Shown: piece after piece, positions 1 to 64,000 of the stretch | Layout: every line of letters begins with the position of its first letter | How positions within the stretch are numbered: the stretch's first letter is position 1 | Assembly: GCA_910575665.1 (NCBI GenBank) | Contig: CAJTFB010000009.1 | Location: 1 to 64,000, forward strand | From: Eubacteriaceae bacterium | GTDB taxonomy: Bacteria > Bacillota > Clostridia > Lachnospirales > Lachnospiraceae | Length of the DNA: 64,000 nucleotides | Direction: 5' to 3' | Notes under the pieces: generated by a model | What the model saw: the letters and a program-made list of their open reading frames with translations, nothing else | The model's database searches: none | What the model was told of the DNA's origin: nothing | Made by a program: the position numbers and the translations under genes

Positions 1-78
1 AAACAGGAAGAACATCTCTGCTCCTCCTGCATTTGTATCGTCACTTTCACTGCTGTGATTTATTCTGTTTGTATTCAT
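1..78 (-). CDS. possible 5' end of an unknown CDS running off the window
   Basis: On the minus strand an ATG at 76-78 is preceded by AAGGGGAAAG, a fair ribosome-binding site, and opens a frame without a stop for 26 codons to the window edge. The visible residues (MNTNRINHSSE, later GGAEMFFLF) match no family I know. It is downstream of the nitroreductase terminator and in the same direction. It may be a chance open frame. Confidence 0.25.
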   Translation of the reverse strand, partial: MNTNRINHSSESDDTNAGGAEMFFLF

Positions 79-124
79 CTTTCCCCTTCAGACGGGAATC
101 TCGGATTACATTTCACGACAAAGC

Positions 125-149
125 AAAAAGGGCTGACTGCTCAACCCTT
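125..149 (-). terminator. rho-independent terminator of the nitroreductase gene
   Basis: Read on the minus strand, AAGGGTTGA (141-149) pairs with TCAGCCCTT (128-136, with one G-U pair) around a 4-nt loop, followed by a T-run at 125-129. It lies just past the nitroreductase stop codon. Confidence 0.75.
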
Positions 150-166
150 ATTGTTTTTGTATGTTT

Positions 167-679
167 TTATTTATATTGCACTAGCTCATCCATCGGTATT
201 CTCGTCTGAGCGTGCCGGTCAATGTCTGCCTCTGGTTCTGCAGAATAACCCAATGCAAGGATATTGACCGGTTCCAGATTTCGGGGCAGATTAAGTCCCT
301 GTTTCAAAACATCCGGCTTAAAATAACATATCCATACGCTTCCAAGTCCTAACTCCGTGGCCATGAGCATCATGTGGTCAGTTAGAATGGAGGCATCTAT
401 ATCTGTCGTTACCATGCCGTCAAATGGACGTGTCCATGCCTTACTTTTATCTGCACATACCACAATAGCTATCGGGGCGCCATAAATATTTGCTGCTTTC
501 GAAACTGCTGACAGCCCTTTTTCGCTTCTTACGACCACCAGCCGCGCCGGCTGCATATTTGCCGCTGTCGGCGCCACATGGGCAATCTCCAATATCTTTC
601 GCAGCTTATCCTCCTCCACCGCCTGCCCTGTGTATTCACGGACAGAAGAACGCGCCTTTGCTGTATCTAATACTGACAT
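167..679 (-). CDS. nitroreductase family protein (FMN-dependent oxidoreductase)
   Basis: A 170-residue single-domain protein of the nitroreductase fold, which uses FMN and NAD(P)H to reduce nitro-aromatics, quinones or similar electrophiles in the cytoplasm. The family signature is visible at the N-terminus, where RSSVREYTGQAV is the usual 'R-S-x-R-x-Y' start, followed by the FMN-binding APTAANMQPARLVVV segment. The C-terminal LGLGSVWICYF and NILALGY stretches are typical of the short nitroreductases. The ATG at 677-679 has AAGGAAGGATAAGAAA in front of it. It is divergent from an HxlR-type regulator, a very common pairing in which the regulator senses electrophiles or thiol stress and controls the reductase. 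The true substrate cannot be told from the sequence. Confidence 0.9.
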   Translation of the reverse strand: MSVLDTAKARSSVREYTGQAVEEDKLRKILEIAHVAPTAANMQPARLVVVRSEKGLSAVSKAANIYGAPIAIVVCADKSKAWTRPFDGMVTTDIDASILTDHMMLMATELGLGSVWICYFKPDVLKQGLNLPRNLEPVNILALGYSAEPEADIDRHAQTRIPMDELVQYK

Positions 680-727
680 TTTCTTATCCTTCCTTTCCTA
701 CTTGAAAATTTGACCGGTCATAGTATA

Positions 728-755
728 ATTATAGCATGAATAGACAAACAAACAA
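728..755 (-). promoter_or_regulatory. promoter of the nitroreductase gene
   Basis: On the minus strand TTGTTT (750-755) and TATAAT (728-733) are separated by 16 bp, and the ribosome-binding site and ATG follow about 50 bp downstream. The palindrome at 762-790 lies just upstream of the -35 element. Confidence 0.55.
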
Positions 756-761
756 GAATGC

Positions 762-790
762 ACTTTTTGGGTATATACTTCCCAAAAAGT
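762..790. promoter_or_regulatory. perfect inverted repeat, candidate HxlR operator
   Basis: ACTTTTTGGG (762-771) and CCCAAAAAGT (781-790) form a perfect 10-bp inverted repeat around the 9-bp centre TATATACTT. It sits between the divergent nitroreductase and HxlR genes, next to the nitroreductase -35. HxlR dimers bind such palindromes, so this is the likely operator for autoregulation and for control of the reductase. A TATAAT at 845-850 may be the -10 of the regulator gene. Confidence 0.6.
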
Positions 791-879
791 AAGTAAGACG
801 GGAAGTTTTTATAACACATGAAAGAAATCGTGCACAAGAAAAATTATAATCTCACCTATGTTTCTGAAAGGAGTCAAAT

Positions 880-1227
880 ATGATAGAACAATGTAACGGT
901 TTTACCTGCCCGGTAGAGGCTACCATTTCCCTGATCGGAGGCAAATACAAGGCGGTCATATTGTGGCATCTGATGAACAGCACCCTGCGGTACAGCGAAC
1001 TGCACCGCAAAATGCCAAAGGCAACGGATAAAATGCTTGCCCAGCAACTGCGGGAACTGGAAAAGGACGGCCTCATCAACCGTGTGGTCTTCCCTGTTGT
1101 GCCGCCAAAGACGGAATACAGCCTAACAGAATATGGAAAAACACTTGCCCCCATACTGGATGCCATGTGCAGCTGGGGCGAAAACTATTTATCCAAAGCC
1201 CAAAATGGCAAAGAGGGCTGCCAATGA
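880..1227 (+). CDS. HxlR-family winged-helix transcriptional regulator
   Basis: A 115-residue winged-helix protein. The N-terminal CPVEATISLIGGKYKAVILW pattern is the HxlR hallmark: an early cysteine, then 'GGKWK..IL..L'. It is followed by LRYSELHRKMP and MLAQQLRELEKDGLI (the recognition helix) and the wing VPPKTEYSLTEYG. The cysteine at about residue 9 is the one that senses electrophiles or redox stress in several characterised members (YodB, HypR types). The ATG follows GAAAGGAGTCAAAT. The gene is divergent from a nitroreductase and shares a palindromic intergenic region with it, so its target is probably that gene and its own promoter. Confidence 0.92.
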   Translation: MIEQCNGFTCPVEATISLIGGKYKAVILWHLMNSTLRYSELHRKMPKATDKMLAQQLRELEKDGLINRVVFPVVPPKTEYSLTEYGKTLAPILDAMCSWGENYLSKAQNGKEGCQ

Positions 1228-1243
1228 AATACCTTCTCTCTAA

Positions 1244-1281
1244 TTTATATCCATCGGATTTGTCATATACGAGGATATAAA
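1244..1281. terminator. AT-rich inverted repeat between convergent genes
   Basis: TTTATATCC (1244-1252) and GGATATAAA (1273-1281) are perfect 9-bp arms around a 20-nt loop, between the hxlR stop and the stop of the last gene of the tandem array. There is no proper T-run, so terminator function on either strand is only plausible. Confidence 0.35.
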
Positions 1282-1293
1282 TAGGGAATTTTG

Positions 1294-2022
1294 TTACCGG
1301 AGAAAACTGCTGTACTGAAACCATATGCCATACTTATCTGCCGCTTTCATTAGCTTTTCCTCAATTTCCGGATCCCCCTCCCAGTCAAAAAGCTCTAATT
1401 CTTTCATCTCCCCAAGAGCCTCCGGATCATCCATCTCTATCTCATCACCGCAGTATAGCTCCTTTATCCCATTAAACTCTACAAAATCACTTAACCGGTA
1501 GCCATAATGCTCCATTCCCCGTGCAATTACTCTCATATGGCTTAAGCTGTTGTCATATCTATTCTCCGTATCTAGATAATTGGTAAACTCAAAAACAATA
1601 CGACTTCCTCCATATGATTTCCCAACACTCGCATCTGTAAAATTTACATGAATCCCTTTTGCACAGTAAGTGTGCTCATCGATGTCCTGATCACTGCCGG
1701 GAATGAGCGAAAAATTATCCGGATGCTCCCTGGCATGATCATATATGATATCTTTTAACCGATTGCAGTCTGAAAAGATTTTTTCATCCATGTATAATTC
1801 ACTGTCTATATCCACTGTAATATAGCTGATTTCCGTATTCTCATGTGTAGGATTCGTCAGCTTGAACCCCTCCCCCATTTCTTCTGTAATCTTTTTCTGC
1901 AGCCCTTTTGCCGCCGCACTGGGTATATTCAGATATATCTGGTAATAAAAAATCTGGCAGAGTATATAGGCGGCAAATGCGATTCCTGCGATTTGGAAGA
2001 TTCGCTTTATTATCTTTTTCAT
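1294..2022 (-). CDS. tandem paralog 4 (A-type), membrane-anchored unknown protein
   Basis: A 242-residue protein of unknown family, the last of four tandem copies. The start is taken at the ATG 2020-2022 (MKKIIKRIFQ) because AAAGGAGCATT stands directly before it; the in-frame ATG 15 bp upstream overlaps that site. Residues about 5-27 form one hydrophobic segment after a Lys/Arg-rich tail, so the rest should face outside the membrane. The body ends in a helix-rich, acidic part (ELFDWEGDPEIEEKL) and an aromatic tail (YGIWFQYSSFLR). Unlike its neighbours it lacks the final YKYRWLR. The central segment (TYCAKGI, VFEFTNYL, LSHMRV) is of the same subtype as the copy at 2833-3582. It is downstream of, and co-oriented with, the large VWA/peptidase protein. 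A role as immunity protein is a guess from layout. Confidence 0.8.
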   Translation of the reverse strand: MKKIIKRIFQIAGIAFAAYILCQIFYYQIYLNIPSAAAKGLQKKITEEMGEGFKLTNPTHENTEISYITVDIDSELYMDEKIFSDCNRLKDIIYDHAREHPDNFSLIPGSDQDIDEHTYCAKGIHVNFTDASVGKSYGGSRIVFEFTNYLDTENRYDNSLSHMRVIARGMEHYGYRLSDFVEFNGIKELYCGDEIEMDDPEALGEMKELELFDWEGDPEIEEKLMKAADKYGIWFQYSSFLR

Positions 2023-2052
2023 AATGCTCCTTTCCATCGAATTTCAAATAAT

Positions 2053-2802
2053 CTATCTCAACCATCTATATTTGTATCGGAGAAAACTGCTGTACTGAAA
2101 CCATATGCCATACTTATCTGCCGCTTTTTCCAGCTTTTCTTCAACCTCTGGTTTCCCCTCCCAGTCAAAAAGCTTCAATTCTTTCATCTTCCCAAGAGCC
2201 TCCGGATCATCTATCTCTATCTCATCACAGCAGGATAACTCCTTGATCCCATCAAACTTTACAAAATCACTTAACCGATAGCCATAATGCTCCATTCCAA
2301 TAGAGTTTACACTCATTCGGCTTAGCCTGCTGTCATATCTATTTTCCGTGTATATATAATTGGAAAATGCAAAAACACTATAGCTTCCTCTATATAATTT
2401 ACCTCCGTTCACATCTGTAAAATCTACATGAAAACCCTTAACACCGATCGTATACTCATCGACGTCCCGATCTCTGGCAGGGATAAGTGAAAAATTATCC
2501 GGATGCTCCCTGGCATAATCATATATGATATCTTTTAACCGGCTGCAGTCTGAAAAGATCTTTTCCTCCATATATAATTCATTGTCTATGTCCACTTCAA
2601 TATAGCTGATTTCCGTATTCTCATATGTAGGATTCGTCAGCTTGAACCCTTCTCCCATTTCTTCGGTGATTCTTTTCTGAAGCCCTTTTGCCGCCGCACT
2701 GGGTATATTCAGATATATGCGGTAATAGAAAATCTGGCAGAGTATATAGGCGGCAAGTGCGATTCCCATGATTTGAAAGATTCGCTTTATTATCTTTTTC
2801 AT
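2053..2802 (-). CDS. tandem paralog 3 (B-type), membrane-anchored unknown protein
   Basis: A 249-residue paralog of the flanking genes, with the same short basic N-terminus, single membrane segment and extracytoplasmic body. The start is set at the ATG 2800-2802 with AAAGGAGCATT before it. Its variable middle (IGVKGFHVDF, VFAFSNY, LSRMSV) is of the B subtype shared with the copy at 3613-4362 and differs from the A-type copies on either side. The first ~100 residues and the last ~60 are almost identical in all four copies. No catalytic motif is visible. It ends with YKYRWLR. Confidence 0.8.
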   Translation of the reverse strand: MKKIIKRIFQIMGIALAAYILCQIFYYRIYLNIPSAAAKGLQKRITEEMGEGFKLTNPTYENTEISYIEVDIDNELYMEEKIFSDCSRLKDIIYDYAREHPDNFSLIPARDRDVDEYTIGVKGFHVDFTDVNGGKLYRGSYSVFAFSNYIYTENRYDSRLSRMSVNSIGMEHYGYRLSDFVKFDGIKELSCCDEIEIDDPEALGKMKELKLFDWEGKPEVEEKLEKAADKYGIWFQYSSFLRYKYRWLR

Positions 2803-2832
2803 AATGCTCCTTTCCATCGAATTTCAACTAAT

Positions 2833-3582
2833 CTATCTCAACCATCTATATTTGTATCGGAGAAAACTGCTGTACTGAAACCATACGCCATACTTATCTG
2901 CCGCTTTTTCCAGCTTTTCCTCAATCTCCGGTTTCCCCTCCCAGTCAAAAAGCTTCAATTCTTTCATCTTCCCAAGAGCCTCCGGGGCATCTATCTCTAT
3001 CTCATCACCGCAGTATAGCTCCTTGATCCCATCAAACTTTACAAGATCACTTAACCGGTAGCCATAATGCTCCATTCCCAGTCCACTTACCCTCATATGG
3101 CTTAACCTGTTGTCGTAGCTATTTTCTGTATCCAGATAATTGGTAAATTCAAAAACACTATAGTTTCCTCCATATAATTTCCCACCACTCTCATCTGTAA
3201 AATCTACATGAATCCCTTTTGCATTGTAAGTGTGCTCATCGATGTCCTGATCACTGGCGGGAATAAGTGAAAAATTATCCGGATGCTCCCTGGCATAATC
3301 ATATATGATATCTTTTAACCGGCTGCAGTCTGAAAAGATCTTTTCATCCATATATAATTCACTGTCTATATCCACATCAATATAGCTGATTTCCGTATTC
3401 TCATATGTAGGATTCGTCAGCTTGAACCCCTCTCCCATTTCCTCAGTAATTTTTTTCTGCAGCCCTTTTGCCGCCGCACTGGGTATATTCAGATATATCC
3501 GGTAATAAAAAATCTGGCAGAGTATATAGACGGCAAGTGCGATTCCTGCAATTTGGAAGATTCGCTTTATTTTCTTTTTCAT
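2833..3582 (-). CDS. tandem paralog 2 (A-type), membrane-anchored unknown protein
   Basis: A 249-residue paralog; start ATG 3580-3582 with AAAGGAGCATT in front. One membrane segment near the N-terminus (IAGIALAVYILCQIFYY) is followed by the conserved YLNIPSAAAKGLQKKI region, a charged body and the aromatic C-terminus. The variable middle (TYNAKGIHVDF, VFEFTNYL, LSHMRV) matches the copy at 1294-2022, not its immediate neighbours. The 30-bp gaps between copies are themselves conserved, so whole 780-bp units were duplicated. Confidence 0.8.
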   Translation of the reverse strand: MKKKIKRIFQIAGIALAVYILCQIFYYRIYLNIPSAAAKGLQKKITEEMGEGFKLTNPTYENTEISYIDVDIDSELYMDEKIFSDCSRLKDIIYDYAREHPDNFSLIPASDQDIDEHTYNAKGIHVDFTDESGGKLYGGNYSVFEFTNYLDTENSYDNRLSHMRVSGLGMEHYGYRLSDLVKFDGIKELYCGDEIEIDAPEALGKMKELKLFDWEGKPEIEEKLEKAADKYGVWFQYSSFLRYKYRWLR

Positions 3583-3612
3583 AATGCTCCTTTCCATCGA
3601 ATTTCAACTAAT

Positions 3613-4362
3613 CTATCTCAACCATCTATATTTGTATCGGAGAAAACTGCTGTACTGAAACCATACGCCATACTTATCTGCCGCTTTTTCCAGCTTTTCC
3701 TCAACCTCCGGTTTCCCCTCCCAGTCAAAAAGCTTCAATTCTTTCATCTTCCCAAGAGCCTCCGGATCATCTATCTCTATCTCATCGCAGCAGTATAGCT
3801 CCTTGATCCCGTTAAACTTTACAAGATCACTTAACCGGTAGCCATAATGCTCCATTCCCAGTGCCTTCACACTCATACGGCTTAACCTGCTGTCGTAGCT
3901 ATTTTCCGTGTCTAAATAATTGGAAAATGCAAAAACACAATAACTTCCTCTATATAATTTACCTCCGTTCACATCTGTAAAATCCACATAAAACCCCTTA
4001 ACACCAATCGTGTGCTCATCGATGTCCCGATCTCTGGCGGGAATGAGTGAAAAATTTTCCGGATGCTCCCTGGCATAATCATATATGATATCTTTTAACC
4101 GGCTGCAGTCTGAAAAGATCTTTTCATCCATATATAATTCACTGTCTATATCCACTGTAATAGAAGTGATTTCCGTATTCTCATGTGTAGGATTCGTCAG
4201 CTTGAACCCCTCTCCCATTTCCTCCGTAATTTTTTTCTGCAGCCCTTTTGCCGCCGCACTGGGTATGTTCAGATATATCCGGTAATAGAAAATCTGGCAG
4301 AGTATATAGGCGGCAAGTGCGATTCCCGCGATTTGAAAGATTCGCTTTATTATCTTTTCCAT
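3613..4362 (-). CDS. tandem paralog 1 (B-type), membrane-anchored unknown protein
   Basis: A 249-residue protein, the first of the array and nearest to the large secreted VWA protein upstream. The start is the ATG 4360-4362 (MEKIIKRIFQ) preceded by AAAGGAACATT. Its B-type middle (IGVKGFYVDF, VFAFSNYL, LSRMSV) matches the copy at 2053-2802. A perfect 11-bp hairpin (4385-4410) stands between its ribosome-binding site and the stop of the upstream gene, which could make its expression partly independent of that gene. Function unknown. Several paralogous small membrane proteins following one large secreted multi-domain protein is the usual look of immunity genes next to a polymorphic toxin, but no known immunity family was recognised. 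Confidence 0.8.
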   Translation of the reverse strand: MEKIIKRIFQIAGIALAAYILCQIFYYRIYLNIPSAAAKGLQKKITEEMGEGFKLTNPTHENTEITSITVDIDSELYMDEKIFSDCSRLKDIIYDYAREHPENFSLIPARDRDIDEHTIGVKGFYVDFTDVNGGKLYRGSYCVFAFSNYLDTENSYDSRLSRMSVKALGMEHYGYRLSDLVKFNGIKELYCCDEIEIDDPEALGKMKELKLFDWEGKPEVEEKLEKAADKYGVWFQYSSFLRYKYRWLR

Positions 4363-4384
4363 AATGTTCCTTTCCATCAGAAAT

Positions 4385-4410
4385 GTTCGGACTGCTCATG
4401 CAGTCCGAAC
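4385..4410. terminator. perfect hairpin between the VWA protein gene and the tandem array
   Basis: GTTCGGACTGC (4385-4395), loop TCAT, GCAGTCCGAAC (4400-4410): an 11-bp perfect stem. On the minus strand it follows the stop of the large gene but has only a weak T-run (ATTTCTG), so it could be a leaky terminator, an mRNA-end stabiliser or a processing site. Confidence 0.6.
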
Positions 4411-4420
4411 GTTCTTTTAA

Positions 4421-7400
4421 TTATTTGTAATACACAAATAACGCATCGCTGGTGCAGTCACTTCCATATTCATCATTATATTTACAAATTTCATCATAAT
4501 CAACAAAATATTTACTTCCCCATGAGGAAATCTGGTATCTTAATGTGTTCTTTTGTCGGTCTCTATGTATTCCGGTAATAACCACATAATGATTAAATAA
4601 AGTAACTTTGCTGTATTCAAAATCAGTCAGGGAACCTTTACGTAATTCATACATCTTAGCCTGATTCTCTTCTTCTACGGTTCTCCAAAGATGGGGACCA
4701 ACTGAAATAATCACCGGATTTCCATTTTTGATGGACTTTTCGATTAATTCTTTTAACCGCTTTCGATTATTACCGGAAAAGGCAAATGGATAAGCTACCG
4801 CTTTCATTTTTAACGAGTAATTATCAAAATATTTATTCATCCCCGATTGCAGATTAAAGGCTGTCATTTCATCAAAAATTGGCATTTTCTTTATATAATG
4901 TTTCCGCACGAAATTCACATAATCGATATAGGTGCTTTTCGAAATTTTACTTAACGTATTATTATCTTTTCTCCTCTTCAAATAAAGAAGTACGTCTGAT
5001 CCGCCAATTATACCACACCCTTTATCTGCCATTTTACTGTCAGTTTTCTCCCACCAGCCCTGATCTCCTCCATAGTATTGTGAATCACCGGACACGATCG
5101 GAATGTATTGTTTTTGAAAAATCTCTGTCAACTTCACATCATTTCTCTTTGGATGCTTATCCACATCGTCTCTATAACCATCCTGATCTGTATCTTTTCT
5201 CGTTGGGCTGCTTCGATAAACGAAATAACGTGCTTCGATCCACTCTTCGGTATCTTTTACAAAGATTTTCTTTTTCCGCTTTGGAAGTCCATCTTCATCC
5301 AGACTTTTTTCTCCTCCCATCTCATCCAGATCCTTCACAAAGTCAAAATCTGAGTCCTTAGCATACGGATTTGTCACCTCAATTTTACCATTCTGACATA
5401 ACATGCCTTTCTCAAGAATATCATACAACCCATCACCATCTGAGTCTTTGGTTTTTAATTCACCCATTGTATCTTTCTTCAGTTTGAACAAAACATCAGC
5501 AATACTTTCTGTCTTTTCCACCGTATAAAATTTACCGCCAGTTTCCTTCGACATCTTTTTTAGATCTGCCTCATTATCTGTTCCGATCAGTACTGTGAGA
5601 ATCGCAATATCGTTTTTCTTGGCAAGATCGACGATCTCTTTATTATACTCCGTATCTCCATCACAGATCAGTACGATATACCTTTGATACCCTTTATCCT
5701 TATAAGAATCCCCAGTATACTGACTTATTGCCTTGCGGAGCCCTTTATTCACATTGGTCTTATTTTCCATCTCTGCAGAAATGGCATTTACACTTTTGAC
5801 CAGCTTGTCAGAATGATTGGTAAATTTCTGTACAACATCTGCCTTATCGGCGAATGTTACAATGCTGCAACGGTCCTTTCCTCGCTTCGCCTTAATAATT
5901 CCCTTCATGGCATCTTTTGCATGTCTGATCTCCGGACCCACCATACTTCCAGAAATATCTACAGCAAATACAATATCTGTATTCTTTTTCGGTCTCTCTG
6001 TTTTGTAATAATTAATTTCATTTCTCCACACGTCATACCAAGTCTTTTTATTAACCACCATATATGTACTAAAATGTGTGGTCGTATACCTTACCGTGTG
6101 ATTTTTAGTATCAACAACTGACTCTTCATCATAAATCACATAGTCCTCGTTTTCCTCATCGTACCACATAACTGCCAGGTCTTCTTCCTTGGTCGCCCCC
6201 AGTTTGGATACATCATAGGAAAATGTAATAGTGGCTTCATCAAATTTTCCCTCTGTAGAAATACTTACGGGAACACCTACCAAACCCACTAATTCACTGG
6301 ACAATATATCTTCCCCGAATACATTTTGGATCTCTGTATGGTTGTTAATATTACCAGTCACCTTCATATCTACTTGCACTCCGGTCACTGCACCACCATT
6401 ATTATTATCCGCTGGAATTTCCTCTGTGAGAGTCTGATGGACTTTTTCCTCACCATCACATATTCCATTATCATTTGTATCCTTTTTCAGGGGATCAAAA
6501 CCAAGAATAATTTCGTCACCATCTGTCAATGTATCACCGTCAGTATCTTCTTTTAAGGGATCTGTTTTATACTTTCTTACCTCTTCTCCATCACTGAGAC
6601 CATCTTTATCAGTATCACTGTCTCCCGGTTCTGTTCCAATTCGAATCTCCCTAAGATTAGTCAGGCCATCCTCATCACTGTCCTCGTCACCGTCTGCTAT
6701 GCCATTGTCATCCGTGTCCTTTTTTAAGGGATCCAGCCCCACTTTAAATAGTTCTGTAAAATCATCCAGCCCATCACCATCGGTATCTTTTTTATAACTA
6801 TTGGTTCCCATCCTCAATTCATATATGTTAGGCATTCCGTCTCCATCGCTATCGAGTTCAGGATCAATATCCGTGATATATTTGTGTAACACAAAACCTT
6901 CTGGATTTTCTGAGACACTGCCAGGCTCCCCATTAAATCCAAAATAAATTACACCCTTCGCCGGTATATTCTGATTATATCCACTATTCCTTAATTGATA
7001 TGTTTCATTGACCTGTTTTTCTATAACAGCATTCCATATATTGGTAATTGGATGCCCAAACTCGAACTGCAGCTCCCAATCTTCAATTGCCTCGTCCGTA
7101 AGGTTCTTTATTTCCATAGCAGAACTGTAACCATTATTCCAGTCACTGTTCGTCTTGTATGTAATTTTATAATCTTTTTCTGGAACCTCAACTCGACTTG
7201 TGGATAAACAGTAGCTTTGAGGTATATGAATCTCATCTTCATATTTTGCGGTAAAACCAAAGCTTACTTCGTCGCCAGATTTTATATCCTGATTCCACCC
7301 CGCATTTTTTATCATTACAATCGAATGTTCATTATCAATCTGTTTTCCATTCCACAGGTTCTGAATCTCATCCTCGCTGTAATACAAAAGCGCCCAGTCC

Positions 7401-7627
7401 TCTATCGTTTTGTCGCTGGTATTGCGAAGAATAATAGTAGCATTATATCCACCCTCCCATTTTCCATCAAGGCGAAACTCTACTTCAAAGACATCTCCGT
7501 GAAATATTTTTTGATTGATCTTCTCTGACTCTGTTGCCGTTCCTTTTCCCTGAACGTGTTGAAATGGATACAACAGCATTGCAAACAGACATAACAATAC
7601 CATAACCCTTTGCACTATTTTTTTCAT
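4421..7627 (-). CDS. large secreted protein: CBM2-like x2, Ca-binding repeats, VWA, C39-like peptidase domain
   Basis: A 1,068-residue secreted protein. A signal peptide occupies residues 1-27 (basic start, LLCLFAMLLY core). Two CBM2-like domains follow (about 45-145 and 155-245); both show the pattern 'GGY/NGY ... I.DW.L ... WN ... N.GWNQ/GYNQ.I..G....FGF' of family 2 carbohydrate-binding modules. Thrombospondin type-3-like calcium repeats (DTDGDGLDD, DTDKDGLSDGEE and similar) fill about 258-395, and more occur near 735-850. A VWA domain (about 549-715) has the MIDAS DISGS at 557-561. The last ~200 residues look like a papain/C39-type cysteine peptidase: Cys871 in GCGIIGG, His1013 in FNHYVVITG, and a SSWG motif near 1034. 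The RBS AAAGGAGGAGAAAGAAA precedes the ATG. Four tandem paralogs follow. It could be a surface effector with a peptidase toxin end, or a surface-attachment protein; the peptidase call is by motif only. Confidence 0.85.
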   Translation of the reverse strand: MKKIVQRVMVLLCLFAMLLYPFQHVQGKGTATESEKINQKIFHGDVFEVEFRLDGKWEGGYNATIILRNTSDKTIEDWALLYYSEDEIQNLWNGKQIDNEHSIVMIKNAGWNQDIKSGDEVSFGFTAKYEDEIHIPQSYCLSTSRVEVPEKDYKITYKTNSDWNNGYSSAMEIKNLTDEAIEDWELQFEFGHPITNIWNAVIEKQVNETYQLRNSGYNQNIPAKGVIYFGFNGEPGSVSENPEGFVLHKYITDIDPELDSDGDGMPNIYELRMGTNSYKKDTDGDGLDDFTELFKVGLDPLKKDTDDNGIADGDEDSDEDGLTNLREIRIGTEPGDSDTDKDGLSDGEEVRKYKTDPLKEDTDGDTLTDGDEIILGFDPLKKDTNDNGICDGEEKVHQTLTEEIPADNNNGGAVTGVQVDMKVTGNINNHTEIQNVFGEDILSSELVGLVGVPVSISTEGKFDEATITFSYDVSKLGATKEEDLAVMWYDEENEDYVIYDEESVVDTKNHTVRYTTTHFSTYMVVNKKTWYDVWRNEINYYKTERPKKNTDIVFAVDISGSMVGPEIRHAKDAMKGIIKAKRGKDRCSIVTFADKADVVQKFTNHSDKLVKSVNAISAEMENKTNVNKGLRKAISQYTGDSYKDKGYQRYIVLICDGDTEYNKEIVDLAKKNDIAILTVLIGTDNEADLKKMSKETGGKFYTVEKTESIADVLFKLKKDTMGELKTKDSDGDGLYDILEKGMLCQNGKIEVTNPYAKDSDFDFVKDLDEMGGEKSLDEDGLPKRKKKIFVKDTEEWIEARYFVYRSSPTRKDTDQDGYRDDVDKHPKRNDVKLTEIFQKQYIPIVSGDSQYYGGDQGWWEKTDSKMADKGCGIIGGSDVLLYLKRRKDNNTLSKISKSTYIDYVNFVRKHYIKKMPIFDEMTAFNLQSGMNKYFDNYSLKMKAVAYPFAFSGNNRKRLKELIEKSIKNGNPVIISVGPHLWRTVEEENQAKMYELRKGSLTDFEYSKVTLFNHYVVITGIHRDRQKNTLRYQISSWGSKYFVDYDEICKYNDEYGSDCTSDALFVYYK

Positions 7628-7663
7628 TTTCTTTCTCCTCCTTTAGTGTTTCGTTTTACCAGC

Positions 7664-7692
7664 AACATATCACAAATTTATTCTTATTTCAA
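7664..7692 (-). promoter_or_regulatory. promoter of the VWA/peptidase protein gene
   Basis: TTGAAA (7687-7692) and TATGTT (7664-7669) on the minus strand with a 17-bp spacer, about 40 bp upstream of the start codon in an AT-rich stretch. Confidence 0.45.
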
Positions 7693-7730
7693 CCCTAAAT
7701 ACGTAAAGTATGTCATTTTATTATTAACGC

Positions 7731-7782
7731 AAAAAAATCCCAAAACCACAAAACAGCTGCTGTCTGCTCTATGGCTTTGGGA
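7731..7782 (-). terminator. rho-independent terminator of glgP
   Basis: On the minus strand TCCCAAAGCCA (7772-7782) pairs with TGGTTTTGGGA (7738-7748), with one mismatch, and is followed by seven T (7731-7737). Confidence 0.8.
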
Positions 7783-7796
7783 CCGTTAATTTTTAT

Positions 7797-10250
7797 TTAT
7801 AATGTCACTTTTTCCAGCTTCCAGATCTCTTTTGCATATTCCTCGATGGTGCGGTCAGATGAGAACTTTCCACATTTTGCTACATTAAGAAGCGCCATTC
7901 TCGCCCAAGCCTCTTTGTCGCGGTATGCAGCGTCCACCTTCTTCTGCGCCTCTGCATAGGAGCGGAAATCTTTCAGGATAAAGTACTGGTCAGCACGCTC
8001 ATATCCGTTGGAATCCAAAAGAGAGGAATAGAGCTCACGGAACAGCTCCGGATCACCGTAAGTACCGTCTACCAGCTGGTCAACAACCTTGCGGATATCC
8101 TCGTCCGAATTGTAGATATCTCTTGGTTTGTACTCGTTATTGTGCTCAAAATCGATAACCTCCTGGGAAGAGAGTCCGAAGATAAAGGCGTTGTTCTCGC
8201 CAACCTCTTCCACGATCTCCACATTGGCGCCGTCCATGGTTCCAAGAGTCGGGGCGCCGTTCAACATAAATTTCATATTTCCGGTACCAGAGGCTTCTTT
8301 ACTTGCCGTCGAAATCTGCTCGGAAACGTCGGCTGCCGCAAAGATGATCTCGGCATTGCTGACGCGGTAGTTCTCGATGAATACTACCTTGATCTTTCCT
8401 TTGATGGAGGCGTCGTTATTCACCACGTCTGCCACACTGTTGATCAGCTTGATGATCGCCTTGGCACGACGGTATCCCGCGGATGCCTTGGCGCCAAAGA
8501 TAAAGGTATGAGGCACCATATCCAGCTCCGGATTTGCCTTGATCTGGTTGTACAGATACATCACGTGAAGGATGTTGAGCAGCTGGCGCTTATACTCATG
8601 AAGACGTTTTACCTGAACATCAAAGATGGAATTTGGATCTACGTCCACACCGTTATGTTCTTTGATATATTTGGCGAGCCGGATCTTATTCTGGTGCTTG
8701 ATATCCATAAACTGCTGTTTTGCCCTGGCGTCCTCTGCGTAGGGGGTCAGCTTATCCAACTGTGCCAGATCTTTGATCCAGCCCTGTCCGATCTTCTCAG
8801 TTACCCAGTCTGCCAGCAATGGGTTTCCGTGAAGCAGGAAACGTCTCTGGGTTATACCATTGGTCTTATTGTTAAATTTCTCAGGCATCATCTCATAGAA
8901 GTCTTTGAGTTCCTGGTTCTTTAAAATCTCCGTGTGAAGTCTTGCCACACCGTTGACAGAAAAGCCTGCAGCGATAGCAAGATGCGCCATCTTCACCTGA
9001 CCATCGTAGATGATCGCCATTTTCTTTACTTTATCAAAATTACCCGGATATTTCTCCGCGATCTCATTCTGGAACCGGCGGTTGATCTCCTCCGTGATCT
9101 GATAGATCCTCGGAAGAAGTCTCGAAAACAGGTCGATGGGCCATTTCTCCAATGCCTCAGACATGATGGTATGGTTTGTATAGGCACAGGTTTTTGTGGT
9201 GATCTCCCAGGCTTCTTCCCAATCCAGGAAGTACTCATCCAGAAGAATACGCATCAGTTCAGGAACCGTCACCGTCGGGTGGGTATCATTCAGCTGGAAG
9301 CATACCTTTTCCGGCAGCCCGTGAATGTCATCATGTTTCTCCATATATTTGGCAACCGCCCTCTGTACGCTGGCGGAAACAAAGAAGTACTGCTGTTTCA
9401 GTCTCAGCTCTTTACCGGCGATATGGTTGTCGTTGGGATAGAGGACCTCGCAGATGGTACGGGCAAGATTCTGCTGCTCCACAGCTTTCTGGTAGTCTCC
9501 CTTGTCAAAAGAATCCAGGTTAAAGGTATTGATGGCCTCGGCATCCCAGATACGAAGGGTATTCACGATACGGTTGCCGTATCCCACAACGGGAATGTCA
9601 TAGGGAACCGCCTTTACGGACTGATAATTCTCCTGCACGTAGCGGTCACGTCCGCTCTCATCCTTGCGGACAGCTACATGCCCGCCAAATTTTACCTCGG
9701 TGGAATATTCCGGACGCTTCATCTCAAATGGATTGCCATCTTTCAGCCAGTCGTCCGGCGCTTCGATCTGGAAACCATTCTCGATCTTCTGCATAAACAT
9801 ACCGTATTTGTAGCGGATACCGCAGCCATAAGCCGGATATCCAAGAGTGGATAATGATTCCAGGAAGCAGGCAGCCAATCGTCCCAGTCCACCATTTCCC
9901 AGCGCTGCATCTGGTTCTTCGTCTTCCAGAACGTCCAGATCCACACCCAGTTCCTCCAGAACCTCTCGAACCACCTTATCCTGCTTAAGGTTGATGATCA
10001 TATTCCCCAGCGCGCGGCCCATGAGAAATTCCATGGACAGATAATAAACCGTCTTGACATCCTTTTCCTCATACTGTTTGTGAGTTTCAAGCCAGTCGTC
10101 CACAACGATATCCTTTACCGCATAGGCAACCGCCTGAAACAGCTGCTGGCTGGTGGCATTTTCCACCGGCTTACGAAACAGTAGTTTCATATAATTCTCA
10201 ATGTCCTGTTTCAAATGAGCTTTTTTATCGTGTTCATTTAAAAAATTCAT
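7797..10250 (-). CDS. glgP: glycogen/starch/maltodextrin phosphorylase
   Basis: An 817-residue GT35 phosphorylase, the usual bacterial length. It cleaves alpha-1,4-glucans with phosphate to give glucose-1-phosphate, using pyridoxal phosphate. The PLP-lysine signature EASGTGNMKFMLNG is intact. Other family blocks are visible: YYLSMEFLMGR, ALGNGGLGRLAACFLES, VCFQLNDTHPT, FDVQVKRLHEYKRQLLN. The start is set at the ATG 10248-10250 because GAGGAAGAAT lies in front; the longer frame adds 12 residues with no site. It follows ileS by 44 bp on the same strand with no visible terminator between, so some read-through transcription is likely. It ends at a strong terminator. Confidence 0.97.
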   Translation of the reverse strand: MNFLNEHDKKAHLKQDIENYMKLLFRKPVENATSQQLFQAVAYAVKDIVVDDWLETHKQYEEKDVKTVYYLSMEFLMGRALGNMIINLKQDKVVREVLEELGVDLDVLEDEEPDAALGNGGLGRLAACFLESLSTLGYPAYGCGIRYKYGMFMQKIENGFQIEAPDDWLKDGNPFEMKRPEYSTEVKFGGHVAVRKDESGRDRYVQENYQSVKAVPYDIPVVGYGNRIVNTLRIWDAEAINTFNLDSFDKGDYQKAVEQQNLARTICEVLYPNDNHIAGKELRLKQQYFFVSASVQRAVAKYMEKHDDIHGLPEKVCFQLNDTHPTVTVPELMRILLDEYFLDWEEAWEITTKTCAYTNHTIMSEALEKWPIDLFSRLLPRIYQITEEINRRFQNEIAEKYPGNFDKVKKMAIIYDGQVKMAHLAIAAGFSVNGVARLHTEILKNQELKDFYEMMPEKFNNKTNGITQRRFLLHGNPLLADWVTEKIGQGWIKDLAQLDKLTPYAEDARAKQQFMDIKHQNKIRLAKYIKEHNGVDVDPNSIFDVQVKRLHEYKRQLLNILHVMYLYNQIKANPELDMVPHTFIFGAKASAGYRRAKAIIKLINSVADVVNNDASIKGKIKVVFIENYRVSNAEIIFAAADVSEQISTASKEASGTGNMKFMLNGAPTLGTMDGANVEIVEEVGENNAFIFGLSSQEVIDFEHNNEYKPRDIYNSDEDIRKVVDQLVDGTYGDPELFRELYSSLLDSNGYERADQYFILKDFRSYAEAQKKVDAAYRDKEAWARMALLNVAKCGKFSSDRTIEEYAKEIWKLEKVTL

Positions 10251-10294
10251 ATTCTTCCTCGCTTTCCTTTTGATTCTATATAACAATTCCTTCC

Positions 10295-13200
10295 CTAGAA
10301 AGAAATCTTTGCCACGCCAAAAGTAGCCTCTTCACCATTGATGGTCCACTCTGCCGTATGTCCCTGCATGTCTCCAATAATGATCTTATCGGCGAGTACC
10401 TCTGCCTTGATCTGCTCGGCATTCCGGACGATGACGTCGGTGATCCTCTCACTGCCCACCATATAAACCTCGATCAGATCCATCACCTTAAAGTCAGAAT
10501 CCTTTCGCATGTTCTGGATCTTGCTTATGATCTCGCGGACAAATCCTTCTTCGATCAGCTCCTCCGTCAAATGGGTATCGATCACCACAGTAATGCCGTG
10601 GTCTTCCTGGGATACATAACCCTCCATCTGGGCGGATTCGATCAAAAGATCTTCCTTCGCCAGAATTTCACCGGTACCTTCTACCTCTACCGTGATCTCA
10701 CCCTTTTCATTCAGCGCATCCATCGCCTGGTTTCCATCCAGTCCAGAAAGTACTACCTTCAGCGCATTCAGGCGGCTTCCAAACCGCTTACCGAGAGTGC
10801 GGAGCTGCGGTTTAAAGGTATATGTGGTAAATTCTCTCACATCGGTTGTAAATACCACCTCTTTGACATTCAGCTCCTCAGAGATAATTTCACAGTAAAA
10901 ATCTGACAGCTCTCCTTCTGCTTTTACATAAAGCTTTCCGATCGGCTGGCGGTTCTTGATGTTTGCCTCGTTCCGGCAGGCACGCCCCAGTACGACGATC
11001 TGCAGGATCTCATCCATCTTTGTCTCCAGCTCTTTGTCGATAAAGGCTGTATTCACTTCCGGAAAATCACAGAGATGAATGCTTTCCGGCGCATTTTCAT
11101 TTACACTGCACACCAGATTTCGGTAGATGCTCTCGGTCATAAACGGAATCATCGGAGCCGCCGCTTTGCTGACGGTCACTAGGGCTGTATACAACGTCAT
11201 ATAAGCATTGATCTTATCCTGCTCCATCCCCTTTGCCCAAAAACGCTCACGGCAGCGGCGCACATACCAGTTGCTCATATCATCCACAAAATCCTGAAGG
11301 GCTCTCGCCGTCTCCGGAATCCGGTATGCCGCAAGGTTCTCATCCACCTCTTTTACCACGGTATTGAGCTTGCTGAGCAGCCATTTATCCATCACAGATA
11401 ATTTATCATATTCCAGTGTATATTTTGACGCATCAAATTTATCTATATTAGCATAGAGGACAAAAAATGCATAGGTGTTCCACAGGGTGCCCATAAATTT
11501 GCGCTGTCCTTCCACAACGGCTTTGCCATGAAAACGGTTCGGCAGCCACGGAGCTGAATTTACATAGAAATACCAGCGGATGGCGTCGGCGCCATATTGT
11601 GTCAGCGCTTCCATCGGATCGATGGCATTTCCCTTGCTCTTACTCATCTTCTGGCCATTTTCGTCCTGTACGTGTCCCAGAACAATTACATTTTCATAAG
11701 GCGCTTTATTGAACAGCAGAGTAGATTCTGCCAGCAGCGTGTAGAACCATCCTCTGGTCTGATCCACTGCCTCTGAGATAAACTGAGCCGGGAACTGCTT
11801 TTCAAAGAGTTCTTTGTTTTCAAAGGGATAGTGATGCTGGGCAAAAGGCATCGCCCCGGAGTCAAACCAGCAGTCAATCACCTCCGGCACGCGGTGCATA
11901 GCCTCACCACAATGAGGACACGGAATCGTCACTTCGTCGATATAAGGACGATGAAGCTCGATCTTCGCCGCCTCCGGATCTCCGCTTTTCTCTGCCAGCT
12001 CTGCACGGCTGCCGATGGATTCCATATGGCCGCAGCTGCACTCCCACACATTTAACGGAGTGCCCCAGTAACGGTTTCTCGAAACGGCCCAGTCCTGTAC
12101 ATTTTCCAGCCAGTTCTGGAAACGTCCCTTTCCAATGGACTCTGGAATCCAGTTGATGGTATCGTTATTGCGGATGAGATCTTCTTTTACCTCGCTCATA
12201 CGGATATACCAGGATTCTCTCGCATAATAGATCAGCGGTGTGTCGCAGCGCCAGCAGAAAGGATAATCATGCTCAAATTTTGGCGCATCAAAGAGAAGTC
12301 CTTTCTTCTCCAGATCCTTCAGAATCGGCATATCTGCATCCTTAACAAACATTCCCGCATAATCCGTCTCTTCTGTCATCTCTCCCTTGCCGTCCACCAG
12401 CTGTACAAATGGAAGGTCATACCGGCGCCCCACCTGGGCATCGTCCTCACCAAATGCCGGCGCAATGTGTACGATACCAGTACCATCTGTCATGGTTACA
12501 TAGCTGTCGCAGGTGACAAAATATCCCTTTTTCTTCTGTTTCTCACAGATTCCCTTCGCATAATCAAACAGCGGCTCATATTCTTTCCGCTCCAGATCAG
12601 TTCCTTTAAAGGTCTCCAGCACTTCATATGCCTTTGTCTCTTCATTTCCCAGAACACCAAGCACATTGTCCAGCAATGCCTCTGCCATATAATACGTATA
12701 TCCGTCATTTGCTTTGACTTTACAATAGGCCTCCTCTGGATTTACACAGAGTGCCACATTGCTCGGCAGCGTCCAGGGCGTCGTGGTCCATGCAAGAAAA
12801 TATGCGTCTTCGCCTACTACTTTGAAACGGACGACAGCAGAGCGCTCTTTCACCGCCTTATAGCCCTGTGCCACCTCATGAGAGGACAGAGGGGTTCCGC
12901 AGCGCGGACAGTAGGGAACGATCTTAAAGCCCTTATACAACAGCTTTTTGTCCCAGATCTCCTTCAGCGCCCACCACTCGGACTCGATAAAATCGTCGTT
13001 GTAGGTTACATAGGGATCCTCCATATCCGCCCAGAATCCGACAACACCGGAGAAATCTTCCCACATTCCTTTGTACTTCCATACAGATTCCTTACATTTA
13101 GTGATAAAGGGATCCAGACCATATTCCTCGATCTGCTCCTTTCCGTCCAGCCCAAGAAGTTTCTCCACCTCCAGCTCTACCGGAAGTCCATGGGTATCCC

Positions 13201-13453
13201 AGCCCGCCTTACGGGGCACCTGGTACCCTTTCATTGTGCGGTACCTGGGGATCATATCCTTGATGACACGGGTCAGCACGTGGCCGATGTGGGGCTTTCC
13301 ATTTGCCGTTGGCGGTCCGTCATAAAACATATAGGTCGGACAGCCCTCCCGGAGCTGGATACTCTTTTTGAAAATATCTTGTTCCTTCCAGAACTTCTCT
13401 ACTTCCTTTTCCCGGTCGACAAAATTCAGACCGGTTGAAACCTTCTCGTACAT
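10295..13453 (-). CDS. ileS: isoleucyl-tRNA synthetase (IleS2, eukaryote-like type)
   Basis: A 1,052-residue class I aminoacyl-tRNA synthetase that charges tRNA-Ile. The HIGH motif is GPPTANGKPHIGH, and KMSKS appears in GQKMSKSKGNAID. Zinc-type cysteine pairs occur (YCPRCGTPLSSHE; CPHCGEAMH), and the editing-domain region contains TTTPWTLPSNVALCVNP. Length and the N-terminus (MYEKVSTGLNFVDREKEV) fit the longer type-2 enzymes, which tend to be naturally less sensitive to mupirocin. The start at 13451-13453 has GGAGGATAAGA directly upstream; the open frame extends 72 codons further only because the leader is open. A T-box leader (13611-13882) controls it. Confidence 0.97.
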   Translation of the reverse strand: MYEKVSTGLNFVDREKEVEKFWKEQDIFKKSIQLREGCPTYMFYDGPPTANGKPHIGHVLTRVIKDMIPRYRTMKGYQVPRKAGWDTHGLPVELEVEKLLGLDGKEQIEEYGLDPFITKCKESVWKYKGMWEDFSGVVGFWADMEDPYVTYNDDFIESEWWALKEIWDKKLLYKGFKIVPYCPRCGTPLSSHEVAQGYKAVKERSAVVRFKVVGEDAYFLAWTTTPWTLPSNVALCVNPEEAYCKVKANDGYTYYMAEALLDNVLGVLGNEETKAYEVLETFKGTDLERKEYEPLFDYAKGICEKQKKKGYFVTCDSYVTMTDGTGIVHIAPAFGEDDAQVGRRYDLPFVQLVDGKGEMTEETDYAGMFVKDADMPILKDLEKKGLLFDAPKFEHDYPFCWRCDTPLIYYARESWYIRMSEVKEDLIRNNDTINWIPESIGKGRFQNWLENVQDWAVSRNRYWGTPLNVWECSCGHMESIGSRAELAEKSGDPEAAKIELHRPYIDEVTIPCPHCGEAMHRVPEVIDCWFDSGAMPFAQHHYPFENKELFEKQFPAQFISEAVDQTRGWFYTLLAESTLLFNKAPYENVIVLGHVQDENGQKMSKSKGNAIDPMEALTQYGADAIRWYFYVNSAPWLPNRFHGKAVVEGQRKFMGTLWNTYAFFVLYANIDKFDASKYTLEYDKLSVMDKWLLSKLNTVVKEVDENLAAYRIPETARALQDFVDDMSNWYVRRCRERFWAKGMEQDKINAYMTLYTALVTVSKAAAPMIPFMTESIYRNLVCSVNENAPESIHLCDFPEVNTAFIDKELETKMDEILQIVVLGRACRNEANIKNRQPIGKLYVKAEGELSDFYCEIISEELNVKEVVFTTDVREFTTYTFKPQLRTLGKRFGSRLNALKVVLSGLDGNQAMDALNEKGEITVEVEGTGEILAKEDLLIESAQMEGYVSQEDHGITVVIDTHLTEELIEEGFVREIISKIQNMRKDSDFKVMDLIEVYMVGSERITDVIVRNAEQIKAEVLADKIIIGDMQGHTAEWTINGEEATFGVAKISF

Positions 13454-13467
13454 TCTTATCCTCCATT

Positions 13468-13544
13468 CGCACACGCTTTTTGTGCATAAAGAAGTTTGGC
13501 CGTGTGCGCACAAACTTCCTGAGCGAAAAATATATTTTTCACTC
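13468..13544 (-). repeat. structured leader element, copy 1 (upstream of ileS)
   Basis: Between the T-box terminator and the ileS RBS. On the minus strand: a palindromic hairpin GAGTGAAAAATATATTTTTCGCTC (13521-13544) is followed by GAAGTTTG/CAAACTTC arms and by a 3' part with the core TGCACAAAAAGCGTGTGCG (13468-13486) that pairs with GCGCACAC. The same order of parts, with different bases but an invariant CAAAAAGC core, recurs before the dinJ-like gene and (in part) before thiC. Confidence 0.6.
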
Positions 13545-13610
13545 TTGTCCTCCTTGCAAAATTGCTCTATTGGTTTACTGATTCGCGTCGTCTGGGCGAT
13601 AGCACCATAG

Positions 13611-13882
13611 ACCCAAAAGGGCTTCCACCCAAAAAAGGATGAAAGCCCCAAAGCTGTCATAGTTACCACCTGTTTTGTAAGATCGGGCTGCCATGAGAAC
13701 CCATAACCGCCGAATCATCTCCATATAACGGTGGAATCCGGATCAGCCTACTTGATAACCCGTTCGGCATCACAACTCAGGGGTGATCTTCACATAAGCA
13801 TACTCATACCGCGTTCCCACTATCCACGGCTCACTGCAACTTTCTTCTCTCTGCTACTGTCCCCATCAAAGTCTTTTTCTTA
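13611..13882 (-). promoter_or_regulatory. T-box riboswitch (isoleucine) of ileS
   Basis: The leader transcribed on the minus strand has an AGTA motif in the Stem I region and an ATC (Ile) specifier candidate at 13785-13787 followed by A. The T-box sequence AGGTGGTAACT (around 13661-13671) has a UGGU that matches the ACCA end of tRNA-Ile. It ends in an intrinsic terminator: GGGCTTTCATCC (13637-13648), loop, GGGTGGAAGCCC (13619-13630), TTTT (13615-13618). Uncharged tRNA-Ile should stabilise the antiterminator and switch on ileS. The T-box segment departs from the common GGTGGTACCGCG after GGTGGTA. Confidence 0.88.
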
Positions 13883-13888
13883 ACCTAT

Positions 13889-13917
13889 ATAATAATTACT
13901 TTTTCAAAAAATGTCAA
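13889..13917 (-). promoter_or_regulatory. promoter of the T-box/ileS transcript
   Basis: TTGACA (13912-13917), a 17-bp spacer and TATTAT (13889-13894) on the minus strand, placed about 10 bp before the T-box leader begins. A near-consensus housekeeping promoter. Confidence 0.85.
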
Positions 13918-13940
13918 TGAATAATTGCAAAAATATGTTT

Positions 13941-15032
13941 TCAGGTGCATGGTTCATATTCCTTTAACAGATCCGGATCCAGCTTGATTCGGTTGTCCAT
14001 GGTCTTCATGATATCCACCAGCTCCAGCCCTTCACAGGAAGACGGGTTGGAAAGGTCATAAAGCTTGTTATCACGGAAGCTGAGTACCCAAGGTCTGAAA
14101 ATGTCCATTTCGTTTTCAATGATGACAAGTCCCTTTTCATGCCCTGTCAGCTCCACACAGACACCAGGATAGAGAACATTGATACCGTTGATCAGAGCCT
14201 GTACTACCACCGGATCGTAAATCTCCGGATCTGCCAGAAGCGCCCGCAGTGCCTTCACCTCACTGGTAGGCTCTTCAAAGGACTTCATAGCGGTCATCCG
14301 GTCATAGGCATCCGCCACATACAAGATCGCCGCATTGACATTTGCCCATGCTGCTTCGGCGGCTTTCCCATTCTCGTCTACTTCACTCTGATACATTTCC
14401 TGCATATGCTGTACAATGCGAAGTATATCCTCCTCCAGCTCTCCATAGTTTTTCAGCGTCTCGATGGTATTGACACGGACGAGATCACGAGTTTGTACAT
14501 CTTCGTCCTCTGATCCTCCCTGTCTCACCTTGACACCGCCACAGTCGTGCAGAAGCGCCGCTTTTACAATGGAATTGACCCTTGCCGCGGGCATACTCAT
14601 GCGACCCGCGATGATCGCGGAAAGGATCGCTACATTTATACTATGTTTATATACAAAATCGTCACTGCTGCGAAGACTCTGGACAAAATTGATCTTATGA
14701 GGGAGATTGGAATAATTTTTAATGATCAGGCTGCAGAGCCAGTCCAGTCCCTTGTCCTTCTTGCCCGCTGCGATCAGATCAAGATCCTCACGGATGCTGA
14801 ATACCGCCATGGTCTGAAACCTTTCAAAATTGATGTCTTCCTCTGACATCGGGGGAAGCGGCTCAGCGGGTTCCAGTATGTATAATCCAATCAGGCCGAA
14901 ATTTTTTATTCCAAATATGGCCTGCATCGTAAGTTTGGTGTCCCGGTCATGCAAAAGTACGCCATTCTTGTTATAAATCGGCTTACCCAGACGCATCCCC
15001 GGCTTTAAATCATCTACTTTTACAAAAAGCAT
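13941..15032 (-). CDS. HD-GYP-like HD-domain phosphohydrolase
   Basis: A 363-residue cytoplasmic protein. The N-terminal part (DLKPGMRLGKPIYNKNGVLL) is the small beta domain often found before HD-GYP domains. The HD domain follows with HSINVAILSAII and ALLHDCGG (the HD pair), and a later region VADAYDRMTAMKSF that matches the 'D.YDAMT..R' end of HD-GYP phosphodiesterases. The classic GYP segment is not intact: after LLHDCGG the expected 'K...P..IL.K...L' is replaced by a short acidic stretch (GGSEDEDVQ). It may therefore be a weak or inactive cyclic-di-GMP hydrolase or a sensor. The start at 15030-15032 has AAAGGAGAAAGATT. A cyclic-di-GMP link is interesting given the PelD-like protein in the window. 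Confidence 0.8.
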   Translation of the reverse strand: MLFVKVDDLKPGMRLGKPIYNKNGVLLHDRDTKLTMQAIFGIKNFGLIGLYILEPAEPLPPMSEEDINFERFQTMAVFSIREDLDLIAAGKKDKGLDWLCSLIIKNYSNLPHKINFVQSLRSSDDFVYKHSINVAILSAIIAGRMSMPAARVNSIVKAALLHDCGGVKVRQGGSEDEDVQTRDLVRVNTIETLKNYGELEEDILRIVQHMQEMYQSEVDENGKAAEAAWANVNAAILYVADAYDRMTAMKSFEEPTSEVKALRALLADPEIYDPVVVQALINGINVLYPGVCVELTGHEKGLVIIENEMDIFRPWVLSFRDNKLYDLSNPSSCEGLELVDIMKTMDNRIKLDPDLLKEYEPCT

Positions 15033-15065
15033 AATCTTTCTCCTTTCACGTTTTCGACACACTTA

Positions 15066-15077
15066 TATACTAGTATA
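15066..15077. promoter_or_regulatory. 12-bp palindrome in a divergent intergenic region
   Basis: TATACTAGTATA is a perfect palindrome between the divergent HD-domain and subtilase genes. It could be part of a promoter (TATAAT overlaps at 15074-15079) or an operator; no other evidence. Confidence 0.3.
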
Positions 15078-15145
15078 ATGATAACAGTTATGATAAAATA
15101 ATACAATATGAAATTAAAATTTTTACATATTTTTGGAGGAATGTT

Positions 15146-17419
15146 ATGAAAAATAAAATCCTGTCACTACTGTTGATTTTGGCGTTTTTCCTCAGCGTTT
15201 TCCCAGCTTATTCCATTGCTGAAGCGAAATCGGTAGAAACCAGCAAAAACAAGGTTTCATTGGAAGAAGGCGAATACGAAGAGGGGACTGTACTTGTGAC
15301 CATCGCCTCCCCTGAAGAGACTTCTCTGACCAGGGAGGGTGCCGCTTCCTTTGATCGAAAGATCCGTATTCAGGAAACCTATGACCTGGGGGATGCTGAC
15401 ATCTTAGCGAAAAGCAGGCAGCAGAAGAATTTTCTCTCCGACAAAACGCTGTATGTGTCGGAGGTATCTTCCAACACTTATTCCACGAAAGAGCTGATGA
15501 ACAAACTGGACCGCAAGGCATATGTGGTTTCTGTGGAACCAGATTATATCCAAAACCTCACATCACTCACGCAGGATACTTACTCAGAAGAACAGTGGTA
15601 TCTGGATAACGGAAGCCATTTTCAAGGCAGCAGCAATGGTATTTCCTACCGCTCCACGATGTCAAAAACCAAAAAAGGTACTCCCATCGTCGCTGTTATG
15701 GATACGGGCATAAATTATGAACACGAAGACCTCGCCGGGCGAATGTGGAACAATCCCTATCTCTCCAAAGGACTTCCCGGCATCCATGGCTATGATTTTA
15801 CGAGTAACAACGCCTACTGCATGGATATTCTGGGGCATGGGACCCACTGCGCCGGTGTTATTGCGGCTGAAGCCGATAACCAGAAAGGTATCGCTGGGAT
15901 CTCCAATGCCCAGTTAATGGCGCTTAAAGTATTTGACACTGAGGGCAAAACAAGAAATTCAGATATTGTAGAAGCTCTGAATTATATCATTCAGGCAAAA
16001 CAGGCTGGGGCAAATATCGTCGCTGTCAACTGTTCCTGGGGAGGGGGAACCTCCAGCTATGCTATGTCAGCTCTGGTTCATCAGATCGGTGTGTCCGGCA
16101 CCCTTTTTGTCTTTGCCGCCGGCAATGACAGCGTCAACCATGACATCAATTATTACTCTTGTCCCTACGATCTGTACCAGGGAGAATATGCCATTTCAGA
16201 CAACCGCAATTTTATCATTATAACCGGCGCTTCGGATCCCAATGACAATGCCTGCAGTTTTTCCGATTATGGAAAAGAGGATGTGGATCTCTTCGCTCCT
16301 GGGGACCGTATTTTATCTACCTACTGCGAAGATAATTATTTCCCAGGCATCGGTTCCAAGAATGAGGCGCCGGATCAGACAGAGCATTTTCTGACCTTCG
16401 ATTCCGATATCGAATGTCAGAAGCTCTATACGGATAAAGACTTGGGGATACCTGTCCAGGCAAAAGCAGATTTGCGTTACACCCGTGAAAAAGATTTTCA
16501 AGAAGATTCGAATTCCGGAAGTCTTCAATGGACCATAAATCTCGATGATTCATTTTCATTTAAAGAGAAGGAAAATTATTTGTATCTTGATGTGACAGAT
16601 ACCAATCCCGACGTCACAGCGAATTACTATGTATCATTGATCTTAGGAGATACTGATATCCATGGCCGCTTTACCTGGAGTCATGTGGTAAAGAAGTCCA
16701 GTGGCCCATATGGTTCAGCGAATAACCGTTTTTACCGGACAAATGACGGGCGGATCTTTTTTAAGATTTTGGGCATCGTTTCCTCCGGTAGATCCACTGG
16801 AACCAGTCAGTATTATATTGACCACATTGGAATCTCTGTCCAAAACCCGGATACGACACAATTTGGGCAGTATGAACTTATGAAGGGCACCTCCATGGCA
16901 GCTCCTATGGTCACAGGGGCAGTGGCGCTTCTCAGTGAAATCTACCCAGAAGACAGCACCACTAACCGCCGGAATCGTCTTCTTACCTGTGTAAAAACCG
17001 CGGCAGGCGTCACCGGAAAATGTTCTACCAATGGTGTCCTGGATCTGAGCCGGATGGACAGCTATATTCCTCCAGCCAACTCATCCGTGATACCTCCTTC
17101 CTTTGTCACATCAGAACAAAAAAGATCTTCCACTGTGGCAAATAAAAAGAAAATTAAAATAAAGAAAATAAAGATACGCGCCTCCAAAACTGCTCTGAAA
17201 GCTGGTAAAAAGCGAAAGCTCAAAGTGTTTATCTCGCCCTCGAATGCCACAAATAAAAAAGTTAAATGGAGTTCTTCAAAGAAAAAATGGGCGACGGTAG
17301 ACAGCAAAGGTATTGTCACTGCCAAAAAGAAAGGGCGGGGACATACAGTTAAGATCACGGCAACTGCAAGAGATGGAAGCCGCAAAAAAGCGGTGTTCCG
17401 AATCCGTATCAAAAAATAA
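15146..17419 (+). CDS. secreted subtilisin-like serine protease with C-terminal Big2-type domain
   Basis: A 757-residue S8 family protease. The signal peptide is residues 1-27 (ILSLLLILAFFLSVF core), followed by a propeptide-like region to about 130. The catalytic triad is visible: Asp186 in VAVMDTGIN, His231 in GHGTHCAG and Ser583 in GTSMAAPMVTG. About 200 extra residues lie between the Asn/oxyanion region (FAAGND) and the Ser, an insertion that probably forms a jelly-roll-like domain. The last ~90 residues form a very Lys-rich Big2-type (Ig-like) domain (VKWSSSKKKWATVDSKGIVTA), probably for cell-wall binding. The RBS TTTGGAGGAATGTT precedes the ATG. It should act outside the cell in protein degradation or processing. 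No LPXTG motif is seen. Confidence 0.93.
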   Translation: MKNKILSLLLILAFFLSVFPAYSIAEAKSVETSKNKVSLEEGEYEEGTVLVTIASPEETSLTREGAASFDRKIRIQETYDLGDADILAKSRQQKNFLSDKTLYVSEVSSNTYSTKELMNKLDRKAYVVSVEPDYIQNLTSLTQDTYSEEQWYLDNGSHFQGSSNGISYRSTMSKTKKGTPIVAVMDTGINYEHEDLAGRMWNNPYLSKGLPGIHGYDFTSNNAYCMDILGHGTHCAGVIAAEADNQKGIAGISNAQLMALKVFDTEGKTRNSDIVEALNYIIQAKQAGANIVAVNCSWGGGTSSYAMSALVHQIGVSGTLFVFAAGNDSVNHDINYYSCPYDLYQGEYAISDNRNFIIITGASDPNDNACSFSDYGKEDVDLFAPGDRILSTYCEDNYFPGIGSKNEAPDQTEHFLTFDSDIECQKLYTDKDLGIPVQAKADLRYTREKDFQEDSNSGSLQWTINLDDSFSFKEKENYLYLDVTDTNPDVTANYYVSLILGDTDIHGRFTWSHVVKKSSGPYGSANNRFYRTNDGRIFFKILGIVSSGRSTGTSQYYIDHIGISVQNPDTTQFGQYELMKGTSMAAPMVTGAVALLSEIYPEDSTTNRRNRLLTCVKTAAGVTGKCSTNGVLDLSRMDSYIPPANSSVIPPSFVTSEQKRSSTVANKKKIKIKKIKIRASKTALKAGKKRKLKVFISPSNATNKKVKWSSSKKKWATVDSKGIVTAKKKGRGHTVKITATARDGSRKKAVFRIRIKK

Positions 17420-17498
17420 GTAGTCATCTATGAGACTACTTCCAAGAACTGGGAAATCTAAGTCGATTGTTTCGTGCTGACAGAACTTGCTGATTCTT

Positions 17499-17530
17499 AA
17501 AAGGTGCGCGCTTCTCAGCCGCACCTTTTT
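17499..17530 (+). terminator. terminator after the subtilase gene
   Basis: AAAAGGTGCG (17499-17508), an 11-nt loop, CGCACCTTTTT (17520-17530): a perfect stem with a T-run. An upstream small hairpin AAGTAGTC/GACTACTT (17418-17441) overlaps the stop codon. Confidence 0.85.
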
Positions 17531-17603
17531 ATCTTGATTTTTCTTATATTTTTACATATACTTAATTATAAAAGAAAAAAATCATTGCTGTGGAGGTTAT
17601 CAT

Positions 17604-18473
17604 ATGAAACACTACAAAAAAGTTATTCAGTGGTTTATAGACAAATTTAGTGAAAACACCCTGTCAATTCATTCTGCTCATGTTGTGTTCTTTGTTATGG
17701 TCTCCTTTTTTCCTTTTGTCATGTTTTTTTTCACACTTTTAAAATACACCCCGTTATCAGAAGAAAATATGGTCCGGATGCTGCAGGCTGTTATACCTGG
17801 GAATCTGAATACGATTTTCTCCCGCTGGATCAATGAAGCGTATCATCAGGCTTCTGGTACGCTGCTGTCCATCACGGTGATCACAACGCTTTGGTCCGGT
17901 TCCAAGGGATTTATGGGGATCACCTACGGACTGGATAAGATCTACGGTGTAAAAAATCAGAGGAACTGGTTTCTTAAACGTGTTTCCTCCCTATTATACA
18001 CGCTTTCCTTTGCATTGATCCTGTTGATCTCGCTGATCGTACTTGTATATGGAAACAAAATACTACTTGCCATAGATTCCTATTTCTCCATCGAGACGCC
18101 TTTATTTATCGGCATCTTTTCTCTGAGATCCATTCTCGGATTTGCCATATTTTTCCTATTCTTCCTACTACTTTATTCCTTTATCCCGGATCGCAGGCCA
18201 AAGATCAAGGAAGAGATCCCTGGCGCCCTGTTTACTTCGGTGCTTTGGATGCTGTTCAGCTACCTCTTTTCAATCTATGTGGATTATTTTACCAACTTCT
18301 CTTCTGTCTATGGCAGCCTAACCTACATCGTACTTATTATGCTCTGGCTCTATGTATGTATGGATATATTATTTACCGGTGCCCTGATCAACCGCTTTCT
18401 TGCCGAGGGCAATGTCTTTTTTATCAAAAGGGAAAAGAGGAAACATCATCTTACCTCCGTTCCATCAAAATAG
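17604..18473 (+). CDS. YihY/virulence factor BrkB family membrane protein
   Basis: A 289-residue integral membrane protein with about six hydrophobic segments. Family features are the N-terminal AHVVFFVMVSFFPFVMFFFTL, the TTLWSGSKGFMGITYGLDKIYG block and the C-terminal GSLTYIVLIMLWLYVCMDILFTGALIN. The family was once mis-called RNase BN; its function is not established. The ATG has GTGGAGGTTATCAT upstream. Its 3' end overlaps the convergent SpoIID/LytB gene by 28 bp, so the two transcripts are antisense to each other at their ends. Confidence 0.93.
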   Translation: MKHYKKVIQWFIDKFSENTLSIHSAHVVFFVMVSFFPFVMFFFTLLKYTPLSEENMVRMLQAVIPGNLNTIFSRWINEAYHQASGTLLSITVITTLWSGSKGFMGITYGLDKIYGVKNQRNWFLKRVSSLLYTLSFALILLISLIVLVYGNKILLAIDSYFSIETPLFIGIFSLRSILGFAIFFLFFLLLYSFIPDRRPKIKEEIPGALFTSVLWMLFSYLFSIYVDYFTNFSSVYGSLTYIVLIMLWLYVCMDILFTGALINRFLAEGNVFFIKREKRKHHLTSVPSK

Positions 18474-20266
18474 TAACCTAATATATCGGTATAGCTCTTA
18501 CCCATCTGCGCCAGTTCGTTGGCTCCAGTCTGGCTCATTCCGGTTCCATGACCAAAACCACCGCCCCGGAAATCATAAGAGCTTCCGTTTTTATTCATGA
18601 CAAAGAAACCACTGGGAAGCATATTCATACCGGATACGCGCTTTCCATCGTTCTTTTTCACAATGGCATTTTCATGAAATACAAGCATCCGGATGTTGTA
18701 CTCGGAATACACCCGTACCGTCGCCTCTGTCCCCACGATGACCGCCATATATACAACACCGCCGCTCTTTCTCGTTTTGATCTTGATCTTTTTGAGTTTG
18801 CCGATACCATTAATCTGCTGAGGCACATAGGTTCCGTCCGGCTGCCGGACCTGTATCTTTTCTCCTGCCGCCTGACACCTCTCACCGATCTTTGTATTGA
18901 TATTGTTTTCAATGTCCCCCAGAGAAATGGTGGTACTCCAGCGGTACCAGGACTGGGACTTATCCAGAACATTTCTGTCCTGATCCAAAAATTTGCGGAA
19001 GAGGTCTTCATTTCCAAAAGTACCAGAGACCAGCTTTGCCCGTTCTTTTTTATCCCCTTCCTGACTGTCCGGTTCCTGCAGCCTGCCAGTCAGATAAGGA
19101 AGCTCCGTTCCGCTAAAATCTACATCTTTCGCCGAGGTTGTTGCCCCACAGGAAGTTGAAAAGAAATAGGTAGAAGCAATCTTATCCTTATAATATACCT
19201 TTTGTCCTTTCGTGGCGTCCACCGCCTGGTTGCAGCGCTCATCCTCGCGGGTGTTATTGTATACCTGATAGGATACACTGTCATCTACATGGGCGCCCAT
19301 CTCTTTGAGACGGTTGTTCTTGACATGTCTCGCCGCATAGCTTCTGGCGCAGACCGCCTGGGCCTTCAATGCCTCTGGATGGTACTCTGCCGGCATCTCG
19401 CTGGGAATCACTCCATACAGGTATTCTTCCAGTGACAGTTCATTGATGATATGAAGTCCGTCTCCCGCCTTAACGATCTCTAACTCTCCCCGGTAGATCG
19501 GCGCCTCCTTCCCTCGTTTGAGGCTGGACAGCTCAATGCGCCCTCCCTCCTCACAGGTTACGTTGACCCGCTTCTCCTTCATACCGGCCGCAGTGATCTC
19601 ATAGGTTTCACCGGGCTGGTATTCCCTCTGGGTCTTCCCTTCTCGTACGTATATTTTTTTTGTTCCCCTCAATTTCGCCGAAGCATGTTCATAACCGCTG
19701 AAATTTTCTGTTTTCAGGATCACCCGGATCTTCTGCGGTTTCTGTGTCTCGCTACTCTCCTCTTCTTCTTCTGTATCCCCCCGGAACAAAACGCTGCAAA
19801 TCTTTCCTTCCGCCACCACAAATTCCGCATCCGTCTGCCCGATATAGAGATTATCCCTGGAGCAGCTGGAGATCCCATCTTTCACCGCATACCACCTGCA
19901 GTTTTCTTCCTCTGGAAGTGTGCCATAATCCGCCACATCCACCGAACCGCTCTCCACTGCCAGCACCTTTCCCCGGATGATCTCCGGCTTACAGACGAGG
20001 CTTTCTACCTCCCCCTCCCGGATGCATACATCGGCGATGCCCTGGTATTCCTGATCCTGGAAATCTCCTTTTACTTTATAATCTGCCTCACCTTCCTTCG
20101 AGTACAGGTGAAGCTCATCTCCCTTTTCTTTTACTACATAGGCGTTCTTTATATCTTTGGCAGACGCAATGTCCCGTCCATCTCTCCAGGACTGATACAG
20201 CCACATTCCGGCTGTGGAGAGAAGTATGATAGCAAAGACTATAAATATGGAACCAGTTCTCTTCAA
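18446..20266 (-). CDS. SpoIID/LytB domain protein
   Basis: A 606-residue protein if the TTG at 20264-20266 is the start, which has AAGGGGGGC eight bases upstream; no ATG in the frame has a site. One membrane segment lies near the N-terminus (SIFIVFAIILLSTAGMWLY). The last ~350 residues hold the SpoIID/LytB domain: SLEEYLYGVIPSEMPAEY, ALKAQAVCARSYAARH, FFSTSCGATTSA, and the C-terminal FGHGTGMSQTGANELA. SpoIID is a lytic transglycosylase that cuts denuded peptidoglycan during engulfment. This longer, standalone relative probably acts on the wall outside the membrane, in sporulation or cell separation. The N-terminal ~240 residues are unique beta-rich sequence. Confidence 0.9.
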   Translation of the reverse strand: MKRTGSIFIVFAIILLSTAGMWLYQSWRDGRDIASAKDIKNAYVVKEKGDELHLYSKEGEADYKVKGDFQDQEYQGIADVCIREGEVESLVCKPEIIRGKVLAVESGSVDVADYGTLPEEENCRWYAVKDGISSCSRDNLYIGQTDAEFVVAEGKICSVLFRGDTEEEEESSETQKPQKIRVILKTENFSGYEHASAKLRGTKKIYVREGKTQREYQPGETYEITAAGMKEKRVNVTCEEGGRIELSSLKRGKEAPIYRGELEIVKAGDGLHIINELSLEEYLYGVIPSEMPAEYHPEALKAQAVCARSYAARHVKNNRLKEMGAHVDDSVSYQVYNNTREDERCNQAVDATKGQKVYYKDKIASTYFFSTSCGATTSAKDVDFSGTELPYLTGRLQEPDSQEGDKKERAKLVSGTFGNEDLFRKFLDQDRNVLDKSQSWYRWSTTISLGDIENNINTKIGERCQAAGEKIQVRQPDGTYVPQQINGIGKLKKIKIKTRKSGGVVYMAVIVGTEATVRVYSEYNIRMLVFHENAIVKKNDGKRVSGMNMLPSGFFVMNKNGSSYDFRGGGFGHGTGMSQTGANELAQMGKSYTDILGYYFDGTEVR

Positions 20267-20338
20267 AAAAAAGCCCCCCTTACACAAGTCCAAAGTTTTT
20301 CACCTTAAAACTTATGCAAGACAGGCTGTAGGTATACC

Positions 20339-20380
20339 ATGGAAATCTTAGGAAGGCAGGGATTCTGCCAGGATTTCCAT
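20339..20380. other. long imperfect hairpin downstream of thiC
   Basis: ATGGAAATC (20339-20347) and GATTTCCAT (20372-20380) close an inner stem GGCAG/CTGCC. On the minus strand it lies just past the thiC stop codon but has no T-run; on the plus strand CCTTTTT follows nearby. It could end or protect the thiC mRNA. Confidence 0.45.
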
Positions 20381-20391
20381 GCTGGACCTTT

Positions 20392-21699
20392 TTAATCCTC
20401 CATTATGTCCACATCCTCCCCACGCAGGATCTTATTAATGTTACGTACTGCACACATCTTTCCGCACATGGTGCAGGTATCTTCTTTTTCCGGTTTGCTC
20501 TCTGCCCGGTACCGACGCGCTTTTTCCGGATCAATGGCAAGTTCAAATTGTCTCTCCCAGTCAAGCTCGCGGCGCGCTTCACTCATCTGGTAATCCCAGT
20601 CCTTCGCTCCCGGAATTCCCTTCGCCACATCCGCCGCATGAGCAGCGATGCGGGAAGCTATGATCCCTTCTTTTACATCCTCCACTGTCGGAAGACGAAG
20701 ATGTTCTGCCGGCGTCACATAGCAGAGGAAAGAAGCTCCATAGGTAGCTGCGATGGCCCCGCCAATGGCACTTGTGATATGGTCGTATCCTGGCGCCACA
20801 TCCGTAACAAGAGGTCCCAGCACGTAAAATGGCGCCCCTTTACAGACAGTCTGCTCGATCTCCATGTTGGCACGGATCTGGTTCAAAGGCATGTGCCCTG
20901 GTCCCTCGATCATTACCTGAACGTTGTGATCCCAAGCACGCTGTGTCAGCTCACCCAGCGCCACCAGTTCCGATATCTGGGAAATATCCCCTGCATCCTC
21001 GATGCTTCCCGGACGGCAGGCATCCCCTAGACTGATGGTCACATCATATTTCTCACAGATATCCAGAAGTTCATCGTATCTCTCATAAAATGGATTTTCA
21101 TTTCCCGTCAGCTCCATCCATGCAAAGATAATAGAACCGCCTCGGGAAACAATATTTGTATGGCGCAGATGCTGCTTGAAGCGGTCTGCTGTGGCACGGT
21201 TGATCCCACAGTGGATCGTCATGAAATCTACCCCGTCCTCTGCGTGCATCTTTACAACATCCATCCACTCGTCTGCTGTAATATCCTTCAATGCCTTGTT
21301 ATAATAAACCACCGCATCGTAGATCGGCACTGTCCCGATCACCGCCGGACACTCGTCGATCAGTTTTCTACGGAATTTCTTCGTATCCCCATAGGAACTC
21401 AGATCCATGATCGCCTCAGCACCCATATCCACAGCTGCCTTTACCTTCTGCATCTCCACATCTAGGTCCAGGCAGTCACGGCTTGTACCTAGATTTACAT
21501 TGATCTTTGTCTTCAATCTGTTTCCAATGCCATAGGGTTTGAGACATTTGTGATTCTTGTTTGCAGGGATCGCAACCTGTCCCTTGGCAACCAGCTCCAT
21601 CAAAACATCCTTGTCCATTCCTTCGTACTCACAGATGCCCTTCATCGCATCCGTAAAAATTCCTTTTCTCGCGGCATCCATCTGCGTTGTATAATTCAT
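20392..21699 (-). CDS. thiC: phosphomethylpyrimidine synthase ThiC
   Basis: A 435-residue radical-SAM enzyme that turns aminoimidazole ribotide into HMP-phosphate, the pyrimidine half of thiamin. Conserved blocks: [70 protein letters not shown]. The 4Fe-4S cluster motif near the C-terminus reads CTMCGKMC (CX2CX3C), one residue shorter than the E. coli CX2CX4C. This is the short form without the N-terminal extension of proteobacterial ThiC. The start at 21697-21699 has GGAGG nine bases upstream. I found no TPP riboswitch signature in the ~240-bp leader; instead there are stacked palindromes (21746-21810). Confidence 0.96.
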
Positions 21700-21745
21700 C
21701 AATACAATCCTCCATTTACTCCCGGTATCGTTTACTCTAAATTTT

Positions 21746-21810
21746 TGTGCATGCTTTTTGCACATCCCGAGTTTTGCAAAAACTCGCTAATAAGTTCTTT
21801 AGAACTTATT
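21746..21810 (-). repeat. structured leader element, copy 3 (upstream of thiC)
   Basis: Three stacked palindromes in the thiC leader: AATAAGTTCTTTAGAACTTATT (21789-21810), CGAGTTTTGCAAAAACTCG (21768-21786) and TGTGCATGCTTTTTGCACA (21746-21764). The last holds the same CAAAAAGC core (minus strand) as the elements before ileS and the dinJ-like gene. Confidence 0.5.
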
Positions 21811-21948
21811 TTAACTCGCCAGAGTTTATTCTATATCTCGAAATACTAACCAATATTATATGCAATTACAAATGATTATGCAAGCCTTTTTTCCGACCAT
21901 GCAGGGTTCTGCACTGGCAGCCTTTTGTTTATCATAGATAGAAAACGA

Positions 21949-22278
21949 TTAAATTTCTTTTATTTCATCAAGCTGCTTTCTTACATCTCTACCGCCATAA
22001 ATTATGCGGACGATATTCACAGTCTTCAGCTCTTCCTTTGGCAGATATAATACGATATAATTATCTACAGGAAAAACACGTAGTCCTTTTGACCGCCACG
22101 GTTTCTCTTCATAGATTCTATACATCATCGGCATTTCAACAAGTGAATTTATTGATTGCATTATTCTATTCACTTGATTCTTTGCAGTATCAGGCACGAG
22201 CAACTCAAATGCAATGTACTCATATACCGTTTTTAAATCATCAAGTGCTTGTGCTGAATACTTTATTTTCCAACTCAT
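21949..22278 (-). CDS. RelE/ParE-family toxin
   Basis: A 109-residue protein with the RelE/ParE fold pattern: KIKYSAQALDDLKTVYEYI at the start, a central RIYEEKPWRSKGLRVFPVDNYIVLY strand region and the end VNIVRIIYGGRDVRKQL. Such toxins cleave mRNA at the ribosome (RelE/YafQ) or poison gyrase (ParE); the sequence alone does not decide. Its ATG overlaps the stop of the upstream antitoxin gene by 4 bp (ATGA), a standard toxin-antitoxin arrangement. Confidence 0.9.
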   Translation of the reverse strand: MSWKIKYSAQALDDLKTVYEYIAFELLVPDTAKNQVNRIMQSINSLVEMPMMYRIYEEKPWRSKGLRVFPVDNYIVLYLPKEELKTVNIVRIIYGGRDVRKQLDEIKEI

Positions 22279-22580
22279 ATACCATAAGACCTATGCATTT
22301 CTTTCAATACTTCTTCGGCCGAATAGACTCTGCCATTTTCTATATCGTCCACTCCTTTTGCAATTTCAACATCAAGCTGTTCCTTGGTAAGTTTTCCTAT
22401 TTCAAGTGTTCTTTTTGCTGGAAGTTTCATCTCAAAAGGAATCCCTCTCTGAATAACCACCTGCCTCAAAAACATACTTACAGCACTCGACATAGGTATT
22501 CCAAGCTGATTCAGCACGCTTTCAGCTTGTTCTTTAATTTCAGGTTCTACCCTTGCGAATATATTTGATGTTTTTCCCAT
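22275..22580 (-). CDS. DinJ/RelB-family antitoxin
   Basis: A 101-residue protein with a ribbon-helix-helix N-terminus (IFARVEPEIKEQAESVLNQL) and GIPMSSAVSMFLRQVV, typical of RelB/DinJ antitoxins that bind the operator and wrap the toxin with their C-terminal half. The start is placed at the ATG 22578-22580 preceded by ATGAGGATTAAT. It is translationally coupled to the toxin. The leader holds a structured element shared with ileS and thiC. Confidence 0.9.
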   Translation of the reverse strand: MGKTSNIFARVEPEIKEQAESVLNQLGIPMSSAVSMFLRQVVIQRGIPFEMKLPAKRTLEIGKLTKEQLDVEIAKGVDDIENGRVYSAEEVLKEMHRSYGI

Positions 22581-22595
22581 ATTAATCCTCATTTC

Positions 22596-22679
22596 TGCGC
22601 TGCTTTTTGCGCATAAAGCATCTTTGTGTCAAGCAGCGCGCAGACACAAATTGCCGTGTGAAAAATTTATTTTTCACAC
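22596..22679 (-). repeat. structured leader element, copy 2 (upstream of the dinJ-like gene)
   Basis: On the minus strand: the palindrome at 22656-22679 (GTGTGAAAAAT, centre, ATTTTTCACAC), then arms GCGCTGCTT...AAGCAGCGC that span the core TTTATGCGCAAAAAGC, ending a few bases before the RBS. The layout is the same as in the copy before ileS (13468-13544). Confidence 0.6.
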
Positions 22680-22739
22680 TATCGCCTCCTGCTTTTATTA
22701 TAAGCAAACTGCATGCTAATTGCAAGCAAATAGTATATT

Positions 22740-23186
22740 TTAGTTTTTCCTTCCCCGGAACAACGTTTTCAAACAATGAACCATCTTCGAAAGCATGGGA
22801 CGCAACGGCCGGAGCCACAGCCAGAGACAGCTGTACATCCGGTACAGCCGGTTCTCGACAGATATGGTTCTGCCATCGCGGATCACCGTCGTAACCTTTC
22901 CCTTGATCTGGGTTATCCTGATGGGTCCCTCCACCTGTTTCTGGTTGTCACCTACCATAAAAAAATCATCCCCGCGCCGGTGGCAGATACGATGAAGGAC
23001 GAGGATACTGCCCTCCCGCCGGAACAATACAATGTCCCCCCTGCGAAGCCCACAAGGATCTTCCCGTTCGATGACTACCTCATCCCGGCCCGGCACCAGC
23101 AGGGGATACATGCTGTAGCCCTGCGGCTTGACACGAATCCGATTCCCTTCCTCTAATAACTGCTCCAGATCAAGTCCGATGTTCAT
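22740..23186 (-). CDS. S26/S24-type signal peptidase-like protein
   Basis: A 148-residue protein. The catalytic serine box is GYSMYPLL (S-M-x-P) at about residues 28-35, and the second box is VLHRICH, giving a Ser-His dyad as in SipW/eukaryotic-type signal peptidases rather than the Ser-Lys of E. coli. FMVGDNQKQVEGPI is the conserved 'GD N' block. There is no clear N-terminal anchor; hydrophobic residues near the C-terminus (LYRMYSCLWLWLRPL) may attach it to the membrane. The start at 23184-23186 has GGGAGGGAGAGAT. It is divergent from the PqqD-HPr-kinase gene and shares a palindromic promoter region with it, so it probably matures a peptide handled by those genes. Confidence 0.85.
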   Translation of the reverse strand: MNIGLDLEQLLEEGNRIRVKPQGYSMYPLLVPGRDEVVIEREDPCGLRRGDIVLFRREGSILVLHRICHRRGDDFFMVGDNQKQVEGPIRITQIKGKVTTVIRDGRTISVENRLYRMYSCLWLWLRPLRPMLSKMVHCLKTLFRGRKN

Positions 23187-23248
23187 ATCTCTCCCTCCCT
23201 TGCCATAGTGCGGCGGCGCCAAAGAATTTTCCTGGATTGTTTCGGTCT

Positions 23249-23281
23249 ATTATAGCATTTTCTCATAAAGAATGCTATAAT
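23249..23281. promoter_or_regulatory. palindromic divergent promoter
   Basis: ATTATAGCATT (23249-23259) and AATGCTATAAT (23271-23281) are perfect 11-bp arms around an 11-bp centre. Each arm holds an extended -10 (TGCTATAAT), one reading right to the kinase gene and one reading left to the signal peptidase gene. A symmetric binding site or a mirrored promoter pair. Confidence 0.7.
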
Positions 23282-23309
23282 AAAATCAATTGTTTAAGGG
23301 AGGTTTTCC

Positions 23310-24473
23310 ATGAAACGAACCGACGGTTTTCTACTTAAAAAAATAAATCAGGTCCCCTATCTCCTTCCTGTGGGACAGCGGATCGCCGAACAGCGCAGGG
23401 GAATGAAATTAAATGAAACCGGAGAACAGATCTGGAATCTTATTCCCTTCGCAGAGGACCGAAATGAGCTGCTGGCGCTTTTAACAGATTATTATGAAAT
23501 TCCCCTGGAAAATAAAGATATGCTGAAAAAGGATATGGACTCCTTCCTAGACCAGCTGGCCGCCTGGGGAATGCTGGAAGAACCTCCCCTAGCCCCGCCA
23601 AGTTCTGGAGCCGATATGAAGATCGGAGGACTAGCCCTTCATATTTCTGCCCCGAAAAAACTGATACCCTCAGAATTCCTCCCCTTTTGTAACGGTGAAG
23701 CCCGGTCCCCCGACATGACCATCGAAATCCTTCCCTCCACCGGCCTGTCCACCGCCTCTTCCGGCGGACTGCTTCGGATTCAGTCAGAGGATCTTCTGGT
23801 CTGCGAACAGGAACAGGAATACCGGATCCTGTTCCCCCAGTCGCCGCAGCTACAGGAGTGCATACTGCAAAAAGACGGAACGTTTGCTCGCTTTTATGTG
23901 ATTCCTCCATACCGGGAACCTCTTCTGTCGGATCTGTTCCACGCCATCCGGCTAGTATTCCTGTACATGGCAGGAAAACATGGACGGCTGGCCATTCATT
24001 CCGCCTCCCTATACTATAGAGAGCGGGCGTGGCTCTTTGCCGCCCCGTCGGGCACCGGCAAATCCACACACACAAACCTATGGAACCAATATTTTCACAC
24101 GCCGGTATTAAACGGGGATTTGAACCTGATTTCCTGTGAGAATGAAACTCCCATGATACACGGGATTCCCTGGTGCGGGACCTCTGGCATCTCCGATGCC
24201 TCTTCCTATCCACTGGGCGGGATCGTTCTTCTCAAACAATCACCCACAAACCTGTGCTGGGACCCAGCAGAGGACGAACAGACACTTCTGGTCCTGCAGC
24301 GGAGTATCTCCCCTGCTTGGACAGAGGAGATGTTAGATGAGAACCTTCGCATCGCTGCGGCAATCACAAGCTCCTGCTATGTCACCCGTTTATTGTGTAA
24401 CAGGGAACGGGAGGCCGCGAAGTACATGAAGGCCTGCATCGATGACCATCTGCGTCAGATTGGTGATATTTAA
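23310..24473 (+). CDS. PqqD domain fused to an HPr-kinase-like domain
   Basis: A 387-residue protein. Residues about 1-95 are PqqD-like (LNETGEQIWNLI is the hallmark), the domain that binds leader peptides in peptide-maturation systems. Residues about 110-385 are HPr kinase/PEP-carboxykinase-like, with the P-loop AAPSGTGKSTHTNLW and GIPWCGTSGI. Kinases of this kind phosphorylate lasso-peptide precursors in Firmicutes (paeninodin-type PadeK). A fused PqqD gives the kinase its own recognition module. The RBS is AAGGGAGGTTTTCC. The ABC exporter gene starts 27 bp downstream, so they form an operon. No asparagine-synthetase-like cyclase or B2 protease is nearby, so this is not a normal lasso cluster. 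Confidence 0.88.
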   Translation: MKRTDGFLLKKINQVPYLLPVGQRIAEQRRGMKLNETGEQIWNLIPFAEDRNELLALLTDYYEIPLENKDMLKKDMDSFLDQLAAWGMLEEPPLAPPSSGADMKIGGLALHISAPKKLIPSEFLPFCNGEARSPDMTIEILPSTGLSTASSGGLLRIQSEDLLVCEQEQEYRILFPQSPQLQECILQKDGTFARFYVIPPYREPLLSDLFHAIRLVFLYMAGKHGRLAIHSASLYYRERAWLFAAPSGTGKSTHTNLWNQYFHTPVLNGDLNLISCENETPMIHGIPWCGTSGISDASSYPLGGIVLLKQSPTNLCWDPAEDEQTLLVLQRSISPAWTEEMLDENLRIAAAITSSCYVTRLLCNREREAAKYMKACIDDHLRQIGDI

Positions 24474-24500
24474 AACATTCGATATAGAATGGAGATTATT

Positions 24501-26261
24501 ATGCTTGATACTCTGAAACATTTGAGAAAGCGAATCCGGGAGGGAATCCTCACAGATATGCTTGCTCAGACAAAATGGATCTACCAGTATGCCAGACGTT
24601 ACTGGCTGGCGATCGTATTTTATACCCTGATCGGACTCACTGGAACCGTTGTTTCCCTAGGAAGCAGTCTGGTTTCTAAAGATCTGATCGATATCATCAC
24701 CGGACACCAGACCGGTGAGCTGCTAAAGGCTTTTTGCGCCATGATCGGCCTGGCGCTGGGTGGTACTGTGATGAACCAGTTTTCCAGCTACATCTCCAAC
24801 TGGATCAGTATAAGGGTGGATAACGAGATCAAAGCCGATATGTTTTCTAAAATGCTGGTGACGGACTGGGAATCCATCTCCACCTACCATACTGGAGACC
24901 TGCTGACCCGCTGGAATTCCGATGCCTCCAATATCTCCAATGGCATCCTGAACTGGATTCCCAGCCTGATCATTAATACTTTTAAATTTATCAGTGCCTT
25001 TGCCATCGTCATCTACTACGATGCTTCTTTTGCTGTGTTTTCTTTTATTGGCATTCCCGTGACACTGCTTATGTCCCGGACACTGATGAAACGGATGATC
25101 CACAACAACCAGAAAAGCGCCGCCTTAAATGCCCGCATGTCGGGTTTTCATCAGGAAGCCTTTTCCAATATACAAACCATAAAGGCCTTTGACCTGATCC
25201 CGGTCTATATCAAATATTTAAAAAGTCTTCAGACAGAGTATCTGTCCATGCGGCTGGATTTCCAGAAGATGTCTATGATCTCCTCCATCCTCATGTCCAT
25301 TGTCGGTCTTATCGTCAGCTACAGTTCCTATGGCTGGGGAATTTACCGGGTCTGGGACGGCGTCATCAGCTATGGGACCATGACCATGTTCCTCTCCCTG
25401 TCCGGCACATTGACTGGTACTTTGAATGCCCTGATCGGTCTGGTTCCAAATGCCATCAGTCTGACCACCTCTGCTGGCCGTCTGATGGACATTCTGGATA
25501 TGCCAAAGGAGGATTTTAGTCAGGACGACGCCGTTCTCGCCTTTTACGAACGCCACCGAGAGCAGGGAATCCGCCTGGAGGTATCTCATATCTCCTATTT
25601 TTATCAAGCGGGGACAAAAGTATTTGAAAATGCCAGTCTCCACGCCTGCCCCCATGAGATCATTGCTCTAGTAGGCCCCTCCGGGGAGGGAAAAACCACC
25701 ATGCTCCGTCTGATCCTGGCACTGCTGACTCCCCAGGAGGGTTCCATAACACTACAGAGCTCAAGTCCGGGAACCACGGAATCCCTCTTATTATCCCCCT
25801 CCTGCCGCAAACTCTTTTCCTACGTTCCCCAGGGAAATACTATGTTTTCCGGCACGATCGCAGAAAATATGAGAAATGTCAAACCCGACGCCTCTGACGA
25901 GGAGATCATCCATGCCCTGAAGATGGCATGCGCATGGAAATTTGTGTCTGCTCTGCCAGAGGGCATCCACAGTAAAATCAAGGAACGGGGCGGGGGATTT
26001 TCAGAAGGCCAGGCCCAGCGTCTCTCCATCGCCAGGGCGCTGCTACGCAAGTCAGCCTTTCTGCTTCTGGATGAAGCCACCTCTGCTCTGGATATCGAGG
26101 TAGAGCGCCAGATCCTGCAGCACATTCAGGAGGACCGCTACCCAAGAACCTGTATCGTCACCACGCACCGGCAGGCTGTCCTCAAGATCTGCAGCCGCAT
26201 ATACCAGATTCAGGACAAACAGTGCATTCAAATAGAAAAAGAAGAACTCCAGAATCAGTAA
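24501..26261 (+). CDS. ABC exporter, fused membrane and ATPase domains
   Basis: A 586-residue half transporter: about six membrane segments in residues 30-310, then the ATPase with Walker A GPSGEGKTT, Q-loop region FSYVPQGNTMFSGTI, signature SEGQAQRLSIARALL and Walker B AFLLLDEATSALD. The signature motif is SEGQ rather than the usual SGGQ. It has no N-terminal C39 peptidase, so any leader would be removed elsewhere, for example by the S26 peptidase gene nearby. The start is the ATG at 24501 with GGAG six bases upstream; the ATG 12 bp earlier overlaps that site. Co-transcribed with the PqqD-kinase gene. Confidence 0.93.
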   Translation: MLDTLKHLRKRIREGILTDMLAQTKWIYQYARRYWLAIVFYTLIGLTGTVVSLGSSLVSKDLIDIITGHQTGELLKAFCAMIGLALGGTVMNQFSSYISNWISIRVDNEIKADMFSKMLVTDWESISTYHTGDLLTRWNSDASNISNGILNWIPSLIINTFKFISAFAIVIYYDASFAVFSFIGIPVTLLMSRTLMKRMIHNNQKSAALNARMSGFHQEAFSNIQTIKAFDLIPVYIKYLKSLQTEYLSMRLDFQKMSMISSILMSIVGLIVSYSSYGWGIYRVWDGVISYGTMTMFLSLSGTLTGTLNALIGLVPNAISLTTSAGRLMDILDMPKEDFSQDDAVLAFYERHREQGIRLEVSHISYFYQAGTKVFENASLHACPHEIIALVGPSGEGKTTMLRLILALLTPQEGSITLQSSSPGTTESLLLSPSCRKLFSYVPQGNTMFSGTIAENMRNVKPDASDEEIIHALKMACAWKFVSALPEGIHSKIKERGGGFSEGQAQRLSIARALLRKSAFLLLDEATSALDIEVERQILQHIQEDRYPRTCIVTTHRQAVLKICSRIYQIQDKQCIQIEKEELQNQ

Positions 26262-26309
26262 GAAACCCATTGTACCAGCCTGATTGATACCAAAGCTAGC
26301 TCGACCGTA

Positions 26310-27802
26310 TTACTTGATACGAATCTTTTTCACCTGACTCCATTTTCCATATATTTTTTTTCTGCCTGCAGTACGATATGCCCGTACTTTCACATAATAT
26401 CGACGGCGGCTTTTCAACTTGTTAATGGTCAATGCCGTCTTCTTCTTTGAGCGTACAAGATAGGTTTTCTTCCCTTTTTTCATCTTCCTGTTATTGGCGA
26501 TCATAATCTGATAACCGCTGGAATCTGCCTTTTTCCACGTGATTTTCATCGTATGCTTCTTTTTACTCAATAGTTTCTTTATCACTACTTTGGATGGTTT
26601 TTTTACTGTGGACTGAGTTGTATGGTCTGGCGGGGCAGTAACTGGTGTGAAATCCGGCCCTTGTGGTGTCGGGGTCTGTGACGTTGATGGCACTGGTGGC
26701 TCTGTTTCCGTCGGCGGAGGTGGAAGATATTCTCCTTCCTCATTGGCTTCTGTCCAGTTCTCACCGTTCCCCTTCGGCACTGCTGTAATATACCCACCAG
26801 ATCGGGCGGCGTGCCGCTGGATTTTGTTGTTTTACATTTGTGGTCATCAGATCACTCATGCCATTCCAGTTTTTCGACTCCATACAGCCTTTTATATTTT
26901 TGTCAACACCTGTTCTTATCACATTGGACATACTCCTTGCCCAATCGGTAGGATTGGTGCTGCCTGCATTGTTCTCTTCCCAGATAATATATTTTCCATT
27001 GGCTTTCGGGTATTGCTCCTGCAGGCTGCGAATGGTATCTGCCCACTTGGTCAGCTGGGGAAACGTGGCAAATTTATCATCTTTCCAAAAAGCATGCCAC
27101 GAAGGCCCCTCGACCGTAATATCATTATCACTGGCATACGGGATATAAAAATCTGGTATCCCGCCAAAACCAACTCCTCCTGGCCCCACCGCCGGAATAT
27201 CATCGGGATAGACTTCCCGCAGCGCCTCCCACACAACACGATAGGTCTCTTCCGTGCCGGTCCAATACTCATTTGTCAGCTCTGCATAATCCGGCTTGGC
27301 GCCATTGTCCTTCATGAATTGAAGGACATCCTTTATATACTGCTTAAAGTTTGCCAGCTGCTCTTTTGTCTTCAGTGGCTCATTTTTGCTGGTATCCATC
27401 GGACTTCCGCTGGCTGTCGCCCACGAAGGGTTCATTCCCATCAGCATATACCACTGAAAACCGCAGGATTTTGCCCGCCGGAACGCTTCCAAATGCCGTT
27501 CCTTTACACTTCCTTCATACGTATAGTAACTTCCATCCAAGTCACCAATTGCCTGAAAATTTTGTACGGGAAGGGTTTCGCGATTCAAGAGCGACCCCAA
27601 CAACGTCAAACGGCTGTCCGGCACATCATAGTTCGGAGTAAGAATATAACCGAACTTCCCGCTGTATATCGGAACAGTCGGCTGTAATTGCCGGTGTTCC
27701 TTCTGCCTGAACGTTAATGCTGCCGGGATTCAAAAGTCCAAATCCCATGAACAGCAGCAGAAATAAAACACCTGCAAAAAACCTTTTCTTTTTTGCTTTC
27801 AT
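26310..27802 (-). pseudogene. secreted clan-A glycosidase-like protein with Fn3 end, two frameshifts
   Basis: One gene broken in three frames. The first part (ATG 27800-27802 after AGGAGGCAACGGT) gives a signal peptide with a long hydrophobic core (FFAGVLFLLLFMGFGLL) and ends at a stop near 27630. Continuity resumes in another frame from about 27690 (PTVPIYSGKFGYILTPNYD, then PDSRLTLLGSLL), giving a TIM-barrel-like body with two acidic motifs typical of clan GH-A retaining enzymes: ELTNEYW (acid/base) and YIIWEENNAG (nucleophile). A second shift near 26770 moves to the frame of GENWTEANEEGEYLPPPPTE, a Pro/Thr linker and a Lys-rich Fn3-type domain to 26310. A sequencing error could explain one shift, less easily both. 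The neighbouring AraC gene is also broken, so the pair looks decayed. Confidence 0.8.
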
Positions 27803-27967
27803 ACCGTTGCCTCCTCTGCTAGTTATTTTTGTTATATAACATTATATTTTATTTTTTTCCGCTTTTCTTGAACTATTTTATTTAAAACTAATACGATTTT
27901 GATCGGATCGGATTGAACCCAGACAAAGAATATGATATCATTGAAAGAAAAGGAAGGAAGGAACTCT

Positions 27968-28488
27968 ATGGCAGCATTGGGCACCACCAGTTACATCGAG
28001 AACATAACCCATCAGACACAGCACCGTCCCTTTTCGATTCACCACACGATCGTACAACCGAATGTACCGTGCGCCTTATACCTTCATTGCCATTCGGAAA
28101 TGGAATTTTTTTATTTGGAAAAAGGAAAGGTAACACTGCAGGTGGAAGACAAGGACTATTTTCTGCAGGAAGGTGATGCTGCCTTTATCCCGCCAAATGT
28201 GCTTCACAGCTCCTGGCGCGCCTGTGGTCTGCTGGATGAGTGTTCCTTCTATGCCATTGTTTTCTCCAGGGAAATGATTATGGATTGTACGCCTTCCTAT
28301 TGTGAACACTATTTTGAGCCGATTTTGTACAATGCCGCCAACTGCTCGCTTTCCATTCAGTCCGATGCCGAATGGAAACGGGACATTCTTACTTCAACAA
28401 CATCAGCTACTACAATCGTATCTTTCTACGGATCATGAAGGAAACTCCCTCCTCCTACCGAAAACACTTTATCACCACTGGAAAGTAA
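27968..28488 (+). pseudogene. AraC-family regulator with an internal deletion
   Basis: The start ATG at 27968 follows AAGGAAGGAAGGAACTCT. The first ~150 residues are the cupin sensor domain of an AraC regulator (LHCHSEMEFFYLEKGKVTLQV, GDAAFIPPNVLHSS). At about 28385 the frame loses sense, and in another frame the sequence YFNNISYYNRIFLRIMKETP followed by SSYRKHF appears, ending at TAA 28486-28488. That is the very end of an AraC HTH domain ('SYFNRIFK...G.TP..YR'). About 100 residues between the two are missing, so DNA binding must be lost. It is divergent from the broken glycosidase gene, which it probably once regulated. Confidence 0.8.
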
Positions 28489-28591
28489 AAAAAGAAGAAA
28501 TCCCTAAATCAGAGAGAGATTTTTCATGATATAAATATCTCTGCTTCAGATCTGGAAATTTCTTCTTTTAAAATTAAAATCATCTCATCTA

Positions 28592-28966
28592 TCAATCCGT
28601 GAGTTTTACACTGGTCACCTGGAGGCCTGTATCCGCTGTAACGACCAGATCCCCAAGTCCAATATTATCTGTTGGATTCTGGTGATAAAAATAATCAATC
28701 ACAAGAGTTGTTCCTGTACCGAGACCAACAAGAGTTCCATTGCTGTGCTTATATTCGACAGGCAGATTAAAGGAGATCGTCATCGTCTGTTTGTCTTTTG
28801 TGTGGTCCGCCTGATGTTTGCCATCGATCTGAATCCGGTAATCACCGCGGCCAGTCTGCATCTCCTGATGTACCCGCGTCGTGATGGTATAACATCCACT
28901 GGCTGCATAAACACCCTCACTCAGCTCTTCATTGATCAAGATGGTCGGTTTGCTATACTCTTTCAT
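28592..28966 (-). CDS. small leader-bearing protein, candidate substrate of the PqqD/ABC system
   Basis: A 124-residue protein. The start ATG at 28964-28966 has GGAGGATGAACGT in front; the ATG 15 bp upstream overlaps that site. The first ~20 residues (KPTILINEELSEGVYAASG) are charged and not hydrophobic, so it has no Sec signal, yet they end in a small-residue motif (VYAASG) that looks like a cleavage point. The rest (YTITTRVHQ, GRGDYRIQIDG, TISFNLPVEY, TSVKLTD) is predicted beta-rich and starts just after a single cysteine. I have the impression of similar unnamed proteins in Lachnospiraceae but cannot check. It has its own strong promoter, lies near the nucleotidyltransferase and is not in a clear operon. 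Export by the ABC transporter is an inference. Confidence 0.75.
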   Translation of the reverse strand: MKEYSKPTILINEELSEGVYAASGCYTITTRVHQEMQTGRGDYRIQIDGKHQADHTKDKQTMTISFNLPVEYKHSNGTLVGLGTGTTLVIDYFYHQNPTDNIGLGDLVVTADTGLQVTSVKLTD

Positions 28967-29016
28967 ACGTTCATCCTCCATAAATAAAAAAGCGGTTAAC
29001 TATGCATCTATATCGT

Positions 29017-29046
29017 ATTATATAACATTATTTTATACTTTGTCAA
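29017..29046 (-). promoter_or_regulatory. strong promoter of the small leader-bearing gene
   Basis: Consensus TTGACA (29041-29046), an 18-bp spacer and consensus TATAAT (29017-29022) on the minus strand, about 50 bp before the start codon. One of the best promoters seen in the window, which suggests abundant product. Confidence 0.85.
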
Positions 29047-29058
29047 TGATTCGTATCT

Positions 29059-30294
29059 TTATTTATCCTTTTCCAAATTTTTGAACAAATGCAGTTCCTT
29101 CGTATACCGGCTCCGCTCTTTGGTTCTTTTGATCACCTCAAAAAAGGAAATCCTCCGGATCTTCCGGTTATTCCAGCAGAACTTTACAAAAGTCACCGCC
29201 CACAATACCGGCCAGAGCAGCAGAATACGGCTTGCGCCGGGATACCCCAGCCGCATCTGATGATGAAATTCCCTGATATAATCCATTAAGCCATTTCCCC
29301 GGAGCACCACCATCCGGCTTTCTTCATTGAGACCAAACTCCTCGGCATCGAGAATCTCCCTCATGAATACCTCCAAAGGGCCCTGAAAGGTTCCTGTCAA
29401 AATTCTTTTTGCACGCTCTCTGTGTAATCCGAGATATTCGGCGCAAAGAGAGGTGATCATATCGGAAAATCCCTCCAGTCCGGTCTGTCGTATCCCCATG
29501 AGATACTCTTCCCGTTCTCTTTGAGACACCTCCCCGTTCCAAAGCACCACCCAGTCACAGAGAAGCTTCAGGCCGAACCCTGCACGCAGAAAATGCTGCA
29601 GCATATGAAGTATCAGCTGAAAGGCGTGGTCCCCCTTTTCCAGAACCGGGAAATCCAGTCCCATCACATGGACTACCTGGGTCCGCCATCGCATCTGATC
29701 CATATGTTCTCTCAAAAAACAGTTGACCTTTTCACTGTCGAAGGGTTCTGCCATCATTACATGCAGTTCCACATCGATCCCCTCATCAGTCCGCCATACC
29801 TTATGATGATTTCCATTCTCGCCAGGTTTCCTGGCAAATCCCATCCCCTGGAGAATCCCTTCTGCCCTCTCTCGCTGCTCCGGCTCCAGCAAGAGCACAT
29901 CCACATCTCCAGATTTGCGCAGTTCCGGTACCGGATAGGCCCCCGCGGCGGCAACTCCTTTGAGAACTACAGAAGAAATTCCTGCCTCTTCCAGTCCATT
30001 CACCACATAGTGGGTGAGAAACATCAGATGATAGCTCTGCTGAACCGTGCGCCGGCTCTCATGTTCCAGGCGGCACCGGACCGATTCTGGCATCGGATAT
30101 CCCTGCTCCACAAGAGGATACAACAAAGGCAGCACCGCATGAGCCTGCGCTAGCCCCAGGATCTCCTCCCAGCATCCATCATCAGAAAGCGGCTGTTCCG
30201 GGACCTTCGCTTCTGCTCCGGAAAGCACAGCAGCCAAATAGCCAAACAGCTTATTTTCACTCTGGGAAAATGTCACCTTGATCCTATTACTCAT
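29059..30294 (-). CDS. nucleotidyltransferase family protein (NTP_transf_5 type)
   Basis: A 411-residue protein of the large uncharacterised nucleotidyltransferase family that accompanies peptide-maturation and polysaccharide loci. The key motif is VVLKGVAAAGAYP followed by LRKSGDVDVLL, giving the 'G-S/R..GD.D' metal site with two aspartates; VELHVMMAE supplies the third acidic position. The start is the ATG 30292-30294, which overlaps the flippase stop by one base (TGATG) and has GGAGGGGGAAGAGC upstream, so translation is coupled. In lasso-peptide clusters of Firmicutes a similar protein accompanies the HPr-kinase-like enzyme. What it modifies here is unknown. Confidence 0.85.
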   Translation of the reverse strand: MSNRIKVTFSQSENKLFGYLAAVLSGAEAKVPEQPLSDDGCWEEILGLAQAHAVLPLLYPLVEQGYPMPESVRCRLEHESRRTVQQSYHLMFLTHYVVNGLEEAGISSVVLKGVAAAGAYPVPELRKSGDVDVLLLEPEQRERAEGILQGMGFARKPGENGNHHKVWRTDEGIDVELHVMMAEPFDSEKVNCFLREHMDQMRWRTQVVHVMGLDFPVLEKGDHAFQLILHMLQHFLRAGFGLKLLCDWVVLWNGEVSQREREEYLMGIRQTGLEGFSDMITSLCAEYLGLHRERAKRILTGTFQGPLEVFMREILDAEEFGLNEESRMVVLRGNGLMDYIREFHHQMRLGYPGASRILLLWPVLWAVTFVKFCWNNRKIRRISFFEVIKRTKERSRYTKELHLFKNLEKDK

Positions 30295-31829
30295 CAGCTC
30301 TTCCCCCTCCATTTTTCTGTCAGATCCATAAACTTCTTCCATAAAAATCGGAATTCCCTTGTGCGAAAATAGCAGAGGAGAAAGATCAGATTCGGAATCG
30401 TGATACAGATCAACAGGCGGACTCCTAAAATTCTCCCTATCCCGCCCCCCACTCTGAGACAGAGCAGATTGGTCACAAAACCCGCTGCTGTCACCACCGC
30501 TGTGTAAAACCCATAGCGCATAAAATAAGAGGCGGCACTGATCTTTAAACTATGCCGGTACAGAATCCACGGTTCTACCCAGAAGGAGGTCAGGAGCGTG
30601 CTGATCAACGTCCCGCCAAATACTCCCACCGTACCAAACTGCCTTGCCAGGACGATGGAGATCCCCAGATTCAGAAGCGCCCCTGCCAGGGATTTGTACC
30701 GGTCAAACCAGAATAATCCCAGAGAATCCCGAAATACCAGCGCCGCCTGCCGCATTCCCGTGATGAAGAAATTCAGGCACAATACCAGAACCACCTCCAT
30801 CGGAAATACATACTGGGCGCCAAAGCTGATCTCTACAAAGGGATTTAACAGTTCATAGAGACAGATCACCGCAAAACCATACATCCACTGTCCCACAAAA
30901 AAGGAACTCTCAAAGATCCGTCTCACCCTGCCGCTGTCCTCCGTCACTCCCAGATTTCCCACACTGGCCGTGATTCCCCGGAACACCTGGCTCACCAACT
31001 GATGAATGGAACCGATCACCAGATAATAGTTGGAATAACACCCCACGCTGATGATCCCTACAATGGAGGACAGCATTAGATTGTCGGTGTTATTCACCAC
31101 CACGTCCCCGATCTTGTGCATAAGCATAGCACGGATATTTTTAAATATCCCCTTTCTCTCCTCAGGGTCCAGGGGCTGGATATTCTTCTCTTTCAGATAG
31201 GGATAGAGGCGGTTCGCTTTTCTGGATATGCTGATATTATTTCCCAAGGTACACAATATATATATGACGAGAAACAGTATAAAATTATGGGTCGTCAAAA
31301 GAAGTATGATCTGCAACGTATCCTGGATCAGAAGAAATATCATCTGGTAGATCTCTCCGATATAGCTAAGCTGATGGGCATCGATCAGTGTTTTTTTGTA
31401 AATCAAAAGGTAGGACAGCACCGAATTTGCCAGATACATCAGATAGATCAATATAAGATGATCCACCTCCGGCTGATGCCGGATGAGTACATCCATAAAT
31501 GGGATGACCGCCAGCCCCCCTGCTAAGACGATTCCCGCCACGATACGATAAAACCGGCGGTACATCTTCATAAGGGACTTCTGCCGTTCAAAATCCCCCT
31601 CTGCGATCGGCTTATAAAGGGCATAGGTAATGGCGGTACCCACCCCAAGTTCAGACAAAGCCAACACATTGAGCACATCCGAAAAGAGGCCATTTACCCC
31701 GACATAACTCTCACTGAGGCAATGGGTAAATACCACTCTTGTGACAAACCCCATAAGGATCGCGACGATCTTCGATACCATCGCCGCGGTGGTATTGCGG
31801 ACCGAGTGCTCCGTCCTGCTTCGCTCCAT
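30294..31829 (-). CDS. oligosaccharide flippase-like membrane protein (MATE/MVF clan)
   Basis: A 511-residue protein with about 12-14 hydrophobic segments, typical of Wzx-type flippases that move lipid-linked sugars across the membrane. The start at 31827-31829 follows GGGGGCGAAAGAAAGTG; the frame stays open 43 codons upstream without another site. Motifs such as VRNTTAAMVSKIVAILMGF and LGVGTAITYALYKPIA are those of polysaccharide-biosynthesis flippases. It is translationally coupled to the nucleotidyltransferase and divergent from a DUF4832 protein. It may serve a second polymer besides the PelG-dependent one. Confidence 0.88.
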   Translation of the reverse strand: MERSRTEHSVRNTTAAMVSKIVAILMGFVTRVVFTHCLSESYVGVNGLFSDVLNVLALSELGVGTAITYALYKPIAEGDFERQKSLMKMYRRFYRIVAGIVLAGGLAVIPFMDVLIRHQPEVDHLILIYLMYLANSVLSYLLIYKKTLIDAHQLSYIGEIYQMIFLLIQDTLQIILLLTTHNFILFLVIYILCTLGNNISISRKANRLYPYLKEKNIQPLDPEERKGIFKNIRAMLMHKIGDVVVNNTDNLMLSSIVGIISVGCYSNYYLVIGSIHQLVSQVFRGITASVGNLGVTEDSGRVRRIFESSFFVGQWMYGFAVICLYELLNPFVEISFGAQYVFPMEVVLVLCLNFFITGMRQAALVFRDSLGLFWFDRYKSLAGALLNLGISIVLARQFGTVGVFGGTLISTLLTSFWVEPWILYRHSLKISAASYFMRYGFYTAVVTAAGFVTNLLCLRVGGGIGRILGVRLLICITIPNLIFLLCYFRTREFRFLWKKFMDLTEKWRGKS

Positions 31830-31956
31830 CACTTTCTTTCGCCCCCTTTTATTTTTATATCGTATTTTTAGCGCTTCTATGCTATACTTAGCTCGATGCC
31901 GCTGATCAGACATGCCGTCCTGGCGGCGCCACCATATAAGAAAGGAAAAATTTTTC

Positions 31957-33387
31957 ATGTCCCATTTTATCCATAAAAAATGTTATATTCTGTTGGGCAG
32001 CCTGGTTCTGGTATCCGGGCTGTGCGCCCTGTTTTACTTCACAGCACCCCGTACCCGGTATGAGGCCGCTGCTATGACAGAAAACAGTGAGATCCTGAAC
32101 AATCCCTATTGTGGATTCTATCACCTCTATGGCTATCTTCTGTCAGAGGAAGGCAGGAAACCAGCAAGGCAGTGGTGTGAGAATATGCTGGCAAACGACT
32201 CCCAGTCTATCCTACTGCTGCAGATCAACTTAAGACATTATTCAAATAAATCCATCAGTAGCTCTGCCCTGGATCAGCTGGATACGATACTTTCTATTTT
32301 TTCTGGTGCTGACAGACAGCTTATTGTCCGCTTTCTCTACGACTGGGATGGCAATGCCCTCCAGACGGAGCCTGCCAGTCAGGATCAGATCCTGTCCCAC
32401 ATGAAACAAGTGGCGCCGGTAGTAAACCGCTTCTCCAGCCATGTTTTTCTCCTGCAGGGGATATTCACCGGCAACTGCGGGGAGATGAACCAGACCCATT
32501 ATGGAGACAGGGAACATCTGTCTCTGTTTATGGAAACCCTTGCCTCTGTGACCTCCCCGGATATATTTTTATCGGTGCGGACACCCCAGCATCTGCGGAC
32601 CATCACAGGTACCAGAACGCCCCTGGACAGCAGCCAGGCTTATACTGGAACCCTTCCTGCGCGTCTCGGTCTCTACAACGACGGTATGCTCGGTGATGCG
32701 TACGACTGTGGCACCTACGACGACACTCCCTTTGCCGGAACCGGTGATCCCGCTGAAAAGGGAACCCGGTCCGAAGAGATCCAGTTTCAGAACCAGCTCT
32801 GTCTTTATGTGCCCAACGGCGGTGAAGCCGTATTAGATAATCCCTATAACGATCTCGACCGTGCAATCCAGGATCTGAGACAGATGCATGTCTCCTATCT
32901 CAGCGCCGACCATGAGGCTTCGGTGCTGGACAAGTGGAAAGCTTCCCAGTATCAGGGAACCTCTGGTGATCCCTTTGACGGGAACAGCGGCTATGACTAC
33001 ATCGCTGCCCATCTAGGATACCGATATGTGGTGCGGGATTCCTGGGTGACTGGCACAAAGGGATTCCGTCCCCGGCCCATCCTGCACATAACTCTGGAAA
33101 ACACTGGTTTCTCCCCTGCCTACCGCCCCTTTGACACGAAGATTTTTCTACAAAATACTGACAGTGGAGAAAAAATCTCCCTTCCCGCTGATTTTGACAA
33201 TCGGACTCTGCTGCCTGACAAACCACAGACCCTGTCTCTGCCCATAGATATAAAATCAGTCCCGGAGGGAACCTGGCAGCTCTCTCTGTCCATGACCGAC
33301 CGATCTACCGGCATTTCCATCCAGTTTGCCAATGGCGGTCAGAGTTCAGAAGAAGAGGTGGTTTGCGGTCAAATCAGCATACAGTAA
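31957..33387 (+). CDS. membrane-anchored DUF4832/DUF4874-type protein
   Basis: A 476-residue protein with an N-terminal membrane segment (CYILLGSLVLVSGLCALFYF) and an extracytoplasmic TIM-barrel-like body. The family signature is NNPYCGFYHLYGY at the start of the barrel; further blocks are QLIVRFLYDWDG, FLLQGIFTGNCGEMNQTHY and FLSVRTPQHLR. The C-terminal ~130 residues form a beta-sandwich (LHITLENTGFSPAYRPF). Its homolog is encoded convergently with a 14-bp overlap. The families are uncharacterised but probably hydrolase-like; in an exopolysaccharide locus they may trim or bind the polymer. The start ATG 31957 has AAAGGAAAAATTTTTC. Confidence 0.82.
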   Translation: MSHFIHKKCYILLGSLVLVSGLCALFYFTAPRTRYEAAAMTENSEILNNPYCGFYHLYGYLLSEEGRKPARQWCENMLANDSQSILLLQINLRHYSNKSISSSALDQLDTILSIFSGADRQLIVRFLYDWDGNALQTEPASQDQILSHMKQVAPVVNRFSSHVFLLQGIFTGNCGEMNQTHYGDREHLSLFMETLASVTSPDIFLSVRTPQHLRTITGTRTPLDSSQAYTGTLPARLGLYNDGMLGDAYDCGTYDDTPFAGTGDPAEKGTRSEEIQFQNQLCLYVPNGGEAVLDNPYNDLDRAIQDLRQMHVSYLSADHEASVLDKWKASQYQGTSGDPFDGNSGYDYIAAHLGYRYVVRDSWVTGTKGFRPRPILHITLENTGFSPAYRPFDTKIFLQNTDSGEKISLPADFDNRTLLPDKPQTLSLPIDIKSVPEGTWQLSLSMTDRSTGISIQFANGGQSSEEEVVCGQISIQ

Positions 33388-34660
33388 CCTTTCCCAATAA
33401 CAGACGCCCCTTCTCTCCCTGGCGGTTGGAAAAATATACCGCCCTCCCATCCTGACATCTTCGCATTGCGAGAAAATAACTTCCCGCGCCCGGCAAAAGG
33501 CGTTGTGACAGAGATACCCGCTCGCCAGGGTTCCAGTTTCGTACATCGGTTTCGATCCTTTGGATCTCTGTATTTCCCTCAGTATCCTCATATTCCAGCA
33601 ACAGTTCCGCCTCTTCATACATCCTGGCAAAGCCGATATTCTCGATCTCCAGCAGCAGCTTCATTTCCTTCCTCTTCGGTTTCAATACTGCCTGGCGCAC
33701 CACAAACCGGTATCCGAGATGGCGGCCGATATAATCAAAGCCATTCATCCCCTGCCAGACATCCTCTTTTTCCCATCTCAGTTTTTTCCATATTTCAAAT
33801 ACCCTCTTATCATGATCCCGGTTGAGATAGGAGAGATTCATCCGGGACAGCCGTCCGGCGATCTGTTCCAGCGACATCTTTTCTGTCATCTCCCCATAAA
33901 CTACCTCGCCCCCCTGGGGCGCATGTCGGCATAACCGCTCTTCAAAATCCAGCTCTTCCAGAGGGAGCCAGGACTGTTCCCAGCCGGCTTCTTCCCCGGA
34001 CTGGTTCCCAAAGGTACCAAGATCCGTCTCCGAGGCGAGAATACCATCGTTATACAGCCCGGTCTTAGCAATCTGCGCCGCTCTTTCCCAATCCTCCCCG
34101 ACAAACAGCTGCCTCCACTGCACAGGTTTTCGTACAGAATGATAGATCCTACCTCCCGTGCCTTCCCGGAAGATCGACGCCAGCCGTCGCATATATCTAG
34201 GGGAGAGATATCTTGAGGTGTGCATCTCTCCCCAGCTCCCTACAAGAATCCCTTGATAAACAAAGATAAGCTGTGCCTGTGCCCTCATCAGTTCCGCCAG
34301 CTGCTGAAAATGTCTCTCTACGATGGCAAAGCGGTCCGGTTCATTTTCCAGCCCTTTTCCCTCCAGATCGTAGACAAATCGCAGTAGGATATCTTTTCCG
34401 GCATCGGAAAAGGTCTTTAAAATGCAGTGGGTCCAATCCATTTCCTCCTCATTTAGAGCTTCCCCGCCAGCAGGTATGCGGATCAGGAGAAGCACAAGGG
34501 CATCGGTTTCATGCAGACTGCTCCGCATCTCCTCCGGCGTCCTATAGGTTCCGGTATCAAAAGTGTGGATCTGGTACCAGCCCCGCCCCGGATTGTACAA
34601 CTCTTCCGTAGATTCTATGAGTTCAGTGGGTTCAACCCTCCACCTATGCATCCTTTTCAT
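33374..34660 (-). CDS. DUF4832/DUF4874-type protein, last gene of the Pel-type operon
   Basis: A 428-residue homolog of the convergent gene, with NPGRGWYQIHTFDTG, ILLRFVYDLEG, FVYQGILVGSWGEMHTSRY and YHSVRKPVQWR in the same order. It has no signal peptide or membrane segment, unlike its partner, so the two probably act on opposite sides of the membrane or this one uses another route. The start is taken at the ATG 34658-34660 with GGGGG six bases upstream; it overlaps the end of the preceding glycosyltransferase gene by 17 bp, so it is coupled to it. Confidence 0.8.
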   Translation of the reverse strand: MKRMHRWRVEPTELIESTEELYNPGRGWYQIHTFDTGTYRTPEEMRSSLHETDALVLLLIRIPAGGEALNEEEMDWTHCILKTFSDAGKDILLRFVYDLEGKGLENEPDRFAIVERHFQQLAELMRAQAQLIFVYQGILVGSWGEMHTSRYLSPRYMRRLASIFREGTGGRIYHSVRKPVQWRQLFVGEDWERAAQIAKTGLYNDGILASETDLGTFGNQSGEEAGWEQSWLPLEELDFEERLCRHAPQGGEVVYGEMTEKMSLEQIAGRLSRMNLSYLNRDHDKRVFEIWKKLRWEKEDVWQGMNGFDYIGRHLGYRFVVRQAVLKPKRKEMKLLLEIENIGFARMYEEAELLLEYEDTEGNTEIQRIETDVRNWNPGERVSLSQRLLPGAGSYFLAMRRCQDGRAVYFSNRQGEKGRLLLGKVTVC

Positions 34661-35420
34661 CGGCAGCCCCCGCATCCAGCTTGAATATTCGTATTCCTAC
34701 CCAGACGGCAAGGATCGAAAACAGCATCCGGCACATATAAAACAGTGGCTTTAACCCAGAGTGCATACTGACTCCCTCGGTCCGCGGGTGCATCACCGCC
34801 GGAACTTCCACCAGACGGAAGCCCAGAAGCAGCATCTGCATGATGATATTGGCATCGGGATACCGATCATCAAAATGATTGTAGCGGGAATAAAAGATCA
34901 CCACCCGCCGACTGAGCCCCTGCAACCCTGTGGTAGGATCTGCGATCTTACGTTTGGTTCCGAGAAAGATCATGGTGCGAAACAGGGACCAGGCAAGTCT
35001 CTTCACCACGGAGACCGGAAAGGGCGTACTTCCCTCCATAAATCTCGATCCCAGCACGATATCCGGCTTCTTTCCCTGTTCATCTGCCGTCTTTAATTTC
35101 TCATAGATCACAGGTATGTTACACACATCATGCTGACCGTCCGCATCCATCTGGATCACATACTCATATCCTCTGCGGATCGCATACTTGTATCCCAGCT
35201 GCAGCGCACTTCCATAGCCAAGGTTAAATACATGGGTAACGATCTGGTACTTCCGTCCCTTTACGATCCAGTTTGTGTCATCGGAAGATGCATCGTTCAT
35301 GATCAATACATCTGCGATGGCAGCGATGTCTGGCTGTTCCAGCTGATCCAGTAGTTTCTCAATATTTTTTTCTTCATTGTACGCGGGAATTATAATCAGT
35401 AATTCTTTCGTCTCTTCCAT
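34644..35420 (-). CDS. family 2 glycosyltransferase (polyprenyl-phosphate sugar synthase type)
   Basis: A 258-residue GT2 enzyme: LIIIPAYNEEKNIEKLL at the N-terminus, MNDASSDDT, QMDADGQHD (the DXD metal site) and SRFMEGSTPFPVSVVKRL. This layout is that of DPM1-like enzymes that load a sugar onto polyprenyl phosphate. One or two hydrophobic stretches near the C-terminus (FYMCRMLFSILAVWVGIRIF) could anchor it. The RBS is GGGAGGTGACGAT. It is 12 bp after the GT4 gene. Confidence 0.9.
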   Translation of the reverse strand: MEETKELLIIIPAYNEEKNIEKLLDQLEQPDIAAIADVLIMNDASSDDTNWIVKGRKYQIVTHVFNLGYGSALQLGYKYAIRRGYEYVIQMDADGQHDVCNIPVIYEKLKTADEQGKKPDIVLGSRFMEGSTPFPVSVVKRLAWSLFRTMIFLGTKRKIADPTTGLQGLSRRVVIFYSRYNHFDDRYPDANIIMQMLLLGFRLVEVPAVMHPRTEGVSMHSGLKPLFYMCRMLFSILAVWVGIRIFKLDAGAADEKDA

Positions 35421-35432
35421 ATCGTCACCTCC

Positions 35433-36641
35433 CTATCCTTCCGTGATCAAGTCCAGCAGTCGTTCCAGCTGCTCCCTTTCCACAAGATCCTTTTTTGCCG
35501 CTTCCTCTCCGTAACGCCGGCATGCCTCCGGGTCCCGGAGTAATTCGCAGATTCCATCTTGAATTCCCTTCGCCGTCAGTTCACACATTCTGCCGTCTAT
35601 ACCATCTCTGACCTGCTCCCGGTTGCCGCTGCAGTCCGAAACCAGAATCGTACATCCCAGCGTCTGCGCCTCCTGAATGGCGATACTTTTTCCCTCGTAG
35701 CGGGTGCAGTGGACATAGAGGTCTGTCTGGGCATAGTAGGGATATGGGTTTTCTTTGGCTCCCAGCAAAAGGAAATCCTTCTCCAGACCATATTGCCGGA
35801 TTTTCTTTTCCAATGGCCTGCGCTCCTCGCCCTCCCCCAGTACGTACCATCTGACATTTTCTCCTTTTTCCTTTAAAAGCTTCATCGCCTCCACCGCTGT
35901 TTCATAGGCTTTCTGGGCAGTAAGTCTCCCCACAGTCAGAATGCGGACACCGTCAAAGTCATCCTCAAACCCACCGGGAAGCGCTGCCCGCTCCCGAATC
36001 CTTCCCGGATCAATCATATTATGAAAAATCTCTGTTTTTCCCGCGTATTCTGGATAGGTCTCCAGAAAATACTGGCACACCTCATCGGACACCGTGTAGA
36101 TCCGGTCAAAGCTGGCATAACAATCCAGGTCCAAAGATCTGGTATAGCCGGCTTTCCCATAATCAATGTGGATAAACCCGACCTTTTTCGCCGCCATTAC
36201 GTGATCTGCCACAAAGTAAGCAGAACCGCCCTCCAGATAAGCCACTGCCAGATCATAGGGTTCTTCCAGCGCCGGTGCTCCGTCGGACATCACCCGCCAC
36301 AGTAGTTTATCCGGCAGCAGCTTCCCCTTCTGGACCATGGAAACCATATTTTTTATCAGATAGGGAAGATTACGAAACACACTACCCCGCCGAAATAATG
36401 TCCGAAACACATAGCGGTTCAGTCTCTTTTTCCCCTCCCAGCTCAGCACCGATTCCCGACAGAAATCTGCATTGAGAAGCCTAACATGGGAGGGCAGCTG
36501 ATCCACCATCTCCCCCTGATTCAACAGAACAAAGAGCGAGATCTCATATTCCCTAGGGGAGAGACTGCGCAGAAGTTCCAGCAGCGCGGTCTCCGCCCCA
36601 GCTCCCCCCAGAGTATTGATGACAAATAATATCTTCTTCAT
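35433..36641 (-). CDS. family 4 glycosyltransferase
   Basis: A 402-residue GT-B enzyme. The N-terminal KKILFVINTLGGAGAETALL is the usual GT4 opening, ILTVGRLTAQKAYETAVEA starts the second Rossmann domain, and YEGKSIAIQEAQTLGC is the E-x7-E donor-binding motif. It is cytoplasmic and probably adds one sugar to the polymer or lipid carrier. The start at 36639-36641 has GGGAGGTGTGT in front; an upstream in-frame ATG overlaps this site. Confidence 0.92.
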   Translation of the reverse strand: MKKILFVINTLGGAGAETALLELLRSLSPREYEISLFVLLNQGEMVDQLPSHVRLLNADFCRESVLSWEGKKRLNRYVFRTLFRRGSVFRNLPYLIKNMVSMVQKGKLLPDKLLWRVMSDGAPALEEPYDLAVAYLEGGSAYFVADHVMAAKKVGFIHIDYGKAGYTRSLDLDCYASFDRIYTVSDEVCQYFLETYPEYAGKTEIFHNMIDPGRIRERAALPGGFEDDFDGVRILTVGRLTAQKAYETAVEAMKLLKEKGENVRWYVLGEGEERRPLEKKIRQYGLEKDFLLLGAKENPYPYYAQTDLYVHCTRYEGKSIAIQEAQTLGCTILVSDCSGNREQVRDGIDGRMCELTAKGIQDGICELLRDPEACRRYGEEAAKKDLVEREQLERLLDLITEG

Positions 36642-36691
36642 ACACACCTCCCGCTTGACCCGACGTCATCGAGCGAATGAATATAGGAATA

Positions 36692-37063
36692 CTAATTTTT
36701 CTTCTTGAGCTCCTCCAGCTCTGCCAAGATCCGCTCATTTTCCTGATTCAACAGGGAAACCTGCATGGCAAGTTCCTGATTTTTGCGGCTCAGAACAGAA
36801 AGTTGTATACTCAGAAAATACAAACAGCACACAACACAGCCACCTGCCACGATGATAAGCAGCATACCCGTTCCACTGACATACTGGCTCAACGTCACCG
36901 GACGAAGAAGTATCCCCGCCAGAACCAACAATAAAGATATTACCCCCCAGAGCAGGCAGAACTGCTCCTTTAACCGCCGTTTCGCCAAAGATAATATGGT
37001 CTGCATAAATATTAATACACCCGCTGTAATCATTACGATCCGTAATATCGCTCCCGTCTGCAT
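36692..37063 (-). CDS. DUF2304 family membrane protein
   Basis: A 123-residue protein with three hydrophobic segments and a C-terminal coiled coil (SVLSRKNQELAMQVSLLNQE and on). DUF2304 proteins often sit beside GT2 polyprenyl-phosphate glycosyltransferases, as here, and may help flip or anchor the product. The ATG 37061-37063 is preferred because GAGGAGGA, made by the last codons of pelG, lies ten bases upstream; an ATG at 37070-37072 overlaps the pelG stop. Confidence 0.85.
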   Translation of the reverse strand: MQTGAILRIVMITAGVLIFMQTILSLAKRRLKEQFCLLWGVISLLLVLAGILLRPVTLSQYVSGTGMLLIIVAGGCVVCCLYFLSIQLSVLSRKNQELAMQVSLLNQENERILAELEELKKKN

Positions 37064-37068
37064 GGACA

Positions 37069-38544
37069 TCATTCCTCCTCATTCTCTATTTGCTGTAACA
37101 CCAGCGAATAACGGTCAAACACTTTGGAATCTGGCTGTTTTCCATGACCCGTCTCTAAAATACTTCCCCGGCAGAACACGTGCTCATCCAGATGATCCTC
37201 CAACCAGTTTAAGCGGTAGTAGGCACTGCACCACCCCAGAAAAGCCCCGGTGAACACACCGATCCCATACCAGATCTCCGACAGATTTACCGCCACGATG
37301 CTGCCGCCAAGGGTTGAAAGGCAGAAAATCAATGCGGTCAGAAGGGAACCCGTAAGATCATTAAAATAGTACAGGAAGATGATCGCTGCATACATGATAA
37401 ATAATATAAAATAACCTGCTGCCAGACATGGATAGATTTTCATCACCATCCCCCCAAAACCAAACCGGGGAAGCAGGATAATACACAAGAAGAACAACAC
37501 CGCAGATATAATAAATTGAATTCTGGCGAGATTCAGCAATTCCTCGGAAACCTGACGGAACATCCGCTTCTTCGCCAGATCGATATCCATCTCCCTGCCG
37601 CCGATCACTGCCTCCGAGTAGGCCTTATACCTCTCATGAAAGTGCATTTCTATCCGGGAAATAAAAATGATCGAAGTAGATATATTTGTAAACATAGCAA
37701 GGCATGTGGCCAGATCATAGGATGGGGCGCTCACAAAGGTGTCCACCACCACCATCTGAAGTTCTGTGGACCAGAATACAAAATTATGAATAAACAATCC
37801 AAGGATATACAGAAAATTCGTCACAATAAGCTTCCAGTACCGCTTAAAATAGTGCAGTACCTTTTTATATTCCCCACTGTTGCCCCTAAAATAATTCCGT
37901 ATCACAGCGATCTCCAGACTGGCGATCAGAAGGAACCCAGCATCCAGAGAAACCAGCATAGAAAATGTCTTTTCCAAATGGAACCCATAGACAAGTACAG
38001 CAGATAAGCCTATGGTCAGCACCATCCCCAGAAAGAAAAAGAAGGAGATCTTATTATAATCTTTACAGATCGACAAATACAACATCTCATAAAATACCAG
38101 AACCAGCAAAACATATCCACTATAGCCGGCTACGACAAAAGCACCTGACACCTGCGCCACCATATACTCCCGGATACAGAAGGGAATACCAAACAGACAA
38201 CTGAATCCAACATTTATCATCATCCCCACATAAAAGCAGGGAAGAACATCATCGTAAGTCTCATTATAGATCACATCCGACATATATCTTGAGAGAACAG
38301 AATTAAAGGGGGCCGCTGTCAGTAACGAAAAAATAAAGATATATAGGACGGTGCAGGCAAACAGCTCCCTGGCTGCATAACCGATTTTCGATATCTCCAA
38401 AATCAGCTGCATGGCAACAATAGCGAAAATTACCATGATCATAGGAGCGATGGTGATCACCGTACTATATCCCATACCGACAAGATTGGTAGTCAGCGTA
38501 TTTTTATTGTATATTTTATTCAGTTTTACGCCGATTCCAGCCAT
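37069..38544 (-). CDS. pelG: PelG-like exopolysaccharide transporter
   Basis: A 491-residue protein with about 12 membrane segments (MOP superfamily). The opening GIGVKLNKIYNKNTLTTNLVG is typical of PelG, as are YSTVITIAPMIMV, FNSVLSRYMSDVIY and LYILGLFIHNFVFW. In Pseudomonas and Bacillus cereus PelG forms the membrane complex with PelD, PelE and PelF that makes and exports the cationic Pel polymer. The gene is 15 bp downstream of pelF. The start at 38542-38544 has GGAGGGGTGATC. Confidence 0.92.
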   Translation of the reverse strand: MAGIGVKLNKIYNKNTLTTNLVGMGYSTVITIAPMIMVIFAIVAMQLILEISKIGYAARELFACTVLYIFIFSLLTAAPFNSVLSRYMSDVIYNETYDDVLPCFYVGMMINVGFSCLFGIPFCIREYMVAQVSGAFVVAGYSGYVLLVLVFYEMLYLSICKDYNKISFFFFLGMVLTIGLSAVLVYGFHLEKTFSMLVSLDAGFLLIASLEIAVIRNYFRGNSGEYKKVLHYFKRYWKLIVTNFLYILGLFIHNFVFWSTELQMVVVDTFVSAPSYDLATCLAMFTNISTSIIFISRIEMHFHERYKAYSEAVIGGREMDIDLAKKRMFRQVSEELLNLARIQFIISAVLFFLCIILLPRFGFGGMVMKIYPCLAAGYFILFIMYAAIIFLYYFNDLTGSLLTALIFCLSTLGGSIVAVNLSEIWYGIGVFTGAFLGWCSAYYRLNWLEDHLDEHVFCRGSILETGHGKQPDSKVFDRYSLVLQQIENEEE

Positions 38545-38559
38545 GATCACCCCTCCTCT

Positions 38560-40017
38560 CTATCCAGTAACAGAAAATGCTTCTTCACTCCAGATCCCTC
38601 CTACATGCCCGCAGAAATCAAAATAAATGTCATAATAGGTCTTGCGCATATCTTCTATCTTGTATTTGCTCATGACCCGGCGATATCCATTTTCCCCCAT
38701 CCTCTCTCTCCGTTCCCGGTTCTGCGCCAGCTCCACCATGGCATCGGTAATCTCTTCCAGATTCATAATGTGGGTGAGAATCCCCGCTGTCCCAAAAGTA
38801 TCCTCCTCGCCATAGATCAGCTCCCGACAGTTCCCCACGTCGGTGGCGATCACCGGCTTATGCGCCGCAAAGCTCTCTAATATCGTCAGCGGCTGTCCCT
38901 CACTGATGCTGGTGAGAATGGTCATATCCATACGCCCCAGATATTCCCTGACATCCACCCGTCCGGTGAATACCACATCCGATACCCCCAGTGTTTCCAC
39001 CAATTCAAAGCACTCCCCGGCATATTCCTCATCCTCGTCACAAGGACCCATGATAAACAGCCGAAGGGCTGGTACCTTTTTTTTCGCAAAGGAGAACGCC
39101 TGAATCATTGTCTTTACATCCTTGATGGGAGTGACTCGTAGTACCGCCCCGATCTGGATCTTATTCTGTTCCGCCTCTGTTTTTCCAGGAAGTTCTTCCA
39201 GTCTGCCCGTATCGATGCCATTGGGGGTCACCCTAGTTTTTTCGGCAGGACACCCCAGCTCGATCTGGAGACTTCTGGCGTGTTCATACAGACTGGTAAC
39301 CAGATCCGCCCGGTCATAGGCTGCCAGAGACATCTTTTTAAACTGTTCAATCCAAATATTTTTATAAATCCCATCCACCCAGTCTGCCTTGATCAGCTCT
39401 TCTTCCCTCTCCCTGGTATAGATCCCGTGCTCTGAGACCAGCAGACCACAGCCGTAAAAATGCTTTGCCATGCTTCCCAGTATTCCGGCGTAACCAGTGG
39501 AGACACAATGATACAGGTCTGCCAGAGGAACCCTGGTCTTTAATACAAAAAACAGGGGAAGATAGATGGATCTAAGAGTCCACAAAAAGTCCGAGAATAC
39601 GATCTGAGAATAGCGGATCTTATAACATTCCCTGGCGATATGAAAAAAATCCGGTCCCATCAATAATTCATCGATGGAAAACCTTTTAAAATAAAAGAGG
39701 TTAAAGATAATGTCCCAGTCTATCTTTTCATTGAGCACCATACTTCTCAGCGCCTGGTATTCCTTTTTATTTAACTTGAATTTATTTCTTTTCATCTCCC
39801 GGTTCTGCCAGTCGCGGTCCTCTAAATATACCTCGTGAACCTCCGTGAGATTTTCTGGCAGTTCATAGGCAAACCTGCCCCGTTGGGAACGGTTTGCCAC
39901 GATGGCCAGCAGGATAAATTCAATATTAGGAAAATTTCGGATCATGCTGTGAATCCAGCCGGATACTCCGCCTACCACATAGGGATAACAGCCCTCTGCC
40001 ACAATACAGATCTTCAC
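38560..40017 (-). CDS. pelF: PelF-like GT4 glycosyltransferase
   Basis: A 485-residue glycosyltransferase. The N-terminus (VKICIVAEGCYPYVVGGVSG then WIHSMI) and LVSEHGIYTREREEELIKADW are the marks of PelF, the cytoplasmic polymerase of Pel that uses UDP-sugars. Donor-site motifs: VTPNGIDTGRLEEL, AVLRVTPIKDVKTMIQAF and EGQPLTILESFAAHKPVIA (E-x7-E). The GTG at 40015-40017 is likely the start, with AGAGGTGA in front; another GTG lies nine bases upstream. It is followed directly by pelG. Confidence 0.93.
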   Translation of the reverse strand: MKICIVAEGCYPYVVGGVSGWIHSMIRNFPNIEFILLAIVANRSQRGRFAYELPENLTEVHEVYLEDRDWQNREMKRNKFKLNKKEYQALRSMVLNEKIDWDIIFNLFYFKRFSIDELLMGPDFFHIARECYKIRYSQIVFSDFLWTLRSIYLPLFFVLKTRVPLADLYHCVSTGYAGILGSMAKHFYGCGLLVSEHGIYTREREEELIKADWVDGIYKNIWIEQFKKMSLAAYDRADLVTSLYEHARSLQIELGCPAEKTRVTPNGIDTGRLEELPGKTEAEQNKIQIGAVLRVTPIKDVKTMIQAFSFAKKKVPALRLFIMGPCDEDEEYAGECFELVETLGVSDVVFTGRVDVREYLGRMDMTILTSISEGQPLTILESFAAHKPVIATDVGNCRELIYGEEDTFGTAGILTHIMNLEEITDAMVELAQNRERRERMGENGYRRVMSKYKIEDMRKTYYDIYFDFCGHVGGIWSEEAFSVTG

Positions 40018-40092
40018 CTCTCTCACCTCTTTTCTCTATCCTAATTCTTCCTGATTTTAACTAAAACATTCCTTAACGGGACAAGGCACACA

Positions 40093-41913
40093 TCAGGGCA
40101 GGTAATAATATAAGGAATCCTCCGGTTTACATGTGATCGTCAACTTCTCCTGACTGGCGCGGATTAGATAAGCGTCCGTCTCGATCTTTTTGAAATCTCC
40201 GCCCTGTACCGATATCACCTCTTCACCATGGGTTCGAAGGATAAACCACAGGTCCCCGTTCTGATCCTTTATGCTGACATGAATCTCGTCACCCTCTCTG
40301 GAATCCTCATAATCCATCGCAAGAAAATTTCGTATTCTCCTATCGCATTCGGAAGCCGAGGTCTGATCAAACATCTCAAAGGCCTTCCAATAGGTATTGA
40401 TCTGGCTGGAAAACTTCTCAGATACGATTTCCCAACGATCTTCCTCTTTTTCTGGCCAAGTAATCTGATTCATGTCCAAAACGATATTCGAATAACCCAA
40501 CGCCGTCTGAAGACTTTTCATCCGAATATCTTCCTTATAGGTATGAGAAATTCCCGTACTCGTTATACTTTGAAGCGTCGTTTTGTCATCCAGATAAGAA
40601 ACCACCGGGCGCTCTGCCGAATAGATGCTTGCCACGGTCTGAATACATTCAAAAAAGGCATAGTCCTTCAGCTTCTCTATGCTGTACGCCGCCCCGCCTG
40701 AAGGAATATAAGCTGCCCCATAGCGGTACTGGCTGCCGGAATTCTGGAAGAAGGACTGATCTGCCTTCATCTTCCGGGGCAAATCACCAGAAGAAACATA
40801 CTCCAGTGTAAGTCCTGCCTCCGCCTCCCTCTCCTTTAACTGACGAAGATAAAAAATCAGCTGATCCTTCCGGGGCTCCTTGTCGTCTCCGTAATCAAAC
40901 TGTGGAGCGAGATAACAAGTCAGATGGGCGCCGCTTTTCTCTACGTCAGAATAGAGTCCCGGCCAGATGATATCCCGGAATACGGCGGGCAGCTCCCTAC
41001 TGTAGAGCTCTTTCATTTTCTCCGAGTTCTCTGCCGCCAGCCCTGGAAAATTTGCCACCCCCATACACTGGGCATTTACCACGGGATACAGATCATAGGG
41101 TTTAATCTCTGCCAGGATGGCGTTCAACATGCCAATCCCGGTGCAGTCTCTCATAAAGTCACCATTTACGGCAAACACTTTGCCCTTACCAACACTGGCA
41201 CGCCAGATCAGCGGCGGCAGCTCTTCATTTTTTACCGTGGGATCAGAAAGCATGCCCGCTATATAGGTTTTGCAGCCGATACGGGTCTGGTACCAGGGTA
41301 TATTCAGCTCCAGATCCTGACGCTCCTGCTTTTCCTCTTCATCCGCCGGAAGATAAATCCCCTGCCCTCCCAGTAAGAATCCAGAAAAGAGGTTTACTCC
41401 CTGGATCTCCTGGCGCTGCTCTTTCACCTGGCGGATTCCCAGCAGCTCTTTCCACTGGCGGGAGGCTTTGATCTCATAGGCATCCGGCAGATCACAAAAA
41501 ACCAGATTGCCTCCCCTCCGAGCCATCTCCGTCAATGTCTCGATTTCCTTTTTTTCTCTGACATAGGACGATTCCAGAAGAAGCACTTCCGCCTTCTGCC
41601 AGGCATCCTTCGGACAGTCCTCCACACTCTGGCAGACCACCAGCTCCCGCTTCGTATATGTACACCACCAGGAGACAGTCTTCCCGATATCGCTCTTCCC
41701 ATTTCCCACATACAGCACATACCCGCCCTTTTTCAGCACTTCCTTCGGAGAGCTTTTCTGCCAGGCATCCTCTCTTTCCAAAGTGGCATCCACTGCATAG
41801 TTATTGACGTCATATTCATTTCCTGACTCTTTCATAATCTGTGAGAACTGAAACAGAAATAACAGTACGAACATGGTCACACCCATGATCAGAAAATTTT
41901 TCCTTGTTATCAT
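40093..41913 (-). CDS. DUF2194 protein of the Pel-type locus
   Basis: A 606-residue protein with a single N-terminal membrane segment (FLIMGVTMFVLLFLFQFSQI) and an extracytoplasmic body. The first ~250 residues look like an alpha/beta domain (GGYVLYVGNG, GKVFAVNGDFMRD), and the next ~250 (HLTCYLAPQFDYGD, LKEREAEAGLTLEYVSSGDL) resemble a polysaccharide-deacetylase-type barrel. DUF2194 proteins occur beside pelF/pelG in clostridia; I infer a polymer-modifying or deacetylase-like role replacing PelA, but cannot place catalytic residues with certainty. The end (IETDAYLIRASQEKLTITCK) is beta-rich. Confidence 0.75.
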   Translation of the reverse strand: MITRKNFLIMGVTMFVLLFLFQFSQIMKESGNEYDVNNYAVDATLEREDAWQKSSPKEVLKKGGYVLYVGNGKSDIGKTVSWWCTYTKRELVVCQSVEDCPKDAWQKAEVLLLESSYVREKKEIETLTEMARRGGNLVFCDLPDAYEIKASRQWKELLGIRQVKEQRQEIQGVNLFSGFLLGGQGIYLPADEEEKQERQDLELNIPWYQTRIGCKTYIAGMLSDPTVKNEELPPLIWRASVGKGKVFAVNGDFMRDCTGIGMLNAILAEIKPYDLYPVVNAQCMGVANFPGLAAENSEKMKELYSRELPAVFRDIIWPGLYSDVEKSGAHLTCYLAPQFDYGDDKEPRKDQLIFYLRQLKEREAEAGLTLEYVSSGDLPRKMKADQSFFQNSGSQYRYGAAYIPSGGAAYSIEKLKDYAFFECIQTVASIYSAERPVVSYLDDKTTLQSITSTGISHTYKEDIRMKSLQTALGYSNIVLDMNQITWPEKEEDRWEIVSEKFSSQINTYWKAFEMFDQTSASECDRRIRNFLAMDYEDSREGDEIHVSIKDQNGDLWFILRTHGEEVISVQGGDFKKIETDAYLIRASQEKLTITCKPEDSLYYYLP

Positions 41914-41917
41914 ACGC

Positions 41918-44221
41918 TCACTCCTCTAATTCACGGGAATTGTAACCATAATCTATGGCAAAATTAAACAGATGGTAGGGGTTCTGCTTGATCTTATAAC
42001 ATACGAACTGATCCGTCTCACAATAGGTCCTCACATCATAGGGATACAGCTGCTTAAATGCCTGCGCCCAATAATAGATCCGCGACATAAGGATCCAGCG
42101 GTTCTCTCCTTTATACATATCGATGCCCCCCACACTGGGAAGATCACGTATTGCCCCCTGTCTCGATACCGACTGACCACTTTTCGAATAATGCTCTGTA
42201 TAGTCGATGGGAACTTTTTCGATAAAGATATACACGCTGTCCGTAGGAATACGGATCAATGGCTCCGCCCCGGGCTCCATACTCTTTAATTCCATATCTT
42301 TCAGGAAAGTAATCAGCTCATAATGATAGCCATGATCCAGTCCCATCTGCGTCTCGTCGTTGGCAGAACAGATCGTCCAGGTAAAATCCTTTTCCTCCCG
42401 GATGATATTGGTCAGACAGGTGATGGCTTCGTTGGTGACAAGAGTTGTATTCTCCACAGATTCCTTACGGTAATCCCCATTCCACAGCAGACAGACCGAA
42501 GCCGCCACACAGACCAGGGAACAAAAATTCCGCCCCTTTCGCCAGTTTTTCTTCCATAATAACAGACGGATCACCCCGTCTGACGCAAAGGCAAATGCCA
42601 CCGGCAGCATATAGCCAAAATAAATCCGGCACCGGCTGCCGTCCATCAGCTCCGGCAGTCCTAATTCCTTCGCGGTCTGAAGGATCAGCATCAGTACCAT
42701 AAAGACACCTGTGGAAAGAAGCATGGCTCCATAGCACGGTCTTCGAAACACCAGAAAGAGGATCCCCAGCAGAAACAGCAGCTCCATGGCAACCAGAACA
42801 ACGATATAGTACCAGGGCAAGGGTTCATTCAGCACCGCCCCATTGATCGCAGAACAGAGCTTATCCCATACTCTCTCCAGCTTTTGCCGGAGTCCTTCCG
42901 CCGGGTCACTGCTGCTGGTGGTTACACCAGGCTCCAGGACATCCGGTTCTGCCACCTGGTTGCCCCTTTCGTCATAGTAGATAACGGTGCTCCCAATATC
43001 TTTCTCTTCTGTGCTGTCCTGCTCTTCCCCAGAACCGTTGATGACGCTCATTCCCCATCCCAGAGATCCCTGCAACGGCGTTCCCATGGCATAGGCCGCC
43101 GCCATCGGCAAAACGGCGATCATCACACTGATAAACCCTGTGAGCAGCACACTCCAAAAGTACTGTTTGCGCAAGAACCAGAACAGATACCCCACGGCCA
43201 CCCCCACACAAAAAAGCCCCGCGATCATCGTATCATAAAAATGTACCGCCAGCGTCATGGAAAAGCTCATGGCAAAAAACACCAGCGCAAATCGGGACTC
43301 TTTCGGTGGCAGCCATTTTTTCACTTCCTGCCTTCTCTCCTGAAAAAAATAGAAGGCAAAATAAATCGCGGGAAGAATAAAGATCATGCCGTACTCCTGG
43401 GGAAGCACCGAGAAAAAACGTAGATAGGTGCTGGGCTGTAGGAAATTACCAATGACAAAGATTCCCATAATCCCGTAACCGATGTATCGGCTCCGGCAGC
43501 ACAGACGTATAAATCCCAGCAGTACCATATGGAGCATCAGCGTCTGCACAAAGGAAAACAGCCGCATAAAAACATAGCTGTCAATGCCAAATACAGCATG
43601 AAGATAATAGATCACGCAATGATAACCAAAGGGATACACTCCGTCGATAAAGATATTATTTTCGCTCATTCCATTGATCCAGTAAAGATGCACCGGAGTA
43701 TCAGAAGCGGTATACCCATATCCCCGCAGCAGCTGTACACCATAGAATGCTGCCAGCAGTACTAAGACCGCCACCAGCAGTATCCACTCCAGCCACCGCC
43801 TTGTAAAACTATGCAGCAACCCACGCCCCAGCGCTGCCACTCCTTCCCGCATATAATCCAGGATCCGAAATACAACGGTCTTCCCCCCCAGCTTTCCCTC
43901 TGAAATCCGTTGCAGATTTTGCCAAAGCCTGCGAAGAAAGGACACAAGACCTATATTATTCAGCCGCTGCCAAAGGATAATAGCCGGAACAAAGGTGCCT
44001 ATGATCAGCGTAAAACGATTGGAGATATGAAGAAGCTGTAACAAAAAAACGAGATTCATGATATAAAAATTCCCCGACAGCAGACAGATAAAAAACTTCT
44101 GGGCAAACCTGCGCTCCCGAATCCTGTCATGCAGAACGAAGGCAGGCAGCAGTACCGTCATGATCATATATACGCCTAAAATCTCGGTAAATTGTAATAT
44201 TGTATAAAGTCTCATTGACAT
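41918..44221 (-). CDS. large polytopic membrane protein of the Pel-type locus
   Basis: A 767-residue protein with about 12-14 hydrophobic segments and a C-terminal soluble part. A hydrophilic loop in the middle (GEEQDSTEEKDIGSTVIYYD) and a C-terminal extracytoplasmic-type domain with motifs such as FTWTICSANDETQMGLDHGY break the membrane region. The overall shape resembles GT-C or O-antigen-ligase-like membrane enzymes, but no family was recognised. The start ATG 44219-44221 has GAGGGTGCTGCCA. It is 4 bp upstream of the DUF2194 gene, so the two products probably work together. Confidence 0.7.
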   Translation of the reverse strand: MSMRLYTILQFTEILGVYMIMTVLLPAFVLHDRIRERRFAQKFFICLLSGNFYIMNLVFLLQLLHISNRFTLIIGTFVPAIILWQRLNNIGLVSFLRRLWQNLQRISEGKLGGKTVVFRILDYMREGVAALGRGLLHSFTRRWLEWILLVAVLVLLAAFYGVQLLRGYGYTASDTPVHLYWINGMSENNIFIDGVYPFGYHCVIYYLHAVFGIDSYVFMRLFSFVQTLMLHMVLLGFIRLCCRSRYIGYGIMGIFVIGNFLQPSTYLRFFSVLPQEYGMIFILPAIYFAFYFFQERRQEVKKWLPPKESRFALVFFAMSFSMTLAVHFYDTMIAGLFCVGVAVGYLFWFLRKQYFWSVLLTGFISVMIAVLPMAAAYAMGTPLQGSLGWGMSVINGSGEEQDSTEEKDIGSTVIYYDERGNQVAEPDVLEPGVTTSSSDPAEGLRQKLERVWDKLCSAINGAVLNEPLPWYYIVVLVAMELLFLLGILFLVFRRPCYGAMLLSTGVFMVLMLILQTAKELGLPELMDGSRCRIYFGYMLPVAFAFASDGVIRLLLWKKNWRKGRNFCSLVCVAASVCLLWNGDYRKESVENTTLVTNEAITCLTNIIREEKDFTWTICSANDETQMGLDHGYHYELITFLKDMELKSMEPGAEPLIRIPTDSVYIFIEKVPIDYTEHYSKSGQSVSRQGAIRDLPSVGGIDMYKGENRWILMSRIYYWAQAFKQLYPYDVRTYCETDQFVCYKIKQNPYHLFNFAIDYGYNSRELEE

Positions 44222-44242
44222 TGGCAGCACCCTCTATCTTCC

Positions 44243-45154
44243 TTATTGCTGAAATACCCGGATGAGCTCCAGCGTCTCATTGTCGATGACCACTTTGGAG
44301 TTGCGCAGCTGCGAAAGGACCTGAAAAAAACGCTCCCTGTCCCCAATGGAAAAAAACAACTTCAACTGGCATGTATAGGTAGACAGCGTATCCGGAAAAT
44401 GCTCCACCGCCCGCTCACACCAGATCCCGCACCGATCAAAATTCTGGATCTCCAGCAGGCGCATACTGACTGCCTGGTAGTGATGGCTTGTCATCTGTTC
44501 CGGGTATTCCCAATACAATAACTCACAGACAGCGTCCATCTGTTCCACAAAGGATCTCTGTTCCATATCCGTAAATACCTGCTGCCGCAGCACCTGATCC
44601 ATATAATCGATGAGAATCCGAATGTATTCCGCCTGATTTGCTTCCTGTTTTTGAATCTCGTTACAGCACTTCTGCACCGTAGTCCGAAAATCGTTCAGCG
44701 CATCCTGGAGAATCGAAGCCGCATAATGGGAAGTTTCCGAGTCCTCACTATTTAATGCCAGTGAGATAGAAGCCAGCGATTCCCGGATATCCCCCCTCAC
44801 CACATTCAGCATCAGGGTACGCAGATTATCCTTATCCGTAACGGCTAACGCCTCCTCCATGGAAACGACGGTACGCCCCCGCTCCTCATCGGCAGGGATA
44901 AAAGTCTTCACCCGGTCCTTTTTAAAGATCACATCCTCCAGATCCACCTCCTGGAAGAAAAAGCACCGGTAAATGATATACCCCAAAAAGACATAAAGAA
45001 CGCCGAGAACAGGGCATAATATCATCACCATACCTTTGGAAATGTAACTGAGAGGCCGCTCCTTATTTTGAATCCGGTTCCAGATCAGATACCCCGCTGC
45101 CACCAGGGTATTGATAACGACCACAATAATGAATCTTTCCATATCTGAACTCAT
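44243..45154 (-). CDS. PelE-like membrane/helical-repeat protein
   Basis: A 303-residue protein. Two membrane segments (RFIIVVVINTLVAAGYLIW and MVMILCPVLGVLYVFLGYII) are followed by a soluble all-helical domain (TPR-like: NLRTLMLNVVRGD, ASISLALNSEDSETSHYAA, EIQNFDRCGIWCERAVEHFP). This matches PelE, which pairs membrane helices with TPRs and links PelD to PelF. The frame begins within the last codons of the PelD-like gene (ATGA overlap); whether the first or a second ATG 12 bp later is used is not clear. The order D-E-(other)-F-G supports the assignment. Confidence 0.8.
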   Translation of the reverse strand: MSSDMERFIIVVVINTLVAAGYLIWNRIQNKERPLSYISKGMVMILCPVLGVLYVFLGYIIYRCFFFQEVDLEDVIFKKDRVKTFIPADEERGRTVVSMEEALAVTDKDNLRTLMLNVVRGDIRESLASISLALNSEDSETSHYAASILQDALNDFRTTVQKCCNEIQKQEANQAEYIRILIDYMDQVLRQQVFTDMEQRSFVEQMDAVCELLYWEYPEQMTSHHYQAVSMRLLEIQNFDRCGIWCERAVEHFPDTLSTYTCQLKLFFSIGDRERFFQVLSQLRNSKVVIDNETLELIRVFQQ

Positions 45155-47331
45155 TCCTCGATTCTTTCCACGATCCTGCTTTTTATCCCTGCTCCTGCAA
45201 ACCTGCTGATGACGATATCCGCCTCGTTCCGAAGGGTATTGGCCAGAAGCACATACATCTTTCCGTCACCCATGGTACCCAGATAGTCGGTCTGACGCAG
45301 ATTTTTCATCAACACTTTTCCAATCAAATCATAATCTTCGGACTCTGTCTGAATCTGCAGCAGCGTACATACGGTTAGGTTTTTCTTTTTTGCCTTCTGG
45401 TATGCGGTCACAAGGGCGCTGAATGCCTCCGGCTCCAGGATCTGGGTATCCTCCACATATCTCTGCTCTTCGAGAGCCGCCATATAACGGCTTGCCCGCA
45501 GCATGGCATTCTGGATCAGGTAACTGATGACAACGAGCAGATTCGCCTGTCCCAGCGTCATCCGTTCCCACGGAATCCCCCATACCATAACGATCATATT
45601 CATTTCCTCTTTGTCATAAATGGCGTTTGCCATCAGAGGGTATCGTTCATCCATCTGGCGGTTGATATACACCTTGCGCTCTTTCAGGCTCTCATAAAGC
45701 TCTCCCATCTCTGGATAGCGGATGGAATTCCCCAGCTTGCGCGCCACCTCCGAGCTGGAGGAAAACAGTCTGGCGTAATCCGAATTATACACGGTATAGA
45801 TCGCCACATCCGGACTGCGCAGGATCTTGGATAAGATCTCCACCGCATAAAAGAGAACTTCCTCCGGCGTGTACTGATCCAGGGTAGATGTGATGCTGTA
45901 CAGCTTTCCAATGCTGTCCTTCTGATCGATTACCTGCCGCTCCAGTACATCCTTTACCCGGACGTTGCTGCTGTTAATATCTTTGATATCCCTCAGCTGG
46001 CGTCCCAGACTCTTCTGGACCTCCGCCCCCTCGGTTCGGATCGCCCGTATCTGATCCCGCATATAGCCCACCACCAGGCCAAGTATAAATAACTGCGCCA
46101 TCCAGACATAGGTGGTATAATCCAGCATCACTTCAAATCCGCTGCGGGTATACATCTGGCGGAACAGATATCCGCATACTGCCAGCACAGCGGAAAAAAT
46201 TGCCTGATGCTGCCCATAGACCACAGCAAAAAGCAATACATACAGCAGATAAAAATCCAGTCTCGAAAAATACCGGCTGTCAACTGTCCTGTTATTTAGC
46301 ATAAAAAACGGAATAAAGCATGCCATATTTTCTATAAAAGGAACACATGCCTTAATAAACCACCCAAATCTGCGAAAAATGCGCCCGCCAAAGCTCTTCT
46401 TTTCTTCCTCTTCTCCTATAAATGCCTCTTTATGTTTCATGATATAGGAAGCCACTCTCTGAATCCCGTCTTCCGGTGAATGACAGACAGCGGCTCCAAA
46501 CTCATTGATAAACCGCTGATTGGAAAGTACTTTCCGGTATTCATTCAGCTCATTGGCTTCTACAAGCTCCGTATTGCTTCCTATCGTTCGGCACAGGATC
46601 TCTCCGATCTGCAGCTCTGTCACCGGAACAGAAGATGAGATGTGATACAAAGAATATCCCGTCTTCTTGAAGTTTATAAACTGATAAATAAACTCTACGG
46701 CATCCGACTCATACAAGAGGGCATGGGTAACGTTCGGATCCGCCAAAAGATATCCCTGCTCCAATGCCTTCACACACATAGATCCACAGAGCCCATCCAG
46801 CTGGCGCCGGTCTTTTGGAATACCGTACAAATGATCCAGTCTCAGCACCACAATGTCCAGTTCCTGAATTTCCCTGAAATTATTACAGAGATACTCCGCC
46901 TGTACCAGTGCCATTCCCCGGAATCCTTCTCCACAGGCAGCTACATCCTCTGGTATATCTTCCTCAAAATTTCCCTGATACACCTCTTCCGATGAGAGGT
47001 AGACAAACCGTCCCTGTCTCACGCTGGAATAGGCGGTCAGCAGGTTCATAAGGGCAGAAATATATTGTACAGAATCCCGCTCTCTCTCCTTCCAGGAAAA
47101 ATTGGAATCATATGCTCCCAGAAATAGCGTGACGTCTGGGCTGACACTTTGAAATATCTCATTCAGACTACTATTATCATAAGAAAAATCATAGCGTTCA
47201 AATACCTTTGCATAGGAACTTGTGCCGAATTGCTCTCCCGTCAGCAGATACACCCTATGTCCTTCTTTTCTCAGTTTGATGATCATCTGATCCATCAAAC
47301 TTCCCGTGCCTCCAATAAGTAAAATATTCAT
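45151..47331 (-). CDS. pelD: epimerase-like domain fused to PelD-like GAF/degenerate-GGDEF receptor
   Basis: A 726-residue fusion. Residues 1-300: an SDR/epimerase-like Rossmann domain (ILLIGGTGSLMDQMI, YLSSEEVYQGN); the usual YxxxK is replaced (GMALVQAEYL), so it is probably inactive. About 320-430: four membrane segments. About 460-620: a GAF-type domain (ALEQ-type helices, VAIYTVYNSDYARLF). About 640-726: a degenerate GGDEF domain where LRQTDYLGTMGDGKMYVLL aligns with 'LRESDLVARYGGDEFVVLL': the active site is lost but the RxxD I-site (RQTD, about 679-682) remains. PelD uses exactly this kind of site to bind cyclic di-GMP and switch on Pel synthesis. The start at 47329-47331 has GGAGGCAGAA. 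It overlaps the PelE-like gene by 4 bp. Confidence 0.85.
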   Translation of the reverse strand: MNILLIGGTGSLMDQMIIKLRKEGHRVYLLTGEQFGTSSYAKVFERYDFSYDNSSLNEIFQSVSPDVTLFLGAYDSNFSWKERERDSVQYISALMNLLTAYSSVRQGRFVYLSSEEVYQGNFEEDIPEDVAACGEGFRGMALVQAEYLCNNFREIQELDIVVLRLDHLYGIPKDRRQLDGLCGSMCVKALEQGYLLADPNVTHALLYESDAVEFIYQFINFKKTGYSLYHISSSVPVTELQIGEILCRTIGSNTELVEANELNEYRKVLSNQRFINEFGAAVCHSPEDGIQRVASYIMKHKEAFIGEEEEKKSFGGRIFRRFGWFIKACVPFIENMACFIPFFMLNNRTVDSRYFSRLDFYLLYVLLFAVVYGQHQAIFSAVLAVCGYLFRQMYTRSGFEVMLDYTTYVWMAQLFILGLVVGYMRDQIRAIRTEGAEVQKSLGRQLRDIKDINSSNVRVKDVLERQVIDQKDSIGKLYSITSTLDQYTPEEVLFYAVEILSKILRSPDVAIYTVYNSDYARLFSSSSEVARKLGNSIRYPEMGELYESLKERKVYINRQMDERYPLMANAIYDKEEMNMIVMVWGIPWERMTLGQANLLVVISYLIQNAMLRASRYMAALEEQRYVEDTQILEPEAFSALVTAYQKAKKKNLTVCTLLQIQTESEDYDLIGKVLMKNLRQTDYLGTMGDGKMYVLLANTLRNEADIVISRFAGAGIKSRIVERIEE

Positions 47332-47364
47332 TTCTGCCTCCACGCCGTTTCATCCAGATCCGCC

Positions 47365-47649
47365 TCATTTATGCGCTTTGATTCCCTGCCGTTTCAGCTG
47401 CTGACAGAATTCCTGGACGTCCTTCCCCACCTCTTCCTGGGAAATCCCGTATTCCGCCGCCAGATCCGCCGAAATCTCCTCCAGATCCAGTCCCTTCTCC
47501 ATCATAGTCCAGATCGCAGCTCCCATCTCATTCAGAGGCAGCGGTTTTCTGTAGGGATACCCCGGCTGGCTCATATCAAGAAGCCAGTAAATCCCGGCAG
47601 CGTACCGCAGCTGATACAAAGTTCTGCCAGACTTCGATTCTAACGGCAT
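47365..47649 (-). CDS. stand-alone PqqD-like protein, first gene of the Pel-type operon
   Basis: A 94-residue protein with the PqqD core: a short N-terminal beta part (LYQLRYAAGIYWLLD), LPLNEMGAAIWTMMEKGLDL and VGKDVQEFCQQLKRQG. PqqD domains bind leader peptides of ribosomally made peptides. It precedes the PelD-like gene by 33 bp and follows the operon promoter directly. The ATG 47647-47649 has AAAGGAGAATCAAAATC. A PqqD at the head of an exopolysaccharide operon is unusual; it suggests that a peptide or small protein is recognised by this system. Confidence 0.88.
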   Translation of the reverse strand: MPLESKSGRTLYQLRYAAGIYWLLDMSQPGYPYRKPLPLNEMGAAIWTMMEKGLDLEEISADLAAEYGISQEEVGKDVQEFCQQLKRQGIKAHK

Positions 47650-47694
47650 GATTTTGATTCTCCTTTATCCTATACATCCTCTTTATATCTTTAT

Positions 47695-47727
47695 ATTATA
47701 CTACATAAGCAAAGGGTTGTAAACCCT
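47695..47727 (-). promoter_or_regulatory. promoter of the Pel-type operon with a palindrome on the -35
   Basis: TTTACA (47718-47723), 17 bp, TATAAT (47695-47700) on the minus strand. AGGGTT (47713-47718) and AACCCT (47722-47727) form a perfect 6-bp palindrome covering the -35, a possible repressor site. Confidence 0.75.
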
Positions 47728-47942
47728 AGCAGGTGAGGGGGGAGGGAGGCCCTTTGGTTCAAGCGCCTTGTCCTTTGTGTTTGCTGAGCCAAGCGTCCAC
47801 CCGCACATCCGAACCATATCCAGATTCACCATGAATCAGTAAGACGGGATATATTCTTGTTACATTGTATTTAAAATTCGTTTTTTGTTTTTTGAAATAA
47901 GTCTCAAATTTCTTATGCCCACTCATAATATTTTTCTTGTTG

Positions 47943-48006
47943 TTAACTTCTTTGGGTTATCTCAAAAATATGTTTTTCATGATCATATCGCTCAATACAT
48001 TCTTTT
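47943..48006 (-). pseudogene. 3'-end relic of an immunity-like gene
   Basis: On the minus strand this reads KECIERYDHEKHIFEITQRS then TAA, nearly the same as the C-terminus KECIEQYNHEKHIFEITQRS of the partial gene at 63559-64000. Similarity continues past the stop to about 47926. Only about 20 codons remain. It lies between the PqqD operon promoter and the end of the Rhs operon. Confidence 0.85.
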
Positions 48007-48014
48007 AAACTAGT

Positions 48015-49139
48015 TTATGGAGATTCTTCAGATTCTGCAAAATCAACAAAAGCACTCGTCATTTGCATTGAATCTGTTATGCTGTCATAATTCATATAGG
48101 CATATGCTTTTCCGATAAAGTCTATTCGATTAGGCATATATATGAGATACATCAATCTCATAACACTTTCCATATTTGATCTCTTAATAACCTGAACTCC
48201 TTCTTCATCATCTAAAGGCGATATATAAAGTGTTTTATTAACATTTTTTGCTATTTTTTTATTTTCAAACATTTGACTAGAGAAAGAATTTTCATGAAAA
48301 GAATTATTTTGTTTTCTATCTATTTCTAAATCTTTTGCTTTATATCCTATATCCAATAAGGAAATACTCTTTTTATACTTAACAGCAGAAGCTTCAATGA
48401 CCACTTTATAATTATCTTGTAATCGTCCAGTAAAAAATGAACGTCGAGTAATGGTATCTTCCTCCTCATTTATTTCTTCACTTTTGAATATAGAATTTAG
48501 TAAATCATTATGAATTCTTAAAATTTCACAAACCATTCCAGTATTTCTTAAATTCATATAATTAGTAATGATTATATCATCTAATCCATCATTAGTAACA
48601 TCTGATATATATATTTTGGGGAGCCAATCTCCATAATCCTCTACTATTGTCTTTGAGATATATTTTTTTCTATTTAAATAATCTAAAACAACAACATAAA
48701 TATCATTCAGATCGCCTTCAACTTCAACAGACACGAGAAGTGCTAAACAATTTCCTAAAACTTGTTTTTCTTTTGCTTCCGTCATTTTTATTTTATCTCG
48801 AAAATCAACAGAAAAATTATATTGAACATGAATAAGTGAAGTTTGTGACGAAGTAATATTTCCAATATCATATCCAATTATTTTAGCATTTTTAAATCCG
48901 CAAAATGATAAATCAACCACAGATAACTCCTCTTTATCATTTAAGGTCTCTAAATATGGAAGAACTACTTTTTTGTTTACCTCTTTATCATCTGGGTCAG
49001 GAATTACAATATTCTCAGTTCCAGTTTCATCAACTAGAATTTGAAAATTTACATTTTCCAAAGAATCTTCGCTATGTTTTGCGCATCCCACAAGTCCCCA
49101 AAAAGTAATGATAAAAAGATATATTATTACTTTTTTCAT
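48015..49139 (-). CDS. lipoprotein, candidate immunity protein for the Rhs toxin
   Basis: A 374-residue lipoprotein: signal MKKVIIYLFIITFWGLVGC with the lipobox LVGC at Cys19. The body has an integrin/FG-GAP-like stretch (YISDVTNDGLDDIIITNYMN) and no recognised enzyme motif. The start at 49137-49139 has AAGGAGTAGGATTAAT; the 17-residue longer frame has no site. It is the last gene of the Rhs operon, 132 bp behind the Rhs stop, and is as AT-rich as the toxin end of the Rhs gene and unlike the Rhs core. A surface lipoprotein next to a toxin that should act on the wall or a surface polysaccharide fits an immunity role; this is inferred from position. Confidence 0.8.
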   Translation of the reverse strand: MKKVIIYLFIITFWGLVGCAKHSEDSLENVNFQILVDETGTENIVIPDPDDKEVNKKVVLPYLETLNDKEELSVVDLSFCGFKNAKIIGYDIGNITSSQTSLIHVQYNFSVDFRDKIKMTEAKEKQVLGNCLALLVSVEVEGDLNDIYVVVLDYLNRKKYISKTIVEDYGDWLPKIYISDVTNDGLDDIIITNYMNLRNTGMVCEILRIHNDLLNSIFKSEEINEEEDTITRRSFFTGRLQDNYKVVIEASAVKYKKSISLLDIGYKAKDLEIDRKQNNSFHENSFSSQMFENKKIAKNVNKTLYISPLDDEEGVQVIKRSNMESVMRLMYLIYMPNRIDFIGKAYAYMNYDSITDSMQMTSAFVDFAESEESP

Positions 49140-49271
49140 ATTAATCCTACTCCTTTTTATTAACCTTGCCATTTTCTTACCAAAAAACACTCAATAAAAC
49201 CATCCTAAAATGTCACATTTAGAATCATCATTTGTAACGAAATTCGTTTTTTGATTTGAAACCGATTCAAG

Positions 49272-52200
49272 TTATTTACATTGTTTTAACAACTCCTTTT
49301 TATTGAACTTCTTCATCCATTTTCTCCCCATATTCTTAATTTCACTGTTGCTTTTAGTATAACTCCCTTCTGTTACCTTTTTGGAATTTTTAAATATTAT
49401 ATATTTTATTTTCTTTTTATCCATTCCGCCTCCTATTATCTTTCCCGTACTTGAGTAATTGATAGGCAATCCTAAATTATTAACCAGTTTTATTGACCCT
49501 TCGCCAAACTTGCCATTTGGTCCAATATCTGCTACAATAGCATAAGAACCTTTATCTTTATATTGAACATAACAAATATCGCCCAACTCTACATCTCCAG
49601 AATTAAATAAATCTGATTTCACGATATATGGTATTTTTTCTGAATTAACATATCGTTTTACATCCTTTATATTGTACTTAGGGTTTTCTAAAGCGGTTGT
49701 AGAAATGTAATATCCTTTATATTTTCCTTCTTTTTGTGTAACTGGGTTTCCGTTTTCCGTAACAATCCCCCACCAATTTCCCTCATATCCTGCATTAGCC
49801 AGATAATCTAGTGGCTTATATTTTTTATTATCAGGTGCATAAGCTCTTGGTGAACCATCTGCATCTATTTTCAAATTAGACTTTACTAATATAGCCGTCT
49901 TCTTTCCTTGTTTGTACCTGTTAACAGAAATAGTAGTATTTGACTTATACCCGCTCGGATCCCACGCATTCACCCCATCATTCTCACAGTAAGTATACAA
50001 ATGCAAACTCAGCGGTTCATCCTCCTTCCCGGTATAGGTATCCCTCGTCAGAAATCTCCCCACTTTGGGTTGGTAGTACCTTGCCCTTAAATAAATCTCT
50101 TCCGTCTCCCTATCATAATACTCCCCACAGTATCGGAATGGGTTATCATCTTTGCTGTCTGAATTCAGTTCATTCCCAAAGGAATCATACTCATAGGTCT
50201 TGGTAACTGCTCCACTCTCATCCGTAAGCTGTACCACATTCCCATGCGGATCAGTCACATAATACTGCTTCTCCGTGTTGTCTCCTTTGTCAGCATAAAT
50301 AAGGTCGTTTCCTCTGATAAAGCGTTTCTGCACCTTACCGCTGTCTGACAGTTCCATCACCAGCTGATCCCCGTCCCAGACAAAGACCGTCTTCTCCCCA
50401 TTCACAGTCTTACTGGTACGCAGTCCCTCGGCATCATAAGTAAAGCTTACTTTATAGTTCTTTGTAAGCGTCTGTGTCAACTGGTTCAGTGCATTGTAAT
50501 GGTTGACTACATTTTCGTTTAACCGGTTTTCTCCCAGTGTCACGTCGATATCGACATATGTACTGTCTTTCTTGTCGCTTGGGATTCCATAGCGGTTAAC
50601 CGTGGCAAGCTGGTTTCCATTCTTATCATATTTATAAATAACAACGGAATCCTCCTCCGTGTCGGTATTTAAGGTATCAGTACAGAGCAGTTCATCGTTT
50701 TTGTTGTATTTATAGGCAGTTACCTTATTTCCAACTGCCATTTCCTTTCGGTTGTTGTTGCTGTCGTAGGTGTAGGAAATGTCCCCACTGCCTGTTTTGG
50801 TTTCTTTCTTAATACGTCCTAACAGGTCATAGGTATATGCTGCAGTCTTTTGGGACTTCTTGCCATCTTTGTCAGTCACATCAGAAATTTCTTTCGACTT
50901 CTGCCCATTGGCAAGATATTCCGACGAATACTGGGATATTACCCCGGCGCTGCCTGTCTGGTTCTTCATTACTGTCAGGCGGTTCTGGTAATCATAGGTA
51001 TACGTGGTATTCTGGTTGTTGCCAGACACAGTCCTCTCTGCCAGATTTCCATCCGTATCATAGGAGTATCCCACCACCTGACTACCATTTTCATCAGTAA
51101 CAGCAGTCAGCTTGGACTCTCCGTCATAGTTATAATGCAGGGAAAGTTTAGTGTCATCTCCTACTTTTACCGCAAAGGCAGACTTTTTCCCGACACTGTC
51201 ATAGGTGTAATTCTTGACCACATCCTTGTTCCTAGTCAGTTTTGTCGTTTCTCTTGTGACCTGACCGGATGCATCCTCATAAACAAATGCCGTATCATCC
51301 AATGTCGCTACATCCCCATACGCATTATAAGTATAGTTATGTCTCGTCTCTTTTCCGGTCTTTTTTTCCTTTGCCACCATTTCTGTCAGACGGTTCTGGT
51401 AATCATAGGTGCTTTTCTGTGTATTTCCGTTCTTGTCCACTGTTTGGGTCAGGTTGCTGTTGACATCATAAGTATAGGTTTCCCTCCTGCCCTCCGGGTC
51501 AGTAAAAGCAACTAGTTGGTTTTTCCCATCGTATTCATACTTGGTTTCACGGATGTCATCGGTTTTCTTTTTTCCGCTGATGGTAAGCTGATACGTCTTT
51601 CCTGCATAGGTAAAAGTGTCTTCTGCTTTTGTTTCTTCTGCCACTTCTGTTACAGTAAGCAGCAGCGGTTCCGTCATTCCCGTAAACTGGCGCACCTTGT
51701 TCCCCTGAATGTCATAGACATACTGAACATACTGCGCTTTATCCCCCTCCAGATGGCTTTTTACCATAACAAGATTTCCCCGTTTATCATAAGTATACTC
51801 TGTTTTTGCCGTCCTGTCACCATCCATCTGTTCGTTCTTTTCCGTCACATTTCCCGTATTATCGTACTCTGTCGTGGTTTTCTGATACGTTATGCTGCCA
51901 TCTTTCTTTTCCTGCGGAATCTCGGACTGGATCATCTGACCAAGGATGTTATACTCATACTTAGTTGCTACATTTTCCTTGCTTCCCCTTGGGCTGTATT
52001 CTCCTGTTACCTGTCCCTGCTCGTTATAGTCGGTCTTGACGGTCTGGGACTGCCAGTCCATCTCGCCCTCTTTGCGGCTCTTTGTCTCGGTCTGGCTGAC
52101 GTTACCATTGTCGTCATAAGTGAAAAGAGTCTGCGTCTCATAGGCAGGAAGCCACTTCCCGTCCTGTTGTTTTCTGGTTACCATGTTTTCTTTGGTGGTT

Positions 52201-55200
52201 CTACCAAAATCATCCGTTTCATAGGTGGTGACTGTCTCTACCCTGTTCTTACCACGGATGGCAGTGCTTGTCTGGGATAAGGTGTTCCCTCCCACATCGG
52301 TTACAGTTTTTGTGATGGTTTCACTTAGTACTGCTTCGTTGAACTGGTCATAGTACCCCTCTGCATCCGCCTCCGGCTGGTATTTCGCCGGATTTAAGGC
52401 TTTGCTGTAACTGGTGGAAATCGTCTGTGCATCGTCTTCCTCCCCAACTACTTCCGTCTCACTCTTACTAAAGCTCCATGAGCTGCAGTGGGCAGCGTCT
52501 AATTCCCCGTTGCTGAACTCGGCACTGCCGATTTCATTGCCGAGATTGTCATAGAAGTGTTTGCTGCCGGAGAGGATGTCTTTCCCTTTTCCGGTGATGT
52601 AATAATTCGGTACGGTTTCCCCGTTTTCATTGATAATGAATCTCTTTTCATCCGGCTCAAAAGGATATGTACGTTCTTCAATCAGACGGGCGGTTTCTTC
52701 TTTTTCTTCATCGGAATCACTTTCTTCATCATCGCCGGAAGCGCTGCCATCATCTTCCCCGCTTCCATAATCATAGATACTCTCCGTCCATGTGCCGGCG
52801 GCTTCATCTTTGCTGATTACCGTGTTGCCAAAGGCGTCCTGTATGTCGATGGAGACACGGCCGTAATCGTCTACCGTCATGGTTTTCAGTCCATCCACAG
52901 ACTGGTATTCTTTCTCTTTGGATTCATACTCCGTGCCTACGGCATTGACAGTTTCTGTTTCCTCCCCGGTTTCCGGGTCATAGCTGGTTTTTGTTACCAG
53001 ACCGTTTTCATCGGTGTAGCTCAGTTCATTACCAAAAGTATCGCAGCTTACTTCTTCCTCCGTATAAGTACGGTTATCTGCCGGACGTTTTGCCGAAGTG
53101 ATGGTTACGGTTTTCTTGGTCTGCTGTCCGAGTCTGTTGTAGGTGTAATCATTCTGGATCACTTCTTTTTCCCCATCCGTGCTGTAGGAAGGGTAGACTT
53201 TCCCCTGGGTTTCATTTCCCTGCCCGTCATACCGGAAATCCGTTTTGGAAATGGTCTTGTATGCCCCGCCATTTACGCTTTTCTGCTCGGAAATGCTGGC
53301 ATAGTCAATGCCATTCGCTGCCACCGCGCTTACCATCTTATGCCTAGTGGCTGCTGACATATAGGATTCTTCCGTCACAAGAAGGCATACCATGGCAGCA
53401 TCCCCAGCTGGATATCCGTTTCCTGTTCCCTGATAAGTATAAGTCGTCGTATACAGATGTTCTTTTCCTCTGTTTTTTGCCAGATAAGCTTTGTTTTCTT
53501 TTTCCGTAAGTACGTTGCGGTAGTTGTCATAGGTGTAGCCCTGTTTTGTGGTCGCCGCTTTGTCCCCCGCCTTCCCAAAAGACTTGTCGGTTTCCAGCAC
53601 CACAAGAGAACCCTTTTCATTTTTATCATAGCGGTAAAGGGTTTCTTCTTTTTCTTTCCCATAGTTAATCTCATCGGTAAGAAGTTTATTCTCGTTATAT
53701 ATGTACAGCGTGACGTTCTTTTTCGTATCCTTTTTTAACCGCAGTGTTTCCGGGTTGATTTTGGATTTTTTATAGGTATAGTCGTAGTATTTTCCGTTTG
53801 TTTTGTATTTGTTCGGATTAAAGGTGCTGACTACGGTTACTGTCCGGAGGCCACTGTTACCGTACTGCCATGCTTCATAGATGGTTCCTGCGCTGCCGTC
53901 TTTTTTGTCTTCCCGTTCACGGAAGTCGTCATAACTGCGCAGGCCGCCGCTTCCTTTTTTCTGGAAGTAATCATACTTTATTCCATTTGATTTCTTTCCT
54001 GTTTTGATATCTTTTTCATATTCCCTGGTGACATAGAACCGTTCTGTCACCACATCCCTTTTCTGCCCGGTTCCTGCTTCTTTGGAGCCACGCAGGGAAC
54101 CGGCGCGGTACTCATAGTGGGTTTCGCTGCCGTCGGCGGTGATTTTGTTCAGGAGATAGCTCTGGTTGGTGGAGACACGCTGGGAGGCTACCCCTGCGCC
54201 GGAGGTATTCACCAGCCGCTCCACGGTTTTGTAAGCATACTTTTCTTTGCTGCCGTCGACCGTTGCACTGGTAAGAACCACTCCATGCAGCCGGTCGCCA
54301 TAATGGGGTGTATAAGATTTTTCTTCGGTTTCATACGTGATTGTTTTTTTCGATACACCTCCTTCCATACTCTGACCCTGAACGGTTACCGATGAAAGAG
54401 TCTTTTCCCCGTCGTCTTCTTTATAATGGAATACAATTTCCCGTCCGACGGAATCGGTGATTTTACTGAAGTATATTTCATCCGTGTATGTATAGGTAAT
54501 CTTGTTGCCATGGGCATCTTTCTGCAGTACAATGACTCCGTTTTCGTTAAAATAGGTGCGGAGGCCGGTTTTGTCACGGAGAAGATATTTGCAGGCAATA
54601 CCGTCTACGGTCTTATCCCAGTCTTCCAGTTTGATATCCTCATAGCCATAGCCTTCCAGTCCCTTGATGGAATAACTTTTACTGGCATTGTCTGTCTCTG
54701 TCTCGATATTCATCACTCCGGCACTGCCGTAGTGCAGATATCTGGGTTCTTTCCCCCAGCCTTCTTTCTCTGTCAGTGTGACCGTCTCAATCCATGGGAA
54801 GTCGTAGCGCCAGCCGCTTGCCAGCCCGTATACGTTATGCCTTTCGTTGCTGACAATCTTTGTCCTCTGGGTTTTTTCTTCATAGTCCGGTTCCCCGTCA
54901 AAGGACACTCCTCTTCTCCCCTCACCCTTTTCATATGTGGCTAACAGGTTTTTCAGGGCTTTTTTGTGGTTTTTCCAAACGGCCGCATTTACTATGATAC
55001 GCCTCTGCGAACCATCTGCCGCTGTGTAATTGACCCAGATGGTGTCTACCTCCAGTTTCTGGGTATATTCCACGGTGGCATGGCCTAAGTTGGCTTCATT
55101 GCTGTCATAGTATCGGTTGAGTTCAAAATCCATGCCGCCTGTCCCATCCAGTGACAGGTCATTGCGGGAAAGCATCAGGTGGCCGGTGGCAGTGTCTACA

Positions 55201-55421
55201 CCATCAATTTCCTCGGCTTCCAGAGGGGAACCGGCAAGACGGTTTTCGTAGACACTGCGGAACGTGTCACCGTAAGCGGCTTCCACTGCCGTGTTATACA
55301 CCTCACCCACGGTGAGGTTCTCGCCTGCCGCCTGGCATATACTGCTGTTTGAGGACAAAACAGTTCCACTTATCATAGCAGCGGTTATTGCTCCAAACAA
55401 TATCTTTCCTAATCTTCTCAT
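49272..55421 (-). CDS. secreted Rhs/YD-repeat protein with a GH75 chitosanase-like C-terminal domain
   Basis: A 2,049-residue protein. A signal peptide (about residues 1-32), a wall-associated N-terminal region (TATGHLMLSRNDLSLDGTGG is the usual opening) and many YD repeats (YDYQNRLT, YEYDGKNQLV, YTYDKRGNLV) build the Rhs shell. The conserved Rhs core end is PFRYCGEYYDRETEEIYLRA to WDPSGY. The next ~222 residues (DNA 49272-49940) are the variable toxin end. Their motifs IDADGSPRAYAPDN, GYYISTTAL, GDICYVQYKDKGSYAIVADI, then GPNGKFGEGSIKLVNNLG match the GH75 chitosanase pattern 'D.DG...AY' and 'AIV.D.GP...GE.S...A..LG'. It should cut a polysaccharide such as chitosan or peptidoglycan glycan. 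The start ATG 55419-55421 has AAAGGAG ten bases upstream. Confidence 0.92.
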   Translation of the reverse strand: MRRLGKILFGAITAAMISGTVLSSNSSICQAAGENLTVGEVYNTAVEAAYGDTFRSVYENRLAGSPLEAEEIDGVDTATGHLMLSRNDLSLDGTGGMDFELNRYYDSNEANLGHATVEYTQKLEVDTIWVNYTAADGSQRRIIVNAAVWKNHKKALKNLLATYEKGEGRRGVSFDGEPDYEEKTQRTKIVSNERHNVYGLASGWRYDFPWIETVTLTEKEGWGKEPRYLHYGSAGVMNIETETDNASKSYSIKGLEGYGYEDIKLEDWDKTVDGIACKYLLRDKTGLRTYFNENGVIVLQKDAHGNKITYTYTDEIYFSKITDSVGREIVFHYKEDDGEKTLSSVTVQGQSMEGGVSKKTITYETEEKSYTPHYGDRLHGVVLTSATVDGSKEKYAYKTVERLVNTSGAGVASQRVSTNQSYLLNKITADGSETHYEYRAGSLRGSKEAGTGQKRDVVTERFYVTREYEKDIKTGKKSNGIKYDYFQKKGSGGLRSYDDFREREDKKDGSAGTIYEAWQYGNSGLRTVTVVSTFNPNKYKTNGKYYDYTYKKSKINPETLRLKKDTKKNVTLYIYNENKLLTDEINYGKEKEETLYRYDKNEKGSLVVLETDKSFGKAGDKAATTKQGYTYDNYRNVLTEKENKAYLAKNRGKEHLYTTTYTYQGTGNGYPAGDAAMVCLLVTEESYMSAATRHKMVSAVAANGIDYASISEQKSVNGGAYKTISKTDFRYDGQGNETQGKVYPSYSTDGEKEVIQNDYTYNRLGQQTKKTVTITSAKRPADNRTYTEEEVSCDTFGNELSYTDENGLVTKTSYDPETGEETETVNAVGTEYESKEKEYQSVDGLKTMTVDDYGRVSIDIQDAFGNTVISKDEAAGTWTESIYDYGSGEDDGSASGDDEESDSDEEKEETARLIEERTYPFEPDEKRFIINENGETVPNYYITGKGKDILSGSKHFYDNLGNEIGSAEFSNGELDAAHCSSWSFSKSETEVVGEEDDAQTISTSYSKALNPAKYQPEADAEGYYDQFNEAVLSETITKTVTDVGGNTLSQTSTAIRGKNRVETVTTYETDDFGRTTKENMVTRKQQDGKWLPAYETQTLFTYDDNGNVSQTETKSRKEGEMDWQSQTVKTDYNEQGQVTGEYSPRGSKENVATKYEYNILGQMIQSEIPQEKKDGSITYQKTTTEYDNTGNVTEKNEQMDGDRTAKTEYTYDKRGNLVMVKSHLEGDKAQYVQYVYDIQGNKVRQFTGMTEPLLLTVTEVAEETKAEDTFTYAGKTYQLTISGKKKTDDIRETKYEYDGKNQLVAFTDPEGRRETYTYDVNSNLTQTVDKNGNTQKSTYDYQNRLTEMVAKEKKTGKETRHNYTYNAYGDVATLDDTAFVYEDASGQVTRETTKLTRNKDVVKNYTYDSVGKKSAFAVKVGDDTKLSLHYNYDGESKLTAVTDENGSQVVGYSYDTDGNLAERTVSGNNQNTTYTYDYQNRLTVMKNQTGSAGVISQYSSEYLANGQKSKEISDVTDKDGKKSQKTAAYTYDLLGRIKKETKTGSGDISYTYDSNNNRKEMAVGNKVTAYKYNKNDELLCTDTLNTDTEEDSVVIYKYDKNGNQLATVNRYGIPSDKKDSTYVDIDVTLGENRLNENVVNHYNALNQLTQTLTKNYKVSFTYDAEGLRTSKTVNGEKTVFVWDGDQLVMELSDSGKVQKRFIRGNDLIYADKGDNTEKQYYVTDPHGNVVQLTDESGAVTKTYEYDSFGNELNSDSKDDNPFRYCGEYYDRETEEIYLRARYYQPKVGRFLTRDTYTGKEDEPLSLHLYTYCENDGVNAWDPSGYKSNTTISVNRYKQGKKTAILVKSNLKIDADGSPRAYAPDNKKYKPLDYLANAGYEGNWWGIVTENGNPVTQKEGKYKGYYISTTALENPKYNIKDVKRYVNSEKIPYIVKSDLFNSGDVELGDICYVQYKDKGSYAIVADIGPNGKFGEGSIKLVNNLGLPINYSSTGKIIGGGMDKKKIKYIIFKNSKKVTEGSYTKSNSEIKNMGRKWMKKFNKKELLKQCK

Positions 55422-55469
55422 AGATTTCAAACTCCTTTCTTACGCAAAACCCCATTCTTCCTGCTAAAT

Positions 55470-56141
55470 TTATAATCCATTTACTGGCTTCTTTTTCAGT
55501 TCTTTGACTGTCATCCCTGCTTCCAGTTTCTCTATCACTTCATCAAAGGTATAGGTCTCATTCATAATCAGTATAGCGACTTCTACCCGCTCTTCTTTTC
55601 CCAGCGATTTTTCTTCCAGTGTCTTTACCTGCTCTCTCGTCAGACCCAGCTGTTCCTCTGTGGTAAGAATCTCACTATCCTTAACCACCTCTGACCATTT
55701 TCGGTTATCCGAAACCGTCCCCTTGGCTTTCGCCAGTTCTATCGCCTTTCTCCCTGTTTTGACAGATAGTCTCTCTGCCTCCTGCAAATCTTCCAGAGAA
55801 TAGCCATCCTTTTCCATCTGATATTTTTCGTTCTCCGGTATGGTAAAGAACGCCTTTTCCAGTTCTTCTGCTGTCTTTTCCCAGTCTTTCGTTTTCACCT
55901 GCCGCTCTGCCACATCCTCTCTGGACATTTCATAAAATTCTGCGTACAAATCCGCAGTCTCACGGTCAGAATCACAGAAGGAAAGGTAATTTTCCTCTTT
56001 TTGTTTCTCTACACTCTGTTTCTTTTTGCTTTGGTTACTATTTCGAAGTACAGAAAATAATATTCCTGTGATAGCAAACAACAAGACAATCAAAATACCT
56101 ATCACGCAAATCTTTTTCTTTTTGTTGATTAGTTCCTTCAA
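55470..56141 (-). CDS. membrane-anchored protein of the Rhs operon
   Basis: A 223-residue protein starting at TTG (56139-56141) with GGAGGC seven bases upstream; no ATG in the frame has a site. A basic start and one membrane segment (CVIGILIVLLFAITGILFSVL) are followed by an acidic, helical extracytoplasmic part. Two weakly similar halves each contain an 'E.LGL/SLEDLQEAE' type helix pair. No family recognised. It lies between the Kelch protein and the Rhs gene (48-bp gap), so it may help export, fold or anchor the Rhs protein. Confidence 0.78.
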   Translation of the reverse strand: MKELINKKKKICVIGILIVLLFAITGILFSVLRNSNQSKKKQSVEKQKEENYLSFCDSDRETADLYAEFYEMSREDVAERQVKTKDWEKTAEELEKAFFTIPENEKYQMEKDGYSLEDLQEAERLSVKTGRKAIELAKAKGTVSDNRKWSEVVKDSEILTTEEQLGLTREQVKTLEEKSLGKEERVEVAILIMNETYTFDEVIEKLEAGMTVKELKKKPVNGL

Positions 56142-56229
56142 AAAAAGCCTCCATTCAAGAAAAATTAGTTTCTCATTCCCAAATATGACAATTAGGACTT
56201 ACCAGCCATAACTGGCAAATCCTCTATTG

Positions 56230-59200
56230 TCATTTTTCCTTTTTATCAGTCAGGGTAATCTCCACTCTGGTCTTCCCATCCATCTTCGCTTCCACAGGAA
56301 TAGACTGGTAGGTCTCAAAACTCTCTCCACGCTCCAGACTTCCCTTGAGTTTTAACACCAGAACACCTTTTTTCGGCTGGTATTTTAGAAGGGTAACACC
56401 GTCGGCTCCCCCTTTCAGCACCTCCTCTTCCTCAAAAGAGGAGGCATTTAATATCTGCATTTCATCGGGATTGACGTTTACGGTCACAATCTTCGTCTGT
56501 CCCTTTTTCAGATTTCCGGCGGTTACCTGCAGTTCATAGGCTTCGCCTTTCTTTACCATCATTTCCTTGGTGGTACTTTGTACCTTGACAGTATACTGCT
56601 CTACTACATCCAGCACACCATATCCGGTCATTTCCCCGCCGATACTGTATATGTCGTTGCCGGATGCGGCCAGTGCGGAATCTTTCTTTGTCAGGTTCAT
56701 GGCAGAAATCCGGCTCCACTCATCGGTATAGGTGTCATAAACCAGGACTTCCTTTGTCTCCGCTTCTTTTACCATGTATATCTTTCCACTGATGACAGCG
56801 GATGCCTTGTATTGGTCGGATATCGCAAACGGACATTCCGTTCCTGCATCCTCAAACATATTATCTTCCGGGAGGTATTCCTGCCAGAACATCTTCTCCC
56901 CATCCTCTTTTAATACAAACACACGGTTGTCTACGCTGGCAGCATCAATGACGGTACTGGTATCTGGCATGACTACCGTTTCCCAAGTATCGGTTTTGAT
57001 GTCGTATATTTCCGCTTTATCGGTTGCCCCTGCCTTTGTCCATACATAGAGCCTGTCTTTGCTGACAGCAGATGCCAGATTGGTTCTTCCCTCTGCCATG
57101 TCCGACCTTTTCTGCCACTGCTTTGTCTCTGTATTGAAAGCATAAACAACATATAACAACTTACCTGTGGCGCTGGTGTCAGTCTGGCCGCCGATCACAT
57201 AAACCTCATTATTGTAAGCAAACATGGTCTGCCGACAGATACCAGTTTCTGTGCCAGGATAGTCCGGCAGCGTCTCCCATGTCTTTTTATCCGTATCATA
57301 TGCTGCAAAACTTTTCAGCGAGCCGGCGGCATTTTCCCCGCCGAGGACATAGATCTTTCCTCCTGCCGTGACTGCGACGGCATTTCTTTTGCCCTCCTGC
57401 ATCGGTGTCGTATAAACCCATTCGGACTGGCTGTCGGTATTGAAAATCATGCGAGATGTTTCCCCTGTTAGGGATGCGTTTTCCCTTGCCGTTACTGTGA
57501 AGCCGAGTGTTTTCCCTGCTGTTTCGTTGTTGTAAATGTAATCGTAGGTCGTACCTGTCACAACCGCTTCGCTGATTTTTTTGCCTCCATCATAAACACA
57601 GACGAGGTATTCTTTTGCTTTGTCTACCGCATTCCATGTGATGGTAACTTTGTCCTGTCCTTTGATGGCGGTCGGTTCCGGGATAACAAAACGCTTTTTC
57701 AGGTGGAGGGTGTAATTCCCCGTCCCATTGTTCTTTACGCTTACTTTTAGATATTTTCTACCGTTATATGCCCCGATAAAAAGGAAGTTGTTGTCCAGAC
57801 CGGAGTTATCGTCGTAGCCCACTCGTTCCTTATTCGTGTCATACAGGACTGCCTGCGTGTCTATGCTAGAATCACTGTAAATGTCGTAGGCAATGCTCGG
57901 TTTGGTGTCAAAGTAATAATAGTTTTCCTGTCCTACCGTGATGACGGAACGAGTAACTGGCTGGTTCTCTTTTAATTCCACAGCCCCGTTAAAGCCGACT
58001 GTCTCGTAGTGTACGGTGAAATACGGATTGCGGTCAATTTTTGCCTGATAGGCGCGGTTGGAGTTGTCTGCCACAAGCGCCACGCCGTAGTTCGCTTCCC
58101 CGGCGGCCCATGCTTTTACCATGTCGGTTACGTCGCACTGGTAGTTTCCCGCTTTCTGGATTCCCATGGAAGCGGTCGCCTCCGGTTCATAGGCCGGGCG
58201 GTTGTTGTAGGTCAGCTTGTTGACGCTCCAGTTCTGCTTTACTTTATGGATGCCGATGTCAAAGGTTTTCCCTGCTCCCAGTTTCATTGTTTTTTCATTT
58301 TTGATGTTAAGTGAGGCGTCCAGAATCTGAACGTTTGGCTGCTTTAACTCTGCCAGCGTGGACATTTTCGTGAATGCCACGCATTTGTTTGCCTGCAACA
58401 GGAGGGATTTGTCGTAGCCGAAGTTGCTGTCAGGCGAGCCGACATAGGCGGCACCCACTTTTACGTCCCTGCTGTGCCGGTCAGTTAAATATGTAGTCCG
58501 GATTTCCAATGGAAACTTCCTTTTTTTGCTGTTCCACCATTTTTTGTCCGGTGTTACCTGCAATGTTTTTTTCTTTTTGTTGTAGGAAAGTTTTGCTTTG
58601 GATGTCGTTACTCCGCTGGCGTCGGTTATTTTCGTGCTCATGCGGGTAAATTTTGTCTTACCCTGTTTGGTTTTGAAGTAGATTTTTGTCCCTTTCACCT
58701 TTACTTTCAGCTTCGTATTCAGTTTGAAGGAAAGGGCTTTGCTTTTCTGCTTTTTTTGAATGGAAACGATCTCCTGCACCTTTTCCGGGAAAATGTCGTA
58801 GGAGACGTTGGTGTTTTTCATAACTTTTTTGTAGGTGACTTTGTTCTGGTTCAACACATCCGTTGCTGCTTTTTTCCCTGGATTGCTGATCTTTGCCTTT
58901 GCTGCTTTGATCTTTTTGGCTTTTAAGGCGATCAACAGGCTGGTCTTACCCCGCTTCATAGAGACGACGGATTTCTTGTTTGCTTTTCTGGATATTTTAA
59001 TGGCAAGATCTGTAGCTTTGGTTTTGTAATTTTTTCTGTCGGATTTTACAAGGGTGGTGTCGATTTCTTTCCAGTCACCACGTTTCTTATAGTGAACTGG
59101 CATGGAGTAGGTTACTGCCGTATAACTTCCGTCTGACATGGCAAACTGCTTGACGAACCGGTCTCTTTTTGCTGTCAATTCTTCAGTAATGGAGGCAACT

Positions 59201-59346
59201 TCGCTGGCCGCATTTGATATGGCAGCGTCCGCCTTCAGTTCCTGTTCTTTCTGCAGGCCGGTGCCATAGAAGGAGGCCAGCACCAGTCCGCCTGCCAGCA
59301 GGCTGCCCAGTATGATTTTTTTATTTTTTTCAGCATTCTTTTTCAT
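56230..59346 (-). CDS. secreted DNRLRE/Fn3/Kelch protein of the Rhs operon
   Basis: A 1,038-residue protein with a signal peptide (KNKKIILGSLLAGGLVLASF). Residues about 60-300: a Lys-rich beta region (TYSMPVHYKKRGDWKEIDTT) as found at the N-terminus of wall-associated Rhs proteins. About 310-460: a DNRLRE domain (AYVGSPDSNFGYDKSLLL, TDMVKAWAAGEANYGVAL). Then a jelly-roll/pre-peptidase-like part, an Fn3 domain (TITWNAVDKAKEYLVCVYDG), and about five Kelch repeats (KIYVLGGENAAGSLKSFAAY, EVYVIGGQTD) at about 640-910, ending in a beta domain. The start 59344-59346 has GGAGGAACACG. In other Firmicutes the DNRLRE part is fused to the Rhs protein, so here the system seems split into two secreted partners. 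Confidence 0.88.
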   Translation of the reverse strand: MKKNAEKNKKIILGSLLAGGLVLASFYGTGLQKEQELKADAAISNAASEVASITEELTAKRDRFVKQFAMSDGSYTAVTYSMPVHYKKRGDWKEIDTTLVKSDRKNYKTKATDLAIKISRKANKKSVVSMKRGKTSLLIALKAKKIKAAKAKISNPGKKAATDVLNQNKVTYKKVMKNTNVSYDIFPEKVQEIVSIQKKQKSKALSFKLNTKLKVKVKGTKIYFKTKQGKTKFTRMSTKITDASGVTTSKAKLSYNKKKKTLQVTPDKKWWNSKKRKFPLEIRTTYLTDRHSRDVKVGAAYVGSPDSNFGYDKSLLLQANKCVAFTKMSTLAELKQPNVQILDASLNIKNEKTMKLGAGKTFDIGIHKVKQNWSVNKLTYNNRPAYEPEATASMGIQKAGNYQCDVTDMVKAWAAGEANYGVALVADNSNRAYQAKIDRNPYFTVHYETVGFNGAVELKENQPVTRSVITVGQENYYYFDTKPSIAYDIYSDSSIDTQAVLYDTNKERVGYDDNSGLDNNFLFIGAYNGRKYLKVSVKNNGTGNYTLHLKKRFVIPEPTAIKGQDKVTITWNAVDKAKEYLVCVYDGGKKISEAVVTGTTYDYIYNNETAGKTLGFTVTARENASLTGETSRMIFNTDSQSEWVYTTPMQEGKRNAVAVTAGGKIYVLGGENAAGSLKSFAAYDTDKKTWETLPDYPGTETGICRQTMFAYNNEVYVIGGQTDTSATGKLLYVVYAFNTETKQWQKRSDMAEGRTNLASAVSKDRLYVWTKAGATDKAEIYDIKTDTWETVVMPDTSTVIDAASVDNRVFVLKEDGEKMFWQEYLPEDNMFEDAGTECPFAISDQYKASAVISGKIYMVKEAETKEVLVYDTYTDEWSRISAMNLTKKDSALAASGNDIYSIGGEMTGYGVLDVVEQYTVKVQSTTKEMMVKKGEAYELQVTAGNLKKGQTKIVTVNVNPDEMQILNASSFEEEEVLKGGADGVTLLKYQPKKGVLVLKLKGSLERGESFETYQSIPVEAKMDGKTRVEITLTDKKEK

Positions 59347-59452
59347 CGTGTTCCTCCGATCATTTTTGTCTATCATATTTCCCGATGGTGCCAATTGATA
59401 CCCAGTTACATCCAAGACATCGGTCTCTTGGCAGTACCGTTACAATATCTTA

Positions 59453-59481
59453 ATTATACATAATATTACATATTTCTACAA
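59453..59481 (-). promoter_or_regulatory. promoter of the Rhs operon
   Basis: TTGTAG (59476-59481), 17 bp, TATAAT (59453-59458) on the minus strand, about 105 bp before the start codon of the DNRLRE/Kelch gene. Confidence 0.65.
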
Positions 59482-59608
59482 GAACTTCCGTTCGACATAT
59501 ATTGACAGAATTCGACAACGCTGAGGAGAATAGATATTTTAGAAAGTACATTGCAGTTTGTAAATCCCAGTCTATACTATGACCAAAAGAAATCTCTCGA
59601 GATCCCCA

Positions 59609-59655
59609 GGTACTAAAAAAAACTCCCAGTAAAATATGAGAGTTTATTTAGTACC
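59609..59655. repeat. long imperfect inverted repeat
   Basis: GGTACTAAA...AAACTC (59609-59625) pairs with GAGTTT.TTTAGTACC (59640-59655) around a 14-nt loop. It lies between the Rhs operon promoter and the Ham1-like gene. It may end transcription of the Ham1-like gene (minus strand) or be the trace of a small mobile repeat. The rest of the 290-bp gap (59482-59704) shows nothing else. Confidence 0.5.
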
Positions 59656-59704
59656 CTTATGTAAATGGGCCTAGCTCGACGGCTGTTATATATCCTTTCA
59701 AATG

Positions 59705-60295
59705 TCAACGATGGGATAAAATCCTTCGGAAAAAATTCAAAAATGCCTCTTCCGTTACCGAGGTTTCGGATTCATGATAGACAAGATCACAAAAGTATTT
59801 ACCACTCTTAATATCTATGGATAAACTGTCCAGGGGAACCCCTTCTTTCAAAACGGAGCGCGGTTTATCTGTTAAAATAAATACGTTACTCTCCATGGAT
59901 GGTTCCATGGCCTCATAGATCTGTTCCCCATCCAGCACAAGGCAGATCGCATTTTTATATCTGGCCGTCAGATCTCCATACCGTCTTGCAAGATCTGAAT
60001 AATACGCAATCATCTCCTCATCCGTCAAACGTTTTCCCGCTATCGTGCGCACATGGACTCCTGGCTGGATATCATCGGGAATGCCATCAAGATACAGTCC
60101 GGAATCGCAGGAAAATACCGGAATACGAAAAGCATGATAATATGCCAGCGCCTTCTGTCTGGCATTTTCCAAAGGCGTCCTGCCAGTCTCTGGCACATCC
60201 GGAATCTCACAGTTCAGATCCCTCAGTCCAATCAATTCAATCTCTAATTTTTTCACTATTCTCTTCATAGAAGCTAACTTGGCAGGATTTCCCAT
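59705..60295 (-). CDS. Ham1/RdgB-like non-canonical purine NTP pyrophosphatase
   Basis: A 196-residue protein from the first ATG. Family marks: GNPAKLASMKRI, ELIGLRD, VPETGRTPLENARQKALAYY and the SCDSGLYLDGIP active-site region. These enzymes hydrolyse ITP/XTP/dITP to keep deaminated purines out of nucleic acids. The second half is more diverged (ICLVLDGEQIYEAME, YHESETSVTEEAFL) than classic RdgB. The ATG at 60293-60295 has no ribosome-binding site. Six codons upstream the frame reads KLLYGMGNPAKL, the usual family start, preceded by ATT (60311-60313) with GGGAGG six bases before it, so translation may start at AUU. Confidence 0.85.
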   Translation of the reverse strand: MGNPAKLASMKRIVKKLEIELIGLRDLNCEIPDVPETGRTPLENARQKALAYYHAFRIPVFSCDSGLYLDGIPDDIQPGVHVRTIAGKRLTDEEMIAYYSDLARRYGDLTARYKNAICLVLDGEQIYEAMEPSMESNVFILTDKPRSVLKEGVPLDSLSIDIKSGKYFCDLVYHESETSVTEEAFLNFFRRILSHR

Positions 60296-60339
60296 ACCAT
60301 ATAATAGTTTAATCTGCGTCCTCCCTTGGGCTATTTTTA

Positions 60340-60365
60340 AAAAACTTTTTCGTTTTTACCCACTT
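60340..60365. repeat. 26-bp direct repeat, copy 1
   Basis: AAAAACTTTTTCGTTTTTACCCACTT occurs here and again exactly at 63187-63212. The two copies bracket the 77-residue ORF and the tandem-esterase gene. A recombination scar or short mobile end is possible. Confidence 0.8.
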
Positions 60366-60597
60366 ATTGTTGTTCTGAAAAATCCCTGCATAACTGAATT
60401 AATTTATCATACTCTGACATACTGATCTTATAGTACCCGCTTTCACATAAGAGAATATTCTGATAAAAATAAACAGAGTCCAATCTTTCTCCCTTTCCGT
60501 CACTTAATTCCACCCACGCAGTAGGGGAAACCCCCTCCAGATCTTCCAATGAAGCCGCCGCTTCACGAATTTTCATTCGCTCATGCGACAGCCTCAT
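60364..60597 (-). CDS. small protein of unknown function
   Basis: A 77-residue open frame 19 bp after the esterase gene on the same strand. It is hydrophilic (REAAASLEDLEGVSPTAWVE, SEYDKLIQLCRDF) with no membrane segment and no known motif. No good ribosome-binding site stands before the first ATG; a second ATG at residue 8 has a weak GAGCGA. The coding-like sequence continues upstream without a start (RIADKQK), so it may be a truncated remnant of a longer gene. The repeat at 60340-60365 begins at its stop codon. Confidence 0.45.
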   Translation of the reverse strand: MRLSHERMKIREAAASLEDLEGVSPTAWVELSDGKGERLDSVYFYQNILLCESGYYKISMSEYDKLIQLCRDFSEQQ

Positions 60598-60616
60598 TTT
60601 TTGTTTATCGGCTATT

Positions 60617-62749
60617 CTATTCTTTTGTAAAGAAGATCTTTAATGTATTGTACAGATGTATATGCCACTGATTCATATCATGTATTCCACCTGGTATTAT
60701 GACAAAATCAAAATTGCGGCCGGGAACCAAAATGTTGGAACGAACCAATGCTTTCTGCATTAAATCTAACTGTCCTGACAGTGCGAAGTCCTCCGATCCA
60801 TTACCACAGTATATAAACCCGAGCGGCATACCATTTGCTTCGCCCTCCTCAATTATTTTATTAAACCGATCTGCATCAGCATCATTTCCATTCTCTGTTC
60901 CAAAGTAACCTGAATATGGGGCAAACCATGCAAACAAGTCATAATTTCCGAAAAATGCAGAGTGGTATGTTGTGTTAGAACCCATTGATAATCCTGCAAA
61001 TCCACGATGCATACGGCTTGCTTTCAAACTTTCTAATGATACATCACCACCTGCATAGGTAGAATACTTGGCCTCAACAGCCGGAATCAGATCATTACGC
61101 AATTCGTATTGGAACAGGGTGGTAAGGTCCATTGCATTACTAGGTTCAGGAGCTCCTTCCGGACGATAGAAGGTAGGGTTTACAATGATACAGGATTCAC
61201 AGTATCCGTCCTCAAACAGCCGGTCAAGCATATCCCTGTTGTGAGTATAGTCACCATATATATTATCCCCTTTAATCCATGTATCAGCATTCTCACCTCC
61301 GCCATGCATCAAATATAAGATATTATATTTTTTTTCAGGATCATAGTTATATGGCAGATAAACATTTGCCCATTTCTGGATCTTCTGTGAATTGCCCGGA
61401 TCGTATGTCTCGGTTTCGTACTCAATTTTCTCAATTTTACCTTTGTGAGTAGTTGGTTTCGTTGCTGAACCAGGTACTTTTGTAACAAATCCATTTACAA
61501 TACTTTCATCCTGTGTACCGCGTTTAAATATACGTCTTGCAAAATTATATAAACCAGCTTTAAATAACTCTTGATCATGCGCTCCCTTCATCTCAAGATA
61601 CAGGCATTCTGATCCGTTATCTGTCAATGTCTTATGATAGGAATCCGGAGCTTCGCCTGCCACATCATCACTCTTTCCCTTCTGGATCATAAGGAATGTA
61701 ACATCTTCATATTTTTCATCAATACGGAAACTAGTGTTATTGAAGTAACCATTTCCCCCATCATATGGCAATAACCCTTCTACCGGAGCGAATGCGCCCA
61801 TATATGCTACCTGTTCAGGAAGTGACAGACCAATGTTCAATGCAATGCGGCCACCCAGACCGTACCCAGCTACTGCTGTGTTATGGCGTTCCTTTGCTAC
61901 CGAATATTTTGCTTCTACCTCCGGTTTTAAAACATCAGCAAAATCCTTCATAACATCTTCATCTTTGTCACTACTGATATTTGGCATAACTACAATCATA
62001 TCTTCAGCAGCTTTAAATGTCACTGCATTATCAATAATCTGATCTGCTGCCATATCGCTCCATATGCTCTCCGTATCATTTTCACCATGGAAAAGATATA
62101 ATACCGGATACTGTTTCTCCTGTGAATAATTTGCAGGAAGTTGTACAAGAACCTTATGTGTCTTATTTGTCGTCTTTGATACATAAGTAAACTCTTCCAT
62201 CTTTCCCTTTTCCACATTCTCCGAAGCATCTGCAAATCCATATGGAACATCAGAAAATGTATCTGTCTCCGGGAACGGAGCAATCGTAGGCTCCGGTGTG
62301 GCGGTAGGTTCCGGTGTAACTGCAGGCTCCGGTGTAGCCGTAACTCCTGCATTATTGTTTGTTGCTATTGGCGATACGGTAGGCTGTGTCACGTTACCGC
62401 GCCTCTTATCAACCTTTACTGTACATGTTAATGTTACCTTTTTCTTTTTCTTTTTCGCGGTACAAACCACCTTTGTTTTTCCAGCTTTTACGCCTTTTAC
62501 CACAAATGCCGTTTTACCTTGTTTCGAAACAGTAGCAATCTTTTTATTTTTAGACTTAACCGTTAACTTATAACCTTTCGCATTCTTTACCGTAACTTTC
62601 TTCTTTGCCTTTTCCTTAACTTTAACCGTTTTTTTTGAGAGTACCGGCTTAGATGCCTTTTTCGCCTCTACCTGTGCTCCTGGCATGACCACCTGCGCTA
62701 CTAATGCAGCAGCCAGCAAAAGTCCTGTACACTTCCTGGTGCATTTCAT
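60617..62749 (-). CDS. secreted protein with two esterase D-like (CE1-type) domains, first one lacking the nucleophile
   Basis: A 710-residue protein. Signal peptide 1-29, a Lys-rich Big2-type domain (about 35-115), and a TPEP-repeat linker (about 135-165). Then two alpha/beta-hydrolase domains of the esterase D/feruloyl-esterase type: the first (about 175-425) has VLYLFHGENDTESIW, but its nucleophile elbow reads GYGLGG, with Gly instead of Ser; the second (about 440-710) has YLMHGGGENADTW, GLSMGS (Ser588) and IPGGIHDMNQWHIH, so it looks active. It should remove acyl groups from plant or mucin polysaccharides, or act on surface glycans. The RBS is AAAAGGGGAGGTATTTTAAT. It is not in an obvious operon with the Rhs genes. 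Confidence 0.9.
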   Translation of the reverse strand: MKCTRKCTGLLLAAALVAQVVMPGAQVEAKKASKPVLSKKTVKVKEKAKKKVTVKNAKGYKLTVKSKNKKIATVSKQGKTAFVVKGVKAGKTKVVCTAKKKKKKVTLTCTVKVDKRRGNVTQPTVSPIATNNNAGVTATPEPAVTPEPTATPEPTIAPFPETDTFSDVPYGFADASENVEKGKMEEFTYVSKTTNKTHKVLVQLPANYSQEKQYPVLYLFHGENDTESIWSDMAADQIIDNAVTFKAAEDMIVVMPNISSDKDEDVMKDFADVLKPEVEAKYSVAKERHNTAVAGYGLGGRIALNIGLSLPEQVAYMGAFAPVEGLLPYDGGNGYFNNTSFRIDEKYEDVTFLMIQKGKSDDVAGEAPDSYHKTLTDNGSECLYLEMKGAHDQELFKAGLYNFARRIFKRGTQDESIVNGFVTKVPGSATKPTTHKGKIEKIEYETETYDPGNSQKIQKWANVYLPYNYDPEKKYNILYLMHGGGENADTWIKGDNIYGDYTHNRDMLDRLFEDGYCESCIIVNPTFYRPEGAPEPSNAMDLTTLFQYELRNDLIPAVEAKYSTYAGGDVSLESLKASRMHRGFAGLSMGSNTTYHSAFFGNYDLFAWFAPYSGYFGTENGNDADADRFNKIIEEGEANGMPLGFIYCGNGSEDFALSGQLDLMQKALVRSNILVPGRNFDFVIIPGGIHDMNQWHIHLYNTLKIFFTKE

Positions 62750-62884
62750 ATTAAAATACCTCCCCTTTTTTTATTGACAGTGCTTCAGTAACATCAAAGA
62801 TACTTAGTCTAAATCTATCACTTTTACCTGTTATTGTCAAGCAACCGTCGCTATTCGGCTGCTATTGATCACCGTATATCCCTG

Positions 62885-63015
62885 TTAAGGCAAAAGATCT
62901 TTCTCCAAATACACAAACTGTAACTCATCATCAATCACTTCACGTTTAAAAATTTTATACCCCATTCTTTGATAAAATCTGATATTGCTCTCGCTTTCCT
63001 GGAAGATACCCTTCG
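62885..63015 (-). pseudogene. 3' relic of a GNAT acetyltransferase
   Basis: On the minus strand the frame reads QESESNIRFYQRMGYKIFKR, then EVIDDELQFVYLEKDLLP and a stop (62885-62887). 'NIRFYQRMGY' is the last helix-strand of GNAT N-acetyltransferases. No start or N-terminal part exists; sequence upstream changes into an Rhs relic at about 63039. Confidence 0.75.
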
Positions 63016-63038
63016 ATCTCTTTCAATACGTATCATAA

Positions 63039-63180
63039 GCCTATCCCACCACCGGACTGCCCTTCCCATATGTAACACAGGTAAGTCTGGATTCCCCATC
63101 GTAAGTATACTGCAGGGAAAGTTTTGTGTCACCCCCACTTTTACCGCAAAAGCAGACTTATTGCCACTCTCTTTCGCTAT
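63039..63180 (-). pseudogene. Rhs gene relic (minus strand)
   Basis: Read on the minus strand it contains NKSAFAVKVG, then (after a frame change) GDTKLSLQYTYDGESRLT and GSPVVG followed by a stop. This matches KKSAFAVKVGDDTKLSLHY, then YDGESKLTAVTDENGSQVVG, in the intact Rhs protein (DNA 51050-51200). About 47 codons are left. Confidence 0.9.
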
Positions 63181-63186
63181 TTTATC

Positions 63187-63212
63187 AAAAACTTTTTCGT
63201 TTTTACCCACTT
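63187..63212. repeat. 26-bp direct repeat, copy 2
   Basis: Second exact copy of the repeat at 60340-60365, right next to the Rhs relic. Confidence 0.8.
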
Positions 63213-63459
63213 GATCTTATATTTTCCCTTAGACAGCTTTTTTTTAAAATGCTTTCTGCTTATTATCTTTTCTATACTTACTGCTGTTTGCTCTTACAGG
63301 AAACAAGCATTTTGGTACTTTTGCATATCCTCTTACTTTTTCCCATTTTCCTTTCTCATACCTATACAACGTAAATACAGTATTCTCCAAATCGGAATGT
63401 TCTGATACCATTCAGTATTTTTACCCTTTTCTATATCCTGCTGTTTTTTGATGAATTAA

Positions 63460-63541
63460 CTGAGGAGAACATTACCCAAAACATGACAGATGCCGGGGGT
63501 AATATTCTGTCCGAGACAAGTACAACCATCCGGGGAAAAAC
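63460..63541 (+). pseudogene. Rhs gene relic (plus strand)
   Basis: Plus-strand frame reads ENITQNMTDAGGNILSETST then TIRGKT, matching TITKTVTDVGGNTLSQTSTA then IRGKN of the intact Rhs protein. It is in the opposite orientation to the intact gene and to the other relic, and abuts the 3' end of the gene at 63559. The stretch 63213-63459 between the relics is AT-rich and holds no gene I can support. Confidence 0.85.
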
Positions 63542-63558
63542 CGTAATATTTCTTATTG

Positions 63559-64000
63559 TTAACTTCTTTGAGTTATCTCAAAAATATGTTTTTCATGATT
63601 ATATTGCTCAATACATTCCTTTATTTTTGAATAAACATCATGCTTTTCATAAAAAATAAATATATCCATATGATCTGATGGTGCAATAATAAATTTTTCT
63701 TTTTCAAAAACAAACGCTACAAATGCATAATATCTTAACGTAGCTTCTACAAATAAAGGTATAACTGGTGAATCTTTAGAGACATATATTCCGCAATTCC
63801 CCCTATTATTAATATCATTTTCTCTTAATATTCTATCTAGTAACTTTGCCTTTTTTCTATCTGTGATCCACTTCTCATTTTCTTTTATTATTAAACATTC
63901 ATTACTATCAATACAGTTAAAAATGCTTTTTAGTAATTCCATCACACATGCTTCTTTTTTTCTATATATTTCATACTTCTCCTTACACCAATTTACAACT
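63559..64000 (-). CDS. partial small protein, immunity-like, cut by the window edge
   Basis: The frame is open from the stop at 63559 to the right edge (over 146 codons), continuing past the first internal start codons (VVNWCKEKYEIYRKKEACVM, then ELLKSIFNC), so the true start is outside the window. The protein is AT-rich in DNA, cytoplasmic in character and has no known motif; blocks include ENEKWITDRKKAKLLDRIL and IIAPSDHMDIFIFYEKHD. A decayed copy of its last 20 codons lies at 47943-48006, at the end of the Rhs operon, and an Rhs fragment abuts its stop codon. Both contexts suggest an immunity gene of an Rhs cassette. Confidence 0.7.
   Translation of the reverse strand, partial: VVNWCKEKYEIYRKKEACVMELLKSIFNCIDSNECLIIKENEKWITDRKKAKLLDRILRENDINNRGNCGIYVSKDSPVIPLFVEATLRYYAFVAFVFEKEKFIIAPSDHMDIFIFYEKHDVYSKIKECIEQYNHEKHIFEITQRS

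Follow-up and report, generated by a model that had tools for sequence, protein, structure and literature searches.

What does a peptide-maturation gene set produce when neither a lasso cyclase nor a B2 protease lies beside it? This question is raised by a 64,000-nucleotide stretch of a Eubacteriaceae bacterium genome (Lachnospiraceae; contig CAJTFB010000009.1, hereafter "the window"), where genes for an S26 peptidase, a PqqD–kinase protein, an ABC exporter and an NTP_transf_5 nucleotidyltransferase lie within 7.6 kb. The original prediction read these four genes as possibly a new class of maturation system. Our analysis indicates that the module is a variant of the LPP system, a set already described (PMC13381572, consulted in part), from which it is set apart by a new fusion, leader, cores, NTP_transf_5 fusions and a link to a Pel-type operon. 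This module, which lies beside a biofilm-sugar gene cluster, probably serves to recognize small secreted proteins by a common tag and to phosphorylate, trim and export them.

Gene content and conservation of the module

All four genes were found at the predicted positions, and their co-location was borne out by open reading frames and family matches (Table 1). The parts lie on mixed strands and thus do not form a single operon; the two genes between the exporter and the precursor are shorter or split compared to a related locus (L016). As anticipated, PqqD and kinase form one chain, in which PqqD occupies residues 30–88 (33 bits, cut-off 23), while the kinase half is of the HprK/PEPCK type as identified from its predicted fold, Pfam giving no match. 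The P-loop residues and Asp270 were unchanged in 26/26 aligned fusions, and the fused PqqD-kinases form one clade with moderate support (89/74).

Table 1 Features of the module and the adjoining polysaccharide genes in the window
Feature	Coordinates	Strand	Basis or remark
S26/SipW-type serine peptidase (LppS-like)	22740..23186	-	Divergent from fusion gene; PF00717 and TIGR02228, both below cut-off
PqqD (RRE) + HprK/PEPCK-fold kinase, one chain, 387 aa	23310..24473	+	PqqD by family match, kinase by predicted fold
MsbA/NHLM-type ABC exporter	24489..26261	+	PF00664 E 3e-35; PF00005 E 1e-25
Precursor protein, 124 aa	28592..28966	-	Leader 1-24 (YxKPxI...EGVYAASG) and core, predicted CBM2-like fold
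Precursor promoter, perfect sigma-70 consensus	29017..29046	-	TTGACA-18-TATAAT, 50 bp upstream of precursor gene
NTP_transf_5 nucleotidyltransferase (LppN/PsmN-like)	29059..30294	-	PF14907 E 1.2e-41
Polysaccharide flippase-like membrane protein	30294..31958	-	NCBIfam WZX_like weak (19 bits, below cut-off); seven hydrophobic segments
DUF4832/DUF4874 proteins	31912-33387; 33374-34675	+; -	Pfam for DUF4832 proteins
GT2-like gene	34644-35420	-	Named from reading of the sequence, not family search; order kept in relatives
GT4-like gene	35433-36647	-	Named from reading of the sequence, not family search; order kept in relatives
Gram-positive Pel-type exopolysaccharide genes	36692..47343	-	Family models and same gene order in relatives
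Second PqqD (RRE), stand-alone, heading the Pel-type genes	47365..47649	-	PF05402 56.2 bits

For the S26-like protein, PF00717 matched slightly under its cut-off (E 3e-4), the top NCBIfam model was archaeal signal peptidase I (TIGR02228, 31 bits vs a cut-off of 52), and a Kyte–Doolittle scan detected no hydrophobic segment. The predicted signal-peptidase-like Ser-His enzyme was recovered and extended, with Ser25, His65 and also Asp80 unchanged in 42/42 homologues. These residues are presumably the counterparts of LppS S29/H68/D93, a correspondence drawn without alignment to LppS and with a His-Asp spacing of 15 vs 25.

We then evaluated co-occurrence across 48 non-redundant loci with the fusion, excluding the window and after removal of six duplicates. 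Within 10 kb, 41 of them have S26, 45 the ABC exporter, 40 an ORF whose leader scores 8 bits or more, and 29 NTP_transf_5; when only the 31 loci flanked by 7 kb or more on each side are considered, these counts were 28, 29, 27 and 20, respectively. The counts in the 48 loci indicate that the gene set occurs together more often than by chance. Two of the 48 (L089, L093) are truncated within the kinase by the end of the contig and were treated as fused, in agreement with their tree grouping, and L063 was retained in counts and tree while omitted from alignment A3. Another candidate (L094) was rejected, its PqqD and kinase being separate overlapping genes. Among the matches listed (80 of 97 relatives), named records with the fusion include Anaerobutyricum hallii DSM 3353 and Coprococcus catus.

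Since an HprK-like kinase, PqqD and NTP_transf_5 are also accessory genes in paeninodin-type lasso clusters, the locus could belong to a lasso or other cyclized RiPP pathway, with the genes for cyclase and B2 protease situated elsewhere in the genome. In one fused genome (G117), B2, Asn_synthase matches and NTP_transf_5 do lie together on contig C2, with the fusion on C13. However, among 27 fused genomes, the B2 family PF13471 exceeded its cut-off in just 2 and matched more weakly than that in 4 others, never on the fusion's contig, and gave 0 matches in the window's genome, whose single Asn_synthase is on a different contig from the module. Across the 27 genomes, the 10 kb around the fusion, or as much of it as the contig covers, yielded neither B2 nor cyclase, the nearest Asn_synthase being 19 kb away (G293). 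Product size, with cores of 54–148 aa, also argues against this reading, which we consider highly improbable; the predicted absence of lasso B2 and cyclase beside the set is thus upheld. A radical-SAM enzyme was likewise not apparent in the loci scanned: the motif CxxxCxxC matched 3 times among 506 ORFs with a length of 180 aa or more, and by eye none resembled such an enzyme. Both checks put forward with the original prediction, for missing co-occurrence and for a constant lasso or radical-SAM partner, thus left it standing.

A conserved leader on diverse cores

The original prediction had postulated a leader-bearing small protein without naming its gene, and a candidate precursor falls within the predicted interval. 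Its leader, MKEYSKPTILINEELSEGVYAASG, contains the conserved elements YxKPx[VI] and E-x-[VI]-[YF]-x-x-S-G, of which the Ser and Gly are invariant in 54/54 precursors across 11 core groups, with up to three precursors in a locus. Structure prediction for one of the 11 groups, that of the window, yielded a possible CBM2-like fold starting at the Ser-Gly, i.e., at the predicted cut site. The CBM2 sequence family PF00553 did not match the window's precursor and scored little under its cut-off on another core (L078, 22.6 bits vs 24), while the precursor profile, run against PDB sequences, returned no believable match. The motif EGVYAASG was found in no paper within open-licence PMC full text. Promoters agreeing with the consensus at 11 or all 12 bases preceded 20/54 precursors vs 7/295 other cluster genes, in a comparison of distinct precursors (some close orthologues) with cluster genes that include duplicates and whose start was set at the first start codon.

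To place the leader in the window's family, we considered 298 genomes, 17 of which were called fused from frames, match ranges and alignments A2 and A5, while the 281 others may include fusions with a strongly diverged PqqD part. At E ≤ 1e-6, a limit which, like those for the second PqqD and the Pel marker below, was chosen once the lists had been seen, the leader profile matched 26 sites in 16/298 genomes: 16/17 with the fusion and 0/281 others. The 17th (G117) carries a weak leader (E 0.06) adjoining its fusion gene, and at a looser E ≤ 0.1, matches extended to 37/298 genomes. The queries came from fused loci, so that the independent part of this result is the absence from the other 281 genomes; P values between fused and other genomes ignore shared ancestry. 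One further fusion (G077/L064), with a decayed P-loop and no cassette in the surrounding stretch, was excluded, and including it would give the leader in 16/18.

The position of the Ser-Gly at the likely cut site, where the modelled core begins, would also suit a simpler scheme, in which the kinase leaves the precursor unphosphorylated, the Ser-Gly owes its conservation to the protease, and fusion and S26 act as a leader-dependent secretion route (recognize, trim, export). In the Paenibacillus LPP system, unmodified LppA is indeed cleaved when the RRE is present (PMC13381572). However, the same source, as far as available, reports that the homologous kinase modifies a Ser directly after the cut site and that cleavage without the kinase is poor. 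The intact P-loop and Asp270 of the 26 fusions likewise stand against an idle kinase, as does the lack of a cassette around the one decayed P-loop (L064), and this scheme therefore seems improbable.

Association with a Pel-type operon

At higher coordinates than the module lie DUF4832/DUF4874, GT2-like and GT4-like genes, which adjoin Pel-type genes in an order conserved in relatives. The latter encode a small protein, PelG (PF16933, E 2e-150), PelF (NF038011, 368 bits), DUF2194, a 770-aa protein, a 303-aa protein and an epimerase-domain protein, with further family matches in the region to PF09960 and PF01370. From the portion of PMC7112168 available, we infer that DUF2194 would correspond to the PelADA position, the 303-aa protein to PelE, and the epimerase-domain protein to an extended PelD-like protein; the same source describes the Pel locus in Roseburia as belonging to a larger cluster that resembles those for capsule or teichoic acid.

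The stand-alone PqqD heading these genes lies 23 kb from the fusion gene in the window. With profile A8 at E ≤ 1e-20, it was detected in 11/17 fused genomes and 0/281 others, always on the fusion's contig, about 0.6–28 kb away. At E ≤ 1e-8, 45/298 genomes matched, with no E-value better than 1e-15 outside the 11; some few of the weaker matches are the fusions' own PqqD domains, and others read as PqqDs from unfused clusters. A Pel-operon marker (E ≤ 1e-30) was present in 16/17 fused genomes, in 15 of these 16 on the fusion's contig within 25 kb, and in 10/281 others, for which the marker match alone is meant; at E ≤ 1e-5, it was found in 48/298 genomes.

A glycan link is also suggested by NTP_transf_5, which was above cut-off in 17/17 fused genomes and 91/281 others. 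In the window, its probable ATG shares bases with the stop codon of the flippase-like gene (TGATG), and relatives carry it as a fusion with a flippase-like protein (5 loci), Stealth (1) or GT2 (2); one such flippase homologue (L071) scored 22.3 bits with PF01943, below the cut-off of 28.2. Alternatively, the products may be bacteriocins or signals, and the polysaccharide operon only a shared hotspot. The diverse cores, up to three precursors per locus and patchy spread (17/298 genomes) resemble microbial-conflict systems, and comparable gain and loss is described for LPP in the accessible text of PMC13381572. We give this possibility little weight, as the same operon marker recurs with the module in 16 of the 17 genomes that have the fusion, the operon has its own PqqD in 11, and the fusion partners of NTP_transf_5 are of three kinds, all related to glycans.

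A proposed route from precursor to cell surface

Taken together, we favor an LPP-like maturation and export module joined to a Pel-type exopolysaccharide operon, with a probability of roughly 80%. This reading rests on the gene set conserved in 48 fused loci, the leader confined at E ≤ 1e-6 to fused genomes, the Ser-Gly in 54/54 precursors and S26 triad in 42/42 homologues, the predicted folds of fusion and core, the precursor promoters more often close to consensus than those of other cluster genes, the NTP_transf_5 fusions, the Pel marker co-occurrence, and experimental precedent in LPP and PsmN. Anatomy, conservation, co-occurrence, catalytic residues and predicted folds were observed directly at these loci.

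In the proposed route, the precursor would be expressed from its own strong promoter, and the PqqD domain of the fusion would bind the leader at YxKPx[VI]. The fused HprK-fold kinase would phosphorylate the invariant Ser of E-x-[VI]-[YF]-x-x-S-G, perhaps several times, and NTP_transf_5, beside a flippase or glycosyltransferase, may add a sugar or sugar-phosphate to that phosphate. The S26 Ser-His-Asp peptidase is predicted to cleave at VYA|ASG or YAA|SG, after which the ABC pump would export the folded, putatively CBM2-like core, to act at the cell surface or in a Pel-like matrix. All enzyme activities in this bacterium, as well as the glycosylation step, cut site and matrix role, are what we infer for this route. 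The originally predicted mechanism (a leader-bearing protein recognized by PqqD, phosphorylated, cleaved by S26 and exported, with no lasso cyclase) is consistent with our findings and with experiments on the Paenibacillus relative, in which the RRE binds the leader, Ser is phosphorylated and S26 cleavage requires the RRE (PMC13381572, partial text).

A more speculative extension, which we hold to be possible though unlikely, is protein–polysaccharide conjugation: the kinase, recruited by the leader, would put (poly)phosphate on the Ser in the N-terminal region of a folded protein resembling carbohydrate-binding ones, NTP_transf_5 with a flippase, Stealth or GT2 would join a surface-glycan sugar as a phosphodiester, and S26 and ABC would release the conjugate into the Pel-like matrix, while the second RRE, in front of the Pel operon, would direct that leader to the polysaccharide machinery. 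As to the nucleotidylation that the original prediction allowed as an alternative to phosphorylation, data on the lasso homologue PsmN favor hexoses on phosphoserine without excluding nucleotidylation (review PMC9266682, partial text).

The favored LPP-like variant suggests what the LPP product is for. In its available text, PMC13381572 states that the biological role of LPP is unknown and its final product not identified, reports no visible effect of LppN in B. subtilis, and proposes that LppN may require a partner from outside the core cluster. Fusions of LppN homologues offer a testable answer in the form of candidate partners (flippase-like, Stealth, GT2), the products here having the size of proteins and perhaps a place in the matrix, and the module being tied to a defined Pel-type operon of gut Lachnospiraceae. 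If true, RiPP leader logic would serve the processing and export of entire protein domains.

Comparison with known systems

Paeninodin-type lasso peptides and pseudomycoidin (PadeK/ThcoK, PsmN) share with the module an HprK-like kinase acting on Ser, a PqqD-type B1 and an NTP_transf_5-like enzyme, at least in the sources as available; the module differs in its S26 peptidase and in having no adjoining B2 protease or macrolactam cyclase. HPr-rel-A systems (TIGR04352/TIGR04353) also combine, going by model names, an HprK-related kinase with a PqqD-like protein, but identity with that kinase was rejected, the fusion reaching only 14.5 bits with TIGR04352 (cut-off 200); the HPr-rel-A, ScmC and GeoRSP family models all scored well under their cut-offs. 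The Gram-positive Pel operon pelDEADAFG (PMC7112168) resembles the one here in PelF and PelG by family models, the N-terminal epimerase domain on the PelD-position protein, and a similar order. In contrast, here a PqqD comes first and, in the window, flippase, NTP_transf_5 and precursor follow the Pel genes, features of which the available part of that paper makes no mention.

The closest relative is LPP (lppAKBSDN, Paenibacillus alginolyticus), in which a SpI peptidase, RRE, HprK-like kinase, NTP transferase and MsbA-like pump were published as a set in May 2026 (PMC13381572), so that the claim of a new class does not stand. The variant itself was not found in print within open-licence PMC full text: in the main text of PMC13381572, in its available form, the terms Lachnospir-, Clostrid-, flippase and Stealth do not occur, and among the matches listed there (12 of 14 places, together with "length"), fused or fusion refers only to expression tags. 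As far as that text goes, both systems combine a SipW/archaeal-type Ser-His-Asp peptidase, PqqD-type RRE, HprK-like kinase, NTP transferase and MsbA-like exporter with a YxxPx[VI] leader, a Ser near the cut and several precursors per locus (35–200 aa in LPP), and both are sited in polysaccharide loci and need no cyclase. They differ in that the RRE is discrete in LPP and fused to the kinase here, and that, relative to the LPP leader YxxPxVLxHQxIxFETxxS, YxxPx[VI] is kept while HQxIxFET is replaced by E-x-[VI]-[YF]-x-x-S-G (EGVYAASG). Further differences from LPP as there described are that one leader here serves 11 core groups, one of them modelled as CBM2-like, that NTP_transf_5 is fused to flippase-like, Stealth or GT2 proteins in relatives, and that the module is attached to a Gram-positive Pel-type operon, mostly headed by a second PqqD.

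Enzymes and precursors of the cluster

The four genes named in the original prediction, encoding an S26 peptidase, a PqqD–kinase fusion, an ABC exporter, and an NTP_transf_5 (PF14907) nucleotidyltransferase (hereafter NTP5), are all present where it had placed them. The kinase part of the fusion is predicted to adopt an HprK/PEPCK fold (AlphaFold, pLDDT 90.1), and the top two PDB matches of a fusion profile were the solved RREs TbiB1 (E 3e-4) and LppB (E 0.003). Residues Ser25, His65, and Asp80 of the S26 peptidase were kept in 42 of 42 homologues. NTP5 probably starts at ATG 30294, sharing one base with the stop codon of the flippase-like gene ahead of it (TGATG). A record of Anaerobutyricum hallii DSM 3353 likewise contains the fusion, ABC, S26, and NTP5 genes along with a precursor.

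Features of the window
Feature	Position	Strand	Remarks
Four tandem ORFs	1294-4377		247-254 aa, closely similar by eye, N-terminal hydrophobic stretch
Two small overlapping genes	21949-22592		near the S26 gene
S26 peptidase	22740-23186	-	LppS-like
PqqD–kinase fusion	23310-24473	+	one chain
Two genes	26310-27687, 27932-28438		between exporter and precursor; apparently shortened or split
Precursor	28592-28966	-	124 codons; between exporter and nucleotidyltransferase genes; Shine-Dalgarno site, perfect consensus promoter
NTP5	29059-30294	-	LppN/PsmN-like
Second PqqD	47365-47649		start of the Pel-type run

Residues 1–24 of the precursor were found again beside the same enzymes in relatives, with very different C-terminal parts. 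Overall, 54 distinct leader-bearing ORFs (53 from loci with a leader score ≥20 bits, plus that of the window) were sorted by BLASTP at E 1e-4 into 11 core groups, of which the largest has 33 members and six have only one. The motif E-x-[VI]-[YF]-x-x-S-G occurred in 54/54 precursors, its Ser and Gly not being required by the pattern but favoured by the profile score. Promoters with ≥11/12 consensus bases within 160 bp upstream were detected for 20 of the 54 precursors, compared to 7/295 other genes of the set and 37/713 other ORFs. This difference suggests that the precursor products are abundant.

The second core group (L048:11808-12170 and 8 relatives) comprises 81–101 aa proteins with four Cys in 8/9, several sharing the pattern CDSxYMxGxWQAPDYS...GCLGCPA...CGL...DNGKRKPSWE; the one member scanned had no Pfam match. 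The two apparently shortened or split genes each have a single-ORF homologue in locus L016, one encoding 1012 aa that include fibronectin type III domains and the other 311 aa. The two small genes near the S26 gene form a putative toxin–antitoxin pair resembling the ParE/RelB kind; L016 and L017 each list one of the two next to S26.

Co-occurrence of leader and fusion

Named loci nearly identical to that of the window point to Lachnospiraceae as its family. Among 298 genomes of this family (completeness ≥90%), 17 encoded an intact fusion (G077 left out). The 24-residue leader profile (E ≤ 1e-6) detected 26 sites in 16 genomes, all of which belong to these 17, and none in the other 281. A further 21 genomes had weaker matches (E 1e-4 to 0.1), most of them partial; one of the 21 is the seventeenth fused genome (G117), whose match (E 0.06) lies beside its own fusion gene. 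Three of the 26 sites were on contigs other than the fusion's, indicating that leader detection is independent of neighbourhood. Within the window's genus, the fused protein was found in 11/39 genomes, including the window's own, and unfused relatives in two, one of which also has the fusion.

Association with a Pel-type operon

A one-strand run leads from the second PqqD through an epimerase-domain protein, a 303-aa protein, a 770-aa protein, DUF2194, PelF, PelG, a small protein, two glycosyltransferase-like genes, DUF4832, and a flippase-like gene to NTP5 and the precursor; one DUF4832 gene of the window lies on the opposite strand. Gene order and epimerase domain agree with the Gram-positive pelDEADAFG operon, and relatives display a closely similar order. 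The 303-aa protein, used as a Pel marker (E ≤ 1e-30), was detected in 16/17 fused genomes versus 10/281 others. Some genomes thus have the marker but not the module, whereas the module was almost never seen unaccompanied by the marker. In 15 of these 16 fused genomes it was on the fusion's contig, 3–25 kb distant. The second PqqD (E ≤ 1e-20) was detected in 11/17 fused genomes versus 0/281 others. In 10 of these 11 genomes, the epimerase-domain gene follows it immediately; that of G293 instead precedes NTP5 and has a stop within the frame. Weaker PqqD matches (E 1e-10) preceded the epimerase-domain gene in G138 and G215.

In relatives, NTP5 forms one chain with a flippase-like protein in five loci (L071, L072, L075, L077, and L089) and with GT2 in two (L073 and L086), and a flippase was adjacent (gap <150 bp, same strand) or fused in 14/29 NTP5-bearing loci. 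In L068:13556-15790, a single ORF combines NTP5 (PF14907, E 2e-41) with Stealth (PF11380, E 3e-42), the latter presumably of the sugar-phosphate transferase type.

Origin and distribution of the fusion

Among the matches listed in a named-genome scan (80 of 97 relatives' loci), at least 28 loci were counted as fused, including two (L089 and L093) that start within the kinase, and at least 52 as others. Many unfused loci carry the five genes in one unfused run (e.g., L104, L107, L130, and L135), and some encode small precursors starting YxKP or similar. In the kinase tree (86 rows), the 34 fused rows require one label change (support 89/74, branch not starred), as in 88% of 200 bootstrap trees, a bootstrap not yet settled. 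In the nearest unfused row (L094), PqqD and kinase genes overlap in the same order as in the fusion. Taken together, the tree and this overlap argue that the fusion probably arose once, from adjacent genes.

L120, labelled Synergistaceae, has kinase, S26, and ABC genes. L135:9746-14250, on a contig labelled uncultured Spirochaetales (possibly a binning error), is a complete kinase–PqqD–S26–ABC–NTP5 run with two precursor-like ORFs of 40 and 43 aa (MKKYVKPEISVTEF..., MKEYVKPEVSITEF...). The Spirochaetales label is at odds with PMC13381572, according to which linear polyphosphorylated peptides (LPPs) are restricted to Bacillota.

Proposed mechanism and comparison with LPP clusters

The system is real, conserved, and coherent. 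The present analysis shows its anatomy and its conservation, including that of the catalytic residues, together with the predicted folds and the phylogenetic profiles. The invariant Ser of the leader motif would be the phosphosite. Signal peptidases follow a small-residue rule at the cut site, by which cleavage may fall between VYA and ASG; by analogy with the F-x-[T/A] of LPPs, it could alternatively fall between YAA and SG. NTP5 and its fused partners may carry out glycosylation, and the product may have a role in a Pel-like matrix. Hexoses on phosphoserine are described as dependent on PsmN in a review (PMC9266682).

For homologues elsewhere, leader binding, Ser phosphorylation, and cleavage have been experimentally shown. 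According to PMC13381572, LPP clusters have the same enzyme set as the window: in Paenibacillus, core residue Ser3 is the phosphorylation site of the kinase, the SipW-like LppS cleaves after FET and requires the RRE, and lppN deletion was without visible effect in the host used. These findings bear out the outline of the original prediction, in which PqqD recognises a leader-bearing protein that is modified, cleaved by S26, and exported, but not its suggestion of a new class, as LPPs had already been described. The window's set differs from LPP clusters in that its RRE is fused to the kinase rather than discrete and that the LPP leader motif does not occur; because both are missing, it is not classed as strict LPP. 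It would nevertheless work like LPP, and "fused-RRE variant" is the most fitting name for it. Its protein-sized cores, second RRE, NTP5 fusions, and near-constant Pel operon make questions on the role and product of LPPs testable.
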